This document shows positions 1 through 48,742 of a DNA stretch of 48,742 nt, piece by piece. Position 1 is the stretch's first letter. The number at the start of each line of letters is the position of its first letter. The notes beneath the pieces were generated by a model that ran no database searches, was not told the origin of the DNA, and was given only the letters and a program-made list of their open reading frames with translations. The position numbers were made by a program, and so were the translations under genes. This stretch comes from an endosymbiont of Lamellibrachia barhami (GTDB taxonomy: Bacteria > Pseudomonadota > Gammaproteobacteria > Chromatiales > Chromatiaceae): the NCBI RefSeq assembly GCF_011947365.2, contig NZ_JAAVSH020000001.1, positions 1,179,747 through 1,228,488 on the forward strand, in the 5' to 3' direction.

Positions 1-30
1 TTGTTGTACTTTGTTCGGTTACGTATTGCT
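1..30 (+). other. Untrimmed Nanopore ligation adapter
   Basis: The first 30 bases match, with about two mismatches, the top strand of the Oxford Nanopore Y adapter (core TACTTCGTTCAGTTACG, then TATTGCT). The reverse complement of the same sequence ends the window. This is library sequence, not genome. The adapter identity is from memory; the inverted match between the two ends is seen directly. Confidence 0.9.
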
Positions 31-316
31 CTTCGTCAAAGACCAGATCATCGAAATCGGCAATCACCACAACACCACGGAGACGTAACTGCCGGAGCAG
101 GTACCACAACCGAACGGAGGCAATAGGTCGATGGAAAATAGCCGTTTGATGTCCTTCCTTCCATTTGAGTTTCGTCAAATGGGTAAAATGGACATCGTGG
201 CCTTGTTTCGAGAGGGCTAATCCGAGGTTTTCGCAACGGTAGACGAACGCGGGATCGTTGCGATAGAGATCCGCATTACGGTTACTGGCGACGAATACAA
301 TGTTCTGAATTACCAT
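31..316 (-). CDS. Glycosyltransferase, N-terminal fragment (cut by contig edge)
   Basis: Reading leftward from an ATG at 316 gives about 95 codons with no stop up to the adapter. The product begins MVIQNIVFVASNR and includes GLALSKQGHDVHF, an FHRP segment and a hydrophobic strand followed by ADFDDLVFDE. A Rossmann-like start, then a VVIADFDDL strand, is typical of the N-terminal half of GT-B glycosyltransferases of the GT4/group 1 type. It would transfer a sugar from a nucleotide donor in surface polysaccharide assembly, which fits the downstream GDP-fucose and capsule genes. The donor-binding C-terminal half is missing because the contig ends. No strong ribosome binding site is visible before the ATG. 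Confidence is good for the fold, low for the substrate. Confidence 0.6.
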
Positions 317-402
317 GTAGCCAGCACACACCCTGATATGCAAAATGCAATGTATCTATTCAGCTCACCCTTGATTGGCCCCATAACGGTCAAAATGCAG
401 AA

Positions 403-475
403 CGTAGGATGCTGGTGAGCTTGCGAACCGCATCATTCGCGATCGATGCGGTTCGTTCCTCACCAGCATCCTACA
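403..475. repeat. REP-like palindromic repeat, copy 1
   Basis: A perfect 16-base inverted repeat (GTAGGATGCTGGTGAG at 404-419, its complement at 459-474) encloses a second perfect 11-base pair (424-434 with 445-455, CGAACCGCATC). As RNA or single-stranded DNA this folds into a long nested hairpin. A related element lies at 34394-34467. Such hairpins are the kind of sequence mobilised by REP-associated tyrosine transposases, one of which is encoded at 6171-6872. The stretch 317-402 and the stretch 476-550 show no gene. Confidence 0.75.
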
Positions 476-550
476 CATTATCGGCGTATCCACCATGCGC
501 TGATTAGTTACAATGCAATTTAAGATTAAAATTGCATCACTGCTATCCCG

Positions 551-668
551 TTAACCCCTTAAGAAGCGCACACGCCCTCCGACAAGCGCAGCAGCATCAG
601 CAAGCACTTTATCAGCAGTATAGCGGCAACAACGCACTGGTATCAAAATAGAGACGAGGATCAGCCAC
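551..668 (-). pseudogene. PIN-domain toxin remnant, frameshifted and truncated
   Basis: Directly after the antitoxin gene, a GTG at 668 opens a frame reading VADPRLYFDTSALLPLYC and then stops. The phrase YFDTSALLPLY is the hallmark N-terminus of VapC-like PIN ribonucleases, with the first catalytic Asp. Shifting frame by one base after LPLY continues with ADKVLADAAALVGG and ends at the TAA at 551-553. An intact PIN protein needs about 130 residues, so the rest is gone. The gene overlaps the antitoxin end, the normal arrangement of these pairs. A sequencing indel could explain the frameshift but not the lost C-terminus. Confidence 0.6.
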
Positions 669-906
669 GCTCTTCTCTGAGCTCTCGAATCAGCTCTGTT
701 GATGTAGTCTCGGAGGGGGGCAAGGTATCACGTAATTTCGCCCGAACAGATGCACGCGTCACCCTTGAACTATCTGTACTTGGCTCTGGTGGAGTAAGCC
801 GCGCCACTACCCGACCCCGCCGTGTTATCTCCACCTGCTCTCCATGCTCGACGGCTTTCAACAATCGGCTGAGTTGTTCTCTCGTTTCGCGGACACTGAC
901 TTGCAT
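661..906 (-). CDS. Phd/YefM-family antitoxin
   Basis: An 81-residue protein starting MQVSVRETREQLSRLL, followed by GEQVEITRRGRVVARLTP. This is the Phd/YefM N-terminal DNA-binding fold: a short strand, a helix with an REQLS motif, then two strands that end in the variable C-terminal toxin-binding tail. Such proteins neutralise a partner ribonuclease and repress their own operon. Its partner, a PIN toxin beginning inside the last codons of this gene, is broken (551-668), so the antitoxin is now an orphan. Similar Phd-type antitoxins occur at 11372 and 12155. No clear operator palindrome was seen upstream. Confidence 0.8.
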   Translation of the reverse strand: MQVSVRETREQLSRLLKAVEHGEQVEITRRGRVVARLTPPEPSTDSSRVTRASVRAKLRDTLPPSETTSTELIRELREERG

Positions 907-1032
907 AGCCTATCTCTCTATTTTAGTCACATCTAAGCGTACACAGAACCACGAGATTATCCAAGTCACATAACGACTCCTCTTATCCATGTATTTAAAC
1001 AAGTCTGTCATGAATGAAAATGTAACCTGAAG

Positions 1033-2454
1033 TCACTGATGTCTCACAAATTCCAGCACCTCAGCAACCAGCTCCGCAGCCCGCACAGCATTATCGGCCT
1101 CGGCGTAACAACGTAGCTCCGGCGCATTGCCCGATGGACGCAGGTGGACGATGTCACCACTCGCAAAGGTAAGCCGCAGCCCATCAGTCACATCCAGTGC
1201 CACAACCGGGCCATAGAGTTGGGTAAGTGGCGCTGAATCACCTTCCAGACTTTCCAGCAATCCCCGACTATGTTCTTTAGTAATGTTCTGAAGCCGGTCA
1301 CTCGCAGTAAAACGCTTAGGTAGTTCCCTTGTCAGTGCTGACAGGGGTGCCCTCTTTTCATGAGCAAGCGCCAACAGTGCCAGGATTGGCAACACGGCAT
1401 CACGAGTGGGCAATGGCAACAGGGTTTTCCCATTGCGCTCAATTTTACTCCCAAGGAGAAATCCACCGTTCGCCTCAAAACCGACCACAGGCGCCCTTCC
1501 TGCTGCCAGAAGCGCCTCCATGCCCTCGATGACATACGGCGAGCCGATACGGGTCCGGGTGATATGTCTAAACCATCCACTTTTTTCAATTGAAGTCGTG
1601 CAACTGACTGGTGTGGCAAGCGCTTCAGCTTTCAGGAATCGTGCGCACAACAATCCGACGACATCTCCCCGAAACCAAATGCCCTGTTCGTCACCAAGCA
1701 GAGGCCGATCAGCATCTCCGTCGGTCGAGACCAGTGCATCCAGCTGGTGCTCCAAGACCCACGCTTTTGCACGTTCAGCATCCTCTTCTGAAACCGCTTC
1801 TGTATCGATCGGGACAAATTTATCGGTACGCCCCAGCGCTATTACCTCCGCACCCAACCGGGCAAGCAGGGTCGTCAACAGATCGCGCGCGACACTGGAG
1901 TGTTGATAAAAACCCACTCGCAACCCTGCCAGCATATCCACGGGAAAGAACTGAAGATACCGTTCCATATAACGCTGTTGCGCCCCCTCATCCACCGCAG
2001 GCAAGTCCGGTAACGCCAAAGGCTCAGGCAATATAACTTCAGCACCCATAATGGCAGCCTCATCTGCTTTGGTAATCTCACCCTCTGGCCGGTAGAACTT
2101 TATTCCGTTTCGATCGAACGGGATATGACTGCCGGTTACCATGATAGCCGGAATCCTTTTCTGCATTGCATGCAATGCCAGTGCAGGCGTAGGTACTACC
2201 CCGCAGAACTCAGCAACAAGACCTGCCGATTCAATCGCAAAAATACAGGCACGCGCAATCTCCGGACTACTGGGTCGCAGGTCGATGCCAACGACAACTT
2301 GTTGATCCGGTACACTCCCAAACAAATTGAGGAAAGCTGCTGTATAGCCGATACAAACCTCTGGCGTCATCTGTTCGACCAGACCGCGGGCACCACTGGT
2401 TCCAAAAACCACACCGCTATCGGTTGCCAATTGTTGAATAGTGACTTTTTTCAT
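1033..2454 (-). CDS. Phosphomannomutase/phosphoglucomutase
   Basis: An alpha-D-phosphohexomutase that would interconvert hexose 6- and 1-phosphates, here most likely making mannose 1-phosphate for GDP-mannose. In numbering from the upstream ATG at 2478 it shows FGTSGARG near residue 25, the phosphoserine loop VTGSHIP with Ser117, the metal loop DGDADRP at 253-258, the sugar-binding FEANGG at 334-339 and the phosphate-binding RPSGNAPELR at 447-456. The family consensus is TASHNP and EXSGH, so the catalytic and sugar loops are slightly divergent. The ATG at 2454 (MKKVTIQQL) avoids overlap with the upstream sulfotransferase and is preferred; the start at 2478 adds eight acidic residues. It is the last gene of the minus-strand polysaccharide cluster. 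Choice between mannose and glucose substrate is by context. Confidence 0.85.
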   Translation of the reverse strand: MKKVTIQQLATDSGVVFGTSGARGLVEQMTPEVCIGYTAAFLNLFGSVPDQQVVVGIDLRPSSPEIARACIFAIESAGLVAEFCGVVPTPALALHAMQKRIPAIMVTGSHIPFDRNGIKFYRPEGEITKADEAAIMGAEVILPEPLALPDLPAVDEGAQQRYMERYLQFFPVDMLAGLRVGFYQHSSVARDLLTTLLARLGAEVIALGRTDKFVPIDTEAVSEEDAERAKAWVLEHQLDALVSTDGDADRPLLGDEQGIWFRGDVVGLLCARFLKAEALATPVSCTTSIEKSGWFRHITRTRIGSPYVIEGMEALLAAGRAPVVGFEANGGFLLGSKIERNGKTLLPLPTRDAVLPILALLALAHEKRAPLSALTRELPKRFTASDRLQNITKEHSRGLLESLEGDSAPLTQLYGPVVALDVTDGLRLTFASGDIVHLRPSGNAPELRCYAEADNAVRAAELVAEVLEFVRHQ

Positions 2455-2459
2455 GTTTT

Positions 2460-3551
2460 CTAAATCTTCATCTTCCATATACGCAAGGCGAGTTCGACCG
2501 CATCCTCGTAACGTGGCTCAAGCTGCTCGACTGACTCCGGATAGTCAGAAAAATCTTCATCAAACAGCGGCTCTGAACGACCCTGAAATGCCTTCTCCTT
2601 TATTCGTGCATTGCACTCCAGGTAGCGATGATAAAACTTCATCGCCGCTTCACGGCTGGCAGGATAATTTTTGCCGTGGCACAGTTTTGAGATGAGCTGG
2701 GTCACCGCATCGCGCTCTTTGTTCCTCTGACCTCCTACCATACACGGCATTTTCCGGTTGACCTCGAGCAGAAAATCCGCCCCCATTTGATTGAGCGACT
2801 CATTTTCCACAACAGGCATGCGCTTGCCTTCCGGACGCAGCCCGCAAACAGCGCAGAAATCATGCACTAGGTCACCCTGTTCCCACTCATGCGGTAAAAA
2901 GAGACGAACTTTTAGCGCCTCTTCACCAAACACACCACACCAGTTATCGTAGATTTTGTCGTAATTGAAATAGTAAGGCACAGGCCCTTTGGGTGCGCCA
3001 GGAAAAAGTATCGGTGTTGGATTGCCAGACTTGATTTTGGTCGAATAGAGACTCACTGCCACGCGATCCTGCCGGCGCAGGTAGAGAACAATCTCGAACT
3101 GTTCCACCCAGGGTTCTAAAAAAGCCTTCAGACGGGAAATTGCATCTTGACTGACCAACCGGCTGTGCAGATGTTCTGATGAAATAACCAGTACGTTAGC
3201 CTTGGGCGCAGCCAAAAACTCCCGGGACAATTTTTTTCGTAGCGTATCCCTGTATGACTCCTGATCTTCAGCAGAGTGGATACCTAACGCTACACCAACA
3301 TCCATTTCCCAGGGCTTGTTTTGCGCGCAGGCTGCAAAGCCCCACTGAGTCCCACCGTTATTACCCGTGGCCGATGGATAGATCACACCATCACCAACCA
3401 GTTCCTTGCGATTTACCGTTAAAAAACGTTGTATGGTAGATGTACCGGTTTTCTCGGTTCCAATATGCAGCACACAACGCTTAAAACGCTTTTTTGAACC
3501 ATTTGATTTAGCAACCTGCCCGAGGACCGAGCGCAACTTTTTGATTACCAT
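2460..3551 (-). CDS. Sulfotransferase-family protein
   Basis: A 363-residue protein with LHIGTEKTGTSTIQRFL at residues 28-44. This is the 5'-phosphosulfate-binding loop of PAPS-dependent sulfotransferases, which carry a P-loop-like TxKTGTT/S. Later segments include VLVISSEHLHSR and VLYLRRQDRVAVSLYSTKI, which fit the 3'-phosphate-binding region (Arg and Ser after a beta strand). There is no signal peptide or membrane segment, so it is probably cytoplasmic and would sulfate a sugar during polysaccharide assembly. Its ATG overlaps the stop region of the GDP-mannose hydrolase gene by seven bases, so the genes are probably co-transcribed. The PAPS-forming kinase CysC at 16895 would supply its donor. 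The acceptor is unknown. Confidence 0.75.
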   Translation of the reverse strand: MVIKKLRSVLGQVAKSNGSKKRFKRCVLHIGTEKTGTSTIQRFLTVNRKELVGDGVIYPSATGNNGGTQWGFAACAQNKPWEMDVGVALGIHSAEDQESYRDTLRKKLSREFLAAPKANVLVISSEHLHSRLVSQDAISRLKAFLEPWVEQFEIVLYLRRQDRVAVSLYSTKIKSGNPTPILFPGAPKGPVPYYFNYDKIYDNWCGVFGEEALKVRLFLPHEWEQGDLVHDFCAVCGLRPEGKRMPVVENESLNQMGADFLLEVNRKMPCMVGGQRNKERDAVTQLISKLCHGKNYPASREAAMKFYHRYLECNARIKEKAFQGRSEPLFDEDFSDYPESVEQLEPRYEDAVELALRIWKMKI

Positions 3552-4054
3552 TTCGCTCCCTTCTGCTGCTCCCTGGCATTGGCATGACGCGTAATCTCTT
3601 TCAGCGCCGAAAGGTAGGCACGACTGTTAGAATGTACCCGATCGCTGGCAGCCATTTCTGCCTGTGGCCACCATCGATAGTCGCGGTGTTGTGATGACGG
3701 CAGACGGCTCAGATCAAGATCCTGCCGAAGATGGTAGGCCAGCACCACATAATGGGTATCCGGTGTCTCGCCAAAGACACTATCATTGTAGAAATGCTCA
3801 TACACGTCCAGGAAACAGGCGGATGTGCGACTCGCCTCGACGTCCAGTTCATCCCTTACCAACCGCATGAAGGCGGCATCAAGGCTTTCGCACTTTAGAA
3901 TCCGTCCACCTGGCACAAACCAACACCCCTGCGCCGGACGGTTATTGCGCAAGCCTAGGAGAATCTCCCCGCAGTCATTCTCCACTACCAGATCGATCGA
4001 TACCAGTGGCGTAGACGCCACCACGGTCTGAAAAACATCAGACGGAAGATGCAC
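3545..4054 (-). CDS. gmm: GDP-mannose mannosyl hydrolase (Nudix)
   Basis: Hydrolyses GDP-sugars to GDP and free sugar, probably balancing the GDP-mannose/GDP-fucose pool. The segment STPLVSIDLVVEN near residue 14 and the modified Nudix box at about residues 50-73 (GGRILKCES, then DAAFMRLVRDEL) match the GDPMH subgroup. In it the usual RE pair of the Nudix box is replaced (here RL), as in E. coli Gmm. A PXGCWFVPGG segment precedes it. I chose the GTG at 4054 because it lies three bases after the fcl stop and follows AGGGG with a good spacing; a longer frame could start at 4093, overlapping fcl. The product of 169 residues is close to the usual 155-160. It lies between fcl and the sulfotransferase gene. 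Confidence 0.85.
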   Translation of the reverse strand: MHLPSDVFQTVVASTPLVSIDLVVENDCGEILLGLRNNRPAQGCWFVPGGRILKCESLDAAFMRLVRDELDVEASRTSACFLDVYEHFYNDSVFGETPDTHYVVLAYHLRQDLDLSRLPSSQHRDYRWWPQAEMAASDRVHSNSRAYLSALKEITRHANAREQQKGAKW

Positions 4055-4056
4055 CT

Positions 4057-5037
4057 TCAGCCCCTGAACCGTTCCTGATTCTCCAGAAACCAACGATAGG
4101 CATCCCGCAGCCCCTCTTCAAGGGTAATCGACGCCTCCCAGCCCAACGCCTTCAAACGGGAAACATCCATCAACTTGCGCGGCGTACCATCTGGCTTACT
4201 GCTGTCGAAGCTCAACCTGCCCGAAAACCCTGCAACACGGGCAATCGTCTCTGCCAACTCTCGAATCGTACAATCCAAGCCTGTACCCACGTTGATATGA
4301 GACAGCATCGGCTCTGTATTTACCTGATAAGTATCACTATCCAATTCCATCACATGCACACTCGCCGCCGCCATGTCGTCCACATGCAGGAACTCGCGCA
4401 TCGGTTTGCCACTACCCCAGATCACTACCTCTTCTGCATTGGATTGAACCGCTTCATGAAAGCGGCGCAGCAACGCAGGAATCACGTGGCTGTTCTCAGG
4501 ATGAAAGTTGTCATTCGGCCCATAGAGGTTGGTCGGCATCACACTACGGTAATCACGACTGTGCTGACGATTATAACTCTCACACAGCTTGATACCGGCA
4601 ATCTTGGCAATTGCGTATGGCTCGTTCGTAGACTCCAGTGTCCCGGTGAGCAGCGCCGTCTCCTTCATTGGCTGAACGGCCGACTTGGGATAGATGCAGG
4701 AAGAGCCGAGGAAAAGCAACTTCTGCACACCCGCCAAATGCGAGGCATGTACAATATTGGCCTCGATCATCAGATTTTCATAAATAAAATCAGCCGGGTA
4801 AGTATTGTTGGCATGGATACCACCCACCTTCGCCGCCGCAAGGTAAACTTGATCCAAACCTTCGCTATTGAAAAAAGCGTGTACAGCCTTCTGATCCAAC
4901 AGATTCAGCTCATCGCGTCCACGGGTAATGACGTTGGTATAGCCCAACGCCTGGAGGCGGCGGATGATGGCCGAACCAACCATTCCCCGATGGCCGGCCA
5001 CAAAGATTTTCTGTGACAGATTACGGGGCATAATCAA
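4057..5037 (-). CDS. fcl: GDP-L-fucose synthase
   Basis: Epimerises and reduces GDP-4-keto-6-deoxy-D-mannose to GDP-L-fucose with NADPH. The 326-residue short-chain dehydrogenase/reductase shows the nucleotide-binding [12 protein letters not shown] (Gly15, Gly18, Gly21), the active-site SSCIYPKSA (Ser112/113) and the Tyr141-x3-Lys145 pair in [10 protein letters not shown], each about five residues later than in the E. coli enzyme. The motif [14 protein letters not shown] is also characteristic of the family. Its start overlaps the end of gmd by four bases, so translation is probably coupled. It acts directly after Gmd. Length and motifs are normal. Confidence 0.95.
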
Positions 5038-6158
5038 TGTTCCACCTGCATCGGCAACTCATACCCATGCTCCTTCAATAGCGCATGCCGCCGTGCCTCG
5101 TGCAAGTCGGTAGCCACCATCTCTGCGCACATCTCCTGGAGTGTAATTTCCGGCACCCAACCCAGCCGCTCTTTCGCTTTTGTAGGATCACCCAGCAGGG
5201 TTTCCACTTCAGCAGGGCGGAAATATCGAGGGTCAACCGCAACAATTACGTCACCCACTTTCAACCCAGGCGCCTTATCACCCTCTATGCGCTCAACGAT
5301 ACCTTTCTCATCCAGCCCCTCCCCCTCGAAACGCAGGGTCAGGCCTAACTCTGCGGCTGACATACTGACAAAATCACGCACAGAGTGCTGAACGCCGGTA
5401 GCGATGGCAAAATCTTCAGGCTGGTCCTGCTGCAGCATCATCCACTGCATACGAACAAAATCCTTCGCGTGACCCCAGTCACGAAGCGCGTCCATATTGC
5501 CCAGATAGAGGCACTTTTCCAACCCTTGTGCAATGTTGGCCAAACCGCGAGTAATCTTCCGCGTGACAAATGTCTCACCACGTCGAGGTGATTCGTGATT
5601 GAACAGAATCCCATTACAGGCGTACATACCGTAAGCCTCACGGTAGTTCACCGTGATCCAATAGGCATACAGCTTGGCTGCAGCATAGGGACTGCGCGGA
5701 TAAAACGGCGTGGTCTCTTTCTGAGGCGTCTCCTGTACCAGCCCAAACAGTTCGGAGGTGGACGCCTGGTAGAAGCGCGTCTTCTTCTCCAACCCCAGTA
5801 AGCGAATCGCCTCAAGCAGGCGAAGCGTACCCATACCAACAACATCGGCAGTGTATTCAGGCGCTTCGAAACTGACGGCCACATGGGATTGTGCCGCCAG
5901 ATTATAGACCTCATCCGGCTGCACCTCCTGAAGAATGCGGGTTAGATTGGAACTATCAGTAAGATCACCGTAGTGGAGAATAAATCGCTGATTGTCAACG
6001 TGCGGATCCTGATAGATATGATCCACGCGTTGTGTATTGAATGATGAGGCACGGCGCTTGATACCGTGTACCTCGTAGCCCTTCTCCAATAATAACTCTG
6101 CCAGATAGGAGCCATCCTGGCCAGTTATGCCCGTAATAAGTGCCTTCTTCATTATCAA
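5034..6158 (-). CDS. gmd: GDP-mannose 4,6-dehydratase
   Basis: Converts GDP-D-mannose to GDP-4-keto-6-deoxy-D-mannose, the first step to GDP-L-fucose. The 374-residue SDR enzyme has the cofactor loop [16 protein letters not shown] (Gly10, Gly13, Gly16), the [10 protein letters not shown] segment typical of GMD, the catalytic STSELFG (Thr134, Glu136) and Tyr158-x3-Lys162 in SPYAAAKLY, followed by [17 protein letters not shown]. Start ATG at 6158; a transposase gene ends only 12 bases upstream on the same strand. It forms a four-base overlap with fcl. Identification is secure. Confidence 0.96.
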
Positions 6159-6170
6159 TCCTCGTTGTAA

Positions 6171-6872
6171 CTATTTAATTCCCTGAGAGACTTTTGACGG
6201 CCTGCCACGCCTGGAAAAGCCAATCTTGCGGCCCGACATTGCTTCAATTTGTGATATAAATTTCGCACTGCCCAGCGGTGTACCCGATTGCAAGGCATAT
6301 CCCAACAACTCTAATTCATCGACGTCCAGCGGACTATCGAACAGATCCCGATAAGCAGACTGGCGATCCGCCGGGGAGCGGCCCATGGACAAATACTCTG
6401 CATGCTCCGTCACAACTGGATTGCTCACCCCAAGCGCATTGGCCGCATAACTGGACCAACGATATTTGGCTGGATATTTTACCATCTCTGCCCTGATCGG
6501 ATTCATTTCAATATAACGCTGACAAGCCAAGAGATAGGTCTGAGATTGAATGATGTTGGATTTGTAGCGCCCCTCCCACAGGCTACCATGCCGCCTGTAG
6601 GTTGCATTGATATAGCGCACGTAGTGCCGACCCAAACTCTGGAACAAGCGGGCAGCTGACGTCGGCTGATCAGGCGTCAACAGTAAATGCACATGATTGG
6701 TCATCAGCACATAGGCGTGAACTGCGCAACCGCAGGCATCAGCCGCCTGCTTCAGGCAGCGCAGATACTCCAGATAGTCGAAATCATCAAAAAAGATCGC
6801 TGCTTTGTTATGCCCTCGTTGAACCGCATGCACCGGAGCACCAGGCAAGTAAAAACGGGGTTTTCTCGGCAT
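6171..6872 (-). CDS. REP-associated tyrosine transposase (Y1_Tnp/IS200-like)
   Basis: A 233-residue HUH-type single-stranded DNA transposase of the RAYT class. It begins MPRKPRFYLPG, then VHAVQRG and an acidic FFDDFDYLEYL. The metal-binding HUH motif is NHVHLLL (His60, His62), followed by GSLWEGRYKSN and the family signature RYIEMNPIRA. The catalytic Tyr should be Tyr113 or Tyr120. RAYTs process palindromic REP sequences; candidate REP hairpins are at 403-475 and 34394-34467, none directly flanking this gene. A GTG at 6884 could add four residues, but MPRKPRFYLPG is the usual family start. It lies between a vapBC pair and gmd, same strand, and read-through into gmd is possible. Confidence 0.9.
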   Translation of the reverse strand: MPRKPRFYLPGAPVHAVQRGHNKAAIFFDDFDYLEYLRCLKQAADACGCAVHAYVLMTNHVHLLLTPDQPTSAARLFQSLGRHYVRYINATYRRHGSLWEGRYKSNIIQSQTYLLACQRYIEMNPIRAEMVKYPAKYRWSSYAANALGVSNPVVTEHAEYLSMGRSPADRQSAYRDLFDSPLDVDELELLGYALQSGTPLGSAKFISQIEAMSGRKIGFSRRGRPSKVSQGIK

Positions 6873-6886
6873 AGCATACGTCACAT

Positions 6887-7315
6887 CTATTTCAGTGGAT
6901 GCCTAAGACGCAACCCCTTAAAACGGCGAAACCCCTTGTCCGTAGTCACCCAGTCGCAATCCCATTCCAGCGCCAATGCAGCGTGATAGGCATCTGGAAC
7001 AGCGTTACCTTTTGCAGATATATGCTCCATACACTGCAGAAATATCTTCCAATGATTATTTCCTGGCACGACGCCTGTCGCCTGCGGCGCAGTTCTAACC
7101 TGCTGTGCAAACGCAACAGCAGAATCCAGGGAAGACGGCTGCTCAAAAACCTTCGGATGAGTGACAACCCGGATAAAGCCACTCATGACCAAATCAGAAA
7201 AACCATATGCCGTGCCTGAATTGAGAACAGACTCAAGCCAGTTCCGATACGCCAAGTGATCTCTCACATCTTCTCTGTGCGCATAAACCAGCACATTCAC
7301 ATCCATCAAAATCAT
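6887..7315 (-). CDS. VapC-family PIN-domain ribonuclease toxin
   Basis: A 142-residue PIN protein: ILMDVNVLVYAHRED carries the first catalytic Asp (residue 5), an acidic/hydrophobic middle follows, and VPDAYHAALALE and WVTTDKGFRRF supply the later conserved Asp residues. These enzymes are magnesium-dependent endoribonucleases acting on tRNA or rRNA when freed from their antitoxin. It is preceded, with a four-base overlap, by the ribbon-helix-helix antitoxin gene. The N-terminal DVNVLVYA form and the FSDLVMSGFIRVVTHP segment place it in the VapC subgroup that uses DxNxLxYA instead of DTS. All active-site acids appear present, so it is likely functional. Confidence 0.85.
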   Translation of the reverse strand: MILMDVNVLVYAHREDVRDHLAYRNWLESVLNSGTAYGFSDLVMSGFIRVVTHPKVFEQPSSLDSAVAFAQQVRTAPQATGVVPGNNHWKIFLQCMEHISAKGNAVPDAYHAALALEWDCDWVTTDKGFRRFKGLRLRHPLK

Positions 7316-7548
7316 ATCGAATCATCCATGATATCAAGTAGCGACTTGCCATTATCCAGATCAACACCCGGTTTAACTCCAGGCCCTGATGAAGTAATTA
7401 ACCGCACAACTTTATGCTTCACATTCGGTTTTGAAAATGATTGGCGTAATGCATTCTCAATGACTTGAGACAACGAAACACCCTGTTCGACCGCCTTATG
7501 CTTGGCTGAAATCAAGAGCCGATCATCAAGATTCAATGTTGTTCGCAT
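7312..7548 (-). CDS. VapB-type ribbon-helix-helix antitoxin
   Basis: A small protein starting MRTTLNLDDRLLISAKHKAVEQG, then SLSQVIENALRQSF. This is the ribbon-helix-helix DNA-binding fold: the TTLNLDD strand binds DNA and two helices dimerise. The C-terminal tail (about 40 residues) would wrap the VapC partner. The ATG at 7548 is chosen because GGGA lies six bases upstream; the frame is open to 7569 with two further ATG codons. It would repress its own promoter and inhibit the PIN toxin at 6887. No clear operator palindrome was seen. Confidence 0.75.
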   Translation of the reverse strand: MRTTLNLDDRLLISAKHKAVEQGVSLSQVIENALRQSFSKPNVKHKVVRLITSSGPGVKPGVDLDNGKSLLDIMDDSI

Positions 7549-7642
7549 GACCATTCCCAAAAGCTGCACGTCATGTAAGAATAGTAGCCATCCGAGAATG
7601 ATGTCAATATTTATATGGGTCTGACCCCTTTTTGTGGTAAAT

Positions 7643-8044
7643 TCACTTATACGGCAAGATATGCTGTTCTACATCTACAACCTCAAACTCAGGATCTTTA
7701 TGCATTAATATCCCATTCTCCAAAATTGCAGTTGCGGCAATCCAAGCATCTGCGAGTGACAGTGGATGAGTTGCCTTGATTTTAGCCGCCTGCTCCAAGA
7801 GATCGGAGTTTTCATGAATCCACCGGATTGGGAGCGATTTACACTGCTCAAAAGCAACTCTTCCTTCTGTCTCACCCTCATCCTTCCAGACCCGATAGAA
7901 AACCTCCATCAATGTCATGAATGAGCCATAAACTTTTGCTTGATGCTCTTCCGCTTGCAACAAAACCTCTGCAACTTGGTCAGCACCGTGCTCATCATCA
8001 CGGAGTGTTAAAAGTGCAGAGGTATCTAACAGATAGCGCCTCAC
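7643..8044 (-). CDS. VapC-family PIN-domain ribonuclease toxin
   Basis: A 133-residue PIN protein beginning MRRYLLDTSALLTLRDDE with the first catalytic Asp in LLDTSAL. TLMEVFYRV carries the conserved Glu, and SLADAWIAATAI the third acidic position. The final segment reads LMHKDPEFE, where many homologues have TxDxxF, so the last acidic site is shifted but present. It should be a magnesium-dependent endoribonuclease held inactive by the AbrB-type antitoxin encoded immediately upstream, whose gene overlaps it by four bases. It is unrelated in detail to the neighbouring PIN protein at 6887, so the two pairs are separate acquisitions rather than a tandem duplication. Confidence 0.85.
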   Translation of the reverse strand: MRRYLLDTSALLTLRDDEHGADQVAEVLLQAEEHQAKVYGSFMTLMEVFYRVWKDEGETEGRVAFEQCKSLPIRWIHENSDLLEQAAKIKATHPLSLADAWIAATAILENGILMHKDPEFEVVDVEQHILPYK

Positions 8045-8274
8045 TCCCCCTCTCTCTCTTTTTTTCGTTCAGCCAACAGGCGCTCTGTCGCGCCTCCACG
8101 CCCTCTTCCACGAAAGGCGTCAATACCGTTTTGGGGTAGAGGGACAACCCTTATTGTTTTCCCCTCAACAATCCATTCAAGACAATCAGAAGCACCTAAA
8201 TGGAACCTATGGCGGATATCTGCAGGAACAACCGTCTGACCGCGTGATGTGATGGTACTTTTCATCCTCTGCAC
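8041..8274 (-). CDS. AbrB/MazE-type antitoxin
   Basis: A 77-residue protein with KSTITSRGQTVVPADIRHRFHLGASD near the start. This is the swapped-hairpin SpoVT/AbrB DNA-binding fold (ITSRGQ, VPxxIR, then a hydrophobic turn), followed by a basic, Gly/Arg-rich tail that would contact the toxin. Such antitoxins usually pair with VapC-type PIN toxins, as here. The ATG at 8274 could be replaced by the internal ATG at 8265 (MKSTITSRG), the more usual start. A perfect palindrome just upstream (8281-8313) is the likely autoregulatory operator. Confidence 0.8.
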   Translation of the reverse strand: MQRMKSTITSRGQTVVPADIRHRFHLGASDCLEWIVEGKTIRVVPLPQNGIDAFRGRGRGGATERLLAERKKEREGE

Positions 8275-8280
8275 CTCTTG

Positions 8281-8313
8281 ATGAATTACATTTCAGTGTT
8301 TATTGTAATTCAT
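8281..8313. promoter_or_regulatory. Palindromic operator of the AbrB-VapC pair
   Basis: ATGAATTACA at 8281-8290 and its exact complement TGTAATTCAT at 8304-8313 are separated by 13 bases and lie seven bases before the antitoxin ATG (minus strand). Position and symmetry fit an autoregulatory operator; binding is inferred. The rest of the gap up to 8540 shows no gene. Confidence 0.55.
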
Positions 8314-8540
8314 TTGGCACGGTATGCAATACCGAACCATTTCCAATGTGGTATTACTTATAAGCGGTATCGATGGTCAAGACCACTACAACTATCCTGA
8401 CAGAGGGGGCGGGGAATCAAACCCCAAGAGATTGAATAACTGATCTGTCAGTTTTGCTCCATTTTTTGATCAAAGTCGGCATAAACAAGTAAACTAAAGT
8501 CAGATCATTCCTTTTCCTGGCAGAAGACCCCGTTGGTTCC

Positions 8541-9146
8541 ATGACAGCAGAATCTCATAGAAATATAAATGACCCCAACCTATCATCCATCATCGAACTA
8601 CCGTACAAAGACAGCCCTCTATTAATTGCCTTGGGCGGAGTTGCCGGTAGGCGAGGACCACCTCCATTTGAGTTGTTCAATATAACAAAAAACCTAAAAG
8701 CCAACAAAATCTACTTACGCGACCTTGAGCAAGTATGGTATCAATCCGGTGTTTTCGGAATATCAACCAATATTGATGAAACCGCTTCATTTCTCAGGAA
8801 GATTATTGATGAGAAAGGCATTAATAAAGTGGCTGTGTTTGGTAATTCAATGGGTGGCTATGCAGCCATAATTATTGGTGTATTGATTGAGGCAGGTTGT
8901 GTCCATGCTTTTTCTCCACAAACCTTTATCCATAATCCAAGATATATAAGAAATAAAGACAAAATAAGATACTTGCATAATAAATTTTCTGATAAATATT
9001 TTGACTTAAAACCTGTAATCAAATCACACCGTAGTATTTGTGACATTAACATCTACTATGATAAGAATGAAAAAATTGACGAAACTCACGCAAGACATTT
9101 AATGAACATGAAAAATATTACGTTGCATCCGTACGATGAAGGCTGA
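8541..9146 (+). CDS. Alpha/beta hydrolase interrupted by an in-frame TGA
   Basis: The open frame encodes 201 residues of an alpha/beta-hydrolase-like protein: SPLLIALGGVAGRRG resembles an oxyanion strand, and VAVFGNSMGGYAA is the nucleophile elbow (GxSxG). The frame stops at a TGA (9144-9146) just after HPYDEG, but the next 46 codons in the same frame read HGLIRLLRDSGELNSIIAS and end at a TAG at 9285-9287. The His directly after the TGA sits where the catalytic His of this fold is expected. A one-base change or error (GGA to TGA) would explain this. The gene is clearly more AT-rich than its neighbours, suggesting transfer. The full gene would span 8541-9287 (248 residues). Substrate unknown. 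Confidence 0.7.
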   Translation: MTAESHRNINDPNLSSIIELPYKDSPLLIALGGVAGRRGPPPFELFNITKNLKANKIYLRDLEQVWYQSGVFGISTNIDETASFLRKIIDEKGINKVAVFGNSMGGYAAIIIGVLIEAGCVHAFSPQTFIHNPRYIRNKDKIRYLHNKFSDKYFDLKPVIKSHRSICDINIYYDKNEKIDETHARHLMNMKNITLHPYDEG

Positions 9147-9445
9147 CATGGTCTAATTAGATTATTGAGAGACTCAGGTGAACTCAATAGCATTATCGCT
9201 TCATCATTAAATACTCTACCTGGCAAACCCACGAACGTAGACATCAGTCATCGCCCCTCGTTTCTCGCTAAGTTATTGGGTCGCTAGTGAAGCGACCGGG
9301 GCAGCGTGACCACTTGATAGTGAGTCGTCGCACTCCGGCTATGGTGAAAAAGAGATCTGGATCTATCTGTTGGCCTAAACTACTTCAAGGATTTTAAAGG
9401 CAGGAATAGGCGCTTACTTCCATCTGCGATGTGGAAAAACCCATA
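9147..9445. other. Hydrolase 3' remainder and gap without a gene
   Basis: Bases 9147-9287 continue the reading frame of the hydrolase after its TGA. From 9288 to 9445 I see no convincing gene, RNA or palindrome. Confidence 0.5.
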
Positions 9446-9757
9446 ATGCCTATAAAAGGACACCGCCGTTTCATTGATGGCATCCACCACCATGGCGTAG
9501 ATGGCTATTTCGTCGCTTACGCCAAACCGGCCCTCAGACTGCAAAGAACAAAACAGAAAAAGGTGTCCAAACGCCGCTCAAAAGCCACGAAAGCCCGCCG
9601 CAAGGGCAGTGAAGAGAAACGTTGCTGGGCAAAGCGGAAGAAGCTGGAAAAGGTCGAAAAGCGCCTGCGTACCGGTTATAAGGCGAGTCAAAGCGACAAG
9701 TTGCATCGTCAGCAGGCTGATTACGAAGATTATCTGAAGCAGTTTTGTCGCACGTAA
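9446..9757 (+). CDS. Small, very basic hypothetical protein
   Basis: Not recognised. The frame (open from 9431, ATG at 9446) encodes about 103 residues: an N-terminal part with HRRFIDGIHHHGVDGYFVAYAKPAL, then a Lys/Arg-rich helical stretch (KKVSKRRSKATKARRKG, KRKKLEKVEKRL) with coiled-coil-like periodicity. There is no signal peptide and no clear ribosome binding site. The N-terminal globular-looking section is unlike random sequence, which is the main reason to keep it. It lies between a broken hydrolase and two MITE-like elements, so it may itself be a remnant or a passenger gene. It could bind nucleic acid, but this is speculation. Confidence 0.35.
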   Translation: MPIKGHRRFIDGIHHHGVDGYFVAYAKPALRLQRTKQKKVSKRRSKATKARRKGSEEKRCWAKRKKLEKVEKRLRTGYKASQSDKLHRQQADYEDYLKQFCRT

Positions 9758-9795
9758 AACCCAGGGTGTGGCCCTTACAGGCACCGGTGTCTAAG

Positions 9796-9940
9796 TAGTG
9801 TCCGTCCGGAAACAAGTGAATAATTGTAGCCTGGATGAAGCGTAGCGGAATCCAGGAAGATAAGTGGCTGATTCATACTCTGTTCCCGGATTACGCAAGC
9901 TCCATCCGGGCTACGGGAACTGATTTCCGGATGGACACTA
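9796..9940. mobile_element. MITE-like element A
   Basis: A 145-base non-coding element bounded by TAGTGTCCGTCCGGAAAC on the left and its near-complement ending GGACACTA on the right. The interior holds an imperfect palindrome (GTAGCCTGGATGAAGC with a later GCTCCATCCGGGCTAC). The same termini bound elements B (9943-10127) and C (34220-34347). No transposase is encoded, so it would be moved in trans. Confidence 0.65.
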
Positions 9941-9942
9941 AA

Positions 9943-10127
9943 TAGTGCCTGTCCGGAAACGCCGTTTTTTACCACGAAGCGCACGAAGTACACGCGACTG
10001 CATGGATGCAGGAGGTAGAGCAACGCAGGGAGCAGTTGCCGAAAGGTAATTTATTGGTAATCAATCTTTTACCTTGGCGCTCTTCGCGTTCTTTGCGGTT
10101 AGATATGGGGTTTCCGGACGAACACTA
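9943..10127. mobile_element. MITE-like element B
   Basis: A 185-base element two bases after element A, with termini TAGTGCCTGTCCGGAAAC and GTTTCCGGACGAACACTA (inverted). Its interior (ACCACGAAGCGCACGAAG, later ATCAATCTTTTACCTT and TCTTCGCGTTCTTTGCGG) is shared almost base for base with element C at 34220, apart from about 55 extra bases. CTAAG occurs just outside both ends of the A+B pair, possibly a target-site duplication. Confidence 0.7.
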
Positions 10128-10145
10128 ACTAAGCATTGTGGTGAG

Positions 10146-11210
10146 TCAACGCGTTTTAGACATCGCCACCAGCTTGTCCTGCACCGATGTGGTTACTGAC
10201 GTTTTGGTAAAGGGGACAAAGTTGCAGTGTTTGCAAAGGCCATCCTTTCTATCAAAGCCGACAAGTGAACGCCGCCATGCTACCGCATTGGCACTTGCGT
10301 AAATCAGAAAAATACTGCTTTGCGTATTCAAGTTGCCAATAATGCAATCTTGATGTTCAGGAATGTCAGAGCGCAGATTGCAGCATGGCATGACAGAACC
10401 GTTATAGTCGATATAGACGTGATAAAACGGTGACAAACATGGAGATGTGCGAACAGGTTGATTGGTGACCTCTACTGTTTCACCCCGGTTGCAGCCGGTG
10501 TTATCAAAGTTGCGTCCATAGATACGCAATGACATATCTTTGTAGTCTATATCTGCTTCCAAACGGTGGCCAAAAAGATCAACGGTAATTTTTGCTTTAA
10601 GACCAAGTTCGGCGAGCTTTTTTTGCATTCGCTGCCTAGTCTCCTCATGATCATATTTTTGGTTGCTGCGCAGATAAATCTGGATGTTCAGGCTGTTCAG
10701 CCCAGCGTCGTAAAGTTCATCAAGATACTCTTTTGTCAGGTAATCACCATTGGTATTCATGTGCAAAACTGCCTTCGGCACTAGACTGCGAGCCTGGGCG
10801 ATTTTGTCGATAATGATCCTGTCTGCCAGCGGTTCATTATAGCGGCTATAACTGATTTTCCTGTTGTAGTCGCACTGCCCCAGTTGCCTGAGGATGGATA
10901 AATATACATTATTATCCATATGATGCTGTGCTGACCGTCGGTCATATTCTGCATTAGGACAAAACCAACAAATCCGGTTGCAGTAGGAGAATACTTCTAT
11001 TTCAATCATGTCAACGGATCGTTTGAATAGGCTCATCGCTTTGTCATGATCGCCAAGAGGCGTAAAGTGATCCTGTTCAACAAAATCAAACGGAGTGCGT
11101 CCATGCTTGACAATAGAGGCAAAGGCATCGCGGACCTGCACCCCACCGACACGCCTGACCAAGTGCGCCAGTTGGCTTTTGACTCTGATGTGCCAAGGCC
11201 GTTTATTCAT
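10146..11210 (-). CDS. Radical SAM/SPASM-domain protein
   Basis: A radical SAM enzyme binding a 4Fe-4S cluster through SYCNRICWFCPN (Cys108, Cys112, Cys115 in numbering from an upstream ATG at 11303). MNTNGDYLTKEYLDEL and SLNIQIYLRSN follow, as expected for strands of the partial TIM barrel. The C-terminal part holds more Cys residues (SPCLSPFYHVYIDYNGSVMPCCNLR, then GLCKHCNF), the pattern of a SPASM domain with auxiliary clusters. The ATG at 11210 (MNKRPWHIR) is preferred because the 31 residues before it look unlike protein of this family; AGGGGA lies rather far upstream. There is no adjacent precursor peptide gene, so peptide maturation is unproven; sugar or surface-polymer modification is an alternative given the capsule context. 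Confidence 0.8.
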   Translation of the reverse strand: MNKRPWHIRVKSQLAHLVRRVGGVQVRDAFASIVKHGRTPFDFVEQDHFTPLGDHDKAMSLFKRSVDMIEIEVFSYCNRICWFCPNAEYDRRSAQHHMDNNVYLSILRQLGQCDYNRKISYSRYNEPLADRIIIDKIAQARSLVPKAVLHMNTNGDYLTKEYLDELYDAGLNSLNIQIYLRSNQKYDHEETRQRMQKKLAELGLKAKITVDLFGHRLEADIDYKDMSLRIYGRNFDNTGCNRGETVEVTNQPVRTSPCLSPFYHVYIDYNGSVMPCCNLRSDIPEHQDCIIGNLNTQSSIFLIYASANAVAWRRSLVGFDRKDGLCKHCNFVPFTKTSVTTSVQDKLVAMSKTR

Positions 11211-11330
11211 GGTCGATGTGATCCCCTTTTCGCATAATGAGTCTGTAGAAAAATAATTCTTGAACTGACAACTTCTGGTTACCCATTGTTTAGCTATTCT
11301 CAAAGACTTTCCATTGCTTTTCTACTCAGC

Positions 11331-11361
11331 TATAGACTAAACTAATAAAACTTAGTCTATA
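11331..11361. promoter_or_regulatory. Palindromic operator upstream of Phd-VapC pair
   Basis: TATAGACTAA at 11331-11340 and its exact complement TTAGTCTATA at 11352-11361 are separated by 11 bases, ten bases before the antitoxin ATG at 11372. This is the expected place for the autoregulatory operator of a toxin-antitoxin pair; binding is inferred. Confidence 0.6.
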
Positions 11362-11371
11362 TGAGGTCGTT

Positions 11372-11617
11372 ATGCACACTGTTAACATCCACGAAGCCAA
11401 GACGCATCTGTCACGGCTGATTGAGCAGGCCACCAAGGGCGAGTCATTTATCATCGCCAAGGCAGGTAAGCCGCTGGTCAAGGTTATGCCTTTGAGCGCG
11501 CCGGAGGCGGGGCAGGTAAAGCGGTTGGGCTTTATGGCGGGGCAGATTACTGTGCCCGATGATTTCGATCAGATGGGTAGCACTGAAATTGCGCTGCTTT
11601 TTGGTGATGAATCTTGA
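11372..11617 (+). CDS. Phd/YefM-family antitoxin
   Basis: An 81-residue protein starting MHTVNIHEAKTHLSRLIEQATKGESFIIAKAGKPLVKVMPL. This is a textbook Phd/YefM fold: N-terminal strand, helix with the EAKTHLSRLI motif, then a FIIAKAGKPLVKV beta pair. The C-terminal part (FDQMGSTEIALLFGDES) should bind the PIN toxin, as in antitoxins of the DPFDR-type VapC subgroup. AGG precedes the ATG at a workable distance. The stop TGA overlaps the TTG start of the toxin gene by four bases, giving translational coupling. Autoregulation is likely through the palindrome at 11331-11361. Confidence 0.9.
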   Translation: MHTVNIHEAKTHLSRLIEQATKGESFIIAKAGKPLVKVMPLSAPEAGQVKRLGFMAGQITVPDDFDQMGSTEIALLFGDES

Positions 11618-12000
11618 AACTTCTGCTGGATACTCATTTATTGCTATGGGCGGCAGGTGACCCTGACCGCCTGTCTGCTGATGCTCGTGGCATGATTAGT
11701 GAGGTAGAAAACGAGCTGTTTTTCAGTGCGGTCAGTCTGTGGGAGATTGCCATCAAGAGTGGGCTGGTGCGTGATGATTTTCAGGCAGATGCGCGACTCC
11801 TGCGACGGGGACTGCTGGATAACGGTTATAGCGAACTGCCTATTGGCAGCGAACACGTTGTCGCTATCGATATCTTGCCGCCGATTCACAAAGACCCTTT
11901 TGACCGCATACTTGTTGCTCAGGCAATGGTTGAGGGTATCACCCTGCTGACATCCGACTCTTTGGTGGCACAGTATCCTGGCCCTGTGAAGAGGGTGTAA
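11614..12000 (+). CDS. VapC-family PIN-domain toxin
   Basis: A 128-residue PIN ribonuclease: LLLDTHLLLWAAGD with catalytic Asp6, VSLWEIAIKSG with the conserved Glu, HKDPFDRILVAQAM with the third acidic pair, and LLTSDSLV near the end. The DTHxxLW start and DPFDRxLxAQA phrase define the subgroup usually paired with Phd-type antitoxins. The start is a TTG within the antitoxin stop codon. All catalytic acids are present, so it is probably active when its antitoxin is removed. Confidence 0.9.
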   Translation: MKLLLDTHLLLWAAGDPDRLSADARGMISEVENELFFSAVSLWEIAIKSGLVRDDFQADARLLRRGLLDNGYSELPIGSEHVVAIDILPPIHKDPFDRILVAQAMVEGITLLTSDSLVAQYPGPVKRV

Positions 12001-12110
12001 AGTACACCGGTGCCCGAGTCAAACCGCATCAACCCCGTCGTTGTTACCACTATTGTTTGCGCGGTTCGATTCTGCGCCTTCATCTGTGACCGTTGAATGG
12101 CCCTGCATGA

Positions 12111-12130
12111 TTAGCTAAGCTATTAGCTAA
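12111..12130. promoter_or_regulatory. Repeated TTAGCTAA operator
   Basis: The self-complementary octamer TTAGCTAA occurs twice (12111-12118 and 12123-12130), 12 bases apart start to start, 25 bases before the antitoxin ATG at 12155. This suggests two operator half-complexes for autoregulation of the pair. Confidence 0.5.
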
Positions 12131-12154
12131 TAAGTGATTTCCCGAGGCGACCAC

Positions 12155-12379
12155 ATGCAAGTCAATGTACACCAGGCTAAGTCCCAACTGTCGAAACTGA
12201 TTGAGAGGGCTTTGGCTGGGGAAGAGGTGATTATTGCCCGCAACAATAAACCTACGGTGCGGCTCGAGGTACTCCCCGAAGCTCGGGACAAACGCAGGTT
12301 GGGTGCTTTGAAGGGGCTGGTAAAGTACATGGCAAATGATTTTGATGAAACGCCGGATGACTTCAAGGGTTACATGTAG
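12155..12379 (+). CDS. Phd/YefM-family antitoxin
   Basis: A 74-residue protein from the ATG at 12155 (MQVNVHQAKSQLSKLIERALAGEEVIIARNNKPTVRL), preceded by GAGG at seven bases. The frame is open upstream to a GTG at 12134, but the family start is at MQVNVHQAK. The fold is Phd/YefM, with a C-terminal toxin-binding segment DDFDETPDDFKGYM. Its TAG stop overlaps the GTG start of the toxin gene by one base. It is similar in design but not in sequence to the pair at 11372-12000, so the two adjacent pairs are probably distinct insertions or an old duplication. Confidence 0.88.
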   Translation: MQVNVHQAKSQLSKLIERALAGEEVIIARNNKPTVRLEVLPEARDKRRLGALKGLVKYMANDFDETPDDFKGYM

Positions 12380-12765
12380 TGGACCTATTGGTGGACACTC
12401 GTGCCTTCATATGGATGAGCAGTCAACCCCAGCGTCTTTCACAAACTGCCTGGGCGCTTCTGGAAGATGAAAACAACGCCGTCTCCGTTAGTATTATGTC
12501 CTTTTGGGAGATGGCCATAAAAATCAGTCTTGGCAAACTGGATCTGGGTGCGGACTGGATGAGCCAGTTGCAGGGTTTTATGAGAGACAATGCTGTATCC
12601 AGCCTGCCGCTGCGCCCTGAGCATTGCACAACGCTTGGCTCTTTGCCCTTTATTCATCGCGATCCGTTCGATCGCATGCTCGTAGCGCAGGCACTGTCGG
12701 AGAAGTTGATCCTGATAAGTAAGGATGGAAGCTTGAGGGGGTACGAGGTCGAGGTTGTTTGGTGA
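12379..12765 (+). CDS. VapC-family PIN-domain toxin
   Basis: A 128-residue PIN protein: LLVDTRAFIWMSS with the first catalytic Asp (the usual His after DT is Arg), SIMSFWEMAIKISLG with the conserved Glu, HRDPFDRMLVAQAL with the third acidic pair and LISKDGSL at the end. It is predicted to be a magnesium-dependent ribonuclease controlled by the antitoxin encoded directly upstream. GTG start within the antitoxin stop. The active-site residues appear complete. Confidence 0.9.
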   Translation: MDLLVDTRAFIWMSSQPQRLSQTAWALLEDENNAVSVSIMSFWEMAIKISLGKLDLGADWMSQLQGFMRDNAVSSLPLRPEHCTTLGSLPFIHRDPFDRMLVAQALSEKLILISKDGSLRGYEVEVVW

Positions 12766-12815
12766 TGGAAAAGGGTCGGTGCTCTGAAGGCATCGAGCGA
12801 ATTCGGATCTACCCA

Positions 12816-13109
12816 CTATCTTTTTGACTGGCGTTTGAGATCGCGATAAAAGTTCTCATGCGGTCCGACTGTCTCGAGATAGATCAGTCGAACGCTGTCG
12901 TCGCAGGTGTAACCCAATAGATAGAGCTGATTCTGGCTGCGGAATTTGTAGACGAAGAGTTGCGACAGGTCGCCCTTTTTCTGCTCGCCGATAATATTGG
13001 GATTGGCCATGACGGCCTGCACAGCCTCGTCGACATCGGCAGCCACGTTGTCATGGAGTTTTTTGTAGATGCGGGAGAAGCGCCGGGTTTGCCGTACCTC
13101 CCAACTCAT
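12816..13109 (-). CDS. RelE/ParE-family toxin
   Basis: A 97-residue protein beginning MSWEVRQTRRFSRIYKKLHDN, with a central LSQLFVYKFRSQNQLYLLGYTCDD and the end LETVGPHENFYRDLKR. The order helix, helix, four-stranded sheet and the closing HENFYRDLKR phrase are typical of RelE-type mRNA interferases that cut at the ribosome. ParE-type gyrase poisons share the fold, so the exact target is open. The gene overlaps its antitoxin gene by four bases. It is the only toxin of this fold in the window; the others are PIN proteins. Confidence 0.88.
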   Translation of the reverse strand: MSWEVRQTRRFSRIYKKLHDNVAADVDEAVQAVMANPNIIGEQKKGDLSQLFVYKFRSQNQLYLLGYTCDDSVRLIYLETVGPHENFYRDLKRQSKR

Positions 13110-13330
13110 TTACGGGAACGCGGAACGAAAACTGTCGCTTCTTCTCGCGGTTCGGCTATCGCCATTAGACTTTCAGCGATGAAGCTGGCCGGCAAGTCCG
13201 GGTTGTCCAGCGCAGCACGCCCGACCTTGGCCCAAAACTCAATTTGCCCTTGCACCGTGCGGAATTCGGCTTTGGCTGTCGTCCTGGCTTGCGCTACGAG
13301 GGTGTCATCAATGCGAACGGATGTGCTCAT
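13106..13330 (-). CDS. ParD-like antitoxin of the RelE/ParE pair
   Basis: From the ATG at 13330 the product reads MSTSVRIDDTLVAQARTTAKAEFRTVQGQIEFWAKVGRAALDNPD. It has a ribbon-helix-helix-like start (SVRIDDTL) and a segment, RTVQGQIEFWAKVGRAALDNPDL, seen in ParD-like antitoxins. The frame extends upstream to 13369, with another ATG at 13345, but the family start MSTSVRID is favoured. The C-terminal part (EPREEATVF) would contact the toxin. An imperfect palindrome upstream (13355-13380) may be its operator. Confidence 0.8.
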   Translation of the reverse strand: MSTSVRIDDTLVAQARTTAKAEFRTVQGQIEFWAKVGRAALDNPDLPASFIAESLMAIAEPREEATVFVPRSRK

Positions 13331-13354
13331 TTCAGCTACTGTCATACTTGTGAC

Positions 13355-13380
13355 CGTGATTAACCACAATTGTAGTCACG
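13355..13380. promoter_or_regulatory. Imperfect operator palindrome of the RelE/ParD-like pair
   Basis: CGTGATTA at 13355-13362 mirrors TGTAGTCACG at 13371-13380 with one internal mismatch, enclosing ACCACAAT. It lies about 25 bases before the antitoxin start (minus strand). Confidence 0.35.
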
Positions 13381-13435
13381 CTCGGGATCATCTGCAACCT
13401 ACGAAGATAAAAAGGGTGCAGGCCTTTATCGATAT

Positions 13436-14761
13436 TCACGCCACATCCGAATGTTCAATACCCTTCTGTGCTGAATTGATATAGGCATCGAGGAGAACAT
13501 GAGGAGGGACGACTGGCATGTCTGTTGTTATTGAATGAGAAGCCTCTTCCGACGATGCCTGTGTGAGCTCTAATAGATGTTGGTAATCAATACCCGAATG
13601 ACTTTTTAGCCCTGGAGTTTTTCGATAGAAATTTCCGTTTATCTGGTTTTTTTCCATGAGGTGATTTCTGAATCGCTGATATAATTTTCTGTCAACTTTA
13701 CCCTGGGTTTTCCAGAACTCTTTCATATTCCCCTGAAACGTAAGTCCTGCCATATTGTAGATGGCATGGCCCGATGTCTTAACGGGTGTGCCATGTAATA
13801 TTGAGGATAGGCCTACCGTGCTATTTAACAGGACCGTGCCTTTGGCATGACCCAGCAGGGTGGGTAGATGCATATCATGGACATAGATAACCCGTGTTTT
13901 GCAGCCGTACCTGTCGGCAAGCTTGTGGATAATTCGGGTGTAGTCTGAGTAACCCCTGTCCAGTGGATGATGTTTGATCACCAGAAGGGTGTCTGTCGGT
14001 GCGTGTTTTGAAAAGGAGGAGATCACCCTCCTGATAAAGGCAGCTGCAGAGGGAACCGACGACCAGATTTTTATCTGTGCATCGTTATGAACCTGAAGCG
14101 GTACGAGGAAAAACCTCTTTGAATAGTGTGTGGTCAGTTGTTGTTGAACGCCACGTTCACAAAAACGGTAGTAGTATTTTCTGAATCCCCCTCTTACCCA
14201 TACTACCGCCTCGTTGTACCATTTGAATGGGCGATGGTGGATGTAGTCCGGAAAGTGACTCTGCCCAAGCCATCCCATAAAAAAATAGACGGCCGCATAC
14301 CAACCTGCATGGGCAAATGAGTAGGGGACTGATGCTGGCTGTCGTAATGCCTCTTCCTGGACATCTTGATATGCCTCTGGAGTGCGCGGAATGGATGAGC
14401 GTCCATTTACGCCATCTTTTTCAAGAGTGATGAAGTGAGGCCGGAGATAGCCCTCCTCAAAGACAAATACGTCAATGGAGAGCAAGCTTGCAACTATATG
14501 GGCTTTCCTGTGATATGAGCGTTCATCCCCGAACAGGTAGATGGTGGTGATTTTACAATCTTCCAGAAACTGCTTCAGAAACACCGGCCACTGCTCAACA
14601 GTGCCGGTGTAGTCCACACTATTCTCACCATTGAAGAAGAAGCGGTCACCCGCATTGAGGTTTATCTTGTAAACAGTATGCCCGGATTCTTCCAGGTCCA
14701 TGGCAAGGCGCTTGAAAAAAGGCCCCACTGGCCCTTGAAGCAGGAGAGTGTTACTTGCCAT
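13436..14761 (-). CDS. kpsS: Capsule polysaccharide biosynthesis protein KpsS
   Basis: A 441-residue protein starting SNTLLLQGPVGPFFKRLAMDLEESGHTVYKINLNAGD, with YLFGDERSYHRKA, then VFEEGYLRPHFITLEKDGVN. These are signatures of KpsS/LipB, a beta-Kdo transferase that begins the poly-Kdo linker joining group 2 type capsules to a phosphatidylglycerol anchor at the inner membrane. The later KHHPLDRGYSDYTR and TVLLNSTVGLSSI segments fit the nucleotide-sugar binding half of a GT-B enzyme. No signal peptide; cytoplasmic or membrane-associated. Its start overlaps the end of kpsC by 11 bases, so the two are translationally coupled. It is longer than some KpsS proteins, with a variable C-terminal tail. 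Confidence 0.9.
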   Translation of the reverse strand: MASNTLLLQGPVGPFFKRLAMDLEESGHTVYKINLNAGDRFFFNGENSVDYTGTVEQWPVFLKQFLEDCKITTIYLFGDERSYHRKAHIVASLLSIDVFVFEEGYLRPHFITLEKDGVNGRSSIPRTPEAYQDVQEEALRQPASVPYSFAHAGWYAAVYFFMGWLGQSHFPDYIHHRPFKWYNEAVVWVRGGFRKYYYRFCERGVQQQLTTHYSKRFFLVPLQVHNDAQIKIWSSVPSAAAFIRRVISSFSKHAPTDTLLVIKHHPLDRGYSDYTRIIHKLADRYGCKTRVIYVHDMHLPTLLGHAKGTVLLNSTVGLSSILHGTPVKTSGHAIYNMAGLTFQGNMKEFWKTQGKVDRKLYQRFRNHLMEKNQINGNFYRKTPGLKSHSGIDYQHLLELTQASSEEASHSITTDMPVVPPHVLLDAYINSAQKGIEHSDVA

Positions 14762-16895
14762 ACATCAATCCCTGGATAAGGTTGTTTAGCTTCCTGGCCA
14801 TACGACTGGTCCCATATGAGCTGATTCGAGTCTCGTTGATTGCTGACGACCGTTGACTCTCAAGCCCGCTGATGGCTATTTCCGGGCTGGAAAAAGCCCT
14901 AGAAAAACCATTGATATAACGCGGGTATACTACCATACAACCGGCTGTCAGTTCATCTATTGTCACACTCCTGTTTCTGCGATTTCTGCGATCCAGTTTG
15001 TGTTTGTCAGTGGTAAGCCCCCATCCCGCATAGAAAGGAAGACCGTAGGTGGTAACCTGCTTGTCTCTCAGCAACCCTTCAAAACCGACCAGGGAGGTCA
15101 TGGTGTGCACCTCATCAACGGCATCGAGACATTGAGAGATGCTGATATCGGTGACCAGTTGATCAAAATAGGGGGGGTGCCGGGTTTTTCTCTGGCCCTT
15201 CCGGTTTCCACTCAGCACGTCCGGGTGTGGTTTGTAGATGATATAGGCATCAGGGGCACTTTTTCTCACAGCTTCAAGCAGTGCTCTATTTGTGCCGATA
15301 TCCCTGCATCCCAGACGGATCGAGGCATCATCTTCGACCTGACCGGGAACCAGGATAATACGCTGTCCGGATTTCGCTGAGTGGGTAAGCGGTTTTCTTT
15401 CACCGACGTTATATTTACTGATTCCGGAGTCGATAAGTGCTTTTCTTATCGACTGGGCACGGAGAATCTTTTCCTCAGAAAAAACAGTGTTTTCAAGGAT
15501 TGTCTCCAGGTCACTGGTTTGGCCTGGGTCAAAATAGATCCCCTGTTTGTCCAGAACCAGGGATGCCGGGGCTGTCAGGTCAGAACCCAGACCCACGGAA
15601 CGCAGGAAACCGTCCTCCATGCGCCAGATGGGAATATCATGCTTTCTGGCAAGATCGCGTATTTTTTTATTCTCGCGAACCCCCCACACTACAATGCGGG
15701 CATCTTTCTGTGGCAGGCGGCGCTCTATCTGCCAGGCACTGCTGGCGAAGCGAATTTTATTCCAGGGACTGTAGAGGTAGTCGCGAACATAACCACGCTT
15801 CCATGGAGTGAAGCCATAACAGAAAAGGCTGCCACTATTTTCAACAAAGTAGTGTCGCTGGAGGGCCAAGTGATCGATAACCCGTTCGATTTCGCATGAT
15901 TTGCCGGTATCCGGGTCGCGGTACCGGCTGTAAAGAATATAGGCCGCGCTGAAGAGCTGTTCTATGGTGCGATTCCCGGTGCGTCTGGGAATCTGAATCC
16001 GGTCATCGGTAAGCCCCCAACCGGCATAGAAGGGAACGCCGAAGCAGGTCACGGGTTTGCCTGCCATCAGTGCTTCGAAACCCATTTGTGAAGTAACGGC
16101 ATAGACGTGATTAACCTGTTGTAACAGGCTGATTGGATTGCAATTTTCTGAAATAAGATGAACGCGCGGGTGTTTCCCGGCCCGCAGGAGGTGGCTCTGC
16201 TTCCTGCCGGCAATAACATCCGGGTGGATCTTGACCAGGATCTCTGCTGTTGGGTGTTCCTCCAGGGCGGCATCAAGCATACGGGTAAAACTTTCAGGTC
16301 CCGCCAGGCCCCGCTCGATGGAGAGATCGCCTGCTGTCTGATCCACAACCAGAATGCGTTTTTTTGCTGTTGGCTGGAGGGTGATATCCGGACTGGAATT
16401 GTACTTGGAGAGCCGGTTGTCGATGATCAGCTTGATGCACTGTTGTGTCCTTGAAATCAGCGCCCTGTTTTCCAGGGGATTCTGAGCGCCATCGAGATAC
16501 TGCTGTAGACGCCTGAATGGAGGCGAGTCCGGTATATCGTCGAATTCGCCGGAAAGGATTTTCTCCAGGCGAGAGGGGCGGGTTGCGTCATAGTAGATCC
16601 CCAGGTCGTCTATCACCATGGAGAGGGGAGGTGAGTGGTCTACACCCAGACCCACTGAGCGCAGAAAACCATCTTCCAGGGTGAGGTAGCGGAGATTATT
16701 GGATTCAGCGTATCGCCGGGCTGCGACCGTGTTGGTTTTTAGTCCCCATCCAATGACCGTCTCATTGTGATGTTTTGACGCGAAACCGGGAAAGAACTTC
16801 CATCTCCTTGAGATGGCGTCGACATCCAGGAAGGTTCGAAGATGGGGGATCCTGAAGATCCCCCTGGAAAACGTCACTGCTGATGTCGATGGCAT
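14751..16895 (-). CDS. kpsC: Capsule polysaccharide export/biosynthesis protein KpsC
   Basis: A 714-residue protein made of two homologous modules, as in KpsC/LipA. EDGFLRSVGLG occurs at 74-84 and again at 427-437; HPDV at about 224-227 and 557-560; PFYAGWGLT at 288-296 and 620-628. KpsC carries two beta-Kdo transferase modules that extend the Kdo linker begun by KpsS on the lipid anchor. Its ATG overlaps the cysC stop (TGATG), and its end overlaps kpsS, so cysC-kpsC-kpsS form one transcriptional unit. The transporter genes kpsMT and kpsED are not in this window. Both modules keep their key motifs, suggesting a complete enzyme. Confidence 0.93.
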   Translation of the reverse strand: MPSTSAVTFSRGIFRIPHLRTFLDVDAISRRWKFFPGFASKHHNETVIGWGLKTNTVAARRYAESNNLRYLTLEDGFLRSVGLGVDHSPPLSMVIDDLGIYYDATRPSRLEKILSGEFDDIPDSPPFRRLQQYLDGAQNPLENRALISRTQQCIKLIIDNRLSKYNSSPDITLQPTAKKRILVVDQTAGDLSIERGLAGPESFTRMLDAALEEHPTAEILVKIHPDVIAGRKQSHLLRAGKHPRVHLISENCNPISLLQQVNHVYAVTSQMGFEALMAGKPVTCFGVPFYAGWGLTDDRIQIPRRTGNRTIEQLFSAAYILYSRYRDPDTGKSCEIERVIDHLALQRHYFVENSGSLFCYGFTPWKRGYVRDYLYSPWNKIRFASSAWQIERRLPQKDARIVVWGVRENKKIRDLARKHDIPIWRMEDGFLRSVGLGSDLTAPASLVLDKQGIYFDPGQTSDLETILENTVFSEEKILRAQSIRKALIDSGISKYNVGERKPLTHSAKSGQRIILVPGQVEDDASIRLGCRDIGTNRALLEAVRKSAPDAYIIYKPHPDVLSGNRKGQRKTRHPPYFDQLVTDISISQCLDAVDEVHTMTSLVGFEGLLRDKQVTTYGLPFYAGWGLTTDKHKLDRRNRRNRSVTIDELTAGCMVVYPRYINGFSRAFSSPEIAISGLESQRSSAINETRISSYGTSRMARKLNNLIQGLMYGK

Positions 16896-17533
16896 CAGTG
16901 TGCGACAGAGAGAGGCTCCTCAGAATTTCCGGTTTGCTGCAGAAGGATTCCGCGCTCGACCAGGGTTTCAAGCAGCTGCTTTACACACACCTCCAGGGTG
17001 TTGTTCTCAGTATCGATGCTGATTTCAGGGTTTTCCGGTACCTCGTAGGGAGAGGAAATGCCTGTGAAATCGGAGATCTCTCCAGCGCGGGCGCGTTTGT
17101 AGAGTCCTTTTACATCGCGTCTCTCGCACTCCTCGATGGAGCAATGACAGTAGATCTCGATGAAATCATCATGATCAAACAGCTTTCTGACATTTTTTCG
17201 ATCACCCGTGAAGGGTGAGATAAAGGCCGTAAGGGCAATGACACCGGCTTCAACGAACAGTTTGGCCATCTCGCCGATTCTGCGAATATTCTCCTTTCTG
17301 TCTTCGACGCTGAACCCAAGGTCACCACAGAGGCCATGACGGACATTGTCCCCGTCGAAGACGTAGGTGCGCCCCCCCCGCTGATGGAGTTGCTCCTCAA
17401 GCGCATGGGCAAGAGTCGATTTTCCCGAGCCTGAGAGACCGGTAAACCAGAGGACGACGGATTTGTGCTGATTGAGCTTCTCCCTGCGTTCACGGGTGAC
17501 TGTGGCGCAGTGCCAAACGATATTATTATCCAT
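16895..17533 (-). CDS. cysC: Adenylylsulfate kinase
   Basis: Phosphorylates APS to PAPS with ATP. The 212-residue protein has the P-loop [14 protein letters not shown] (residues 29-42), [11 protein letters not shown] for APS binding, [20 protein letters not shown] and ALTAFISPF, all standard for CysC, followed by [19 protein letters not shown]. Length is normal with a short variable tail. In most bacteria cysC sits with cysDN for sulfate assimilation; here it leads the kpsC-kpsS unit, so PAPS is more likely made as sulfate donor for a capsule sulfotransferase such as the one at 2460-3551. The sequence supports the enzyme strongly; the capsule role is inference from position. Confidence 0.95.
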
Positions 17534-17671
17534 TTCAGTATTTGCTTAAATTGTGGGGTGAATGTCAGATAAACAGCGTCAGAATATCATGATGACGAAA
17601 AAACGCTATAGGGTTTTGCGCAGAGGAATTTCGGCCGTCTTTGCGCTATTCAAGTATGTCTCCTGAAGGCG

Positions 17672-18328
17672 CTAGTGGGCGACGATGCCCTTCTCAATAG
17701 CATATGTGGTCAGGGCGGAAGCATTGTGCAGATCGAGCTTCTTCATCAGATTCGCGCGGTGTTTTTCAACGGTTTTAATGCTGATGCAGAGGAACTCCGC
17801 CATGCTTCTGTTGGTATGCCCCTCCGCAACGAGCTTCAGTATCTGTTTTTCCCGCCGGGTGATGGAAGCCCACTCGGTCAATGGCTCGGAATTTTTTTGT
17901 CCCACCAGATATCCTTGCACTACCTTCTCGGTAATGTCGGGGCTTAGGTAGGTTTTGCCTTGCATTACCCTCTCCACTGCGACCAGCAGTTCGTTGTGGG
18001 TGGCGTCCTTGAGGATGTAGCCGTTGGCTCCGGCATTGAGACTGGCGAGCACATACTCCTCTTCGTTGTGCGCCGTAAGCACGAGGATATTTATTTCCGG
18101 AATCCGGTTTCTGATCTCCTGTATTGCATCCATGCCGTTCATGCCTGGCATGTTCAGGTCCATGATCGTCAGGTCGGGTTTTTTTTCCACGGTGCAACGA
18201 ATCGCCTCCCGCCCGTTACCCGCCTCTCCGATGACGGTGTAGTCAGGGTTGCTCTCTAACAGCGATTTCAAACCAGCCCTTAGGATTGTGTAGTCTTCAG
18301 CAAGAACTATTCGTATCTTTTTTCCCAT
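17672..18328 (-). CDS. NarL/LuxR-family response regulator
   Basis: A 218-residue regulator: receiver domain at about 1-125 with the acidic pair Glu11-Asp12, phospho-acceptor Asp57 in TIMDLNMPG, VLTAHNEE and the conserved Lys in GYILKDA. The LuxR-type helix-turn-helix runs at about 150-215 (ASITRREKQILKLVAEGHTNRSMAEFL, then KTVEKHRANLMKKL). It should bind DNA as a phosphorylated dimer. The histidine kinase gene at 18826 is transcribed divergently, 497 bases away, and is the natural partner. Target genes are unknown; the adjacent capsule unit (same strand) and the T2SS operon are candidates. All receiver residues are intact. Confidence 0.92.
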   Translation of the reverse strand: MGKKIRIVLAEDYTILRAGLKSLLESNPDYTVIGEAGNGREAIRCTVEKKPDLTIMDLNMPGMNGMDAIQEIRNRIPEINILVLTAHNEEEYVLASLNAGANGYILKDATHNELLVAVERVMQGKTYLSPDITEKVVQGYLVGQKNSEPLTEWASITRREKQILKLVAEGHTNRSMAEFLCISIKTVEKHRANLMKKLDLHNASALTTYAIEKGIVAH

Positions 18329-18825
18329 CTTTTATGCCTGATTCACTGTGAAGGCAGCTTCTCGTGGTGATGCCTGCGTCATTTCGACCCTGCAACCAAA
18401 TTTCTGGCATTTGTTGAACATGTCCACTAGCACTAGAGCAGGGTGGCATTTAATTTCCGGTTCAATCATTTTCGACCTATAACTTCAAAGGTTAGTCGCT
18501 GTCCACGCTAATGAGTATAGTTAAATGATATTTTTTTCAAATCAAACGGTTCGCCAGTCCCCTTCAACGTGATAATTACGGATACAGCGTTCCCGTGGTG
18601 TTTCGCTGCAAAGCGCATCTAATCCGACCAACTATGCCTTAACACGGCGTTCAAGCACCACCTTAGTATCGCTCATTCCGCAGAATCAGTCTTGACCTTG
18701 GGTAGCTGTTCTGTCAAATAGGGACTACATTGCAAGGGTGGTCTAAGCTGGCGGGTAGAGGCGTGAGCCGTTTACGGGGGGCTGCATCTCCTGATTCTTG
18801 TGAACGACGGTATTTGTGAATCTAT
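18329..18825. other. Divergent intergenic region without a gene
   Basis: This 497-base gap separates the divergent regulator and kinase genes and must hold both promoters. I see no open frame with coding character and no RNA gene. One weak sigma70-like promoter toward the regulator is listed separately. Confidence 0.5.
18514..18540 (-). promoter_or_regulatory. Possible sigma70 promoter for the response regulator
   Basis: On the minus strand TTGAAA (18540-18535) and TATACT (18519-18514) are separated by 15 bases, shorter than the preferred 17. The surrounding sequence is AT-rich. Transcription would start about 180 bases before the regulator ATG. Confidence 0.25.
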
Positions 18826-20208
18826 ATGCATGGGAGTGATGCGTTGGCGGCGAAGAGACAGGCTAAAATCCACCTCACCCGGTTTTTCGGGCTGACCAGC
18901 TTTATTTCGATTTCAGTCACGGCGCTGCTAATTATCGTTTTCATCCGTGGGCTGATAGTGAGTTCTGTCGAGGCGATTTCTGAACAGGGCAACTCGACAT
19001 TGACTCGTGCGGCGGTCTCTTTTTTCGCAGATGAATTGAATGCTTTCATTGAGCAGACGGAGCAGAATGGCGAGGCAGATGCTGCGGCGAATATGGTGTC
19101 CACTCACTTGCGGCGGCATATTCATGACCTGCTAAGAGAGACATCGGTGGTTAGGGTAAAGATCTATGACTGGAGTGGAAGAGTGATCTACTCCACCAAG
19201 TCCGAGCAGATCGGTCGAATGCAGGAAAGAAACCTGGGCTTTGCTGCTGCGATCAGCGGGAACGAAACGACCAGAATTATCTATCGCGATACCTTCAATC
19301 TGTTTGACGAGGAGACGGCAGACGAAAATCTTGTTCAGACCTATGTGCCTATTCACACACAGGACAAGGACAACATTATTGGTGTGTTCGAGATCTATTC
19401 CGATATCAACGAACAGATCAAGGAGGCGGGTGCCAGGGTTGCCGGACTGATTGTCGGCGTTGTGGTGGTTATGGTGATTCTGTTCGCTATTCTGCTCTTC
19501 CATATCAAAAGGGCTGAACGGATCGTTGAGGAGCAACAGCGTGAAAACAGGGAACGACAGCATACGCTCGAGGTGCTCTCATCAAAGATGCTGACTGCGC
19601 AGGAAGATGAGAAGAAACGTATTGCCAATGAATTGCACGAAGACGTGGTGCAGACTCTGGTTGCAGTCAAGTTTCACCTTGAAAACCAGCTTCAGCAGCT
19701 GAGCAAAAAAGCCGATTCGTCGACAAACGAACCTGAGATGATTGTGAAAGTGTTGCAGGATGCTGCGCGAAAGATTCGTGCGGTGGCAGTCGACCTGCGA
19801 AACCCGAGTCTTGATGATTTCGGTCTTAGGACCACTGTCGATTCAATGGTCAAGGAGTACAGTTCCGTTTCGGATGATCTCAACTTCGTTGCGACAGTGC
19901 AGATTCCGGAAGATGAGATCCCCCTGGAGCGCAAAACCATCATCTATCGCATTCTCAGTGAGACGTTGACCGAGATCTGCAAGCTTGGATATTCGGCAGG
20001 TACGATCAAGATCGACCTGAAGCAATCTCCGGAGGGGATGAAACTTGGCATCGAGACGAACTGGAGAAATGAGATCGGAAACGATGATTTGGGTGCTGTT
20101 GATGGGTTTGGTTCGATGCGGGAAAAGACGATTCTCTCAGGGGGGGATTTTTCCTCTGTGCGTAACGATTCCGGTTCTATCACTCGGTTGTCGGTCTGGC
20201 CCAACTGA
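18826..20208 (+). CDS. Sensor histidine kinase with degenerate ATP-binding domain
   Basis: A 460-residue membrane sensor: TM1 at about 22-45, a periplasmic region of about 155 residues (VRVKIYDWSGRVIYSTKSEQIG looks like a CACHE/PAS-type sensor core), TM2 at about 203-226, a coiled linker, then a HisKA_3-like dimerisation helix with AQEDEKKRIANELHEDVVQ and His271. The ATPase part is unusual. Where the family has an N-box with a conserved Asn, this protein has SETLTEICKLGYSAGT (Glu383 in place of Asn), and no DxGxG box is evident before GFGSMREKTILSGG. It may be a weak kinase, a phosphatase, or act with another kinase. Divergent from, and presumably working with, the NarL-type regulator at 17672. 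Confidence 0.85.
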   Translation: MHGSDALAAKRQAKIHLTRFFGLTSFISISVTALLIIVFIRGLIVSSVEAISEQGNSTLTRAAVSFFADELNAFIEQTEQNGEADAAANMVSTHLRRHIHDLLRETSVVRVKIYDWSGRVIYSTKSEQIGRMQERNLGFAAAISGNETTRIIYRDTFNLFDEETADENLVQTYVPIHTQDKDNIIGVFEIYSDINEQIKEAGARVAGLIVGVVVVMVILFAILLFHIKRAERIVEEQQRENRERQHTLEVLSSKMLTAQEDEKKRIANELHEDVVQTLVAVKFHLENQLQQLSKKADSSTNEPEMIVKVLQDAARKIRAVAVDLRNPSLDDFGLRTTVDSMVKEYSSVSDDLNFVATVQIPEDEIPLERKTIIYRILSETLTEICKLGYSAGTIKIDLKQSPEGMKLGIETNWRNEIGNDDLGAVDGFGSMREKTILSGGDFSSVRNDSGSITRLSVWPN

Positions 20209-20954
20209 ATTGGCGAACTTCAGCGGGGTCACTGACTGCAAGTGCAGATCATGGTTCATGCCGGCTAAATTTCAAATCTGCTTAGGGATTGCTCCAGTGC
20301 CCCCTATCTTTTTGATAAAACAAGAAAAAAAATAAACTATCCAAACGGAAAGAAATAAAAAAATACAGGGTTCTATTAATAATACCGCTAAATGCGTTGG
20401 TGTGTAGATGCGTGGGTAGGGTAGGCACTTGAAAAAGGTAGGTCTTCTATTTATTCGATTTTACAGGCAAGACAGCAAGATTGGCTTCCGTTGGTCGAAT
20501 CAATAATCTATAACTTCATGTTTTACCAGAATATGTTCTATTTCCGGTTGCCTGAAGGTCAGCCGGCAATAAAAATGGACACCCGTTCCCCAATGCTTCT
20601 GCATACGTTCTGCTCAGACAGGGCGTGGTTTGGCCCATCTTTTTAAAACCATCGTAAAATCATATACCTATGAGTGGGTGGTAGTGAGAGAGCTGTCTTG
20701 ATCCATTGCAGTCCCCAAAAAGCAGAAATTCATTCTGCAAATGGACAGTAGGGTATTTTGCCTATATTGCAGGGGGTCGATTCACGGCGGATTCTTTTTT
20801 TCACTATGATTGGCAACAACCAGACTGACCATATTGAGGTTGATAAAGCCCTGCCCATTGGCGGGACGCGGTAAATACTTCCCTTATGGTTTGTCGATGG
20901 GGAGGGTAATGGTGTGCACAGAGTGGGACGGTGACTCAAGCCGAAAGAATCATA
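20209..20954. other. Long intergenic region before the T2SS operon
   Basis: About 745 bases without a convincing gene: short frames on either strand lack family features or ribosome binding sites. Parts are AT-rich (20310-20360 and 20430-20560). The operon promoter should lie here, but I could not single out a strong one. Confidence 0.5.
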
Positions 20955-23213
20955 ATGATATCCAGAAAAATTAGAAAATTGGGATGGATCGTGACGCTGA
21001 CTTTTATGGTGGCGTGCGCCCCTGTGACCGAGAAACCGGCCAGACAGTTTGAGCCACGGTTAGTGGAATCAGCGCCGATGCCTGTGATGCCGGAAGACCT
21101 GACCGCTAACCTGCAATACCCGGGAGGTGAACAGGAACCGGTCTATGCAACGATCACGGGCGATGATCGGGAGTCTCTTGAGAACAAGGCGCCGTTCATG
21201 AAACTCGGCAGTGGGAGATTTATCAACGCACCTGCCAGGAAGGAACAGGCTGTGAAGCCGTCTGGCGAAATAACCCTGAATTTTGAGAGCGTAGATATCC
21301 GCGAAGTTATCAAAATCATTTTTGAGGAGATACTTCATGAAAACTATCTGATCAACAAGAATGTCCAGGGGGTGGTAACTATGCATACAGAGACCCCTGT
21401 GGCGGTCGATAGTGTGCTCGCTATTCTGGAGTCGGTCCTGCATAGCAACGGTGCCGGTCTTGTCCTGAGCCATGGGATTTACAAGATTGTTACGCTCTCT
21501 GATATCAAAAAACAGTCGGTGGTTCCGTCGGTTGGCAAGCGGGGAAAAAGCATCTCAGCGGGTTTCGGCACACAGATCGTTCCTCTCCAGTATGTCGCGG
21601 CAAAAGAGATCCGTAAGATACTGGAACCAATGATCCCGGAGGGGCTGTCGTTGAGTATCGACGAAGCCAGAAACCTGCTGTTTATTTCGGGAATCCGGTC
21701 GCAGATCAATCAGGCACTCGAGACGATCAAGCTGTTCGATGTTGATTGGCTGAAAGGAATGTCCTTCGGCCTGTTTCCTCTGGAGTATGCGGACTCTGCC
21801 ACGATCGTGGATGAGTTAAACAAAATCATCGGTTCTGCTGCTGACAGCCCCCTATCGGGTATTGTGCGTTTGGTGCCGATCGAGAGACTTAACTCCATCA
21901 TGGTGATTACACACCAGCCGAAATATCTTGAAGAGGCAAGACGTCTGGTGGAGCAGTTTGACCGGGGAACAGTGACTTCTCCCGGACAACGTCTCTATGT
22001 CTATCACCTGAGGCACGCCAAAGCAGAAGAGATCGCCGGTCTGTTGCAGGAGATCTTTGGTGGTGCTGGAGGCTCTGGGTCGGACTCTGGTGCAGGCAAG
22101 GATATTCCACCGCCGCAGGAGCGATCCAACGTGCGTTCCCCGTCTCAGTCTGCGGTCCCTCCCAAAGGTGGCGCCAAAGAGAGCCTCTCCACTGGGTCTG
22201 CGAGTATGACAGCCGGCAAAGAGGGGGGGACGAGGGGCAGCGGAGGTCAGGGCTCGGTAAATATCATTCCTGATCAGAACCGCAATGCGATTCTTATACT
22301 CGCCTCGGCTCGGGATTACAGGGCAGTGGAGGCTACTATTCGCAAGCTTGACGTGCAGCCTATGCAGGTGCTGATCGAGGCAACGATTGCTGAAGTGGCT
22401 TTGACCGATAATCTGAGTTATGGCGTGCGCTGGTTTCTCCAGGGAAATATTGGAGAGCACATGATTCAGACAGGTCTGAACCTACCGCTTCCCGGTTCAG
22501 TATCGGGGCCCGGGTTGGCGCTGGGTATCCTCAACAGTGCAGATGAATTAAGACTGTTTTTCGATCTGCTCAATTCCCAGTCTTCAGTCGAGTTTCTTTC
22601 TGCGCCACAGATCATGGTGGTTGACAATAAAACAGCCAATTTCCGCGTGGGTGATCAGATTCCCATAACGACCCGCTCTTCACAGAGCACCACCAATCCT
22701 GATGCGCCGATCGTTACCGAGGTGCAGTTTCGTGATACAGGAACGCTGCTGTCGGTTACGCCCAGGGTTAATGTTGGTGGCATGGTGACACTTGAAATCA
22801 ACCAGGAGGTCAGTGTGCCTGGAACTTCGCCTGCGGTGGGTGGCGGTGGGAATGTTCCCATCTCCCAGCGCACCATCGATAGTACTGTGGTGGTGCATAG
22901 CGGCCAGACCGTGGTGCTTGGCGGCATGATCACTCAGTCCACCAGCCATTCGCAAGATGGAATCCCCATTCTCATGGACTTGCCGGGTGTCGGCAAATTC
23001 TTTAGTAGTACGACGGAAGACGTCACTCGAACCGAGCTCATTATTACCATCACGCCGCGTGTCATCACCAATCCGATGCAGGCAAAGGCAGTGACCGATA
23101 GGCTTCGAAAACGGCTCAAGGATGCGAGTGCGCTGGAGATGTCTCTACAACAAGAGCTTTCAGCGAGGCCTGCCTTACCCAGCGAAACCCCGGCCGTGAA
23201 ATCGGTGCAGTGA
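20955..23213 (+). CDS. gspD: Type II secretion secretin GspD
   Basis: Outer-membrane secretin forming the exit channel for folded exoproteins. From the ATG at 20955 (MISRKIRKLGW) it has an export signal ending in VACAP that may be lipidated at the Cys. The N0 domain follows (ITLNFESVDIREVIKIIFEEI), then N1 to N3 modules (VPLQYVAAKEIRKIL, FPLEYADSATIVDEL, VYHLRHAKAEEIAGLL). A Gly/Ser-rich insert of about 60 residues lies in N3, and the secretin core contains LSAPQIMVVDNKTANFRVG, VTPRVNVGG, VVLGGMITQST and DLPGVGKFF. A GTG at 20931 would add eight residues. It is first in an operon with gspE onward. A lipobox in the secretin could allow pilotin-independent targeting. Confidence 0.93.
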   Translation: MISRKIRKLGWIVTLTFMVACAPVTEKPARQFEPRLVESAPMPVMPEDLTANLQYPGGEQEPVYATITGDDRESLENKAPFMKLGSGRFINAPARKEQAVKPSGEITLNFESVDIREVIKIIFEEILHENYLINKNVQGVVTMHTETPVAVDSVLAILESVLHSNGAGLVLSHGIYKIVTLSDIKKQSVVPSVGKRGKSISAGFGTQIVPLQYVAAKEIRKILEPMIPEGLSLSIDEARNLLFISGIRSQINQALETIKLFDVDWLKGMSFGLFPLEYADSATIVDELNKIIGSAADSPLSGIVRLVPIERLNSIMVITHQPKYLEEARRLVEQFDRGTVTSPGQRLYVYHLRHAKAEEIAGLLQEIFGGAGGSGSDSGAGKDIPPPQERSNVRSPSQSAVPPKGGAKESLSTGSASMTAGKEGGTRGSGGQGSVNIIPDQNRNAILILASARDYRAVEATIRKLDVQPMQVLIEATIAEVALTDNLSYGVRWFLQGNIGEHMIQTGLNLPLPGSVSGPGLALGILNSADELRLFFDLLNSQSSVEFLSAPQIMVVDNKTANFRVGDQIPITTRSSQSTTNPDAPIVTEVQFRDTGTLLSVTPRVNVGGMVTLEINQEVSVPGTSPAVGGGGNVPISQRTIDSTVVVHSGQTVVLGGMITQSTSHSQDGIPILMDLPGVGKFFSSTTEDVTRTELIITITPRVITNPMQAKAVTDRLRKRLKDASALEMSLQQELSARPALPSETPAVKSVQ

Positions 23214-23275
23214 GAATTGGAGCGAAGTGACGTGGATGTTGAACAGAATCGATGTCGCAGAGGCAGGAACCATTA

Positions 23276-25036
23276 ATGATTGTTTCGGTACCAGACAAGC
23301 GTCTTGAGACAGCAGTCAGTGAAGTTGCTGTGGATGAGGCTGTCCCGATCAATGGCGGCCTCGGCACCTATCTGGTCCGAACAGGACGCCTAAGGCAGGA
23401 TGAGGCGGACAATGCCTTCAAAATCTTTCTGGATCAGGATGGCGAAGCCTCGTTCGGCTTGTTGTTGGTGCGTATGGGTATGCTCTCTGACAAGGATCTT
23501 GCTGAGGCGCAAGCGGCATGTCTTGATATTCCCCTCATAGATGGAAGAGCCTTCCCGGACACCATGCCCTGCGAAGGAAAGGTGTCCAGGGAATTTCTGA
23601 AAAAGAACCTCAGTGTGATCGTCGAGGAGAACGACGATAACCTCATCGTGGCAATGGCAGACCCCGACAATCACTATTTGCTCGATGCATTGAAAATGAT
23701 TACGGGCAAGAAGGTGGAACCCAGGGTGGGTATTGCCTCAGAGATCGAGGCGGCCTTTCGTCAAAGATATAGCGGAACAGGGGAAGCCGAATCGGCCGGT
23801 TCTGACTTCAATGTGACGGGTGCCGGGATCTCCGGTGATGACGTGGAACACCTGAAGGAACTGGCGAGCGAAGCGCCGGTCATCAAGTTGGTCAACCAGT
23901 TGATTCAGCAAGCGGTCAGTCAGAATGCTTCGGATATTCATATCGAGCCGTTTGAAAGGATGCTGATGATCAGATACCGCGTGGATGGTGTTCTGCGGGA
24001 AGTGGAGCGTGCCCCTGTTGAGATCGCTGCCGCCGTGGTATCCAGAATCAAGATTTTGTCTAATCTGAACATCGCAGAGCGTCGTTTGCCACAGGATGGA
24101 AGATTCCAGCTTACCGTGCGGGGTTCACGGCTCGATCTGCGTGTATCCACTGCACCTACGATAAACGGTGAGAGTGTGGTGCTCCGCCTGCTGCCAAGCA
24201 ACAGTACGGCGGATGACTTCGACGGCCTTGGGTTTACACAAAAACAGAAGGATGACCTTCTATCCGTACTCTCCTATCCGCACGGAATCGTATTGGTAAC
24301 AGGGCCTACCGGCAGCGGTAAAACGACCACTCTCTATGCGGCATTAAACTATCTCAATACCCCAGAGAGGAAGATTCTCACAGTAGAGGATCCAGTAGAA
24401 TATAACATTGAAGGTATAAACCAAATTCAGGTTAAACCACAGATCGGCCTGACATTTGCCAACGCCCTGCGTACCATCGTGCGGCAGGATCCGGATGTGA
24501 TAATGATCGGTGAGATGCGGGATCAGGAGACCGCATCCATAGCCGTGCAGTCTGCGCTCACGGGTCACCTGGTGCTGTCTACGCTGCATACGAATGACGC
24601 AGCGGGAAGTATCACCCGGCTTCTCGATATGGGGGTGGATGATTTCCTGCTTAAATCAACGGTAAATGCGGTCGTCGCACAGCGATTGGTTCGCACACTC
24701 TGTAATGACTGCAAGAGACCTTATGTGGCCTCCGACAAAGTGGAAGAGCGGTTACATCTTCGGCAAATCGTTGGGGATTCTGCAATAACGCTCTATTCTG
24801 CAGAGGGTTGTGACGAGTGTGATGGAACGGGTTTTACAGGCCGCTCGGCAATCGTCGAACTCATCATACTTGATGATGGACTAAGGGATTTAATCATTAG
24901 CCATGCCGATTCGGTTGCAATTGCGCGTTACGCCAGGGAGAACGGATCGGGCACGATGTATGAAGATGGACTCAGAAAAGCTGCTGCCGGGGTGACCACT
25001 ATTGAGGAGGTGTTGCGTGTAACGCGACTCGACTGA
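23276..25036 (+). CDS. gspE: Type II secretion ATPase GspE
   Basis: Cytoplasmic hexameric ATPase that powers pseudopilus assembly. N-terminal GspE/MshEN-type domain (LVRTGRLRQDEADNA, then LLVRMGMLSDKDL), then NQLIQQAVSQNASDIHIEP, Walker A GPTGSGKTTTLY at about residue 343, the Asp box EDPVEYNIEG, Walker B DPDVIMIGEMRD and His box STLHTNDAAGSITRL. The four-Cys zinc element consists of CNDC at about 475 and CDEC at about 512. The ATG at 23276 is preferred because AGGAA lies six bases upstream; 23252 would add eight residues. The gene stop is two bases before gspF. Confidence 0.95.
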   Translation: MIVSVPDKRLETAVSEVAVDEAVPINGGLGTYLVRTGRLRQDEADNAFKIFLDQDGEASFGLLLVRMGMLSDKDLAEAQAACLDIPLIDGRAFPDTMPCEGKVSREFLKKNLSVIVEENDDNLIVAMADPDNHYLLDALKMITGKKVEPRVGIASEIEAAFRQRYSGTGEAESAGSDFNVTGAGISGDDVEHLKELASEAPVIKLVNQLIQQAVSQNASDIHIEPFERMLMIRYRVDGVLREVERAPVEIAAAVVSRIKILSNLNIAERRLPQDGRFQLTVRGSRLDLRVSTAPTINGESVVLRLLPSNSTADDFDGLGFTQKQKDDLLSVLSYPHGIVLVTGPTGSGKTTTLYAALNYLNTPERKILTVEDPVEYNIEGINQIQVKPQIGLTFANALRTIVRQDPDVIMIGEMRDQETASIAVQSALTGHLVLSTLHTNDAAGSITRLLDMGVDDFLLKSTVNAVVAQRLVRTLCNDCKRPYVASDKVEERLHLRQIVGDSAITLYSAEGCDECDGTGFTGRSAIVELIILDDGLRDLIISHADSVAIARYARENGSGTMYEDGLRKAAAGVTTIEEVLRVTRLD

Positions 25037-25037
25037 T

Positions 25038-26258
25038 ATGGCAGCCTACTTCTTCAGAGCCGCATCCCTGGAGGGAGATATTACGGAGGGGATTGTCGAT
25101 GGCAGCAATCGCGAGAGCGTCGTTGAACTCATCCAATCCCAAGGCAGGATTCCGATCAGGGTAGAACTGAAAACGGAAACCCCAGAGAAAAAACTCAGTA
25201 AGTCATCGAATTCCTTCTTCAGGCGCAGAAAAAAAGATCAGATACTGACTTTTACACGTGAACTCGCGACACTTCTAAAGGCAGGACTTTCTTTGGATAA
25301 GTCTCTTTCTCTGCTGATAGAGGTAAACAGTGCCGACCCGTATTCACAAGTGCTCGCGAATCTCCAGGACAAGATTAAAGGCGGGTCCTCTTTTGCTGAT
25401 GCCCTGGAATCAGAGGGGAGTGAGTTTCCGAGTATCTATGTCAGCTTGGTGAGGGCGGGTGAACTCGGCGGTGCACTTGAGACTGTACTGGAGCGCCTTG
25501 CCGACCACCTCGAACGTAGCAGTGAACTGCGTGAATCGCTGAAATCCGCCATGATCTATCCAATGATTTTGGTGGTGGTGGCGATCTCATCGATTATTTT
25601 ACTCCTGACCTATGTAATTCCCCAGTTCAAAGAACTTTTCGAAGGTATGGGAAGTTCTCTTCCAATGTCGACGGCTATCATTTTACAGACAGGAGACTTT
25701 ATCAAACACCAGGGATGGATCGTTCTGCTGGTCATTTTTTTGGTTGTGATGCTTATCCGGTACCAATTACGCACACCGGAGGGAAAATTGCGTTGGCACA
25801 GGCGGGTGTTGTCGATGCCACTGGTTGGTGGTCTTATCACACGGATGGAAGTGGCTGTGTTCAGCCGCACGCTGGGAACACTGCTGCAGAACGGAGTTCC
25901 GATGATAAAGGCAATCTCCATCGTGCGTGAGACGGTACAAAACCGAGTCATAACAAAAAGTATGGATGAGGTTATCAAGGGGTTGAAAGAGGGAGGCGAT
26001 CTCTCCTCGCCATTGGCTGAATCAGGATACTTCCCCGAGTTTGCCGTACAGATGATCAGAGTCGGTGAAGAGTCTGGAGAGATGGAGCAGATGTTGCTTC
26101 ATGTTGCGGATATCTACGATAAAGAGGTCAACCGTGAGTTGAAGCGGACGTTGGCGCTTCTGGAACCGGTACTGATCCTCGTTCTTGGCGTAATTATCGC
26201 GGGGGTAATCATGTCCATACTGGTGGCGATTATGGGCATCAATCAAATGGTTGTATGA
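25038..26258 (+). CDS. gspF: Type II secretion inner-membrane protein GspF
   Basis: Polytopic platform protein that links the ATPase to pseudopilin assembly. The 406-residue sequence has the N-terminal AAYFFRAASLEGDITEGIVDG segment, two cytoplasmic four-helix repeats (FTRELATLLKAGLSLDKSLSLL and FSRTLGTLLQNGVPMIKAISIV) each followed by FPxxxVxxxRxGExxG phrases. Membrane helices lie at about 173-198, 226-246 and 375-400. Length is standard. Located between gspE and gspG with tight spacing. Confidence 0.95.
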   Translation: MAAYFFRAASLEGDITEGIVDGSNRESVVELIQSQGRIPIRVELKTETPEKKLSKSSNSFFRRRKKDQILTFTRELATLLKAGLSLDKSLSLLIEVNSADPYSQVLANLQDKIKGGSSFADALESEGSEFPSIYVSLVRAGELGGALETVLERLADHLERSSELRESLKSAMIYPMILVVVAISSIILLLTYVIPQFKELFEGMGSSLPMSTAIILQTGDFIKHQGWIVLLVIFLVVMLIRYQLRTPEGKLRWHRRVLSMPLVGGLITRMEVAVFSRTLGTLLQNGVPMIKAISIVRETVQNRVITKSMDEVIKGLKEGGDLSSPLAESGYFPEFAVQMIRVGEESGEMEQMLLHVADIYDKEVNRELKRTLALLEPVLILVLGVIIAGVIMSILVAIMGINQMVV

Positions 26259-26270
26259 GAGGCGGAATGT

Positions 26271-26708
26271 ATGATCAAAAAAATGGCATATAGCCGATCG
26301 CATGTGTGTTACGGATTCACATTGATCGAACTGTTGGTGGTATTGGTGATATTGGGGCTGCTTGCAGGCTTGGTGGGTCCGCAGATGGTGCGTTATCTCG
26401 GCGGAGCGAAAACTGATACCACGATGCTGCAAATTGAGGAGTTTGGCGCTGGGCTGGATCTGTTTCATCTGGAGGTCGGTCGCTACCCGACCACAGATGA
26501 AGGTCTGATCGCGCTTGTCGAAAAACCAAATAGCGTAGAGGGTTGGAACGGACCGTATCTGAAGAAAAAGCAGATTCCGGAAGATCCCTGGGGAAATGAG
26601 TATCTCTATAGGTTTCCTGGGGATAATGGAATTTATGACCTCTACTCGTTTGGGCAGGACAATACAGAAGGAGGAACCGGTGAGGCACAGGACGTCGTGA
26701 GCTGGTGA
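26271..26708 (+). CDS. gspG: Major pseudopilin GspG
   Basis: Main subunit of the T2SS pseudopilus. A 15-residue leader ends in Gly before FTLIELLVVLVILGLLAGLVGPQ, giving prepilin peptidase cleavage G15/F16 with Glu at +5. The mature part contains RYPTTDEGLIALVEKP, GPYLKKKQIPEDPWGNEY and YDLYSFGQDN, the classic GspG calcium-site region. The prepilin peptidase gene is not in the window. Length of 145 residues is normal. Confidence 0.96.
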   Translation: MIKKMAYSRSHVCYGFTLIELLVVLVILGLLAGLVGPQMVRYLGGAKTDTTMLQIEEFGAGLDLFHLEVGRYPTTDEGLIALVEKPNSVEGWNGPYLKKKQIPEDPWGNEYLYRFPGDNGIYDLYSFGQDNTEGGTGEAQDVVSW

Positions 26709-26715
26709 GGTCGCG

Positions 26716-27177
26716 ATGAGAATGCGCTTTGCACATGGTTTTACGCTGCTGGAACTTTTGCTTGTGTTGACTGTGTCGGGTCTGATAATCGCAATGGTTC
26801 CGCCGCTACTCAGCAGAGCGATGCCGACAGTTAATGCAAGGAGTGCGGTAAGTGATCTCTCTGCAATTATTCGAAATGTACGAAGCCGGGCAATTGTTTT
26901 GAATGAAACAAGAGTGATCTATTTTGACCGGGAAAGCCGCACCATATTTGAGGAAGGGGGCAATCAAAAACTTCAGATCGAGGAACCTCTACGAATTAAA
27001 GTGGGGAATCTCAACAGAAGCGAAGAGATTCAAAAGATCCTGGTGGCCCATCCTGATGGCAGTGTAAATGGCAGCGTGATTACGATAAGTGGAGGTAAAA
27101 AGAGTTACATACTCCGTCCCAACTGGGTTACCGGCGCTTTGAGCATAGAAGATCGTGTCGATGAAAGCACCATGTGA
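26716..27177 (+). CDS. gspH: Minor pseudopilin GspH
   Basis: A 153-residue minor pseudopilin: short leader with cleavage site G8/F9, FTLLELLLVLTVSGLIIAMV with Glu at +5, then a beta-rich head (ARSAVSDLSAIIRNVRSRAIVLNETRVIYFD) matching the GspH/FimT type. Its 3' end overlaps the start of gspI. Sequence similarity is weak outside the N-terminus, as usual for this subunit, so the assignment rests mainly on order in the operon and the arginine-rich post-helix segment. Confidence 0.85.
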   Translation: MRMRFAHGFTLLELLLVLTVSGLIIAMVPPLLSRAMPTVNARSAVSDLSAIIRNVRSRAIVLNETRVIYFDRESRTIFEEGGNQKLQIEEPLRIKVGNLNRSEEIQKILVAHPDGSVNGSVITISGGKKSYILRPNWVTGALSIEDRVDESTM

Positions 27178-27574
27178 CAGGAAGGTATCGCAAAAAGGCT
27201 TCACTTTGATAGAGGTGCTTGTTGCTTTCGTCATCCTTGCCATGGCGTTGTCCGTACTGTTTCGGATCTTCTCCGGCGGATTGGGAAACATATCCATCGG
27301 CGAGCGATATGCGGGTGCAGTCACACTGGCGGAGACACTACTCGATGAGGCGAATTTGTCGCAATCCGAGATGTCCGGTTCACGCAGTGGATCCCGCGAA
27401 GACGGATACCGTTGGGTCAAGACGGTTCAGGCGTATGAGGTCCTTGACCAGGATGGGAACTCCATACCGGTTGAGAATCTGCAGAAGGTAGAGGTCCAGA
27501 TCACCTGGGAGGCAATGGGCAGGGAGCGCCATATGGTACTTTCAACCCTTCGAGGGGATAGGAGAAAATATTAA
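27155..27574 (+). CDS. gspI: Minor pseudopilin GspI
   Basis: A 137-139 residue minor pseudopilin. From the ATG at 27161 the leader MKAPCDRKVSQKG precedes FTLIEVLVAFVILAMALSVL (cleavage G13/F14, Glu +5). The head domain contains LAETLLDEANLSQSE and VEVQITWEAMGRERHMVLSTLR, features of GspI. A GTG at 27155 is an alternative start. It overlaps gspH by about 17-23 bases. In the family GspI nucleates the tip complex with GspJ and GspK. Confidence 0.88.
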   Translation: MSMKAPCDRKVSQKGFTLIEVLVAFVILAMALSVLFRIFSGGLGNISIGERYAGAVTLAETLLDEANLSQSEMSGSRSGSREDGYRWVKTVQAYEVLDQDGNSIPVENLQKVEVQITWEAMGRERHMVLSTLRGDRRKY

Positions 27575-27623
27575 TCATGCTTGTCAGAATTATAAAGAAT
27601 GCTTTGACGGGGACATAAGTTCA

Positions 27624-28274
27624 ATGGTGTCTGAGAGTCGTAAGCAATCAGGATTTACCTTGCTGGAGTTGCTGGTCGCAGTGACGATTCTGACGTTGCT
27701 GATGACGGCAGCTTTCGGCTCTGTTTATTACGCAAGCAAGAGTTGGAAGACAGGTATTGCGACGATTGAGAACCAGGATCTGCGTCGCTCTGCAGACCGA
27801 TTTGTCTCGGGAATCCTGCGTCAGATCTCAACCTATTCATATAGCGAAGATGGCAGGAGAAAGATCGAATTCAATGGTTCAGGCAGGAGTGTGGGTTTTG
27901 TGGGGCCAACGCCTGCCAATGACGAGCTTTACGCTCAATACGAGTACCTGTTCGAATATAAGAGAAGTGGTACGAGTGGAGAATTGTTGATGTTTTATCG
28001 CCCCCGATTGCCAGGCGAAACAGGTCTTTCCCTGGACGATAGAGATGACAAATTAATGCTGCTTTCCGATCTAAAGAATTTGCGTCTGAGCTATTACGGA
28101 CGCAAAGATGAGCGTTCCATGTCCAGTTGGCACAGTCGCTGGAGCGAAGAAATTCAGGAATATCCTGAATTGATCAGGTTCGAATATCAATTTGAAGGGG
28201 AGAGGATGCCAAGGCGGGCTGTTATCGGTATCCGATCGAGTGCGAAGAGTGTCGATGGGAACCGTTCAGGGTAG
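27624..28274 (+). CDS. gspJ: Minor pseudopilin GspJ
   Basis: A 216-residue minor pseudopilin with leader MVSESRKQSG and FTLLELLVAVTILTLLMTAAFGSVY (cleavage G10/F11, Glu +5). The long head domain carries LRRSADRFVSGILRQIS, YEYLFEYKR, ELLMFYRPRLPGE and a late YPELIRFEYQFEG, consistent with GspJ. It follows gspI after 50 bases and precedes gspK. Part of the tip complex with GspI and GspK. Confidence 0.85.
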   Translation: MVSESRKQSGFTLLELLVAVTILTLLMTAAFGSVYYASKSWKTGIATIENQDLRRSADRFVSGILRQISTYSYSEDGRRKIEFNGSGRSVGFVGPTPANDELYAQYEYLFEYKRSGTSGELLMFYRPRLPGETGLSLDDRDDKLMLLSDLKNLRLSYYGRKDERSMSSWHSRWSEEIQEYPELIRFEYQFEGERMPRRAVIGIRSSAKSVDGNRSG

Positions 28275-28322
28275 TTATCGGATATTGAAGATAGTGATTG
28301 CAAAGCGCAGAAGGTACGGATC

Positions 28323-29207
28323 ATGGTGATCGCAGCAAAAAGACAGACGCATAAGGAACAGGGCATTGCTCTGGTACTGGTGTTGTGGCTGATTGTGCTG
28401 CTCAGTGTGATCGGGGGAAGCCATGCAAGAAATGGAAGAATGGAGTTAACGATTGCCGGCAATCAGTTTAAGTCGCTGAAGGCCAGGTTACACGCAGAGG
28501 CTGGGGTTTATCTGGCTATTGAGGATCTTATTTCCCCGCAAGGCAACAGCCGATATTTACTCCGCGGAATGGAAAACAGGGAGGATTTTCTCGGTACATC
28601 ATTGTCAATATCCATTGTGAGTGCGGTGGGGCTGGTGGATATCAATAATGCAGAGACAGCAGTTCTTTCAGCACTTTTGAACTCGGCGGGCATGAAGGAA
28701 GAGGAGCAGGATGCACTGGTGGATTCCATACTCGACTGGCGGGATGTGGACGATCTTGTACGGCTGAATGGCGCGGAGAAGAAACAGTACGATTTTGCGC
28801 GACTACCCTATGTCCCTGCAAACGGGGCGTTCAGAAGTGTAAACGAACTGAAGCTGGTTCTGGGAATGAACATGATGGTCTACCGTGAAATCGCCCCTTT
28901 TATCACAGTTGATGCTCGAACCGGTGAAATCGACACTACCCAAGCGCCACCTGAACTACTGCAACGGCTCGGACAGGTGAGCGGAGATCAGGAGTTGTTC
29001 GAAACTGAGGGAGGCGAGAGCGATGGTGAGACTTTTCACGCCAAACCCTCGCACCCTGTGTTTCACCTGGAGGTCTATGCGTTGACAAAGGAAGGAGGCA
29101 GCGCACACATTAGAGTGACTGTCGATATCAGCAGGAGAGAAAAGGAAAGGTACCGTATTCTCTCATGGAGAGAACTTCCAGGAAAAGGGAGGTACAGCAA
29201 TGGCTGA
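28323..29207 (+). CDS. gspK: Minor pseudopilin GspK
   Basis: A 294-residue pseudopilin capping the pseudopilus tip. Leader MVIAAKRQTHKEQG, then IALVLVLWLIVLLSVIGG; the +5 residue is Leu, not Glu, the known exception that marks GspK. The head includes NNAETAVLSALLNSAGMKEEEQDALVDSILDWRDVDD, where GspK holds its calcium-binding and helical insert, and FRSVNELKLVLGM. It overlaps gspL by eight bases. Confidence 0.9.
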   Translation: MVIAAKRQTHKEQGIALVLVLWLIVLLSVIGGSHARNGRMELTIAGNQFKSLKARLHAEAGVYLAIEDLISPQGNSRYLLRGMENREDFLGTSLSISIVSAVGLVDINNAETAVLSALLNSAGMKEEEQDALVDSILDWRDVDDLVRLNGAEKKQYDFARLPYVPANGAFRSVNELKLVLGMNMMVYREIAPFITVDARTGEIDTTQAPPELLQRLGQVSGDQELFETEGGESDGETFHAKPSHPVFHLEVYALTKEGGSAHIRVTVDISRREKERYRILSWRELPGKGRYSNG

Positions 29208-30291
29208 TTTGAGTCGCTCCATGTTGGCGTCGCTTTCAACCGATGTCAGGGGATTCGGCAGCTGGTGGGTTTCTGAGCTTACTGGAATGATGCCTGAATT
29301 TCTGAAAAGGATGGTACTCAGTGGAAAGATCTATCGGATAGAGATCGACGGTGAAGATTTTGTCGCGAGACGACTGGAAAAGGCCGGGTCGAGCTCGGTG
29401 GTCGTGGCGGTTGGCCGGGTGGACGGCAGACAGGAAGAGAATCACGAAACCCACTTGAGAGATGCGAGAAAAGTCGAACTGATACTTCCATCAGACTATA
29501 TTCTCAATAAAACCCTGACGCTGCCGAAAGCGGCTGAGGAGAACCTTAGGGAGGTGATCTCTTTCCAGATGAAGAGAGAGACGCCATTCGAACCGTCTCA
29601 AGTCTATTACGATTACCTTGTCACAGGGCGGGACAAGAAGAGTAAGACCATCCAAGTTGCACTCTATGTTGCAATGAAGCAACAAGTCGATTCCCTGCTT
29701 GAGCAGTTGCGAGACTATAACGTCAGGATAGATCAAGTGACCGCTGAGGTGCAAAAAGGTGTGGATGGAAAAGCGTTGAATCTTATTCCCGGCCTTAAGA
29801 TGAAGCGAGGAGATACATTTTCACGATACTTGAATATCACCCTCGCGAGCGTTTCTCTGCTGTTGTTGCTTTTGAATGTTGCATTTCCGGTATGGGAAAA
29901 AGCTGTTCAGCTGAAAGAACTCATTCCCATTGAGCAGCAGCTCAAGTCGAATATGAACGAAGCGCGTGAGTTGCGGGAAAAGGTCGCTATGGCCAGGCGC
30001 AAAGTGGAATTCATCAGGGAACGCAAAACAGGTGCAACACCGATACTGGAGATAATTGATGAGTTGACCCGTCTGATTCCCGATGATACCTGGATCGATA
30101 ACCTGCAGTTTGATGATGAAGAGGTGAATATTCATGGATTCTCGGTCTCGGCTGCATCATTGATATCACTGGTTGAATCATCCGATCTCTTCAAGCGTGC
30201 ACGGTTCAGATCGTCAGTAACGCAAAACAGACTCAACGGTTTGGAGCGTTTCCATCTCTCGGCAGAAGTGGTGAGAGGAGAGGAGAGATGA
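29200..30291 (+). CDS. gspL: GspL/PilN-like assembly protein
   Basis: A 363-residue protein. The N-terminal 185 residues form an actin-like (PilM/GspL cytoplasmic) domain with VELILPSDYILNKTLTLPKAAEENLREVISFQMKRETPF and VYYDYLVTGRDKK. A single membrane helix at about 210-228 is followed by a periplasmic coiled coil and a ferredoxin-like PilN domain (DELTRLIPDDTWIDNLQFDDEEVNIHGFS). It should couple the GspE ATPase to GspM. GGGAGG precedes the ATG. Its stop overlaps the gspM start (ATGA). The PilN-like periplasmic part is typical of one T2SS subgroup. Confidence 0.85.
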   Translation: MADLSRSMLASLSTDVRGFGSWWVSELTGMMPEFLKRMVLSGKIYRIEIDGEDFVARRLEKAGSSSVVVAVGRVDGRQEENHETHLRDARKVELILPSDYILNKTLTLPKAAEENLREVISFQMKRETPFEPSQVYYDYLVTGRDKKSKTIQVALYVAMKQQVDSLLEQLRDYNVRIDQVTAEVQKGVDGKALNLIPGLKMKRGDTFSRYLNITLASVSLLLLLLNVAFPVWEKAVQLKELIPIEQQLKSNMNEARELREKVAMARRKVEFIRERKTGATPILEIIDELTRLIPDDTWIDNLQFDDEEVNIHGFSVSAASLISLVESSDLFKRARFRSSVTQNRLNGLERFHLSAEVVRGEER

Positions 30292-30884
30292 CGGATAATT
30301 TGTCGACTACTTCCAGAAAATTCTTGGCGGCTACGCTGCTTCTGTTGGTCGTGGTTGCGCTTGGCAGCGCCATCATACTGCCCTACCTGAATCTGAAGCA
30401 TGCATATAGTGAAGAGTTGGCCAGCGTGGAGAAGCGTATTGAGATCTACAGGCGATCAGTGGGTGTGGCCGACAAACTCAGGCGGCAGCATCGGAGACTG
30501 GAGGGAGTTAACACCAAGGACAAACGATATCTGAAGAGCCAGATCGAATCACTGGCTGGGGCGGAGCTTCAGGGAATATTGAAACGGGTGGTCAAGTCTC
30601 ATGGAGCAGAGGTATTCAGTACACAGGTGCTGCCTTCTGAACAGCAGGAACAGTTTTCGAATGTCTCTATCCGGGTTCGCATGAAGGGGACGATGGAGTC
30701 GGTGGCCGGGGTAATTTATGCGTTGGAAAGCAGAAAGCCCTATCTCTTCGTTTCCGCGTTGCAGATACGTGGCAAGAGAGGGTCTCATCGGCGATCCAGA
30801 ACCTTTGATCGGAAACAGAAGATCCAGAAACGACAACTTGATCTTGACTTTGTGCTGTCCGGATATATGAGGAGTCAATCTTGA
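30288..30884 (+). CDS. gspM: GspM-type assembly protein
   Basis: A 198-residue inner-membrane protein: cytoplasmic N-terminus, one membrane helix at about 13-33 (AATLLLLVVVALGSAIILPYL), a coiled coil and a ferredoxin-like periplasmic domain (GAEVFSTQVLPSEQ, VSIRVRMKGTMESVAGVIYALESRKPYLFVSALQI). This matches the GspM/PilO-type partner of GspL. The start overlaps the gspL stop and its own stop overlaps the next gene, both by four bases, so the operon is tightly coupled. Confidence 0.82.
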   Translation: MTDNLSTTSRKFLAATLLLLVVVALGSAIILPYLNLKHAYSEELASVEKRIEIYRRSVGVADKLRRQHRRLEGVNTKDKRYLKSQIESLAGAELQGILKRVVKSHGAEVFSTQVLPSEQQEQFSNVSIRVRMKGTMESVAGVIYALESRKPYLFVSALQIRGKRGSHRRSRTFDRKQKIQKRQLDLDFVLSGYMRSQS

Positions 30885-31456
30885 GTTTAATGGCTGGCCG
30901 GATCACCACATTGACGATCATGCTGACGCTTACGACGGTAGGATTTGCTGCGTTGTTGCACTATCAATGGAATGGCGGTCAGGCAGGCAGGGCGGGGTTC
31001 TCTGAGCACTTGCAATCGAACGGAGGCGAAGATAGCGATAACAACCGCAAAAACCGTACTCCTTATGCCGCTCTACCAAAGAGTGCCTATCGGGAGGTGC
31101 TGGAACGCCCTCTGTTCACCGAAGGACGTATTCCGCCAGTGATAGAGAAGGCACAGATTATTCCGGTTCAGGATAACCTGGCGCTTAAGCTTGAAGGCGT
31201 CGTTTTTGTAAACGAGCGGCATATCGCCATTGTGCGTGATCACAAGAGCAGAGAGTTGTTGAGACTTCCTGCTGGTGGAGATTACAAGGGATGGCAGGTT
31301 GCCGAGGTAGGCAAGGGGGAAGTCGTTTTGCGCAAAGGAAAAAGAAGTATCACCCTGCTATTGGAGACAAGTGTCAGTACGCCGCTGGGAGCAAGCCGTA
31401 TTTCTCCCAAGCAACTCATGAAAAAACAGAAGATGCCGATCCTTGTTCCCAGATAA
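30881..31456 (+). CDS. GspC/GspN-like periplasmic linker protein
   Basis: A 191-residue protein with one N-terminal membrane helix and a periplasmic part. RPLFTEGRIPP, then LALKLEGVVFVNERHIAIVRDHKSRELLRLPAGGDYKGWQVAEVGKGEVVLRKGKRSITL resembles the homology region of GspC that contacts the secretin N0 domain. No PDZ domain is present, unlike classical GspC, so it may be the short form found in operons lacking a standalone gspC. TTG start overlapping the gspM stop; an ATG at 30890 is an alternative. Function by position and domain resemblance. Confidence 0.65.
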   Translation: MSLMAGRITTLTIMLTLTTVGFAALLHYQWNGGQAGRAGFSEHLQSNGGEDSDNNRKNRTPYAALPKSAYREVLERPLFTEGRIPPVIEKAQIIPVQDNLALKLEGVVFVNERHIAIVRDHKSRELLRLPAGGDYKGWQVAEVGKGEVVLRKGKRSITLLLETSVSTPLGASRISPKQLMKKQKMPILVPR

Positions 31457-31509
31457 TCAAGTGAAGGATTGGATTTTAACAGTGGCGGAAACCGTCTGGA
31501 GTAAACACC

Positions 31510-33273
31510 ATGGCCTCAATCTATAGGGACTATTTCAGGATTGACGAAGATCCGTTCTCGATCACGCCGGATCCGAAATTCCTCTTCCTAAGCAGGAATC
31601 ATCGTGAAGCTTTGGCCCATCTGCGGTTCGGCATGGAGGAGGGGGGTGGTTTCGTGCTGCTGACCGGCGGCGTAGGGACAGGCAAGACGTTGCTCTGTAG
31701 AAATCTGTTGGAGAGCCTGCCGGATGAAGTCGATGTCGCATTAATCCTCAATCCCAGGCTGGAGCCGTTTGAACTGGTGGCCTCAATCTGTGATGAGCTG
31801 CATATCGAATATCCGAATGCTGCCGAAAGCATCAAGGTGCTGATCGACCATCTCAACAGCTATCTGCTAAGTTCCCACGCGACTGGTCGGAGGACGGTAG
31901 TCATCATCGACGAGGCGCAGAATCTTAGCTACGAAGCCCTTGAACAGGTCAGGCTATTAACCAATCTTGAAACCAAAACTGAAAAGCTGATGCAGATATT
32001 CCTCATCGGCCAATCCGAACTGAAAGAGATTCTGGATCAACCTAATCTGCGGCAGCTGACCCAGAGGATCACTGCCCGGTATCATCTGCAATCGATGGGT
32101 CGGCCTGAGACCAAGGAGTACATCAGGCATCGCCTCGAAGTGGTCGGAATTTCGCAAAATCTCTTCACAAATAGCGCGTTGGAGGCGGTGCATCAACTCA
32201 CCAAAGGCATTCCCCGCCGGATTAATATCTATTGTGAACGTGCAATGGTGGCCGCTTATGCGGAACGCAAAAATGAGGTCGACTACTTCATGCTGAAGCG
32301 TGTGGCAGAAGAAGTGGAGGGCAAGCGACAGACAGGTAGATGGCGGGGTCTGCTCAAGGTTTCCGCCGTGGCAGCGGTACTGGTTGTTTTGAGTGCAACC
32401 CTGTCGCTCAACGACATCATAAGCTTTGGAAACAATGTTGAGCAGCAGATGCGGTTGCTCTTGGCGGATCCGGCAGTACATAAAAAAGGCACTCCTGTCG
32501 TTTCAAAAGAGATCGCTACTGCCACCGCCATCCCGAATAACAAGGTGAATTTCTCTCCAATAAAGATTGCGCAGGCCGGCTATTCCGATTCAGAGGTGGC
32601 TGTGCCTGCAAAAGCGGAGTATCCGCTGGTCGATGGAAAAGAGTTCGAGGCAATGACTGCGGTGGAGATGTTTCCAGAGAATCGGGCCTTCAGCACGCTG
32701 CTCCGCTATTGGAATGTTGATACTCCTGCCGTAGTAGATGGCTCTACATTCTGTAAGACTGCGGATGTCCATAAATTAAAATGTGTCTACGGGAAAGGCA
32801 CTTGGACAAGTCTGGAGTATTTCAACAGACCGGTGATCATTGAACTGGAAACATCCGATGGCCGTTTGGTCAATATGATGGTGACTGAATTGCACGGCAA
32901 TAGAGTCGTGATTGATCACAACGGAGTACGCATGCAACTTGAACGGGCCACTATTGATCATTTGTGGTCCGGGAGCTATGTATTGCTGTGGAAGCCACCG
33001 CAACTCAACGACACCACGCTGGCTGTAGGTGCGCGCGGTCAGGATGTTTTATGGCTCAATGACATACTTGACCGGGACGAAGGGATTTACGGGATCCAGA
33101 CGCAGGGAGAACGAAACGACAGGTTCGATCAGAGTCTGGTTAAAAGGGTGGTCAGATTTCAACAAAAACACGGTTTGACACCAGACGGAATCGTGGGTGA
33201 GCAGACGCTTATTCAATTACAGTCCGCATCCGGAGATCCTGACGTGCCACTTCTGATGCAGTCGAAGGGATAG
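31510..33273 (+). CDS. gspA: GspA/ExeA-type ATPase with peptidoglycan-binding domain
   Basis: A 587-residue protein. The AAA ATPase domain has YFRIDEDPFSITPDPKFLF, Walker A TGGVGTGKT (residues 52-60), Walker B VVIIDEAQNL with Asp134 and the sensor LIGQSELKEIL. A membrane helix lies at about 283-302, then a papain-like/C39-type segment, and at about 500-575 a peptidoglycan-binding repeat (VLWLNDILDRDEG, FDQSLVKRVVRFQQKHGLTPDGIVGEQTLIQL). ExeA with ExeB helps place the secretin through the peptidoglycan. The gspB gene follows directly. GGAG precedes the ATG. Confidence 0.92.
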   Translation: MASIYRDYFRIDEDPFSITPDPKFLFLSRNHREALAHLRFGMEEGGGFVLLTGGVGTGKTLLCRNLLESLPDEVDVALILNPRLEPFELVASICDELHIEYPNAAESIKVLIDHLNSYLLSSHATGRRTVVIIDEAQNLSYEALEQVRLLTNLETKTEKLMQIFLIGQSELKEILDQPNLRQLTQRITARYHLQSMGRPETKEYIRHRLEVVGISQNLFTNSALEAVHQLTKGIPRRINIYCERAMVAAYAERKNEVDYFMLKRVAEEVEGKRQTGRWRGLLKVSAVAAVLVVLSATLSLNDIISFGNNVEQQMRLLLADPAVHKKGTPVVSKEIATATAIPNNKVNFSPIKIAQAGYSDSEVAVPAKAEYPLVDGKEFEAMTAVEMFPENRAFSTLLRYWNVDTPAVVDGSTFCKTADVHKLKCVYGKGTWTSLEYFNRPVIIELETSDGRLVNMMVTELHGNRVVIDHNGVRMQLERATIDHLWSGSYVLLWKPPQLNDTTLAVGARGQDVLWLNDILDRDEGIYGIQTQGERNDRFDQSLVKRVVRFQQKHGLTPDGIVGEQTLIQLQSASGDPDVPLLMQSKG

Positions 33274-33283
33274 GGTGGGCGAT

Positions 33284-34222
33284 ATGTCATATATATTAAA
33301 CGCTTTGGATCAGGCAGATCGGGAGAGAAACAAAGGTGGTGATGTAGAAAGAACGCCTATGTCCGACAGCCAAAATGCAAACGGCAAGCTGACATGGCTT
33401 CTTGCCGCGATGGGGATGCTGTTACTGAGCGGGATTGCCGCGCTGTTTGCTATTGATGGTACCAATGTACCTGTCCCTGCTGAACAAAGCGGTGAAACTC
33501 AGACGGTTAGGCGTCTGCCGCCTAAAATGGAATCGCCGAAGATACAACTTTCCACACAACAGCGGGGTACCTCTTTGCTGGCATCGATAAAAAGGGGGAG
33601 GCAGCAACAAGAGGTGCCAAGTAAGCCTAATATAATGAGCAGCCAGAAAATAGGTGTGATGGATTTCAACGAGGATAAGGTTGCAAAAAAAAGTGACGTT
33701 CTGACTACGAGTGTTCCGTCGCCGGTAGCACTTGATCGACAAGACAACCCGCCTGATATCTCCACTGATCGGAAAACAGTGGAAGTCAGCGATAGTGTTG
33801 GAGGCGGTGATTCAGACTTCGGGTCAGCGAATCGCTTGAGTCATGGGGTTGGTGAGCCGACCGAGTTGCAGATCCCTGTATCCCCATCTTCCGCACTGCC
33901 GCCACCGGCGATGGTCGAGAATACTGAGCCTCCCGCAGCTGAGATCATGGCCAATAAGTCAGTCAGTGAAATTCCTTTTATCTTTGAATTGCCCTATACA
34001 AAAAGACTGCGGATACCCGATATCACAATCAACGTGCATGTCTACAATTCCAATGCGGACAAACGTTTTGCCATTATCAATATGCGTAAGTATCGGGAGG
34101 GGGATCAGTTGCAGGGCAGCAGCGTAAAGCTGTCCCAGGTGACGCCGCATGGCATCGTTATCGACTATGGGAGTGGTTTGGTGCGGATTGATAAGGGTGT
34201 GGTCTATCGGAAGTCCACTTAG
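33284..34222 (+). CDS. gspB: GspB-type secretin assembly protein
   Basis: A 312-residue protein beginning MSYILNALDQADRERNKG, the standard GspB/ExeB N-terminus, with a membrane helix at about 35-53, a long low-complexity Pro/Ser region and a C-terminal domain (LRIPDITINVHVYNSNADKRFAIINMRKYREGDQL, then VTPHGIVIDYGSG). It is the partner of GspA in secretin assembly. The ATG at 33284 is preferred because AGGGTGG lies just upstream; a GTG at 33275 would add three residues. The TAG stop is formed by the first bases of MITE element C, so the native C-terminus may have been slightly different. Confidence 0.88.
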   Translation: MSYILNALDQADRERNKGGDVERTPMSDSQNANGKLTWLLAAMGMLLLSGIAALFAIDGTNVPVPAEQSGETQTVRRLPPKMESPKIQLSTQQRGTSLLASIKRGRQQQEVPSKPNIMSSQKIGVMDFNEDKVAKKSDVLTTSVPSPVALDRQDNPPDISTDRKTVEVSDSVGGGDSDFGSANRLSHGVGEPTELQIPVSPSSALPPPAMVENTEPPAAEIMANKSVSEIPFIFELPYTKRLRIPDITINVHVYNSNADKRFAIINMRKYREGDQLQGSSVKLSQVTPHGIVIDYGSGLVRIDKGVVYRKST

Positions 34223-34347
34223 TGTCTGTTCGGAAACGTCGTTTTTTTACCACGAAGCGCACGAAGGTAATTTATTGTTAATCAATCTTTTACCTTAGCG
34301 CTCTTCGCGTTCTTTGCGGTTAGATATGGGTTTCCGGACGAACACTA
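34220..34347. mobile_element. MITE-like element C
   Basis: A 128-base element with inverted ends TAGTGTCTGTTCGGAAAC and GTTTCCGGACGAACACTA. Its interior is nearly identical to element B at 9943, lacking about 55 bases. It starts at the last codon of gspB and provides that gene's TAG stop. No coding capacity. Confidence 0.75.
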
Positions 34348-34393
34348 TTTAGTAACTGGTCACGACCCCATGATAGTACAGAAAATACGGAAT

Positions 34394-34467
34394 CGTAGGA
34401 TGTGCTGAGCGTAGCGATGCGCATCTGTAGCGATTGATGCGGTTCGCTATACTCACCGCATCCTACA
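34394..34467. repeat. REP-like palindromic repeat, copy 2
   Basis: GTAGGATG at the left and CATCCTAC at the right bound an imperfect hairpin, with inner GATGCGGTTCG as in copy 1 (403-475). The arms have diverged more than in copy 1. The rest of 34348-34690 shows no gene. Confidence 0.65.
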
Positions 34468-34690
34468 CGTATTCTCAGCATTCACCATGCCAGAATAGAT
34501 ACGGCAAGAGATTGATTTACCATAACAATTTCTTTCTGTACTTCACCAGATGAAGACGCCACTAATATTGAATATTTCAGGCTCCTGACCACTTGATCCT
34601 GGAGGTCTGACGGACTGCCATTTCTTGCCTAATTCAGGATTTGGGTCCATGTTAAATCCTCTGTCTATTGAAAATCGGATAACTTATGCC

Positions 34691-35350
34691 ATGACGCAAA
34701 TCCTTTTAGTGGAAGATGATGAACTCCTTGGTGACGGTATTAGTAAGGTTCTCTCTCGGCGGGGTGATCAGCTGGAATGGGTTCGTGATGGACGCTCTGC
34801 GCTCACTGCGATATCGGAGAGGGAGCCGGATCTGGTGCTGCTCGATATCAATCTTCCCGATATCTCAGGCTTCGACGTTCTGAAAGCCATTCGGTCAGCG
34901 GAAAATGATGTGCCGATACTGGTTCTTACCGCTCGTAGTAGCGTCTCCAACCGGGTGTTTGCACTCGACAACGGTGCTGACGACTACCTGGTAAAACCTT
35001 TTGATATCGAGGAGTTGTGTGCCCGTGTCCGTGCGCTGCGACGCCGCTCTGCCAGTCAGAACGAAGGTCGGTTGCGTTGCGGAGAACTGGTGATGGATAC
35101 ATTGGCGCTGACTTTGTCTTTGGCGGGTGAACCCGTCAATCTATCGATACGGGAGTTTACCTTGCTGCGGACGCTTATGGAGAACCGTGGGAGAGTAATG
35201 TCGCGTCATCAGTTGGAAGAGGAACTCTATGGATGGGATGTAGAGGTGGCGAGTAACACCATCGAAGTCCATGTTCACAACCTTCGCAAGAAGTTGACCA
35301 GCTGCATTATTCGTACGGTGCGTGGCGTCGGCTACATTATCGAAAAATGA
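34691..35350 (+). CDS. OmpR/QseB-type response regulator
   Basis: A 219-residue regulator from the ATG at 34691 (MTQILLVEDD). Receiver residues are intact: acidic Glu8-Asp10, phospho-acceptor Asp52 in LVLLDINLPD, VLTARSS and the Lys in DDYLVKPFD. The winged helix DNA-binding domain covers about 125-219 (LSIREFTLLRTLMENRGRVMSRHQLEEELY, NTIEVHVHNLRKKL, IRTVRGVGYII), the QseB/PmrA type. The frame is open further upstream to 34625, but that extension looks unlike the family. Four-base overlap with the kinase gene. A CTTAAG-N5-CTTAAG site downstream at 36733 is a plausible target. Confidence 0.93.
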   Translation: MTQILLVEDDELLGDGISKVLSRRGDQLEWVRDGRSALTAISEREPDLVLLDINLPDISGFDVLKAIRSAENDVPILVLTARSSVSNRVFALDNGADDYLVKPFDIEELCARVRALRRRSASQNEGRLRCGELVMDTLALTLSLAGEPVNLSIREFTLLRTLMENRGRVMSRHQLEEELYGWDVEVASNTIEVHVHNLRKKLTSCIIRTVRGVGYIIEK

Positions 35351-36693
35351 AACAATCTTTACGATTTCGTCTGCTCTTCTTTGTCCTGACCAGTTTTATC
35401 ATTGGTTGGTTGACGATTTCCGGGTTTACCTGGTGGCGCGCTACGGCTGAGGCTGATGCCCTGTTTGATGAACAGCTTTTTCAACTTGCCACCTTGCTGG
35501 CTGTTGTGACTTCACATGAGGCGGAAGAGCAGGATCTCGACGAGTTTGCGGAGGATCTGCAGGTAAATGGTTATAGCGATCCGCCAGTGTTCCAGGTGTG
35601 GTCCTCCGATGGCCTACTGCTGGTACACGGCCCAAATGCCCCCAGACAACCCTTATCACTCAATCTCGAAACTGGGTACAGCAATGTGGTGATGAGAGGG
35701 CATCAATGGCGTGTTTATACTCGTTATACAAGTGATAAAAAACATCGAATCCAGGTGGCGCAGGAGAGCGCCAGTCGGGAAGTCAGAATGCTCGGTTTTG
35801 TTGTGAATATCTTATCCCCCTTGCTGCTGGCGCTACCGATGATTGGGATACTTTGGTGGGTTGTCGTACGGGCATTGAATCCCTTGGATAGGCTGGTTCA
35901 TCAAATTGGCGCGCGTAGTGCCACCAATCTTGAAGCAATCGACACTACGATAGCGCCGGCTGAAGCGAAGGTGTTGGTGGATGCTATCAACGATCTGTTC
36001 CAGAAGCTGCAATCTTCCATCAACCGCTACAACCAGTTTACCGCCGATGCCGCCCATGAACTACGAACCCCACTCGCGGGTTCGGTCGTTCAAATCCATG
36101 CGGCACTTGAAAGCAGCGATGAAAGTGAACGGAAACATTCGTTGAATCAGGCATTGAAAGGTCTGTCAAAACTCCATCGTCTGGTGGAGCAGTTGCTGGT
36201 GTTCTCTCGCATGGAGCCGGAAGTGGCGATGTTGGAGTTTGCCCCCCTGGATTTGAAGGAGCTGTCGGTTGAGGTAGTATCGGAATGTGCTCCTGGCTAC
36301 CTTGAAAGGGACGTTACCCTGGAACTGGAGGCTCCACATCCGGTAAAACTCAAGGGTAATTGGGAGTTGCTTGCCGTTGCCTTGCGAAATCTATTGGATA
36401 ATGCGGTCCGGGTTACCCCTGCTGGCGGAGTGATCAAGGTTAGTCTTCTGGCCGATGATGATTTTGTCTCCCTTGTGGTAATCGATGCCGGGCCGGGTAT
36501 TACGGACCAGAACAAGGCATTGGTTTTCGGGCGGTTTCACCGCCTCCTTGGGACCATTGGTCAGGGGAGTGGCCTTGGCTTGTCGATCGTTCACAGTGCG
36601 GTGCGACTGCATGGTGGCACAGTCATGTTGGAAGATGGTGAAGATGGAAAAGGTCTCCGGGTTGTGATTAAAATTCCTATTGGAAACGCCTAG
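35347..36693 (+). CDS. QseC-type sensor histidine kinase
   Basis: A 448-residue membrane kinase: TM1 at about 8-30, a periplasmic sensor of about 115 residues (2CSK_N-like, FDEQLFQLATLLAVV), TM2 at about 153-174, HAMP-like linker, HisKA domain with FTADAAHELRTPLAG (His237), and an ATPase domain with LRNLLDNAVRVTP, DAGPGI and GQGSGLGLSIV. All catalytic boxes are present, unlike in the kinase at 18826. It should phosphorylate the regulator encoded just upstream. The sensed signal is unknown; QseC-like kinases respond to varied signals including metals. Confidence 0.93.
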   Translation: MKQSLRFRLLFFVLTSFIIGWLTISGFTWWRATAEADALFDEQLFQLATLLAVVTSHEAEEQDLDEFAEDLQVNGYSDPPVFQVWSSDGLLLVHGPNAPRQPLSLNLETGYSNVVMRGHQWRVYTRYTSDKKHRIQVAQESASREVRMLGFVVNILSPLLLALPMIGILWWVVVRALNPLDRLVHQIGARSATNLEAIDTTIAPAEAKVLVDAINDLFQKLQSSINRYNQFTADAAHELRTPLAGSVVQIHAALESSDESERKHSLNQALKGLSKLHRLVEQLLVFSRMEPEVAMLEFAPLDLKELSVEVVSECAPGYLERDVTLELEAPHPVKLKGNWELLAVALRNLLDNAVRVTPAGGVIKVSLLADDDFVSLVVIDAGPGITDQNKALVFGRFHRLLGTIGQGSGLGLSIVHSAVRLHGGTVMLEDGEDGKGLRVVIKIPIGNA

Positions 36694-36732
36694 CCGTCCT
36701 GGCTGTAAAAAATGTGAAATAATTCCCAAATC

Positions 36733-36765
36733 CTTAAGCAATCCTTAAGATTTACTGGCTATCTT
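36733..36765 (+). promoter_or_regulatory. PmrA/QseB-like box and promoter for the cytochrome gene
   Basis: CTTAAG at 36733-36738 and again at 36744-36749 are separated by five bases, the spacing of PmrA/QseB-family binding sites (direct repeats one helical turn apart). A possible -10 element TATCTT lies at 36760-36765. The downstream ATG with a ribosome binding site is at 36835. Regulation by the regulator at 34691 is inferred. Confidence 0.6.
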
Positions 36766-36834
36766 GGTATGCAGAGCCTGCGGTCGATCTCAGCGACCGA
36801 AGGCGCCGACACATACCAGTGGGGAATAGCCAAT

Positions 36835-39420
36835 ATGTTTACTGACTACGTGCGAGTTCTAATTAGCGCCGGAGTTGTCTTGTGTATTTCACTACCGGGG
36901 ATCTCCTCGGCAGGTAGTGACAGATTCAAAATCGAGGAAGCCAAATGGGATAGTGAAAAATCCCGCCTGAAGGTAAAAGGCAAAGGCATGGAGGACAAAA
37001 CAGTCACCCTGATGTATGCATTCGACCAGACCGTGATCAACAGCAAGACTATCGATGACGACGAATGGAAATTCAAAGAGTACGATCTGGCGGTGGTTCC
37101 CTGCAGTGTGCGGGCTGTTCAATCAGATGGGAAGGTTGCCGAGAAACGCGTCAAACACGCCCCCGCTGATTGCGATACGGGTGATACTGGTGGCGGAACG
37201 CCTCCTCCTGTTGTGATACCTCCACCGGTTGGGACGGAGGTCTCGATCAACTCCACCAGCCAGAATGGAACTCCCGGCATTCCGGTAGCCGAACAGCCCT
37301 TGGTCAATCAGGCTGGCTACAAGATCTTCGCCATCAATGATCTGGGAATGCACTGTGGCGACCTGGATACCCGTGTATCCAGTATTCTGCCTCCCTTCAA
37401 CGTACTGCATGCAACAGTTATCCAACAAGGCAATGACCCAAAGGTCATGCTGCCTGCTGATGGCGTTAGTGTGGTCTATTCGGCAGCTTCAAACCCGTTT
37501 GATCCTATCCTTAGCGGTATTAACTCAGCCGGTTCAGGTCCTGTATCTTCCAGCATGCTGCCTGATGGCAGTGTATTTAAAACCAACTTCTGGGACGGCG
37601 CGCGAGCGGCTTACGATGCCTTCTACCCATCGGGGATCCTGCCGGCCTTCTATCCGCCAGGCGCCAACATCCTGGATTTGGGTCTGCCCATGCCGAACGT
37701 GGAGCAGCTCTATCTGGGTGACGGAAACCTGACTGCGGATCAACAGTCCATGTCCGGTCGCCATGCACCTTATACGGACAACCTCACCGAGCTGTTCGAA
37801 GCCTTTGTGATAGATCAACCCTTCTTTACCAACCCAGCGTTTAAATTTGGTTATGTAAAGGAGGGGGTGAACTGGTATGAAGCGCCAGGCATACCTATGA
37901 CCGCCTATGATGATTTTGGCCGTGAGAATCCCTGGCCACTGCTTCGGGTTCAGGCGATCGATGCAGGCGGAACCGTTCTGGCATCCAACGACACGGTTGT
38001 TCCAATCTCCGGTGAGGCCAATTGCGGCATCTGCCACAACGCGCAGGTCGATGGCGGCAACGGTGAAGCCACAAAAAATCTCGTTGGTGAACCGGTCACA
38101 GTGCTCGACGATCCACTACTGGATGAAGTCCCCCTGGATGTCAGCCTGGAGTATGCCGCAGATCTCAACCTTGTACGTCTGCATGACCAGAAACATGGCA
38201 CCGACCTGGAGAACTCCCAGCCGGTGGTCTGCCAAACTTGCCACTACACTCCGGCACTTGATCTGGCACAGTTGGGTCCGCTGGGACCTGAGAATGACGG
38301 ACCACTCGTACTCAACGGCGTACACATATCGGATTCCCTGGCCAACGGACGTGATCAGATCAAACACAAATCCATGTCTAATGTGATGCACAGCCACCAT
38401 GGTAGCGTTACCGATGCCAACGGCGACAAACTGTTCCCCGATATGCCGCCAGCCATCAAGAACGATCTTGGCATAGTCGAGAACTTCCAACAGCGCCGGG
38501 ATGCCCTGGAAGCTACCTGTTACCAGTGTCACCCTGGCCGACGCACCGACTGCCTGCGCGGTGCCATGTCCAATGGCGGCATGCTCTGTCAGGACTGCCA
38601 CGGCAACATGGAACAGGTGGGTAATGACTTCACCCGAGGTGTCTCTCCCGCTACACCGGGTGAGTTCGAGTTGGGTGGTGGTTTCTATAAGACACCGGAG
38701 CTGACTGCAGATGTTGTAGGCAAAAACCAGCCACGTGTTCCCTGGGCCAACGAACCCGGTTGCGGCTCCTGCCATACCGGCGATGCCATGGATAGTCTGT
38801 CAGGTGCTGCCGGCACGGTGGTCAACAATGTTGATGCCGATGCGAATGTGGACGGTATCCGTCTGTTCCAGGCCTTCCGCAGCGACGACACCAAAGCCAC
38901 CCCGATTGTTCCCAGCAACAAGCGATTTGCTGAGAATGTGATCGAGGCGAACAATCCCGCAGTGTCTGGGCCTGATGATCCCCGTATCGGTAACCCGATG
39001 CTTTACCGGGTCAGCACCGGCCACGAAGGTATCTTCTGCGAAGCCTGCCACGGCGCCACTCATGGTATCTGGCCGAACAAGAATCCAGATGCCAACGACA
39101 ATGTCGCCGCCGTTCAGTTGCAGGGACACACCGGCACCATCTCTGAATGCAGCACCTGCCACACGGGTGATTTGGGCAACACTCTGGAAGGTCCTCATGG
39201 CATGCACCCGGTTGGAGATACTTCGTTCTCTGATGGCGGACATGAGGACATGGCCGAGAACAATCCCGATGCCTGCCGTGCCTGTCATGGTGTGAACGGC
39301 GAGGGAACGGTACTCGCCCGCGCAGCGACAGACCGCACCCTGTCCAACGAGGGCAAGTCGATCACACTCACCAAAGGAGAGCCGGTGACCTGTACGCACT
39401 GCCATGAAAATGAACTGTAA
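36835..39420 (+). CDS. Secreted nine-heme c-type cytochrome
   Basis: An 861-residue exported protein. From the ATG at 36835 (GGGGAA upstream) a signal peptide MFTDYVRVLISAGVVLCISL ends near GISSAG; the frame is open back to 36769 but that start would lie at the predicted transcription start. An Ig-like beta domain (about 25-110), a Pro-rich linker (GGGTPPPVVIPPPVG) and a segment with NDLGMHCGDLDTR and LPPFNVLHATV follow. Nine CxxCH heme sites come next at about residues 397, 466, 562, 585, 643, 735, 772, 814 and 853. The protein should carry electrons in the periplasm or at the cell surface. No membrane segment is seen. It heads the redox cluster and is followed by a terminator at 39457. Confidence 0.9.
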   Translation: MFTDYVRVLISAGVVLCISLPGISSAGSDRFKIEEAKWDSEKSRLKVKGKGMEDKTVTLMYAFDQTVINSKTIDDDEWKFKEYDLAVVPCSVRAVQSDGKVAEKRVKHAPADCDTGDTGGGTPPPVVIPPPVGTEVSINSTSQNGTPGIPVAEQPLVNQAGYKIFAINDLGMHCGDLDTRVSSILPPFNVLHATVIQQGNDPKVMLPADGVSVVYSAASNPFDPILSGINSAGSGPVSSSMLPDGSVFKTNFWDGARAAYDAFYPSGILPAFYPPGANILDLGLPMPNVEQLYLGDGNLTADQQSMSGRHAPYTDNLTELFEAFVIDQPFFTNPAFKFGYVKEGVNWYEAPGIPMTAYDDFGRENPWPLLRVQAIDAGGTVLASNDTVVPISGEANCGICHNAQVDGGNGEATKNLVGEPVTVLDDPLLDEVPLDVSLEYAADLNLVRLHDQKHGTDLENSQPVVCQTCHYTPALDLAQLGPLGPENDGPLVLNGVHISDSLANGRDQIKHKSMSNVMHSHHGSVTDANGDKLFPDMPPAIKNDLGIVENFQQRRDALEATCYQCHPGRRTDCLRGAMSNGGMLCQDCHGNMEQVGNDFTRGVSPATPGEFELGGGFYKTPELTADVVGKNQPRVPWANEPGCGSCHTGDAMDSLSGAAGTVVNNVDADANVDGIRLFQAFRSDDTKATPIVPSNKRFAENVIEANNPAVSGPDDPRIGNPMLYRVSTGHEGIFCEACHGATHGIWPNKNPDANDNVAAVQLQGHTGTISECSTCHTGDLGNTLEGPHGMHPVGDTSFSDGGHEDMAENNPDACRACHGVNGEGTVLARAATDRTLSNEGKSITLTKGEPVTCTHCHENEL

Positions 39421-39456
39421 TAAATAAACAGTTTCTCCAAACCTATCCCCTTTACC

Positions 39457-39485
39457 CGCGCTGCTTTGCACGCGGGTTTTTCTTT
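39457..39485 (+). terminator. Rho-independent terminator after the cytochrome gene
   Basis: ACCCGCG at 39457-39463 pairs with CGCGGGT at 39474-39480, extended by an inner TGC/GCA pair around a TTT loop, and is followed by TTTTTCTTT. It closes the cytochrome transcript and makes an independent promoter for the next gene likely. Confidence 0.8.
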
Positions 39486-39875
39486 GGGCGCTGTTTTTTT
39501 TGTTAAAGTTCTCAGCCCTCCTGCCGTTATAGAAATAGTGGACTTTTGCCAATACCCGCACTTCTATCGATTCGACCCTACCACTCAAAGCTCCTGTTTT
39601 TATTGGGGTTTGGAGTGGAGGACTGTATTCCCTTCCGCCTATACCCCAGTAACAGGGTAGGGGTTCACCTGCCTACCACCTGCATTTTTTCCTGCTTTTA
39701 ACTGGGGCATTACGCCGCCTGTCATTTCTTAGTTCTGCCGGTAGCCACCGGGACTCGATCAGCCTAAATTTTCCATCGTAGTCAAACAAATTTCTTTTTT
39801 TACGGGAAATGCGTCGTTACGGCGTGGGGAATGATCCTGCTTTCAGGGTCTTTCATAGCTCGGAGAGTGAAAGTT
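39486..39875. other. Long leader region before the giant gene
   Basis: About 390 bases without a gene. An imperfect hairpin is seen around 39580-39620 (CCACTC with GAGTGG) and a smaller GGTAGG/CCTACC pair around 39655-39680. A promoter for the next gene must lie here; none stands out. Confidence 0.45.
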
Positions 39876-42800
39876 ATGAACAAAAAAATGAGAAAAGGCA
39901 AAACAGGGGTTTTTAACTTCGCCATTGCCTTGTCTATGTTGGCCGTTTCGGCGGCCCATTCAGGGCAAGTCACACTAAATGTGCAGGATCAAAACGGAGC
40001 CCCTGTGAATGGCTTCCGTTGGTTGATTCAGGAAGATACAACCTACACGGTAACGCCTGATGTCAGTACTGGCGATATGCTCTCGCTGGGCTTTCATCGC
40101 AGTAACCATCCACCAGCGATCAATTCGGTGACTGGTGCGGGGTTGAGCGGTTACACTGACACCGCCCAGGCCGTGGTTGCGGATGTTGAGGACAATAAGA
40201 GCTATTATATCTCTGTCCTTCCGTTCTCCGGACACAGCCTCTCAGGTGGTTCAGTCGCTATTGATGCCACAGGCACGGATCAGCAGACCGTCACTGTTAC
40301 GGTTCAGCAGCAGCCGATTCCCACCGCGCAGATTTCGTTCTATCTTTTCCACGACCACTACCCGGTCAACGGCAACCCCGATCTGCCCCAGGAGATTAAT
40401 CCTCCGCTAGGGAATGCGGGCCATGTGGACTGGAGCGGCTTCTCGCTCTTCCTGGAAGAGCCAGCCGGTAAGTATGGTCAAAATGGCGGTCAGCTCATCC
40501 AGGATGCATTCGCTAACCCGTTGGGTACGACCTATGATCGGACCTGCGATATCAACGGGAACCCGGATCTCAATCCGCTGACCAACTTTGTCTGCATGAC
40601 GGGTGGCGCACCTGTGGTGGCTACGCTGGGTGACGGTACCATGCACCCCGATCAGGACGGCTTCCTCACGGTGAAGAATCTGGCGCCGGGCAAGTACGGC
40701 ACCATCCTGATTCCGCCAACTGGATCCAATTGGCAGCAGACCACCACCATTGAGGGCACCAAGGTTATCGACGCCTGGGTCAAGGCCAACGAGCCGCCGC
40801 TGTTCGTTGAATTTGGTCTGCCTGGTCCGCATGTCTTCGTGGGTTTTACCAAGGCGAGCAGTGAGTACGTGATAGGGCAAGCGGGTGGGTTCCCACCCCT
40901 GCAGCCGCCGCTACCTGGTGAACAGACCGCAAATATCATAGGTAAGGTGACTGATCAGCACATGTCACGTCCGCCTAATTTCACCTTTTTTAGTGGGCGC
41001 GATTTTCCGGCCTGCTGGGTGGCTTTGAACAGCATGGTTAACGGCGCTTTGGGCAAAGGTCTTTATGCTGCCCCCTGTGCTGCGGATTCAACCTTTGCGA
41101 TTCCTAATCTCGCGCCGGGCAGCTACCAGCTTGCGATATGGGACGCCAATATGACGGTGGTATTCGCCCAGACGGCGTTTTCTGTCGATACGACCGGTGG
41201 TACCTGTAACGGTGGTCTATCCTGTAATTTTGGTGATGTCTCCGTCTTCAACTGGTTTGGCCGTCTGAACACCGCTGTCTTCAGCGATTCCGATCAGGAT
41301 GGTTTCTGGGATGCGAATGAGGCGGGCATCGGCCCTGAGAGTCAGAGTGTCACCATCCGCTGGCGCGACGGCACCGTCTATCAGAGCTTCCCCACAGACA
41401 ACGGTGGCGAGGCGCCTTTCGATACGGTCTTCCCCTTCTTCCACTGGTTGGTGGCTGAAGCGAGTTTCACCAACAAGAAGGCGACCGGTGCCACCTTCGT
41501 GGTCGACGCCGGTGGTGCGGTCCTGCCCGATAATGGCTGGACCTACCCCTCCTTCGATCAACTCACTCCACAGACACAGTGTGCGGCCGGCGTCAGCTAT
41601 GATCCTGTCAGCGGTACCTGTCCTGCAGGGAGCGAAGAAAATAATCCGAATACCGGTAACAACCTTTCCCGTACCGAGACGGGTGTAGTGCTGACCCAGG
41701 CCTTCCAGCAATTTCTGGGTCAGACCAGCGTGATGCAGTTCGGCAAGGCCGACTACAAAACTTTTGAGTTCCCGAGCATTGCGAACGGCTTCACCACGAC
41801 TTTCGTGGGTGAAAACGGCGGCATCTCCGGTATGGTGCACTACGCGGTCACCCGCGCTGAGAATGATCCCCGGTTTACCGCTGTAGAGACCTGGGAGCCC
41901 GGTATTCCCCGGGTTCAGTTGAACCTCTACGCTGATGGCGACATCGACTGTTTTCCGTTGAATAATTTTCCTGCTGATTCTTGCGATATCGACTGGAATG
42001 GCGACGGTGTATTCGATGCAGACGACAACGTAATCGATGACGTTAATATGAACGGCCTGGTCGATCTGGCGGATGCAGACAACTATCCCCAGGGTAACTT
42101 CCCCGGTCCCGAGGACATCGACCGGAATGGCAATTCCACATTCGACCTGGGCGATGCGCTCAATGTGGGCTACTCCGACAGTTGGGATGACAGCCTGCCT
42201 ACAGGTTGCCAGGGTGAGTCGTTCACTTTCTTTACGGACCCGGCAGACCCGGCCACCGCTACGACCCCCGACTGCTACGATGGTCTGCGCAATTTTAACC
42301 AGATCCGTCCCGGTGTGTTTGACGGTGGTTGGGCCTTCGAAGGATATGACAATGGCTCTTTGCCGGTTGCAATCCAGACCAAGCTCAACGCCTTCTATGC
42401 CACTCCGGCTGTTGCCTCGGTTGGCTTCACAGGCATGCTGCCCGGTGACTATATCGTGGAGGCGAATACCCCTGCAGGTTATAAGCTCGTAAAGGAGGAG
42501 GATCGCAACATCGACTTTGGCGAAGTGTTCGTGCCTTCTGAACAGGCATTGGCAGTCACCTGTGTGGGCGACGATCATCTGGTACCGCAACACTTCTCCA
42601 TGCTGACCAAGGATGGCAGTGGTGATACGGCAATGTTGATCGATCCTGCAGTGAACGATCCGGCACCGTTTGCGGGTACGACGCGTCCGCTCTGCGATCG
42701 CAAGAAGATAGCACTCTCTTCCGGTCAGAATGCGGCTACCGAGTTTCATCTGTTCACCGATGTGCCGATCGCGGCCAACATCTCCGGTATGATTCTCAAC

Positions 42801-43004
42801 GATCTGGCCAACGAGTTCGATCGAAAGATACCGAACTTCGGCGAAGTTTACGCCGCCGTGGACGCCTGTCGCTTTCTACGGCTGGAACGGTGCTCCAGGT
42901 TAATCGGGTCTATGCCGATCAGTTTGAGGTCGCTATATGACCTGGTGGTTTCCCTCCACCTTCAGCGCCAATCTGCCGCAGCCCAGCAGTATGTCACCCA
43001 ATAA
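39876..43004 (+). CDS. Giant secreted repeat protein, 5' part (frame broken)
   Basis: From the ATG at 39876 (GGAGAG eight bases upstream) a signal peptide (MNKKMRKGKTGVFNFAIALS) is cut near AAHSGQ. Beta-rich repeats follow: SdrD_B/CNA_B-like units (LTVKNLAPGKYGTILIPP, FAIPNLAPGSYQLAIWD, GMLPGDYIVEANTPAGYKL). EF-hand-like calcium motifs appear as DSDQDGFWDANEAG, DWNGDGVFDADD, NMNGLVDLADAD and DRNGNSTFDLGDA (the last three at about residues 704-766). The frame is normal up to about 42845, where indels in the first copy of a 1.1 kb tandem repeat shift it. The last 50 residues are therefore not native, and the true protein most likely continues at 43501 into the ORF ending at 46836. Confidence 0.85.
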   Translation: MNKKMRKGKTGVFNFAIALSMLAVSAAHSGQVTLNVQDQNGAPVNGFRWLIQEDTTYTVTPDVSTGDMLSLGFHRSNHPPAINSVTGAGLSGYTDTAQAVVADVEDNKSYYISVLPFSGHSLSGGSVAIDATGTDQQTVTVTVQQQPIPTAQISFYLFHDHYPVNGNPDLPQEINPPLGNAGHVDWSGFSLFLEEPAGKYGQNGGQLIQDAFANPLGTTYDRTCDINGNPDLNPLTNFVCMTGGAPVVATLGDGTMHPDQDGFLTVKNLAPGKYGTILIPPTGSNWQQTTTIEGTKVIDAWVKANEPPLFVEFGLPGPHVFVGFTKASSEYVIGQAGGFPPLQPPLPGEQTANIIGKVTDQHMSRPPNFTFFSGRDFPACWVALNSMVNGALGKGLYAAPCAADSTFAIPNLAPGSYQLAIWDANMTVVFAQTAFSVDTTGGTCNGGLSCNFGDVSVFNWFGRLNTAVFSDSDQDGFWDANEAGIGPESQSVTIRWRDGTVYQSFPTDNGGEAPFDTVFPFFHWLVAEASFTNKKATGATFVVDAGGAVLPDNGWTYPSFDQLTPQTQCAAGVSYDPVSGTCPAGSEENNPNTGNNLSRTETGVVLTQAFQQFLGQTSVMQFGKADYKTFEFPSIANGFTTTFVGENGGISGMVHYAVTRAENDPRFTAVETWEPGIPRVQLNLYADGDIDCFPLNNFPADSCDIDWNGDGVFDADDNVIDDVNMNGLVDLADADNYPQGNFPGPEDIDRNGNSTFDLGDALNVGYSDSWDDSLPTGCQGESFTFFTDPADPATATTPDCYDGLRNFNQIRPGVFDGGWAFEGYDNGSLPVAIQTKLNAFYATPAVASVGFTGMLPGDYIVEANTPAGYKLVKEEDRNIDFGEVFVPSEQALAVTCVGDDHLVPQHFSMLTKDGSGDTAMLIDPAVNDPAPFAGTTRPLCDRKKIALSSGQNAATEFHLFTDVPIAANISGMILNDLANEFDRKIPNFGEVYAAVDACRFLRLERCSRLIGSMPISLRSLYDLVVSLHLQRQSAAAQQYVTQ

Positions 43005-44601
43005 CATGTGACCGCATGCATGAACGATGCGGGACCTGTGCCGAATCCGCTCATCGGTACGGTGAATCTGTCGGCAGTGATATCACTGGTACTCGGGCAG
43101 ACCATCACTGCGGGCGACGTACCTGCAAGGGTGATCGATCCCTACTTCGATCCCCAGTACAGCCAGTTCTGTTACACCTTCCAGTACATACCCAGGTTCA
43201 ACGACCTACCACCAGATACGCCGGTATTGCCTGTAGCCCGCATTCGCCAGCCCCGGCAAGTTCCACTTTGGATTACAGAGTCCTGATCTCACGCCGACGG
43301 TTGCGTCGGTCGGGCGGCATCTGGGTGATGGTGGTGGTGGTCCCCTTGTCGGATCGGACGATCATCATCAAATCGATGGGCGGATGTTGGTGCCAAATCC
43401 CGGTGGGACAGTACTGGCAACATTCGAAAAACATCGAGCGTGACTACGGGTTTGGTGCAGGACAGGGCGGGGTCTTCCTACTGGAAGATGACGGTATCTC
43501 TATGCCACTCCGGCTGTTGCCTCGGTTGGCTTCACAGGCATGCTGCCCGGTGACTATATCGTGGAGGCGAATACCCCTGCAGGTTATAAGCTCGTAAAGG
43601 AGGAGGACCGCAACGTCGACTTTGGCGATGTGTTCGTGCCTTCTGAACAGGCATTGGCAGTTACCTGCGTGGGTGACGATCATCTGGTACCGCCTCACTT
43701 CTCCATGCTGACCAAGGATGGCAGTGGTGATACGGCAATGCTGATCGATCCTGCAGTGAACGATCCGGCACCGTTTGCGGGTACGACGCGTCCGCTCTGC
43801 GATCGCAAGAAGATAGCGCTCTCATCCGGTCAGAATGCGGCTACCGAGTTTCATCTGTTCACCGATGTGCCGATCGTGGCCAACATCTCCGGTATGATTC
43901 TCAACGACCTGGCCAACGAGTTCGATCCGAATGCACCGAACTTCGGCGAGAAGTTTGCACCGCCGTGGACGCCTGTCGCTTTCTACGACTGGAACGGCAC
44001 TCAGGTTAATCGGGTCTATGCCGATCAGTTTGGTCGCTATGACCTGGTGGTTCCCTCCACCTTCAGCGCCAATCTGCCGCAGCCCAGCGGTATGTCACCC
44101 AATATGCTGACCGCATGCATGAACGATGCGGGACCTGTGCCGAATCCGCTCATCGGTACGGTAGATGTCAGCGGTGATATCACTGGTGTTCCAGGGCAGA
44201 CCATCACTGCGGGCGACGTGCCTGCAGAGGTGATTGATCCCTACTTCGATCCCCAGTACAGCCAGTTCTGTTACACCTTCCAGTACATGCCAGGTTCAAC
44301 GACCTACCTGGATACGCCGGTATTGCCTGTAGCCGCATTCGCCGGCCCCGGCAAGTTCCCGCTGGATTGTAAGAGTCCTGATCTCACGCCGACAGTTGCG
44401 TCGGTCAGGCGGCATCTGGGTGATGGTGGTGGTGGTCCCTTTGCACTGGCGGATCAGACGATCATCATCAAATCGATGGGCAGGATGTTGGTGCCAAATC
44501 CCGATTGGGACGGTACTGGCAACATTCCGAAAAACATCGAGCGTGACTACCGGTTTGGTGCAGGCCAGGGCAGAGTCTTCCTGGAAGATGACGCTGGTAT
44601 C
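42396..44601 (+). repeat. 1.1 kb tandem duplication inside the giant gene
   Basis: Copy 1 is 42396-43500 and copy 2 is 43501 to about 44601; both start TATGCCACTCCGGCTGTTGC and run to GAAGATGACG. The first 400 bases differ mainly by synonymous substitutions; the rest of copy 1 has many one- to five-base indels, while copy 2 is intact. Codon phase at 42395/43501 matches, so deleting copy 1 restores a single frame. Confidence 0.9.
43005..43500 (+). pseudogene. Degenerate remainder of duplicated copy 1
   Basis: This stretch is the indel-ridden second half of copy 1. Broken frames such as 43008-43286 (MTACMNDAGPVPNPLIGTV) correspond to residues 187 onward of the intact copy in the ORF at 43540 (LTACMNDAGPVPNPLIGTVD). 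It should not be annotated as separate genes. Confidence 0.8.
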
Positions 44602-46836
44602 CGTACCGAACTGACGGTTGGCCTCTGGAGACAAAACCGGATCGAAGCCGATGTCACAGCGACAGATCCACTGGTCGCAATCCCATTCGGTGCCTACCAG
44701 GTTGTTGTGGTCGGTATGGACGGTACTGAGTCGCCTATCGGGGTAACCCTTACGGTTGGTATCGAAGAGGGCTGGGGTGCACGCAACAACTGGACCCTGG
44801 GTAAATGGACCGATGCTGGCACCAACTACACCAAGCGGCTCAAATACGCCTATGAGGTGCGCTCAGTTGATCCCTTGGCTGTAGCCGGTCCGCTGGTTCA
44901 TAACACCATTCAGGATGCAATCGATGCAGCAAACCGCGGGGATCTGATCCTGGTCACTCCTGGTGTCTACGACGAGATGGTGATGATGTGGAAGCCCGTC
45001 AAACTCCAGGGTTGGGGTGCTGGAGACGTGGTTATCAACGCCCGCCAGGTGCCGACCGAGAAGATCATCGATTGGCGCACCCGGGCCAAGGCTTTGGTCG
45101 ACAATGGTTTTATCGATTCATTGCCTGGGCAGATCGTTGCCAACCTTCCATTCGCAGCACTGGCGGAGAATGTCTTCCCAACCAGTGAGGGTGCAGGCAT
45201 ATTCGTTGCCGGCCTGGCGTCTTCGGCTACTTGCCTGGAGGATACTGACAGGCTGGCCTTCTGCCATAACCGCAATAAAGGCTCTCGCGTCGATGGCTTC
45301 ACCATCGTTGGCGCCAGTAGCGGTGGTTCCATTGTGGTCAACGGGCATGCCGGTTTCATGGATGTGAGCAACAATCGGATCACCGCCAACTCTGGTTTCT
45401 TCGGTGGAGGAATCCGCATCGGCCATCCTCAACTGAGTCACGAGATCGTCAGTGTGAACGACCCAGCCTATACAGGTTTGGCCAATGCTGATATTGGTGA
45501 CTTCGTCTACGATGATGCCCACAACGATGATATCCGTGTTCACCACAACCAGATCTCTACCAATGGTGGGTTTGGCGGCGCGGGTGGCGGTGTCTCCCTG
45601 AATACAGGTGCCGATAACTATCGAGTCCAGAAGAACTGGATCTGCGGCAACTTCACGCAGGGTGACGGCGGCGGTATCGGCCACCTGGGTTTTTCTGAAA
45701 ATGGTTTGATCGAGGATAACGATATTCTCTTCAATGAGTCGTTTGCCCAGTCCGGTCCCAGGACTGGTGGCGGCATCGCCATCCTCGGCCAGGCGGCACT
45801 TGTGCCTGAGACCTTCACCGGTGAGCTTCTCACCCCCGGTACCGGCAATGTTACTGTGGATTCCAACCGGATTCGCGGCAACCTGGCTGGTGCAGGTGAC
45901 GGCGGTGGTATCGGTGTGGCCCTGGTCAACGGTCATGATGTGGCGCGCTTCCCAGACCGTAAAGGCAAGTGGAGTCAGGTGCGGATCTACAACAACATGA
46001 TCGCCAACAACGTGGCCGGTGCTGCAGGTGGTGGTATCTCACTGCAGGACGTGTTGAAGGCCGACATTCGTGCCAATACTGTTGCTAATAACGACAGCAC
46101 CGCGACTGCGGCGATCCTGAGCTTCATGCCTGGAAACGTCAATGAGTCCGTTCCGATGCCGGCAGGTATCGTTTCGCGGATCCACAGCACGGAGTTGGCC
46201 AATGTGATGAGCGGCCATGTGGACCCGCTGGTACTTCCCGGTGGTGCAACCAGTGATTGGCTCACCTTTTCAGACGCCAAGTTGAAAAACAACATCGTCC
46301 ATCACAACCGCTCGTTCTACTGGCTGAACCAGGATCCTGTAGCAACCCCGCTGACGAACTTCGGAATCTTCCCCGCATCCTGCGCTGATCCTGCAGCAGG
46401 GGGAGCTGGTTGCGACGTGGCCAACGTGGATCTCTACAGCGTTGATCTGGGAGTGCTCGATGGTCTGGTTACCCGTCTCGATCTGCAGTTGGAGCCTAAG
46501 AACTCACTGCTGACCGATACCGCGGGTTATGCCACCACCAATGTCATGGGTGATCCTGCCTTCGTGATGGGGTATGTCAACATTGCCCGAGACCAAACCC
46601 TGGTGTTTCAGGAGACGACGGTTCTCCAGGTAGCAGGTGCCTTCGATGAGGGTGGCAACTGGCTGCAGGTGAGCTACGGGCCACTGACGATATCTGCGGG
46701 TGACTACCATATCACCCCGGCGTCGGTGGGTGTCGACAACGGTGCCAATGTACCGCTCCAACTGGAGCTCGACTTCGACAATGAGCCTCGACCAGATGGA
46801 GGAAACAACGATATAGGTGCGGACGAACTGCAGTAG
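43540..46836 (+). CDS. Giant secreted repeat protein, 3' part with beta-helix
   Basis: The frame is open from 43501 and the ATG at 43540 is internal, with no ribosome binding site, so this is the continuation of the gene starting at 39876. It carries an SdrD_B-like unit (GDYIVEANTPAGYKL), further beta domains, and from about residue 450 a right-handed parallel beta-helix. The helix opens with HNTIQDAIDAANRGDLILVTPGVYDE, followed by GGGIRIG, GGGVSLNTGADN, GGGIGHLGFSENGLIEDNDI and GGGISLQDVLKADIRANTV. The C-terminus FDNEPRPDGGNNDIGADELQ is a common end of exported beta-helix proteins. Joined to the 5' part the product would be about 1951 residues. Likely cell-surface or matrix scaffold; substrate binding is unproven. 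Confidence 0.85.
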   Translation: MLPGDYIVEANTPAGYKLVKEEDRNVDFGDVFVPSEQALAVTCVGDDHLVPPHFSMLTKDGSGDTAMLIDPAVNDPAPFAGTTRPLCDRKKIALSSGQNAATEFHLFTDVPIVANISGMILNDLANEFDPNAPNFGEKFAPPWTPVAFYDWNGTQVNRVYADQFGRYDLVVPSTFSANLPQPSGMSPNMLTACMNDAGPVPNPLIGTVDVSGDITGVPGQTITAGDVPAEVIDPYFDPQYSQFCYTFQYMPGSTTYLDTPVLPVAAFAGPGKFPLDCKSPDLTPTVASVRRHLGDGGGGPFALADQTIIIKSMGRMLVPNPDWDGTGNIPKNIERDYRFGAGQGRVFLEDDAGIRTELTVGLWRQNRIEADVTATDPLVAIPFGAYQVVVVGMDGTESPIGVTLTVGIEEGWGARNNWTLGKWTDAGTNYTKRLKYAYEVRSVDPLAVAGPLVHNTIQDAIDAANRGDLILVTPGVYDEMVMMWKPVKLQGWGAGDVVINARQVPTEKIIDWRTRAKALVDNGFIDSLPGQIVANLPFAALAENVFPTSEGAGIFVAGLASSATCLEDTDRLAFCHNRNKGSRVDGFTIVGASSGGSIVVNGHAGFMDVSNNRITANSGFFGGGIRIGHPQLSHEIVSVNDPAYTGLANADIGDFVYDDAHNDDIRVHHNQISTNGGFGGAGGGVSLNTGADNYRVQKNWICGNFTQGDGGGIGHLGFSENGLIEDNDILFNESFAQSGPRTGGGIAILGQAALVPETFTGELLTPGTGNVTVDSNRIRGNLAGAGDGGGIGVALVNGHDVARFPDRKGKWSQVRIYNNMIANNVAGAAGGGISLQDVLKADIRANTVANNDSTATAAILSFMPGNVNESVPMPAGIVSRIHSTELANVMSGHVDPLVLPGGATSDWLTFSDAKLKNNIVHHNRSFYWLNQDPVATPLTNFGIFPASCADPAAGGAGCDVANVDLYSVDLGVLDGLVTRLDLQLEPKNSLLTDTAGYATTNVMGDPAFVMGYVNIARDQTLVFQETTVLQVAGAFDEGGNWLQVSYGPLTISAGDYHITPASVGVDNGANVPLQLELDFDNEPRPDGGNNDIGADELQ

Positions 46837-46845
46837 TTAACGCTT

Positions 46846-46871
46846 CCGTGGCCCTCGCATGAGGGTCACGG
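46846..46871 (+). terminator. Intercistronic stem-loop
   Basis: CCGTGGCCCTC at 46846-46856 pairs with GAGGGTCACGG at 46861-46871 with one G-T pair and a GCAT loop. No T-run follows, so it may be a partial terminator or a transcript-stabilising hairpin between the giant gene and the oxidase gene. Confidence 0.5.
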
Positions 46872-46932
46872 ATACGTGAAAAAGCAATTCGAAATAACAA
46901 TGGCAGTTACATATTCATAAGGAGTAACGCCG

Positions 46933-48246
46933 ATGAAAATCTTCAAAATAAAATTGCTGCCCGCGGCCCTATTGTTGGCTTTGTCAGGTGGCGTGGGAAC
47001 AGTTAACGCAGCGGTATTCGTACAGTGTCCTGGGGACGATAACGGAAACGCTGTATGGGACGAGGGGGAGGTCCAACCCTCCGAGAACATCAAGTGTATG
47101 CATCTGATCGCTGGTGACAGCTTTGCCGTAATGTCGGATGACAATCCTCTTTATATCTTTGGTTATGGTGATCAGACTGGTACCCCGCCATCGGAAGTGA
47201 TCAAGGAGGGTATCCTCGATGCGGAGTGGCCTGGTCCCACCGTAGAACTTGAGCAGAATGACGAGTTCTATCTCTCGTTGACCAATGTTGGTACGGTGAT
47301 TCGCCCCGACCTGTTTGATAGCCATACCATCCACTTTCATGGCTTTCCCAATGCTGCGACGGTGTTTGATGGGGTACCGGAGGTATCGGTCTCCGTCAAT
47401 ATGGGCGCCACGTTGACCTACTACTATAACGTGGTGGAGCCTGGCACCTATATCTATCACTGTCATGTGGAGGCAACCGAGCACATGAAGATGGGCATGT
47501 TGGCCAATCTCTATGTACATCCTGTTCAGGATGTGACGGGATGTCCCGATGGTTCCTGCGCGGTGGCTACACGTAAGGGCGGTACCGATCCGGGTGCGCC
47601 CACGGGTTATACCTACAATGACGGCGATGGTACCACCGCCTGGGACGTTGAACAGCCGCTCCAGGTGTCTGCTTTCGACAGCGAGTTCCACGATGCCAGT
47701 CTCTTTGTACAGCCGCTGCCCTTTGCAGCGATCGAGGGCGACTATCCGCAGATCAACGGCCGCGGTTACCCCGATACGATAAATCCTGGGATTATGCCGC
47801 CACCAACGGATAACTGGAACTCGATAGTCGGCCCGGATGGTGAGATTCATCCTGCGGGTAAGGTTACCGGTAATCCAGGTGAGACACTCAACAATGATAC
47901 ACCGGTTCAGTTAGTGTCCTCCAACGCGACCGTAACCGCAGGTCAGACCCTGCTGCTACGGCTCTCCAATGTGGGTCTCGACCGCTTCTATACCCTGACC
48001 GCACCCGGATTGACGATGAAGATTGTCGGTACCGGTGCGCGGCATATGCGTAACGCAGCGGGAGATAAGAACCTCTACCGCGAGGTTGCCTCGGTCAACT
48101 TCGGTGGTGGTGAGACCCACGATGTGTTGGTTGATACCACTGGCGTGGCGCCGGGCACCTACTTTCTTCATGCCGCAGAACTGCATCAGTTGAGCAACGT
48201 GACCCAGTTGGACGGCGGAATGATGACTGAGATTGTCGTGCAATAG
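46933..48246 (+). CDS. Exported multicopper oxidase-like protein
   Basis: A 437-residue protein with a strong AAGGAG site eight bases before the ATG and a signal peptide (MKIFKIKLLPAALLLALSGG, cut near VNAA). An EF-hand-like DDNGNAVWDEGE follows. The first cupredoxin domain contains SHTIHFHGFPN (His134, His136) and YIYHCHVEATEHMKMGM (His176, Cys177, His178, His184, Met187 or Met189), so it has type 1 ligands plus one set of type 2/3 histidines. The second domain (VTAGQTLLLRLSNVG, then GTYFLHAAELHQL) lacks an HxH pair or Cys, so a complete trinuclear site is not visible in this chain alone. It may pair with the protein encoded next, or work as a one-electron copper protein. Substrate could be a metal ion or an organic compound. 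Confidence 0.85.
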   Translation: MKIFKIKLLPAALLLALSGGVGTVNAAVFVQCPGDDNGNAVWDEGEVQPSENIKCMHLIAGDSFAVMSDDNPLYIFGYGDQTGTPPSEVIKEGILDAEWPGPTVELEQNDEFYLSLTNVGTVIRPDLFDSHTIHFHGFPNAATVFDGVPEVSVSVNMGATLTYYYNVVEPGTYIYHCHVEATEHMKMGMLANLYVHPVQDVTGCPDGSCAVATRKGGTDPGAPTGYTYNDGDGTTAWDVEQPLQVSAFDSEFHDASLFVQPLPFAAIEGDYPQINGRGYPDTINPGIMPPPTDNWNSIVGPDGEIHPAGKVTGNPGETLNNDTPVQLVSSNATVTAGQTLLLRLSNVGLDRFYTLTAPGLTMKIVGTGARHMRNAAGDKNLYREVASVNFGGGETHDVLVDTTGVAPGTYFLHAAELHQLSNVTQLDGGMMTEIVVQ

Positions 48247-48282
48247 CGTCAAGCCGGAAGACGATCAAAGGAGATAAGCAAA

Positions 48283-48710
48283 ATGATAAAGACAAGACAA
48301 AAAACCGTCCGCCTGCTCAGCATGCTACTGCTGGGTATGGTGATGACGACGATCGTGTCCCAGGCCATGGCTGCGGGTCACGACATTCGGGGAATCAAAC
48401 CTCAGGGGGGTACTACCTTTAATCTCTATGCCTTTCCCTTCAACATGAATCTGCCAGATGGCTCCAGCATGTATATGTGGGGCTTCGGAGACATGAATGG
48501 AGGGGCCAATGCCAGCCATCCGGGTGGTAACGGTTACAGCCTGCCACAATATCCGGCGCCGACCCTGATCGTGAATGAGGGCGACACCATCACTATCAAT
48601 GTGACCAACTTCGGTGTTGCTGAGCCGGTCTCGATGGTGATTGCCGGACACAAAGCCAATGCGGTGGGTGGTACCCCTGGACTGGTGATCCGTCAGGCCG
48701 GGCTCACGAG
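48283..48710 (+). CDS. Second cupredoxin/multicopper oxidase-like protein, cut by contig end
   Basis: Begins 36 bases after the previous gene with AAAGGAGATAAGC before the ATG. Signal peptide (KTVRLLSMLLLGMVMTT, cut near AMA), then a cupredoxin first domain: MYMWGFGDMNG, YPAPTLIVNEGDTITINVTNFG and SMVIAGHKANAVGG. At the place where the upstream protein has HTIHFHG, this one has VSMVIAGH, so the first HxH pair is not conserved. The genomic sequence ends at the adapter (48711), so later copper motifs cannot be judged; the apparent stop at 48721-48723 is adapter sequence. Probably co-transcribed with, and a paralogue of, the oxidase gene upstream. Confidence 0.75.
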
Positions 48711-48742
48711 AGCAATTACGTAACTGAACGAAGTACAACAAA
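48711..48742 (-). other. Untrimmed Nanopore adapter (reverse complement)
   Basis: The last 32 bases are the inverted counterpart of bases 1-30 (AATTACGTAACTGAACGAAG core), matching the adapter's lower strand with one inserted base. Not genomic; it falsely extends and stops the last reading frame. Confidence 0.9.

Follow-up and report, generated by a model that had tools for sequence, protein, structure and literature searches.

Gene Content of the Locus

In this study, we followed up a sequence-only reading of DNA from an endosymbiont of the tubeworm Lamellibrachia barhami. The window, that is, the whole stretch of 48,742 nucleotides analyzed here, carries the features below, and all positions refer to it unless another contig is given. 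The window's genus consists of vestimentiferan tubeworm endosymbionts.

20931-34222, + strand: type II secretion operon, context and possible exporter (open reading frames; these frames also come before the block in congener G005)
34625-36693, + strand: OmpR-type response regulator (34625-35350) and sensor kinase (35347-36693), QseBC-like (Pfam, NCBIfam)
36835-39420, + strand: exported nine-heme cytochrome with a conserved NDLGMHC segment, an occasional neighbor (motifs, frames, relatives)
39876-43004, + strand: N-terminal open part of the giant scaffold, its frame lost inside a repeat (start by comparison with G001)
42394-43498, + strand: first copy of a 1.1-kb tandem repeat, degraded, breaking the giant gene (comparison with congeners)
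43499-44603, + strand: second copy of the 1.1-kb repeat, gap-free against congeners (comparison with congeners)
43540-46836, + strand: C-terminal open part of the scaffold, a beta-sandwich-like region followed by a predicted right-handed beta-helix
46933-48246, + strand: ox1, exported two-domain multicopper oxidase paralogue, intact (Pfam, alignments, structure relatives)
48283-48723, + strand: ox2, a stub before a run of Ns, with an intact copy at L003:1176-2603 (frames, comparison)

The members of the secretion operon, which we take to be GspD, E, F, pseudopilins, GspK/L, GspA/ExeA, and a GspB-like protein, were named from reading their sequences, and the NCBIfam scores of the QseBC-like pair fall under the equivalog cut-offs. 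Past the window end lie a third cupredoxin-cadherin gene, ox3 (L003:2619-5303), and after it the gene of a small anchored protein (L003:5354-6061), both outside the DNA visible to the sequence-only reading.

Assembly State of the Locus

The earlier reading had taken two broken genes for whole and the cytochrome for essential, and both points are corrected here. The secreted scaffold of roughly 1950 residues that it described does exist as a single open frame (1916-1970 aa) in three of five congeners, one of the three being a single-contig assembly, but in the window the gene is not one frame: its open parts (39831-43004 and 43540-46836) are split apart by an imperfect tandem duplication of 1.1 kb (42394-43498 vs 43499-44603), and position 43540 is the point where the frame resumes rather than a real gene start. 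In comparisons with four congeners, the first repeat copy shows 19 gap openings each time and the second none; the degraded first copy (42394-43498) is probably an assembly artefact. Of the paired copper oxidases, ox1 is intact but ox2 is in the window a stub of 146 aa, its frame stopping just short of 312 consecutive Ns, which are flanked on either side by 783 bases repeated at 96%; beyond that run stands an intact ox2 of 475 aa. We read both the tandem copy and the repeat flanking the N run as local artefacts. Genuine decay of the locus in the tubeworm symbiont, with scaffold gene and second oxidase both truly broken, would find some support in the scaffold frames also split in two of the five congeners (G002 and G003, assemblies of ~20 and ~210 contigs), but the confinement of the gaps to one repeat copy, the similar repeat on both flanks of the N run, and the three intact congeners make it improbable. 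A chimeric assembly as the origin of the gene order, an outcome that the earlier reading had named as fatal to its proposal, was rejected because the same order recurs in all five congeners and elsewhere.

A Conserved Block of Scaffold and Oxidases

A genome scan by ox1, using peptide patterns that included two ox1 motifs (EHM[EQK]MGM and PDLFD[PS]HT), kept 80 of 246 relatives. Scaffold, ox1, ox2, and ox3 stand together in 71 of these 80 loci, and order and strand are identical in all 71; the conserved synteny suggested earlier as a check is thus present for the scaffold and both oxidases, with ox3 in addition. Eight of the nine incomplete loci hit a contig end before the missing gene, and L120 has no giant match in the 1.4 kb upstream of ox1 up to the contig start. 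Fusions occur as well: giant with ox1 in four loci (L114, L119, L129, and L144), and ox3 with giant in Cupriavidus metallidurans CH34 and a Paraburkholderia, the small protein gene following. An apparent giant-ox3 fusion in L142 was not counted, since the frame in question precedes ox1 and its match probably reflects cadherin-like repeats. The claim that four consecutive proteins form one machine holds up in part: synteny, fusions in both directions, and the complementary copper sites described below argue for a joint role of scaffold and oxidases, but the cytochrome is not a constant member.

The cytochrome itself was correctly described from the letters, with nine CxxCH motifs at residues 419-875 of an 883-aa frame and the NDLGMHC segment kept in all six rows of its alignment (A3); the open frame spans 36769-39420, and the start at 36835 agrees with that of the orthologue frame in G005. 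It adjoins the scaffold block in only 5 of the 80 loci, in the window's genus and in one Thiobacillus MAG. Co-occurrence was followed in 46 of the 80 loci, submitted without tubeworm symbionts, of which 45 were searched: a full-length relative (>800 bits) occurs in 6 of these 45 block-carrying genomes outside the window's genus, and 34 have no match at 1e-20. Eight of 55 relatives carry the cytochrome with neither scaffold nor strong ox1 match, three of the eight being just 82-88% complete, and in one relative (G015) its neighbor is a two-component system of like kind, with neither scaffold nor oxidase adjoining. A heme-spaced DNA pattern scan of the symbiont's own genome gave nothing useful. 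On these counts the cytochrome was rejected as a constant partner, and we propose that, in the window's genus, it may have joined the block as a module of its own. A single extracellular electron-transfer machine with the cytochrome as a part, relaying electrons of the copper proteins to or from the cell, would fit the position of the cytochrome directly upstream of the scaffold in the window, in all five congeners, and in the Thiobacillus locus (L103), as well as a similarity to the Pfam Mtrc-MtrF_II-IV domain that stays below cut-off (27.6 vs 30 bits); yet its rarity beside the block, its scarcity among block-carrying genomes, its presence in relatives that have neither scaffold nor strong ox1 match, and its placement in G015 away from the oxidases render such a machine rather unlikely.

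A Proposed Copper Site Divided between Paralogues

The two cupredoxin genes are indeed spaced by 36 bases, and the strong ribosome binding sites reported for them are seen as AAGGAG ahead of both starts. Ox1 scores above the Pfam cut-off for Cu-oxidase, Cu-oxidase_2, and Cu-oxidase_3, and ox2 for the latter two, with Cu-oxidase below. By sequence comparison, ox1, ox2, and ox3 all resemble trimeric two-domain multicopper oxidases, and hhalign supports their paralogy with probabilities of 99.8, 99.2, and 100%. Among solved structures, ox1 has 3g5w first and 2zwn second; ox2 has 2zwn first and 3g5w second with alignment A5, and ascorbate oxidase first with the smaller A2; ox3 has 3g5w second and 2zwn fifth, with a nitrite-reductase-type protein ahead.

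The ligand motifs are distributed unequally. Domain 1 of ox1 holds a whole type-1 copper motif and four trinuclear-cluster-type histidines; domain 2 of ox2 holds the other four, the type-1 cysteine missing; ox3 has no such ligand set. The ox1 domain-1 and ox2 domain-2 motifs align onto the copper motifs of 3g5w/2zwn. Alignments comprised the window or L003 row plus 16 rows each for ox1, ox2, and ox3, or plus 44 in a further ox1 alignment; the ligand count, restricted to columns with H, C, or M in L082, used the rows passing coverage filters (82 ox1, 77 ox2, 70 ox3, and 71 giant, from the 80 loci plus L169 and L170, with L167 and L168 left out). So counted, the ox1 set is complete in 82/82 rows and the ox2 set in 76/77, the sole miss (L138) being cut by a contig end. 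The type-1 site (Cys, two His) and eight trinuclear histidines are therefore supplied jointly by ox1 and ox2 in 76 of 77 loci and by neither protein alone; the complete set in one polypeptide type that characterizes homotrimeric type C enzymes is absent, ox1 being without the domain-2 HxH set. The invariance of ox1 H131, H184, M187, and M189 is partly due to selection, because two motifs were in the fetch patterns; ox1 H134, H136, H176, C177, and H178 and the ox2 ligands lie outside them. Conservation alone is no proof of copper binding, since histidines beyond the proposed site are equally conserved (ox1 H259, 82/82; ox2 H218, 77/77) and ox3 also retains one Met in 70/70 and one His in 58/70 rows.

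Among the carriers of the block are relatives named as Desulfobulbaceae, Desulfosarcina, and Desulfopila, lineages that are largely anaerobic. Together with the lack of a full trinuclear set in either protein, this would suit separate roles for the copper proteins, ox1 as a blue-copper electron carrier and ox2/ox3 as structural cupredoxins, with no reduction of O2. We nevertheless give that explanation little credence, because separate functions would not require the trinuclear-type histidines that are invariant in both ox1 and ox2.

The Giant Scaffold and the Small Protein

The N-terminal part of the scaffold has a signal-peptide-like start, an SdrD_B match at threshold, and an fn3_3 match under cut-off. 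The SdrD-like part noted earlier barely passes the Pfam cut-off in the window (30.0 vs 29.7 bits) and, in the intact orthologue of G005, falls short of it (24.7 bits); similarly, the loops behind the EF-hand-like part are present (D-x-[DN]-x-[DN]-G), but a Pfam search of the scaffold gives no EF-hand. The beta-helix part fared better, and an AlphaFold model (mean pLDDT 71.4), with Foldseek matches to GH87, PL6, and pectin methylesterase, supports a right-handed beta-helix. The scaffold alignment took in 25 of 32 prepared giant rows and that of the small protein 29 of 51; the latter protein has no Foldseek match at E 0.001 or better and was not found in five loci with >2.6 kb of room after ox3. 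A literature search on SdrD/beta-helix/NosD combinations found nothing.

Those structural matches, all polysaccharide-active beta-helix enzymes, and the presence of small two-domain laccases among the relatives of the oxidases would agree with copper proteins that oxidize organics (phenolics, matrix polymers, or host-derived compounds) in laccase fashion, the lyase-like beta-helix binding the polymer. Such a role appears doubtful: many carriers are named as metal- or sulfur-cycling groups, in a raw tally without a background set, and the published change in abundance, in the available text of the report, is on magnetite (PMC12016527).

Relation to Known Systems

Ceruloplasmin-type oxidases carry a site between the first and last of their six cupredoxin domains, all in a single chain rather than three genes, and their likeness to the block is by analogy only. 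OmpB/OmpC of Geobacter and MofA of Leptothrix share with it exported multicopper proteins and a MofC-like cytochrome gene nearby, but are presumably single large chains, unlike the separate genes of the window; going by the title of a cited paper, OmpB leaves the cell through type II secretion. In the genus of G471, two genomes with strong ox1 matches have no listed frame >555 aa, and therefore no long OmpB-like chain among the matches.

As the sequence-only reading had supposed, we found no name for a system of this composition; two publications have remarked on the type in Sideroxydans (PMC5566968; PMC12016527), their accessible text leaving the cluster unnamed, and the literature found does not recognize it as one system. 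The Sideroxydans cluster is reported not to be homologous to MofA/OmpB (PMC5566968). As described in the accessible part of the second paper, Slit_1812-1818 encodes a cytochrome and SCO1 together with three cupredoxin proteins, and these products reach higher abundance on magnetite than on Fe(II)-citrate, with similar clusters in Paraburkholderia and Ralstonia (PMC12016527, 2025); for the tags Slit_1816-1818, this was the sole paper among the matches listed. Compared by that text, the cluster of Sideroxydans lithotrophicus ES-1 is alike in its three tandem exported cupredoxins, two of them with canonical motifs and the third devoid of these, and in a mofC-like cytochrome gene. By the paper's description, however, a single large chain makes up the third protein of that cluster, whereas the window has scaffold and ox3 as separate genes with the scaffold first; a SCO1 gene is reported there, whereas a crude pattern for the SCO1-type motif hit 0 of the 80 loci here, and the magnetite response belongs to that cluster only as published. 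Its homology to the present block rests on the paper's Paraburkholderia/Ralstonia comparison and on the Paraburkholderia/Cupriavidus loci found here, which are arranged as ox1-ox2-[ox3+giant]-small protein.

The two-domain oxidases 3g5w/2zwn share two cupredoxin domains with the window's proteins, a T1-type motif in domain 1, and HxHG/HxH in domain 2. In two-domain enzymes, according to the part of the report available, each trinuclear cluster is common to two protomers and the type-1 site of type C enzymes lies in the N-terminal domain (PMC13151041), where the 3g5w alignment also places the T1 motif of ox1. These enzymes are described as trimers, type B ones as homotrimers, in the text available, whereas in the window the ligands are divided between two paralogues and the block adds a ligand-less third paralogue and a giant scaffold. 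No paper on a heterotrimeric two-domain multicopper oxidase was among the matches listed.

A Model for the Block

Overall, we suggest that the block encodes an exported, surface-bound copper oxidase split over several chains on a scaffold, a proposal that the sequence evidence makes moderately probable. Ox1, ox2, and ox3 would be paralogues with divided labor, kin of the trimeric two-domain multicopper oxidases, forming a hetero-oligomer whose simplest form is an ox1-ox2-ox3 ring resembling the homotrimers, with a single catalytic site where ox1 and ox2 meet; the giant protein with its beta-helix would hold the ring and anchor it outside the cell. Least certain is the chemistry: type-1 copper may take electrons from an outside reductant, with Fe(II), Mn(II), or mineral-bound Fe(II) as the likeliest candidates, and the trinuclear cluster may hand these electrons to O2, although an O2-reducing enzyme needs explaining in the carriers from largely anaerobic lineages. 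Of the oxidation of metals or organics outside the cell envisaged by the earlier reading, the metal part has gained the abundance shift on magnetite published, in the text available, for the Sideroxydans cluster; a metal substrate stays inferred, and we judge its chances to be a little short of even.

A four-copper site assembled across two proteins of a three-protein, beta-helix-borne ring, exported as a set in several phyla, is likewise put forward tentatively, as possible rather than probable, and with it the idea that this class could, at the level of genes, be intermediate between two-domain homotrimers and six-domain oxidases of one chain. If so, a multi-protein extracellular copper oxidase would be common to sulfur oxidizers, symbionts of animals, and relatives whose names point to the cycling of iron, methane, and sulfate; there would be a specific, testable candidate for an extracellular, O2-linked oxidation of metal, whether dissolved or in minerals; and six-domain oxidases may derive from homotrimers via copper sites divided among paralogues. 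The oxidase would be assisted by the small anchored protein, accompanied in many taxa by a cytochrome c of MofC-like type; the MofC-like architecture is seen in L130 as Cytochrom_C plus a Peripla_BP_6 below cut-off and in L140 with Peripla_BP_6 above it.

Results and Discussion

In this analysis, four reading-frame groups, all on the plus strand, were found at 36835-48723 of the window:

36835-39420, plus strand: nine-heme cytochrome, Cytochrome_C7 by Pfam
39831-43004 and 43540-46836, plus strand: giant scaffold protein (giant) in two open parts, SdrD_B at threshold (Pfam)
46933-48246, plus strand: ox1, cupredoxin-type protein, Cu-oxidase domains (Pfam)
48283-48723, plus strand: start of ox2, a second cupredoxin-type protein, 146 aa, Cu-oxidase domains in the stub (Pfam)

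The nine-heme cytochrome named in the sequence-only reading is thus present, and so is the first of its paired copper proteins; the second is only a stub within the window, its intact copy (475 aa) lying past a run of N in the continuing sequence (L003), followed by a third cupredoxin-type protein, ox3 (894 aa), and a small protein of 235 aa. The single secreted protein of roughly 1950 residues is not found as such, since its gene is interrupted by a tandem repeat of 1.1 kb (42394-43498 and 43499-44603). Compared with each of four congeners, 19 gap openings occur in the first repeat copy and 0 in the second. Three congeners (G001, G004, and G005) have the giant as an unbroken frame of 1916-1970 aa, and two (G002 and G003) have it split. 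The ox2 stub ends at a 312-base N run (L003:490-801) that begins shortly past the window; on both flanks of this run 783 bases are duplicated at 96% (window side 47925-48706). We read both the broken giant and the ox2 stub as probable assembly artefacts. More N runs occur at L003:11890, 12968, and 14263.

A single scan of the genome collection with the ox1 alignment gave 246 relatives, the best 80 of which were kept as loci; the taxa named for them are Thiodiazotropha, Thiobacillus, Methylocaldum, Nitrospirae, Desulfobulbaceae and other Desulfo- groups, Acidobacteria, Bdellovibrionales, Phycisphaerales, and others. Ox1 is rare: a random sample of 397 Pseudomonadota genomes gave 2 matches at 1e-30, own genome counted. 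Using profiles made from the window's relatives, we found ox1 in 80 of these best loci, giant in 79, ox2 in 79, and ox3 in 72, as well as the small protein in 59; a MofC-like cytochrome was present in 32 loci and the nine-heme one in 5. The four core genes occur together in 71/80 loci, in the same order and strand in every one of the 71; of the nine others, eight reach a contig end before the absent gene. In one locus (L120) the 1.4 kb of sequence ahead of ox1 contain no giant match, and 21/80 loci gave no match to the small protein, five of them with >2.6 kb remaining past ox3. The block is a real, conserved system, broader than the sequence-only reading could see; the synteny expected of that reading's four proteins holds for giant and oxidases but not for the cytochrome, which is not a constant member.

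The cytochrome precedes the scaffold in 5/5 congeners and in a Thiobacillus locus (L103). Of 45 genomes from outside the genus that hold the block, 6 have a full-length relative and 34 have no match at 1e-20. Conversely, 8/55 relatives carry the cytochrome with neither scaffold nor strong ox1 match (three of the eight show weak general oxidase-type matches, and three are 82-88% complete), and in G015 it adjoins a two-component system, away from oxidases. By this sparse co-occurrence and the G015 position, the cytochrome is a separate module, joined to the block in this genus. The window's genome holds a second cytochrome relative (G000:C1:2528510-2530669, L021; 60% identity across query residues 144-883), and another piece lies close by. 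At the left edge of two block-carrying loci, frames bear 38 and 27 CxxCH motifs (L118:3-2588 and L124:2-1771), and 12-heme frames occur in L135 and L159.

The system belongs among the multicopper oxidases. Profile comparison identifies ox1, ox2, and ox3 as paralogues, and the PDB structures closest to ox1 and ox2 are the two-domain oxidases 3g5w and 2zwn, although with a smaller alignment (A2) ascorbate oxidase ranks first for ox2; for ox3 they rank second and fifth. Domain 1 of ox1 carries HT[IV]HFHG and HCHVEATEHMxMGM, and domain 2 of ox2 carries HPFHFHG and WHSH, with no cysteine at the type-1 position; the copper motifs of the two-domain oxidases align with these same domains. The named ligands are retained in 82/82 ox1 rows, an invariance due partly to selection because part of the motif was among the search patterns used to fetch loci, and in 76/77 ox2 rows, the exception being a locus cut by a contig end. 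Given that histidines outside the proposed site are likewise conserved (ox1 H259, ox2 H218), ligand conservation is evidence for the site, not proof. No comparable ligand set occurs in ox3, which keeps one Met (70/70 rows) and one His (58/70) and, aligned to 3g5w, has lost the HCH and HxHG positions; Pfam assigns it only cadherin/Big_9 domains in the window's genome, with Cu-oxidase_3 in addition in L075 and L130. According to a recent study, two-domain oxidases are trimers with each trinuclear cluster coordinated by two protomers, the type-1 site of type C lying in the N-terminal domain (PMC13151041, 2026). In the simplest reading, ox1 and ox2 would jointly form one complete copper site, with ox3 as a non-catalytic third member of the ring. 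This divided-site mechanism is supported at the copper-ligand level; the ox1/ox2/ox3 assembly is inferred from sequence, and any substrate, metal or organic, is putative.

Scaffold and oxidases are also linked by gene fusions. Four loci (L114, L119, L129, and L144) encode giant and ox1 in a single frame, with no signal peptide seen by eye in the stretch inspected ahead of ox1. In Cupriavidus metallidurans CH34 (L169) and a Paraburkholderia (L170), ox1 and ox2 are followed by a 2708-2744-aa frame, with ox3 at its start and giant after, and by the small protein. The CH34 copy lies on a 2.58-Mb megaplasmid whose plasmid table lists no gene there; after the Paraburkholderia block, L170:23725-24528 has a LolA-like match slightly under the Pfam cut-off.

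No name for a system of this composition was found in the literature accessible to us, as the sequence-only reading had supposed; yet the class, multicopper oxidase, is already known. A cluster of this type in Sideroxydans has been noted twice in print, first in 2017 (PMC5566968). According to a later study of Slit_1812-1818 of Sideroxydans lithotrophicus ES-1, this cluster reaches higher abundance in late magnetite cultures than in those on Fe(II)-citrate, has canonical motifs in two proteins and a larger third with adhesin- and polysaccharide-lyase-like domains, and has counterparts in Paraburkholderia, Ralstonia, Anaeromyxobacter, and Steroidobacteraceae (PMC12016527, 2025). By the arrangement in the Paraburkholderia locus, the third protein would be an ox3-giant fusion. 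The accessible text of the papers on this cluster mentions neither a separate conserved scaffold gene nor the fusions nor a divided copper site.

Ahead of the block, in the window and in G005, stands what we take to be a type II secretion operon, its names assigned by reading the sequences. GspD-, GspE-, GspF-, or GspL-like frames lie inside the fetched stretch of 10/80 loci, where GspE and GspF matches could equally be type IV pilus parts. Export of the block proteins by a type II system is plausible. The C-terminal part of the giant (model mean pLDDT 71.4) gave seven Foldseek matches to right-handed beta-helix enzymes (E 2e-5 to 8e-4, low TM-scores). The small protein is modeled as a long N-terminal helix and a beta-rich domain (mean pLDDT 80.8), with no Foldseek match at E 0.001; lipobox-like N-termini were seen by eye in several relatives. 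Downstream of the block, G005 encodes a giant Calx-beta repeat protein (5262-aa frame, L066:94-15882), fragmented in the window's genome (L003 from 6426). Subtilases (S8), possibly processing proteases, lie near the block in three taxa (L075:5399-6973, L130:14966-17590, and L066:17682-19994), and that of G025 carries a MopE-type copper-binding motif as well.
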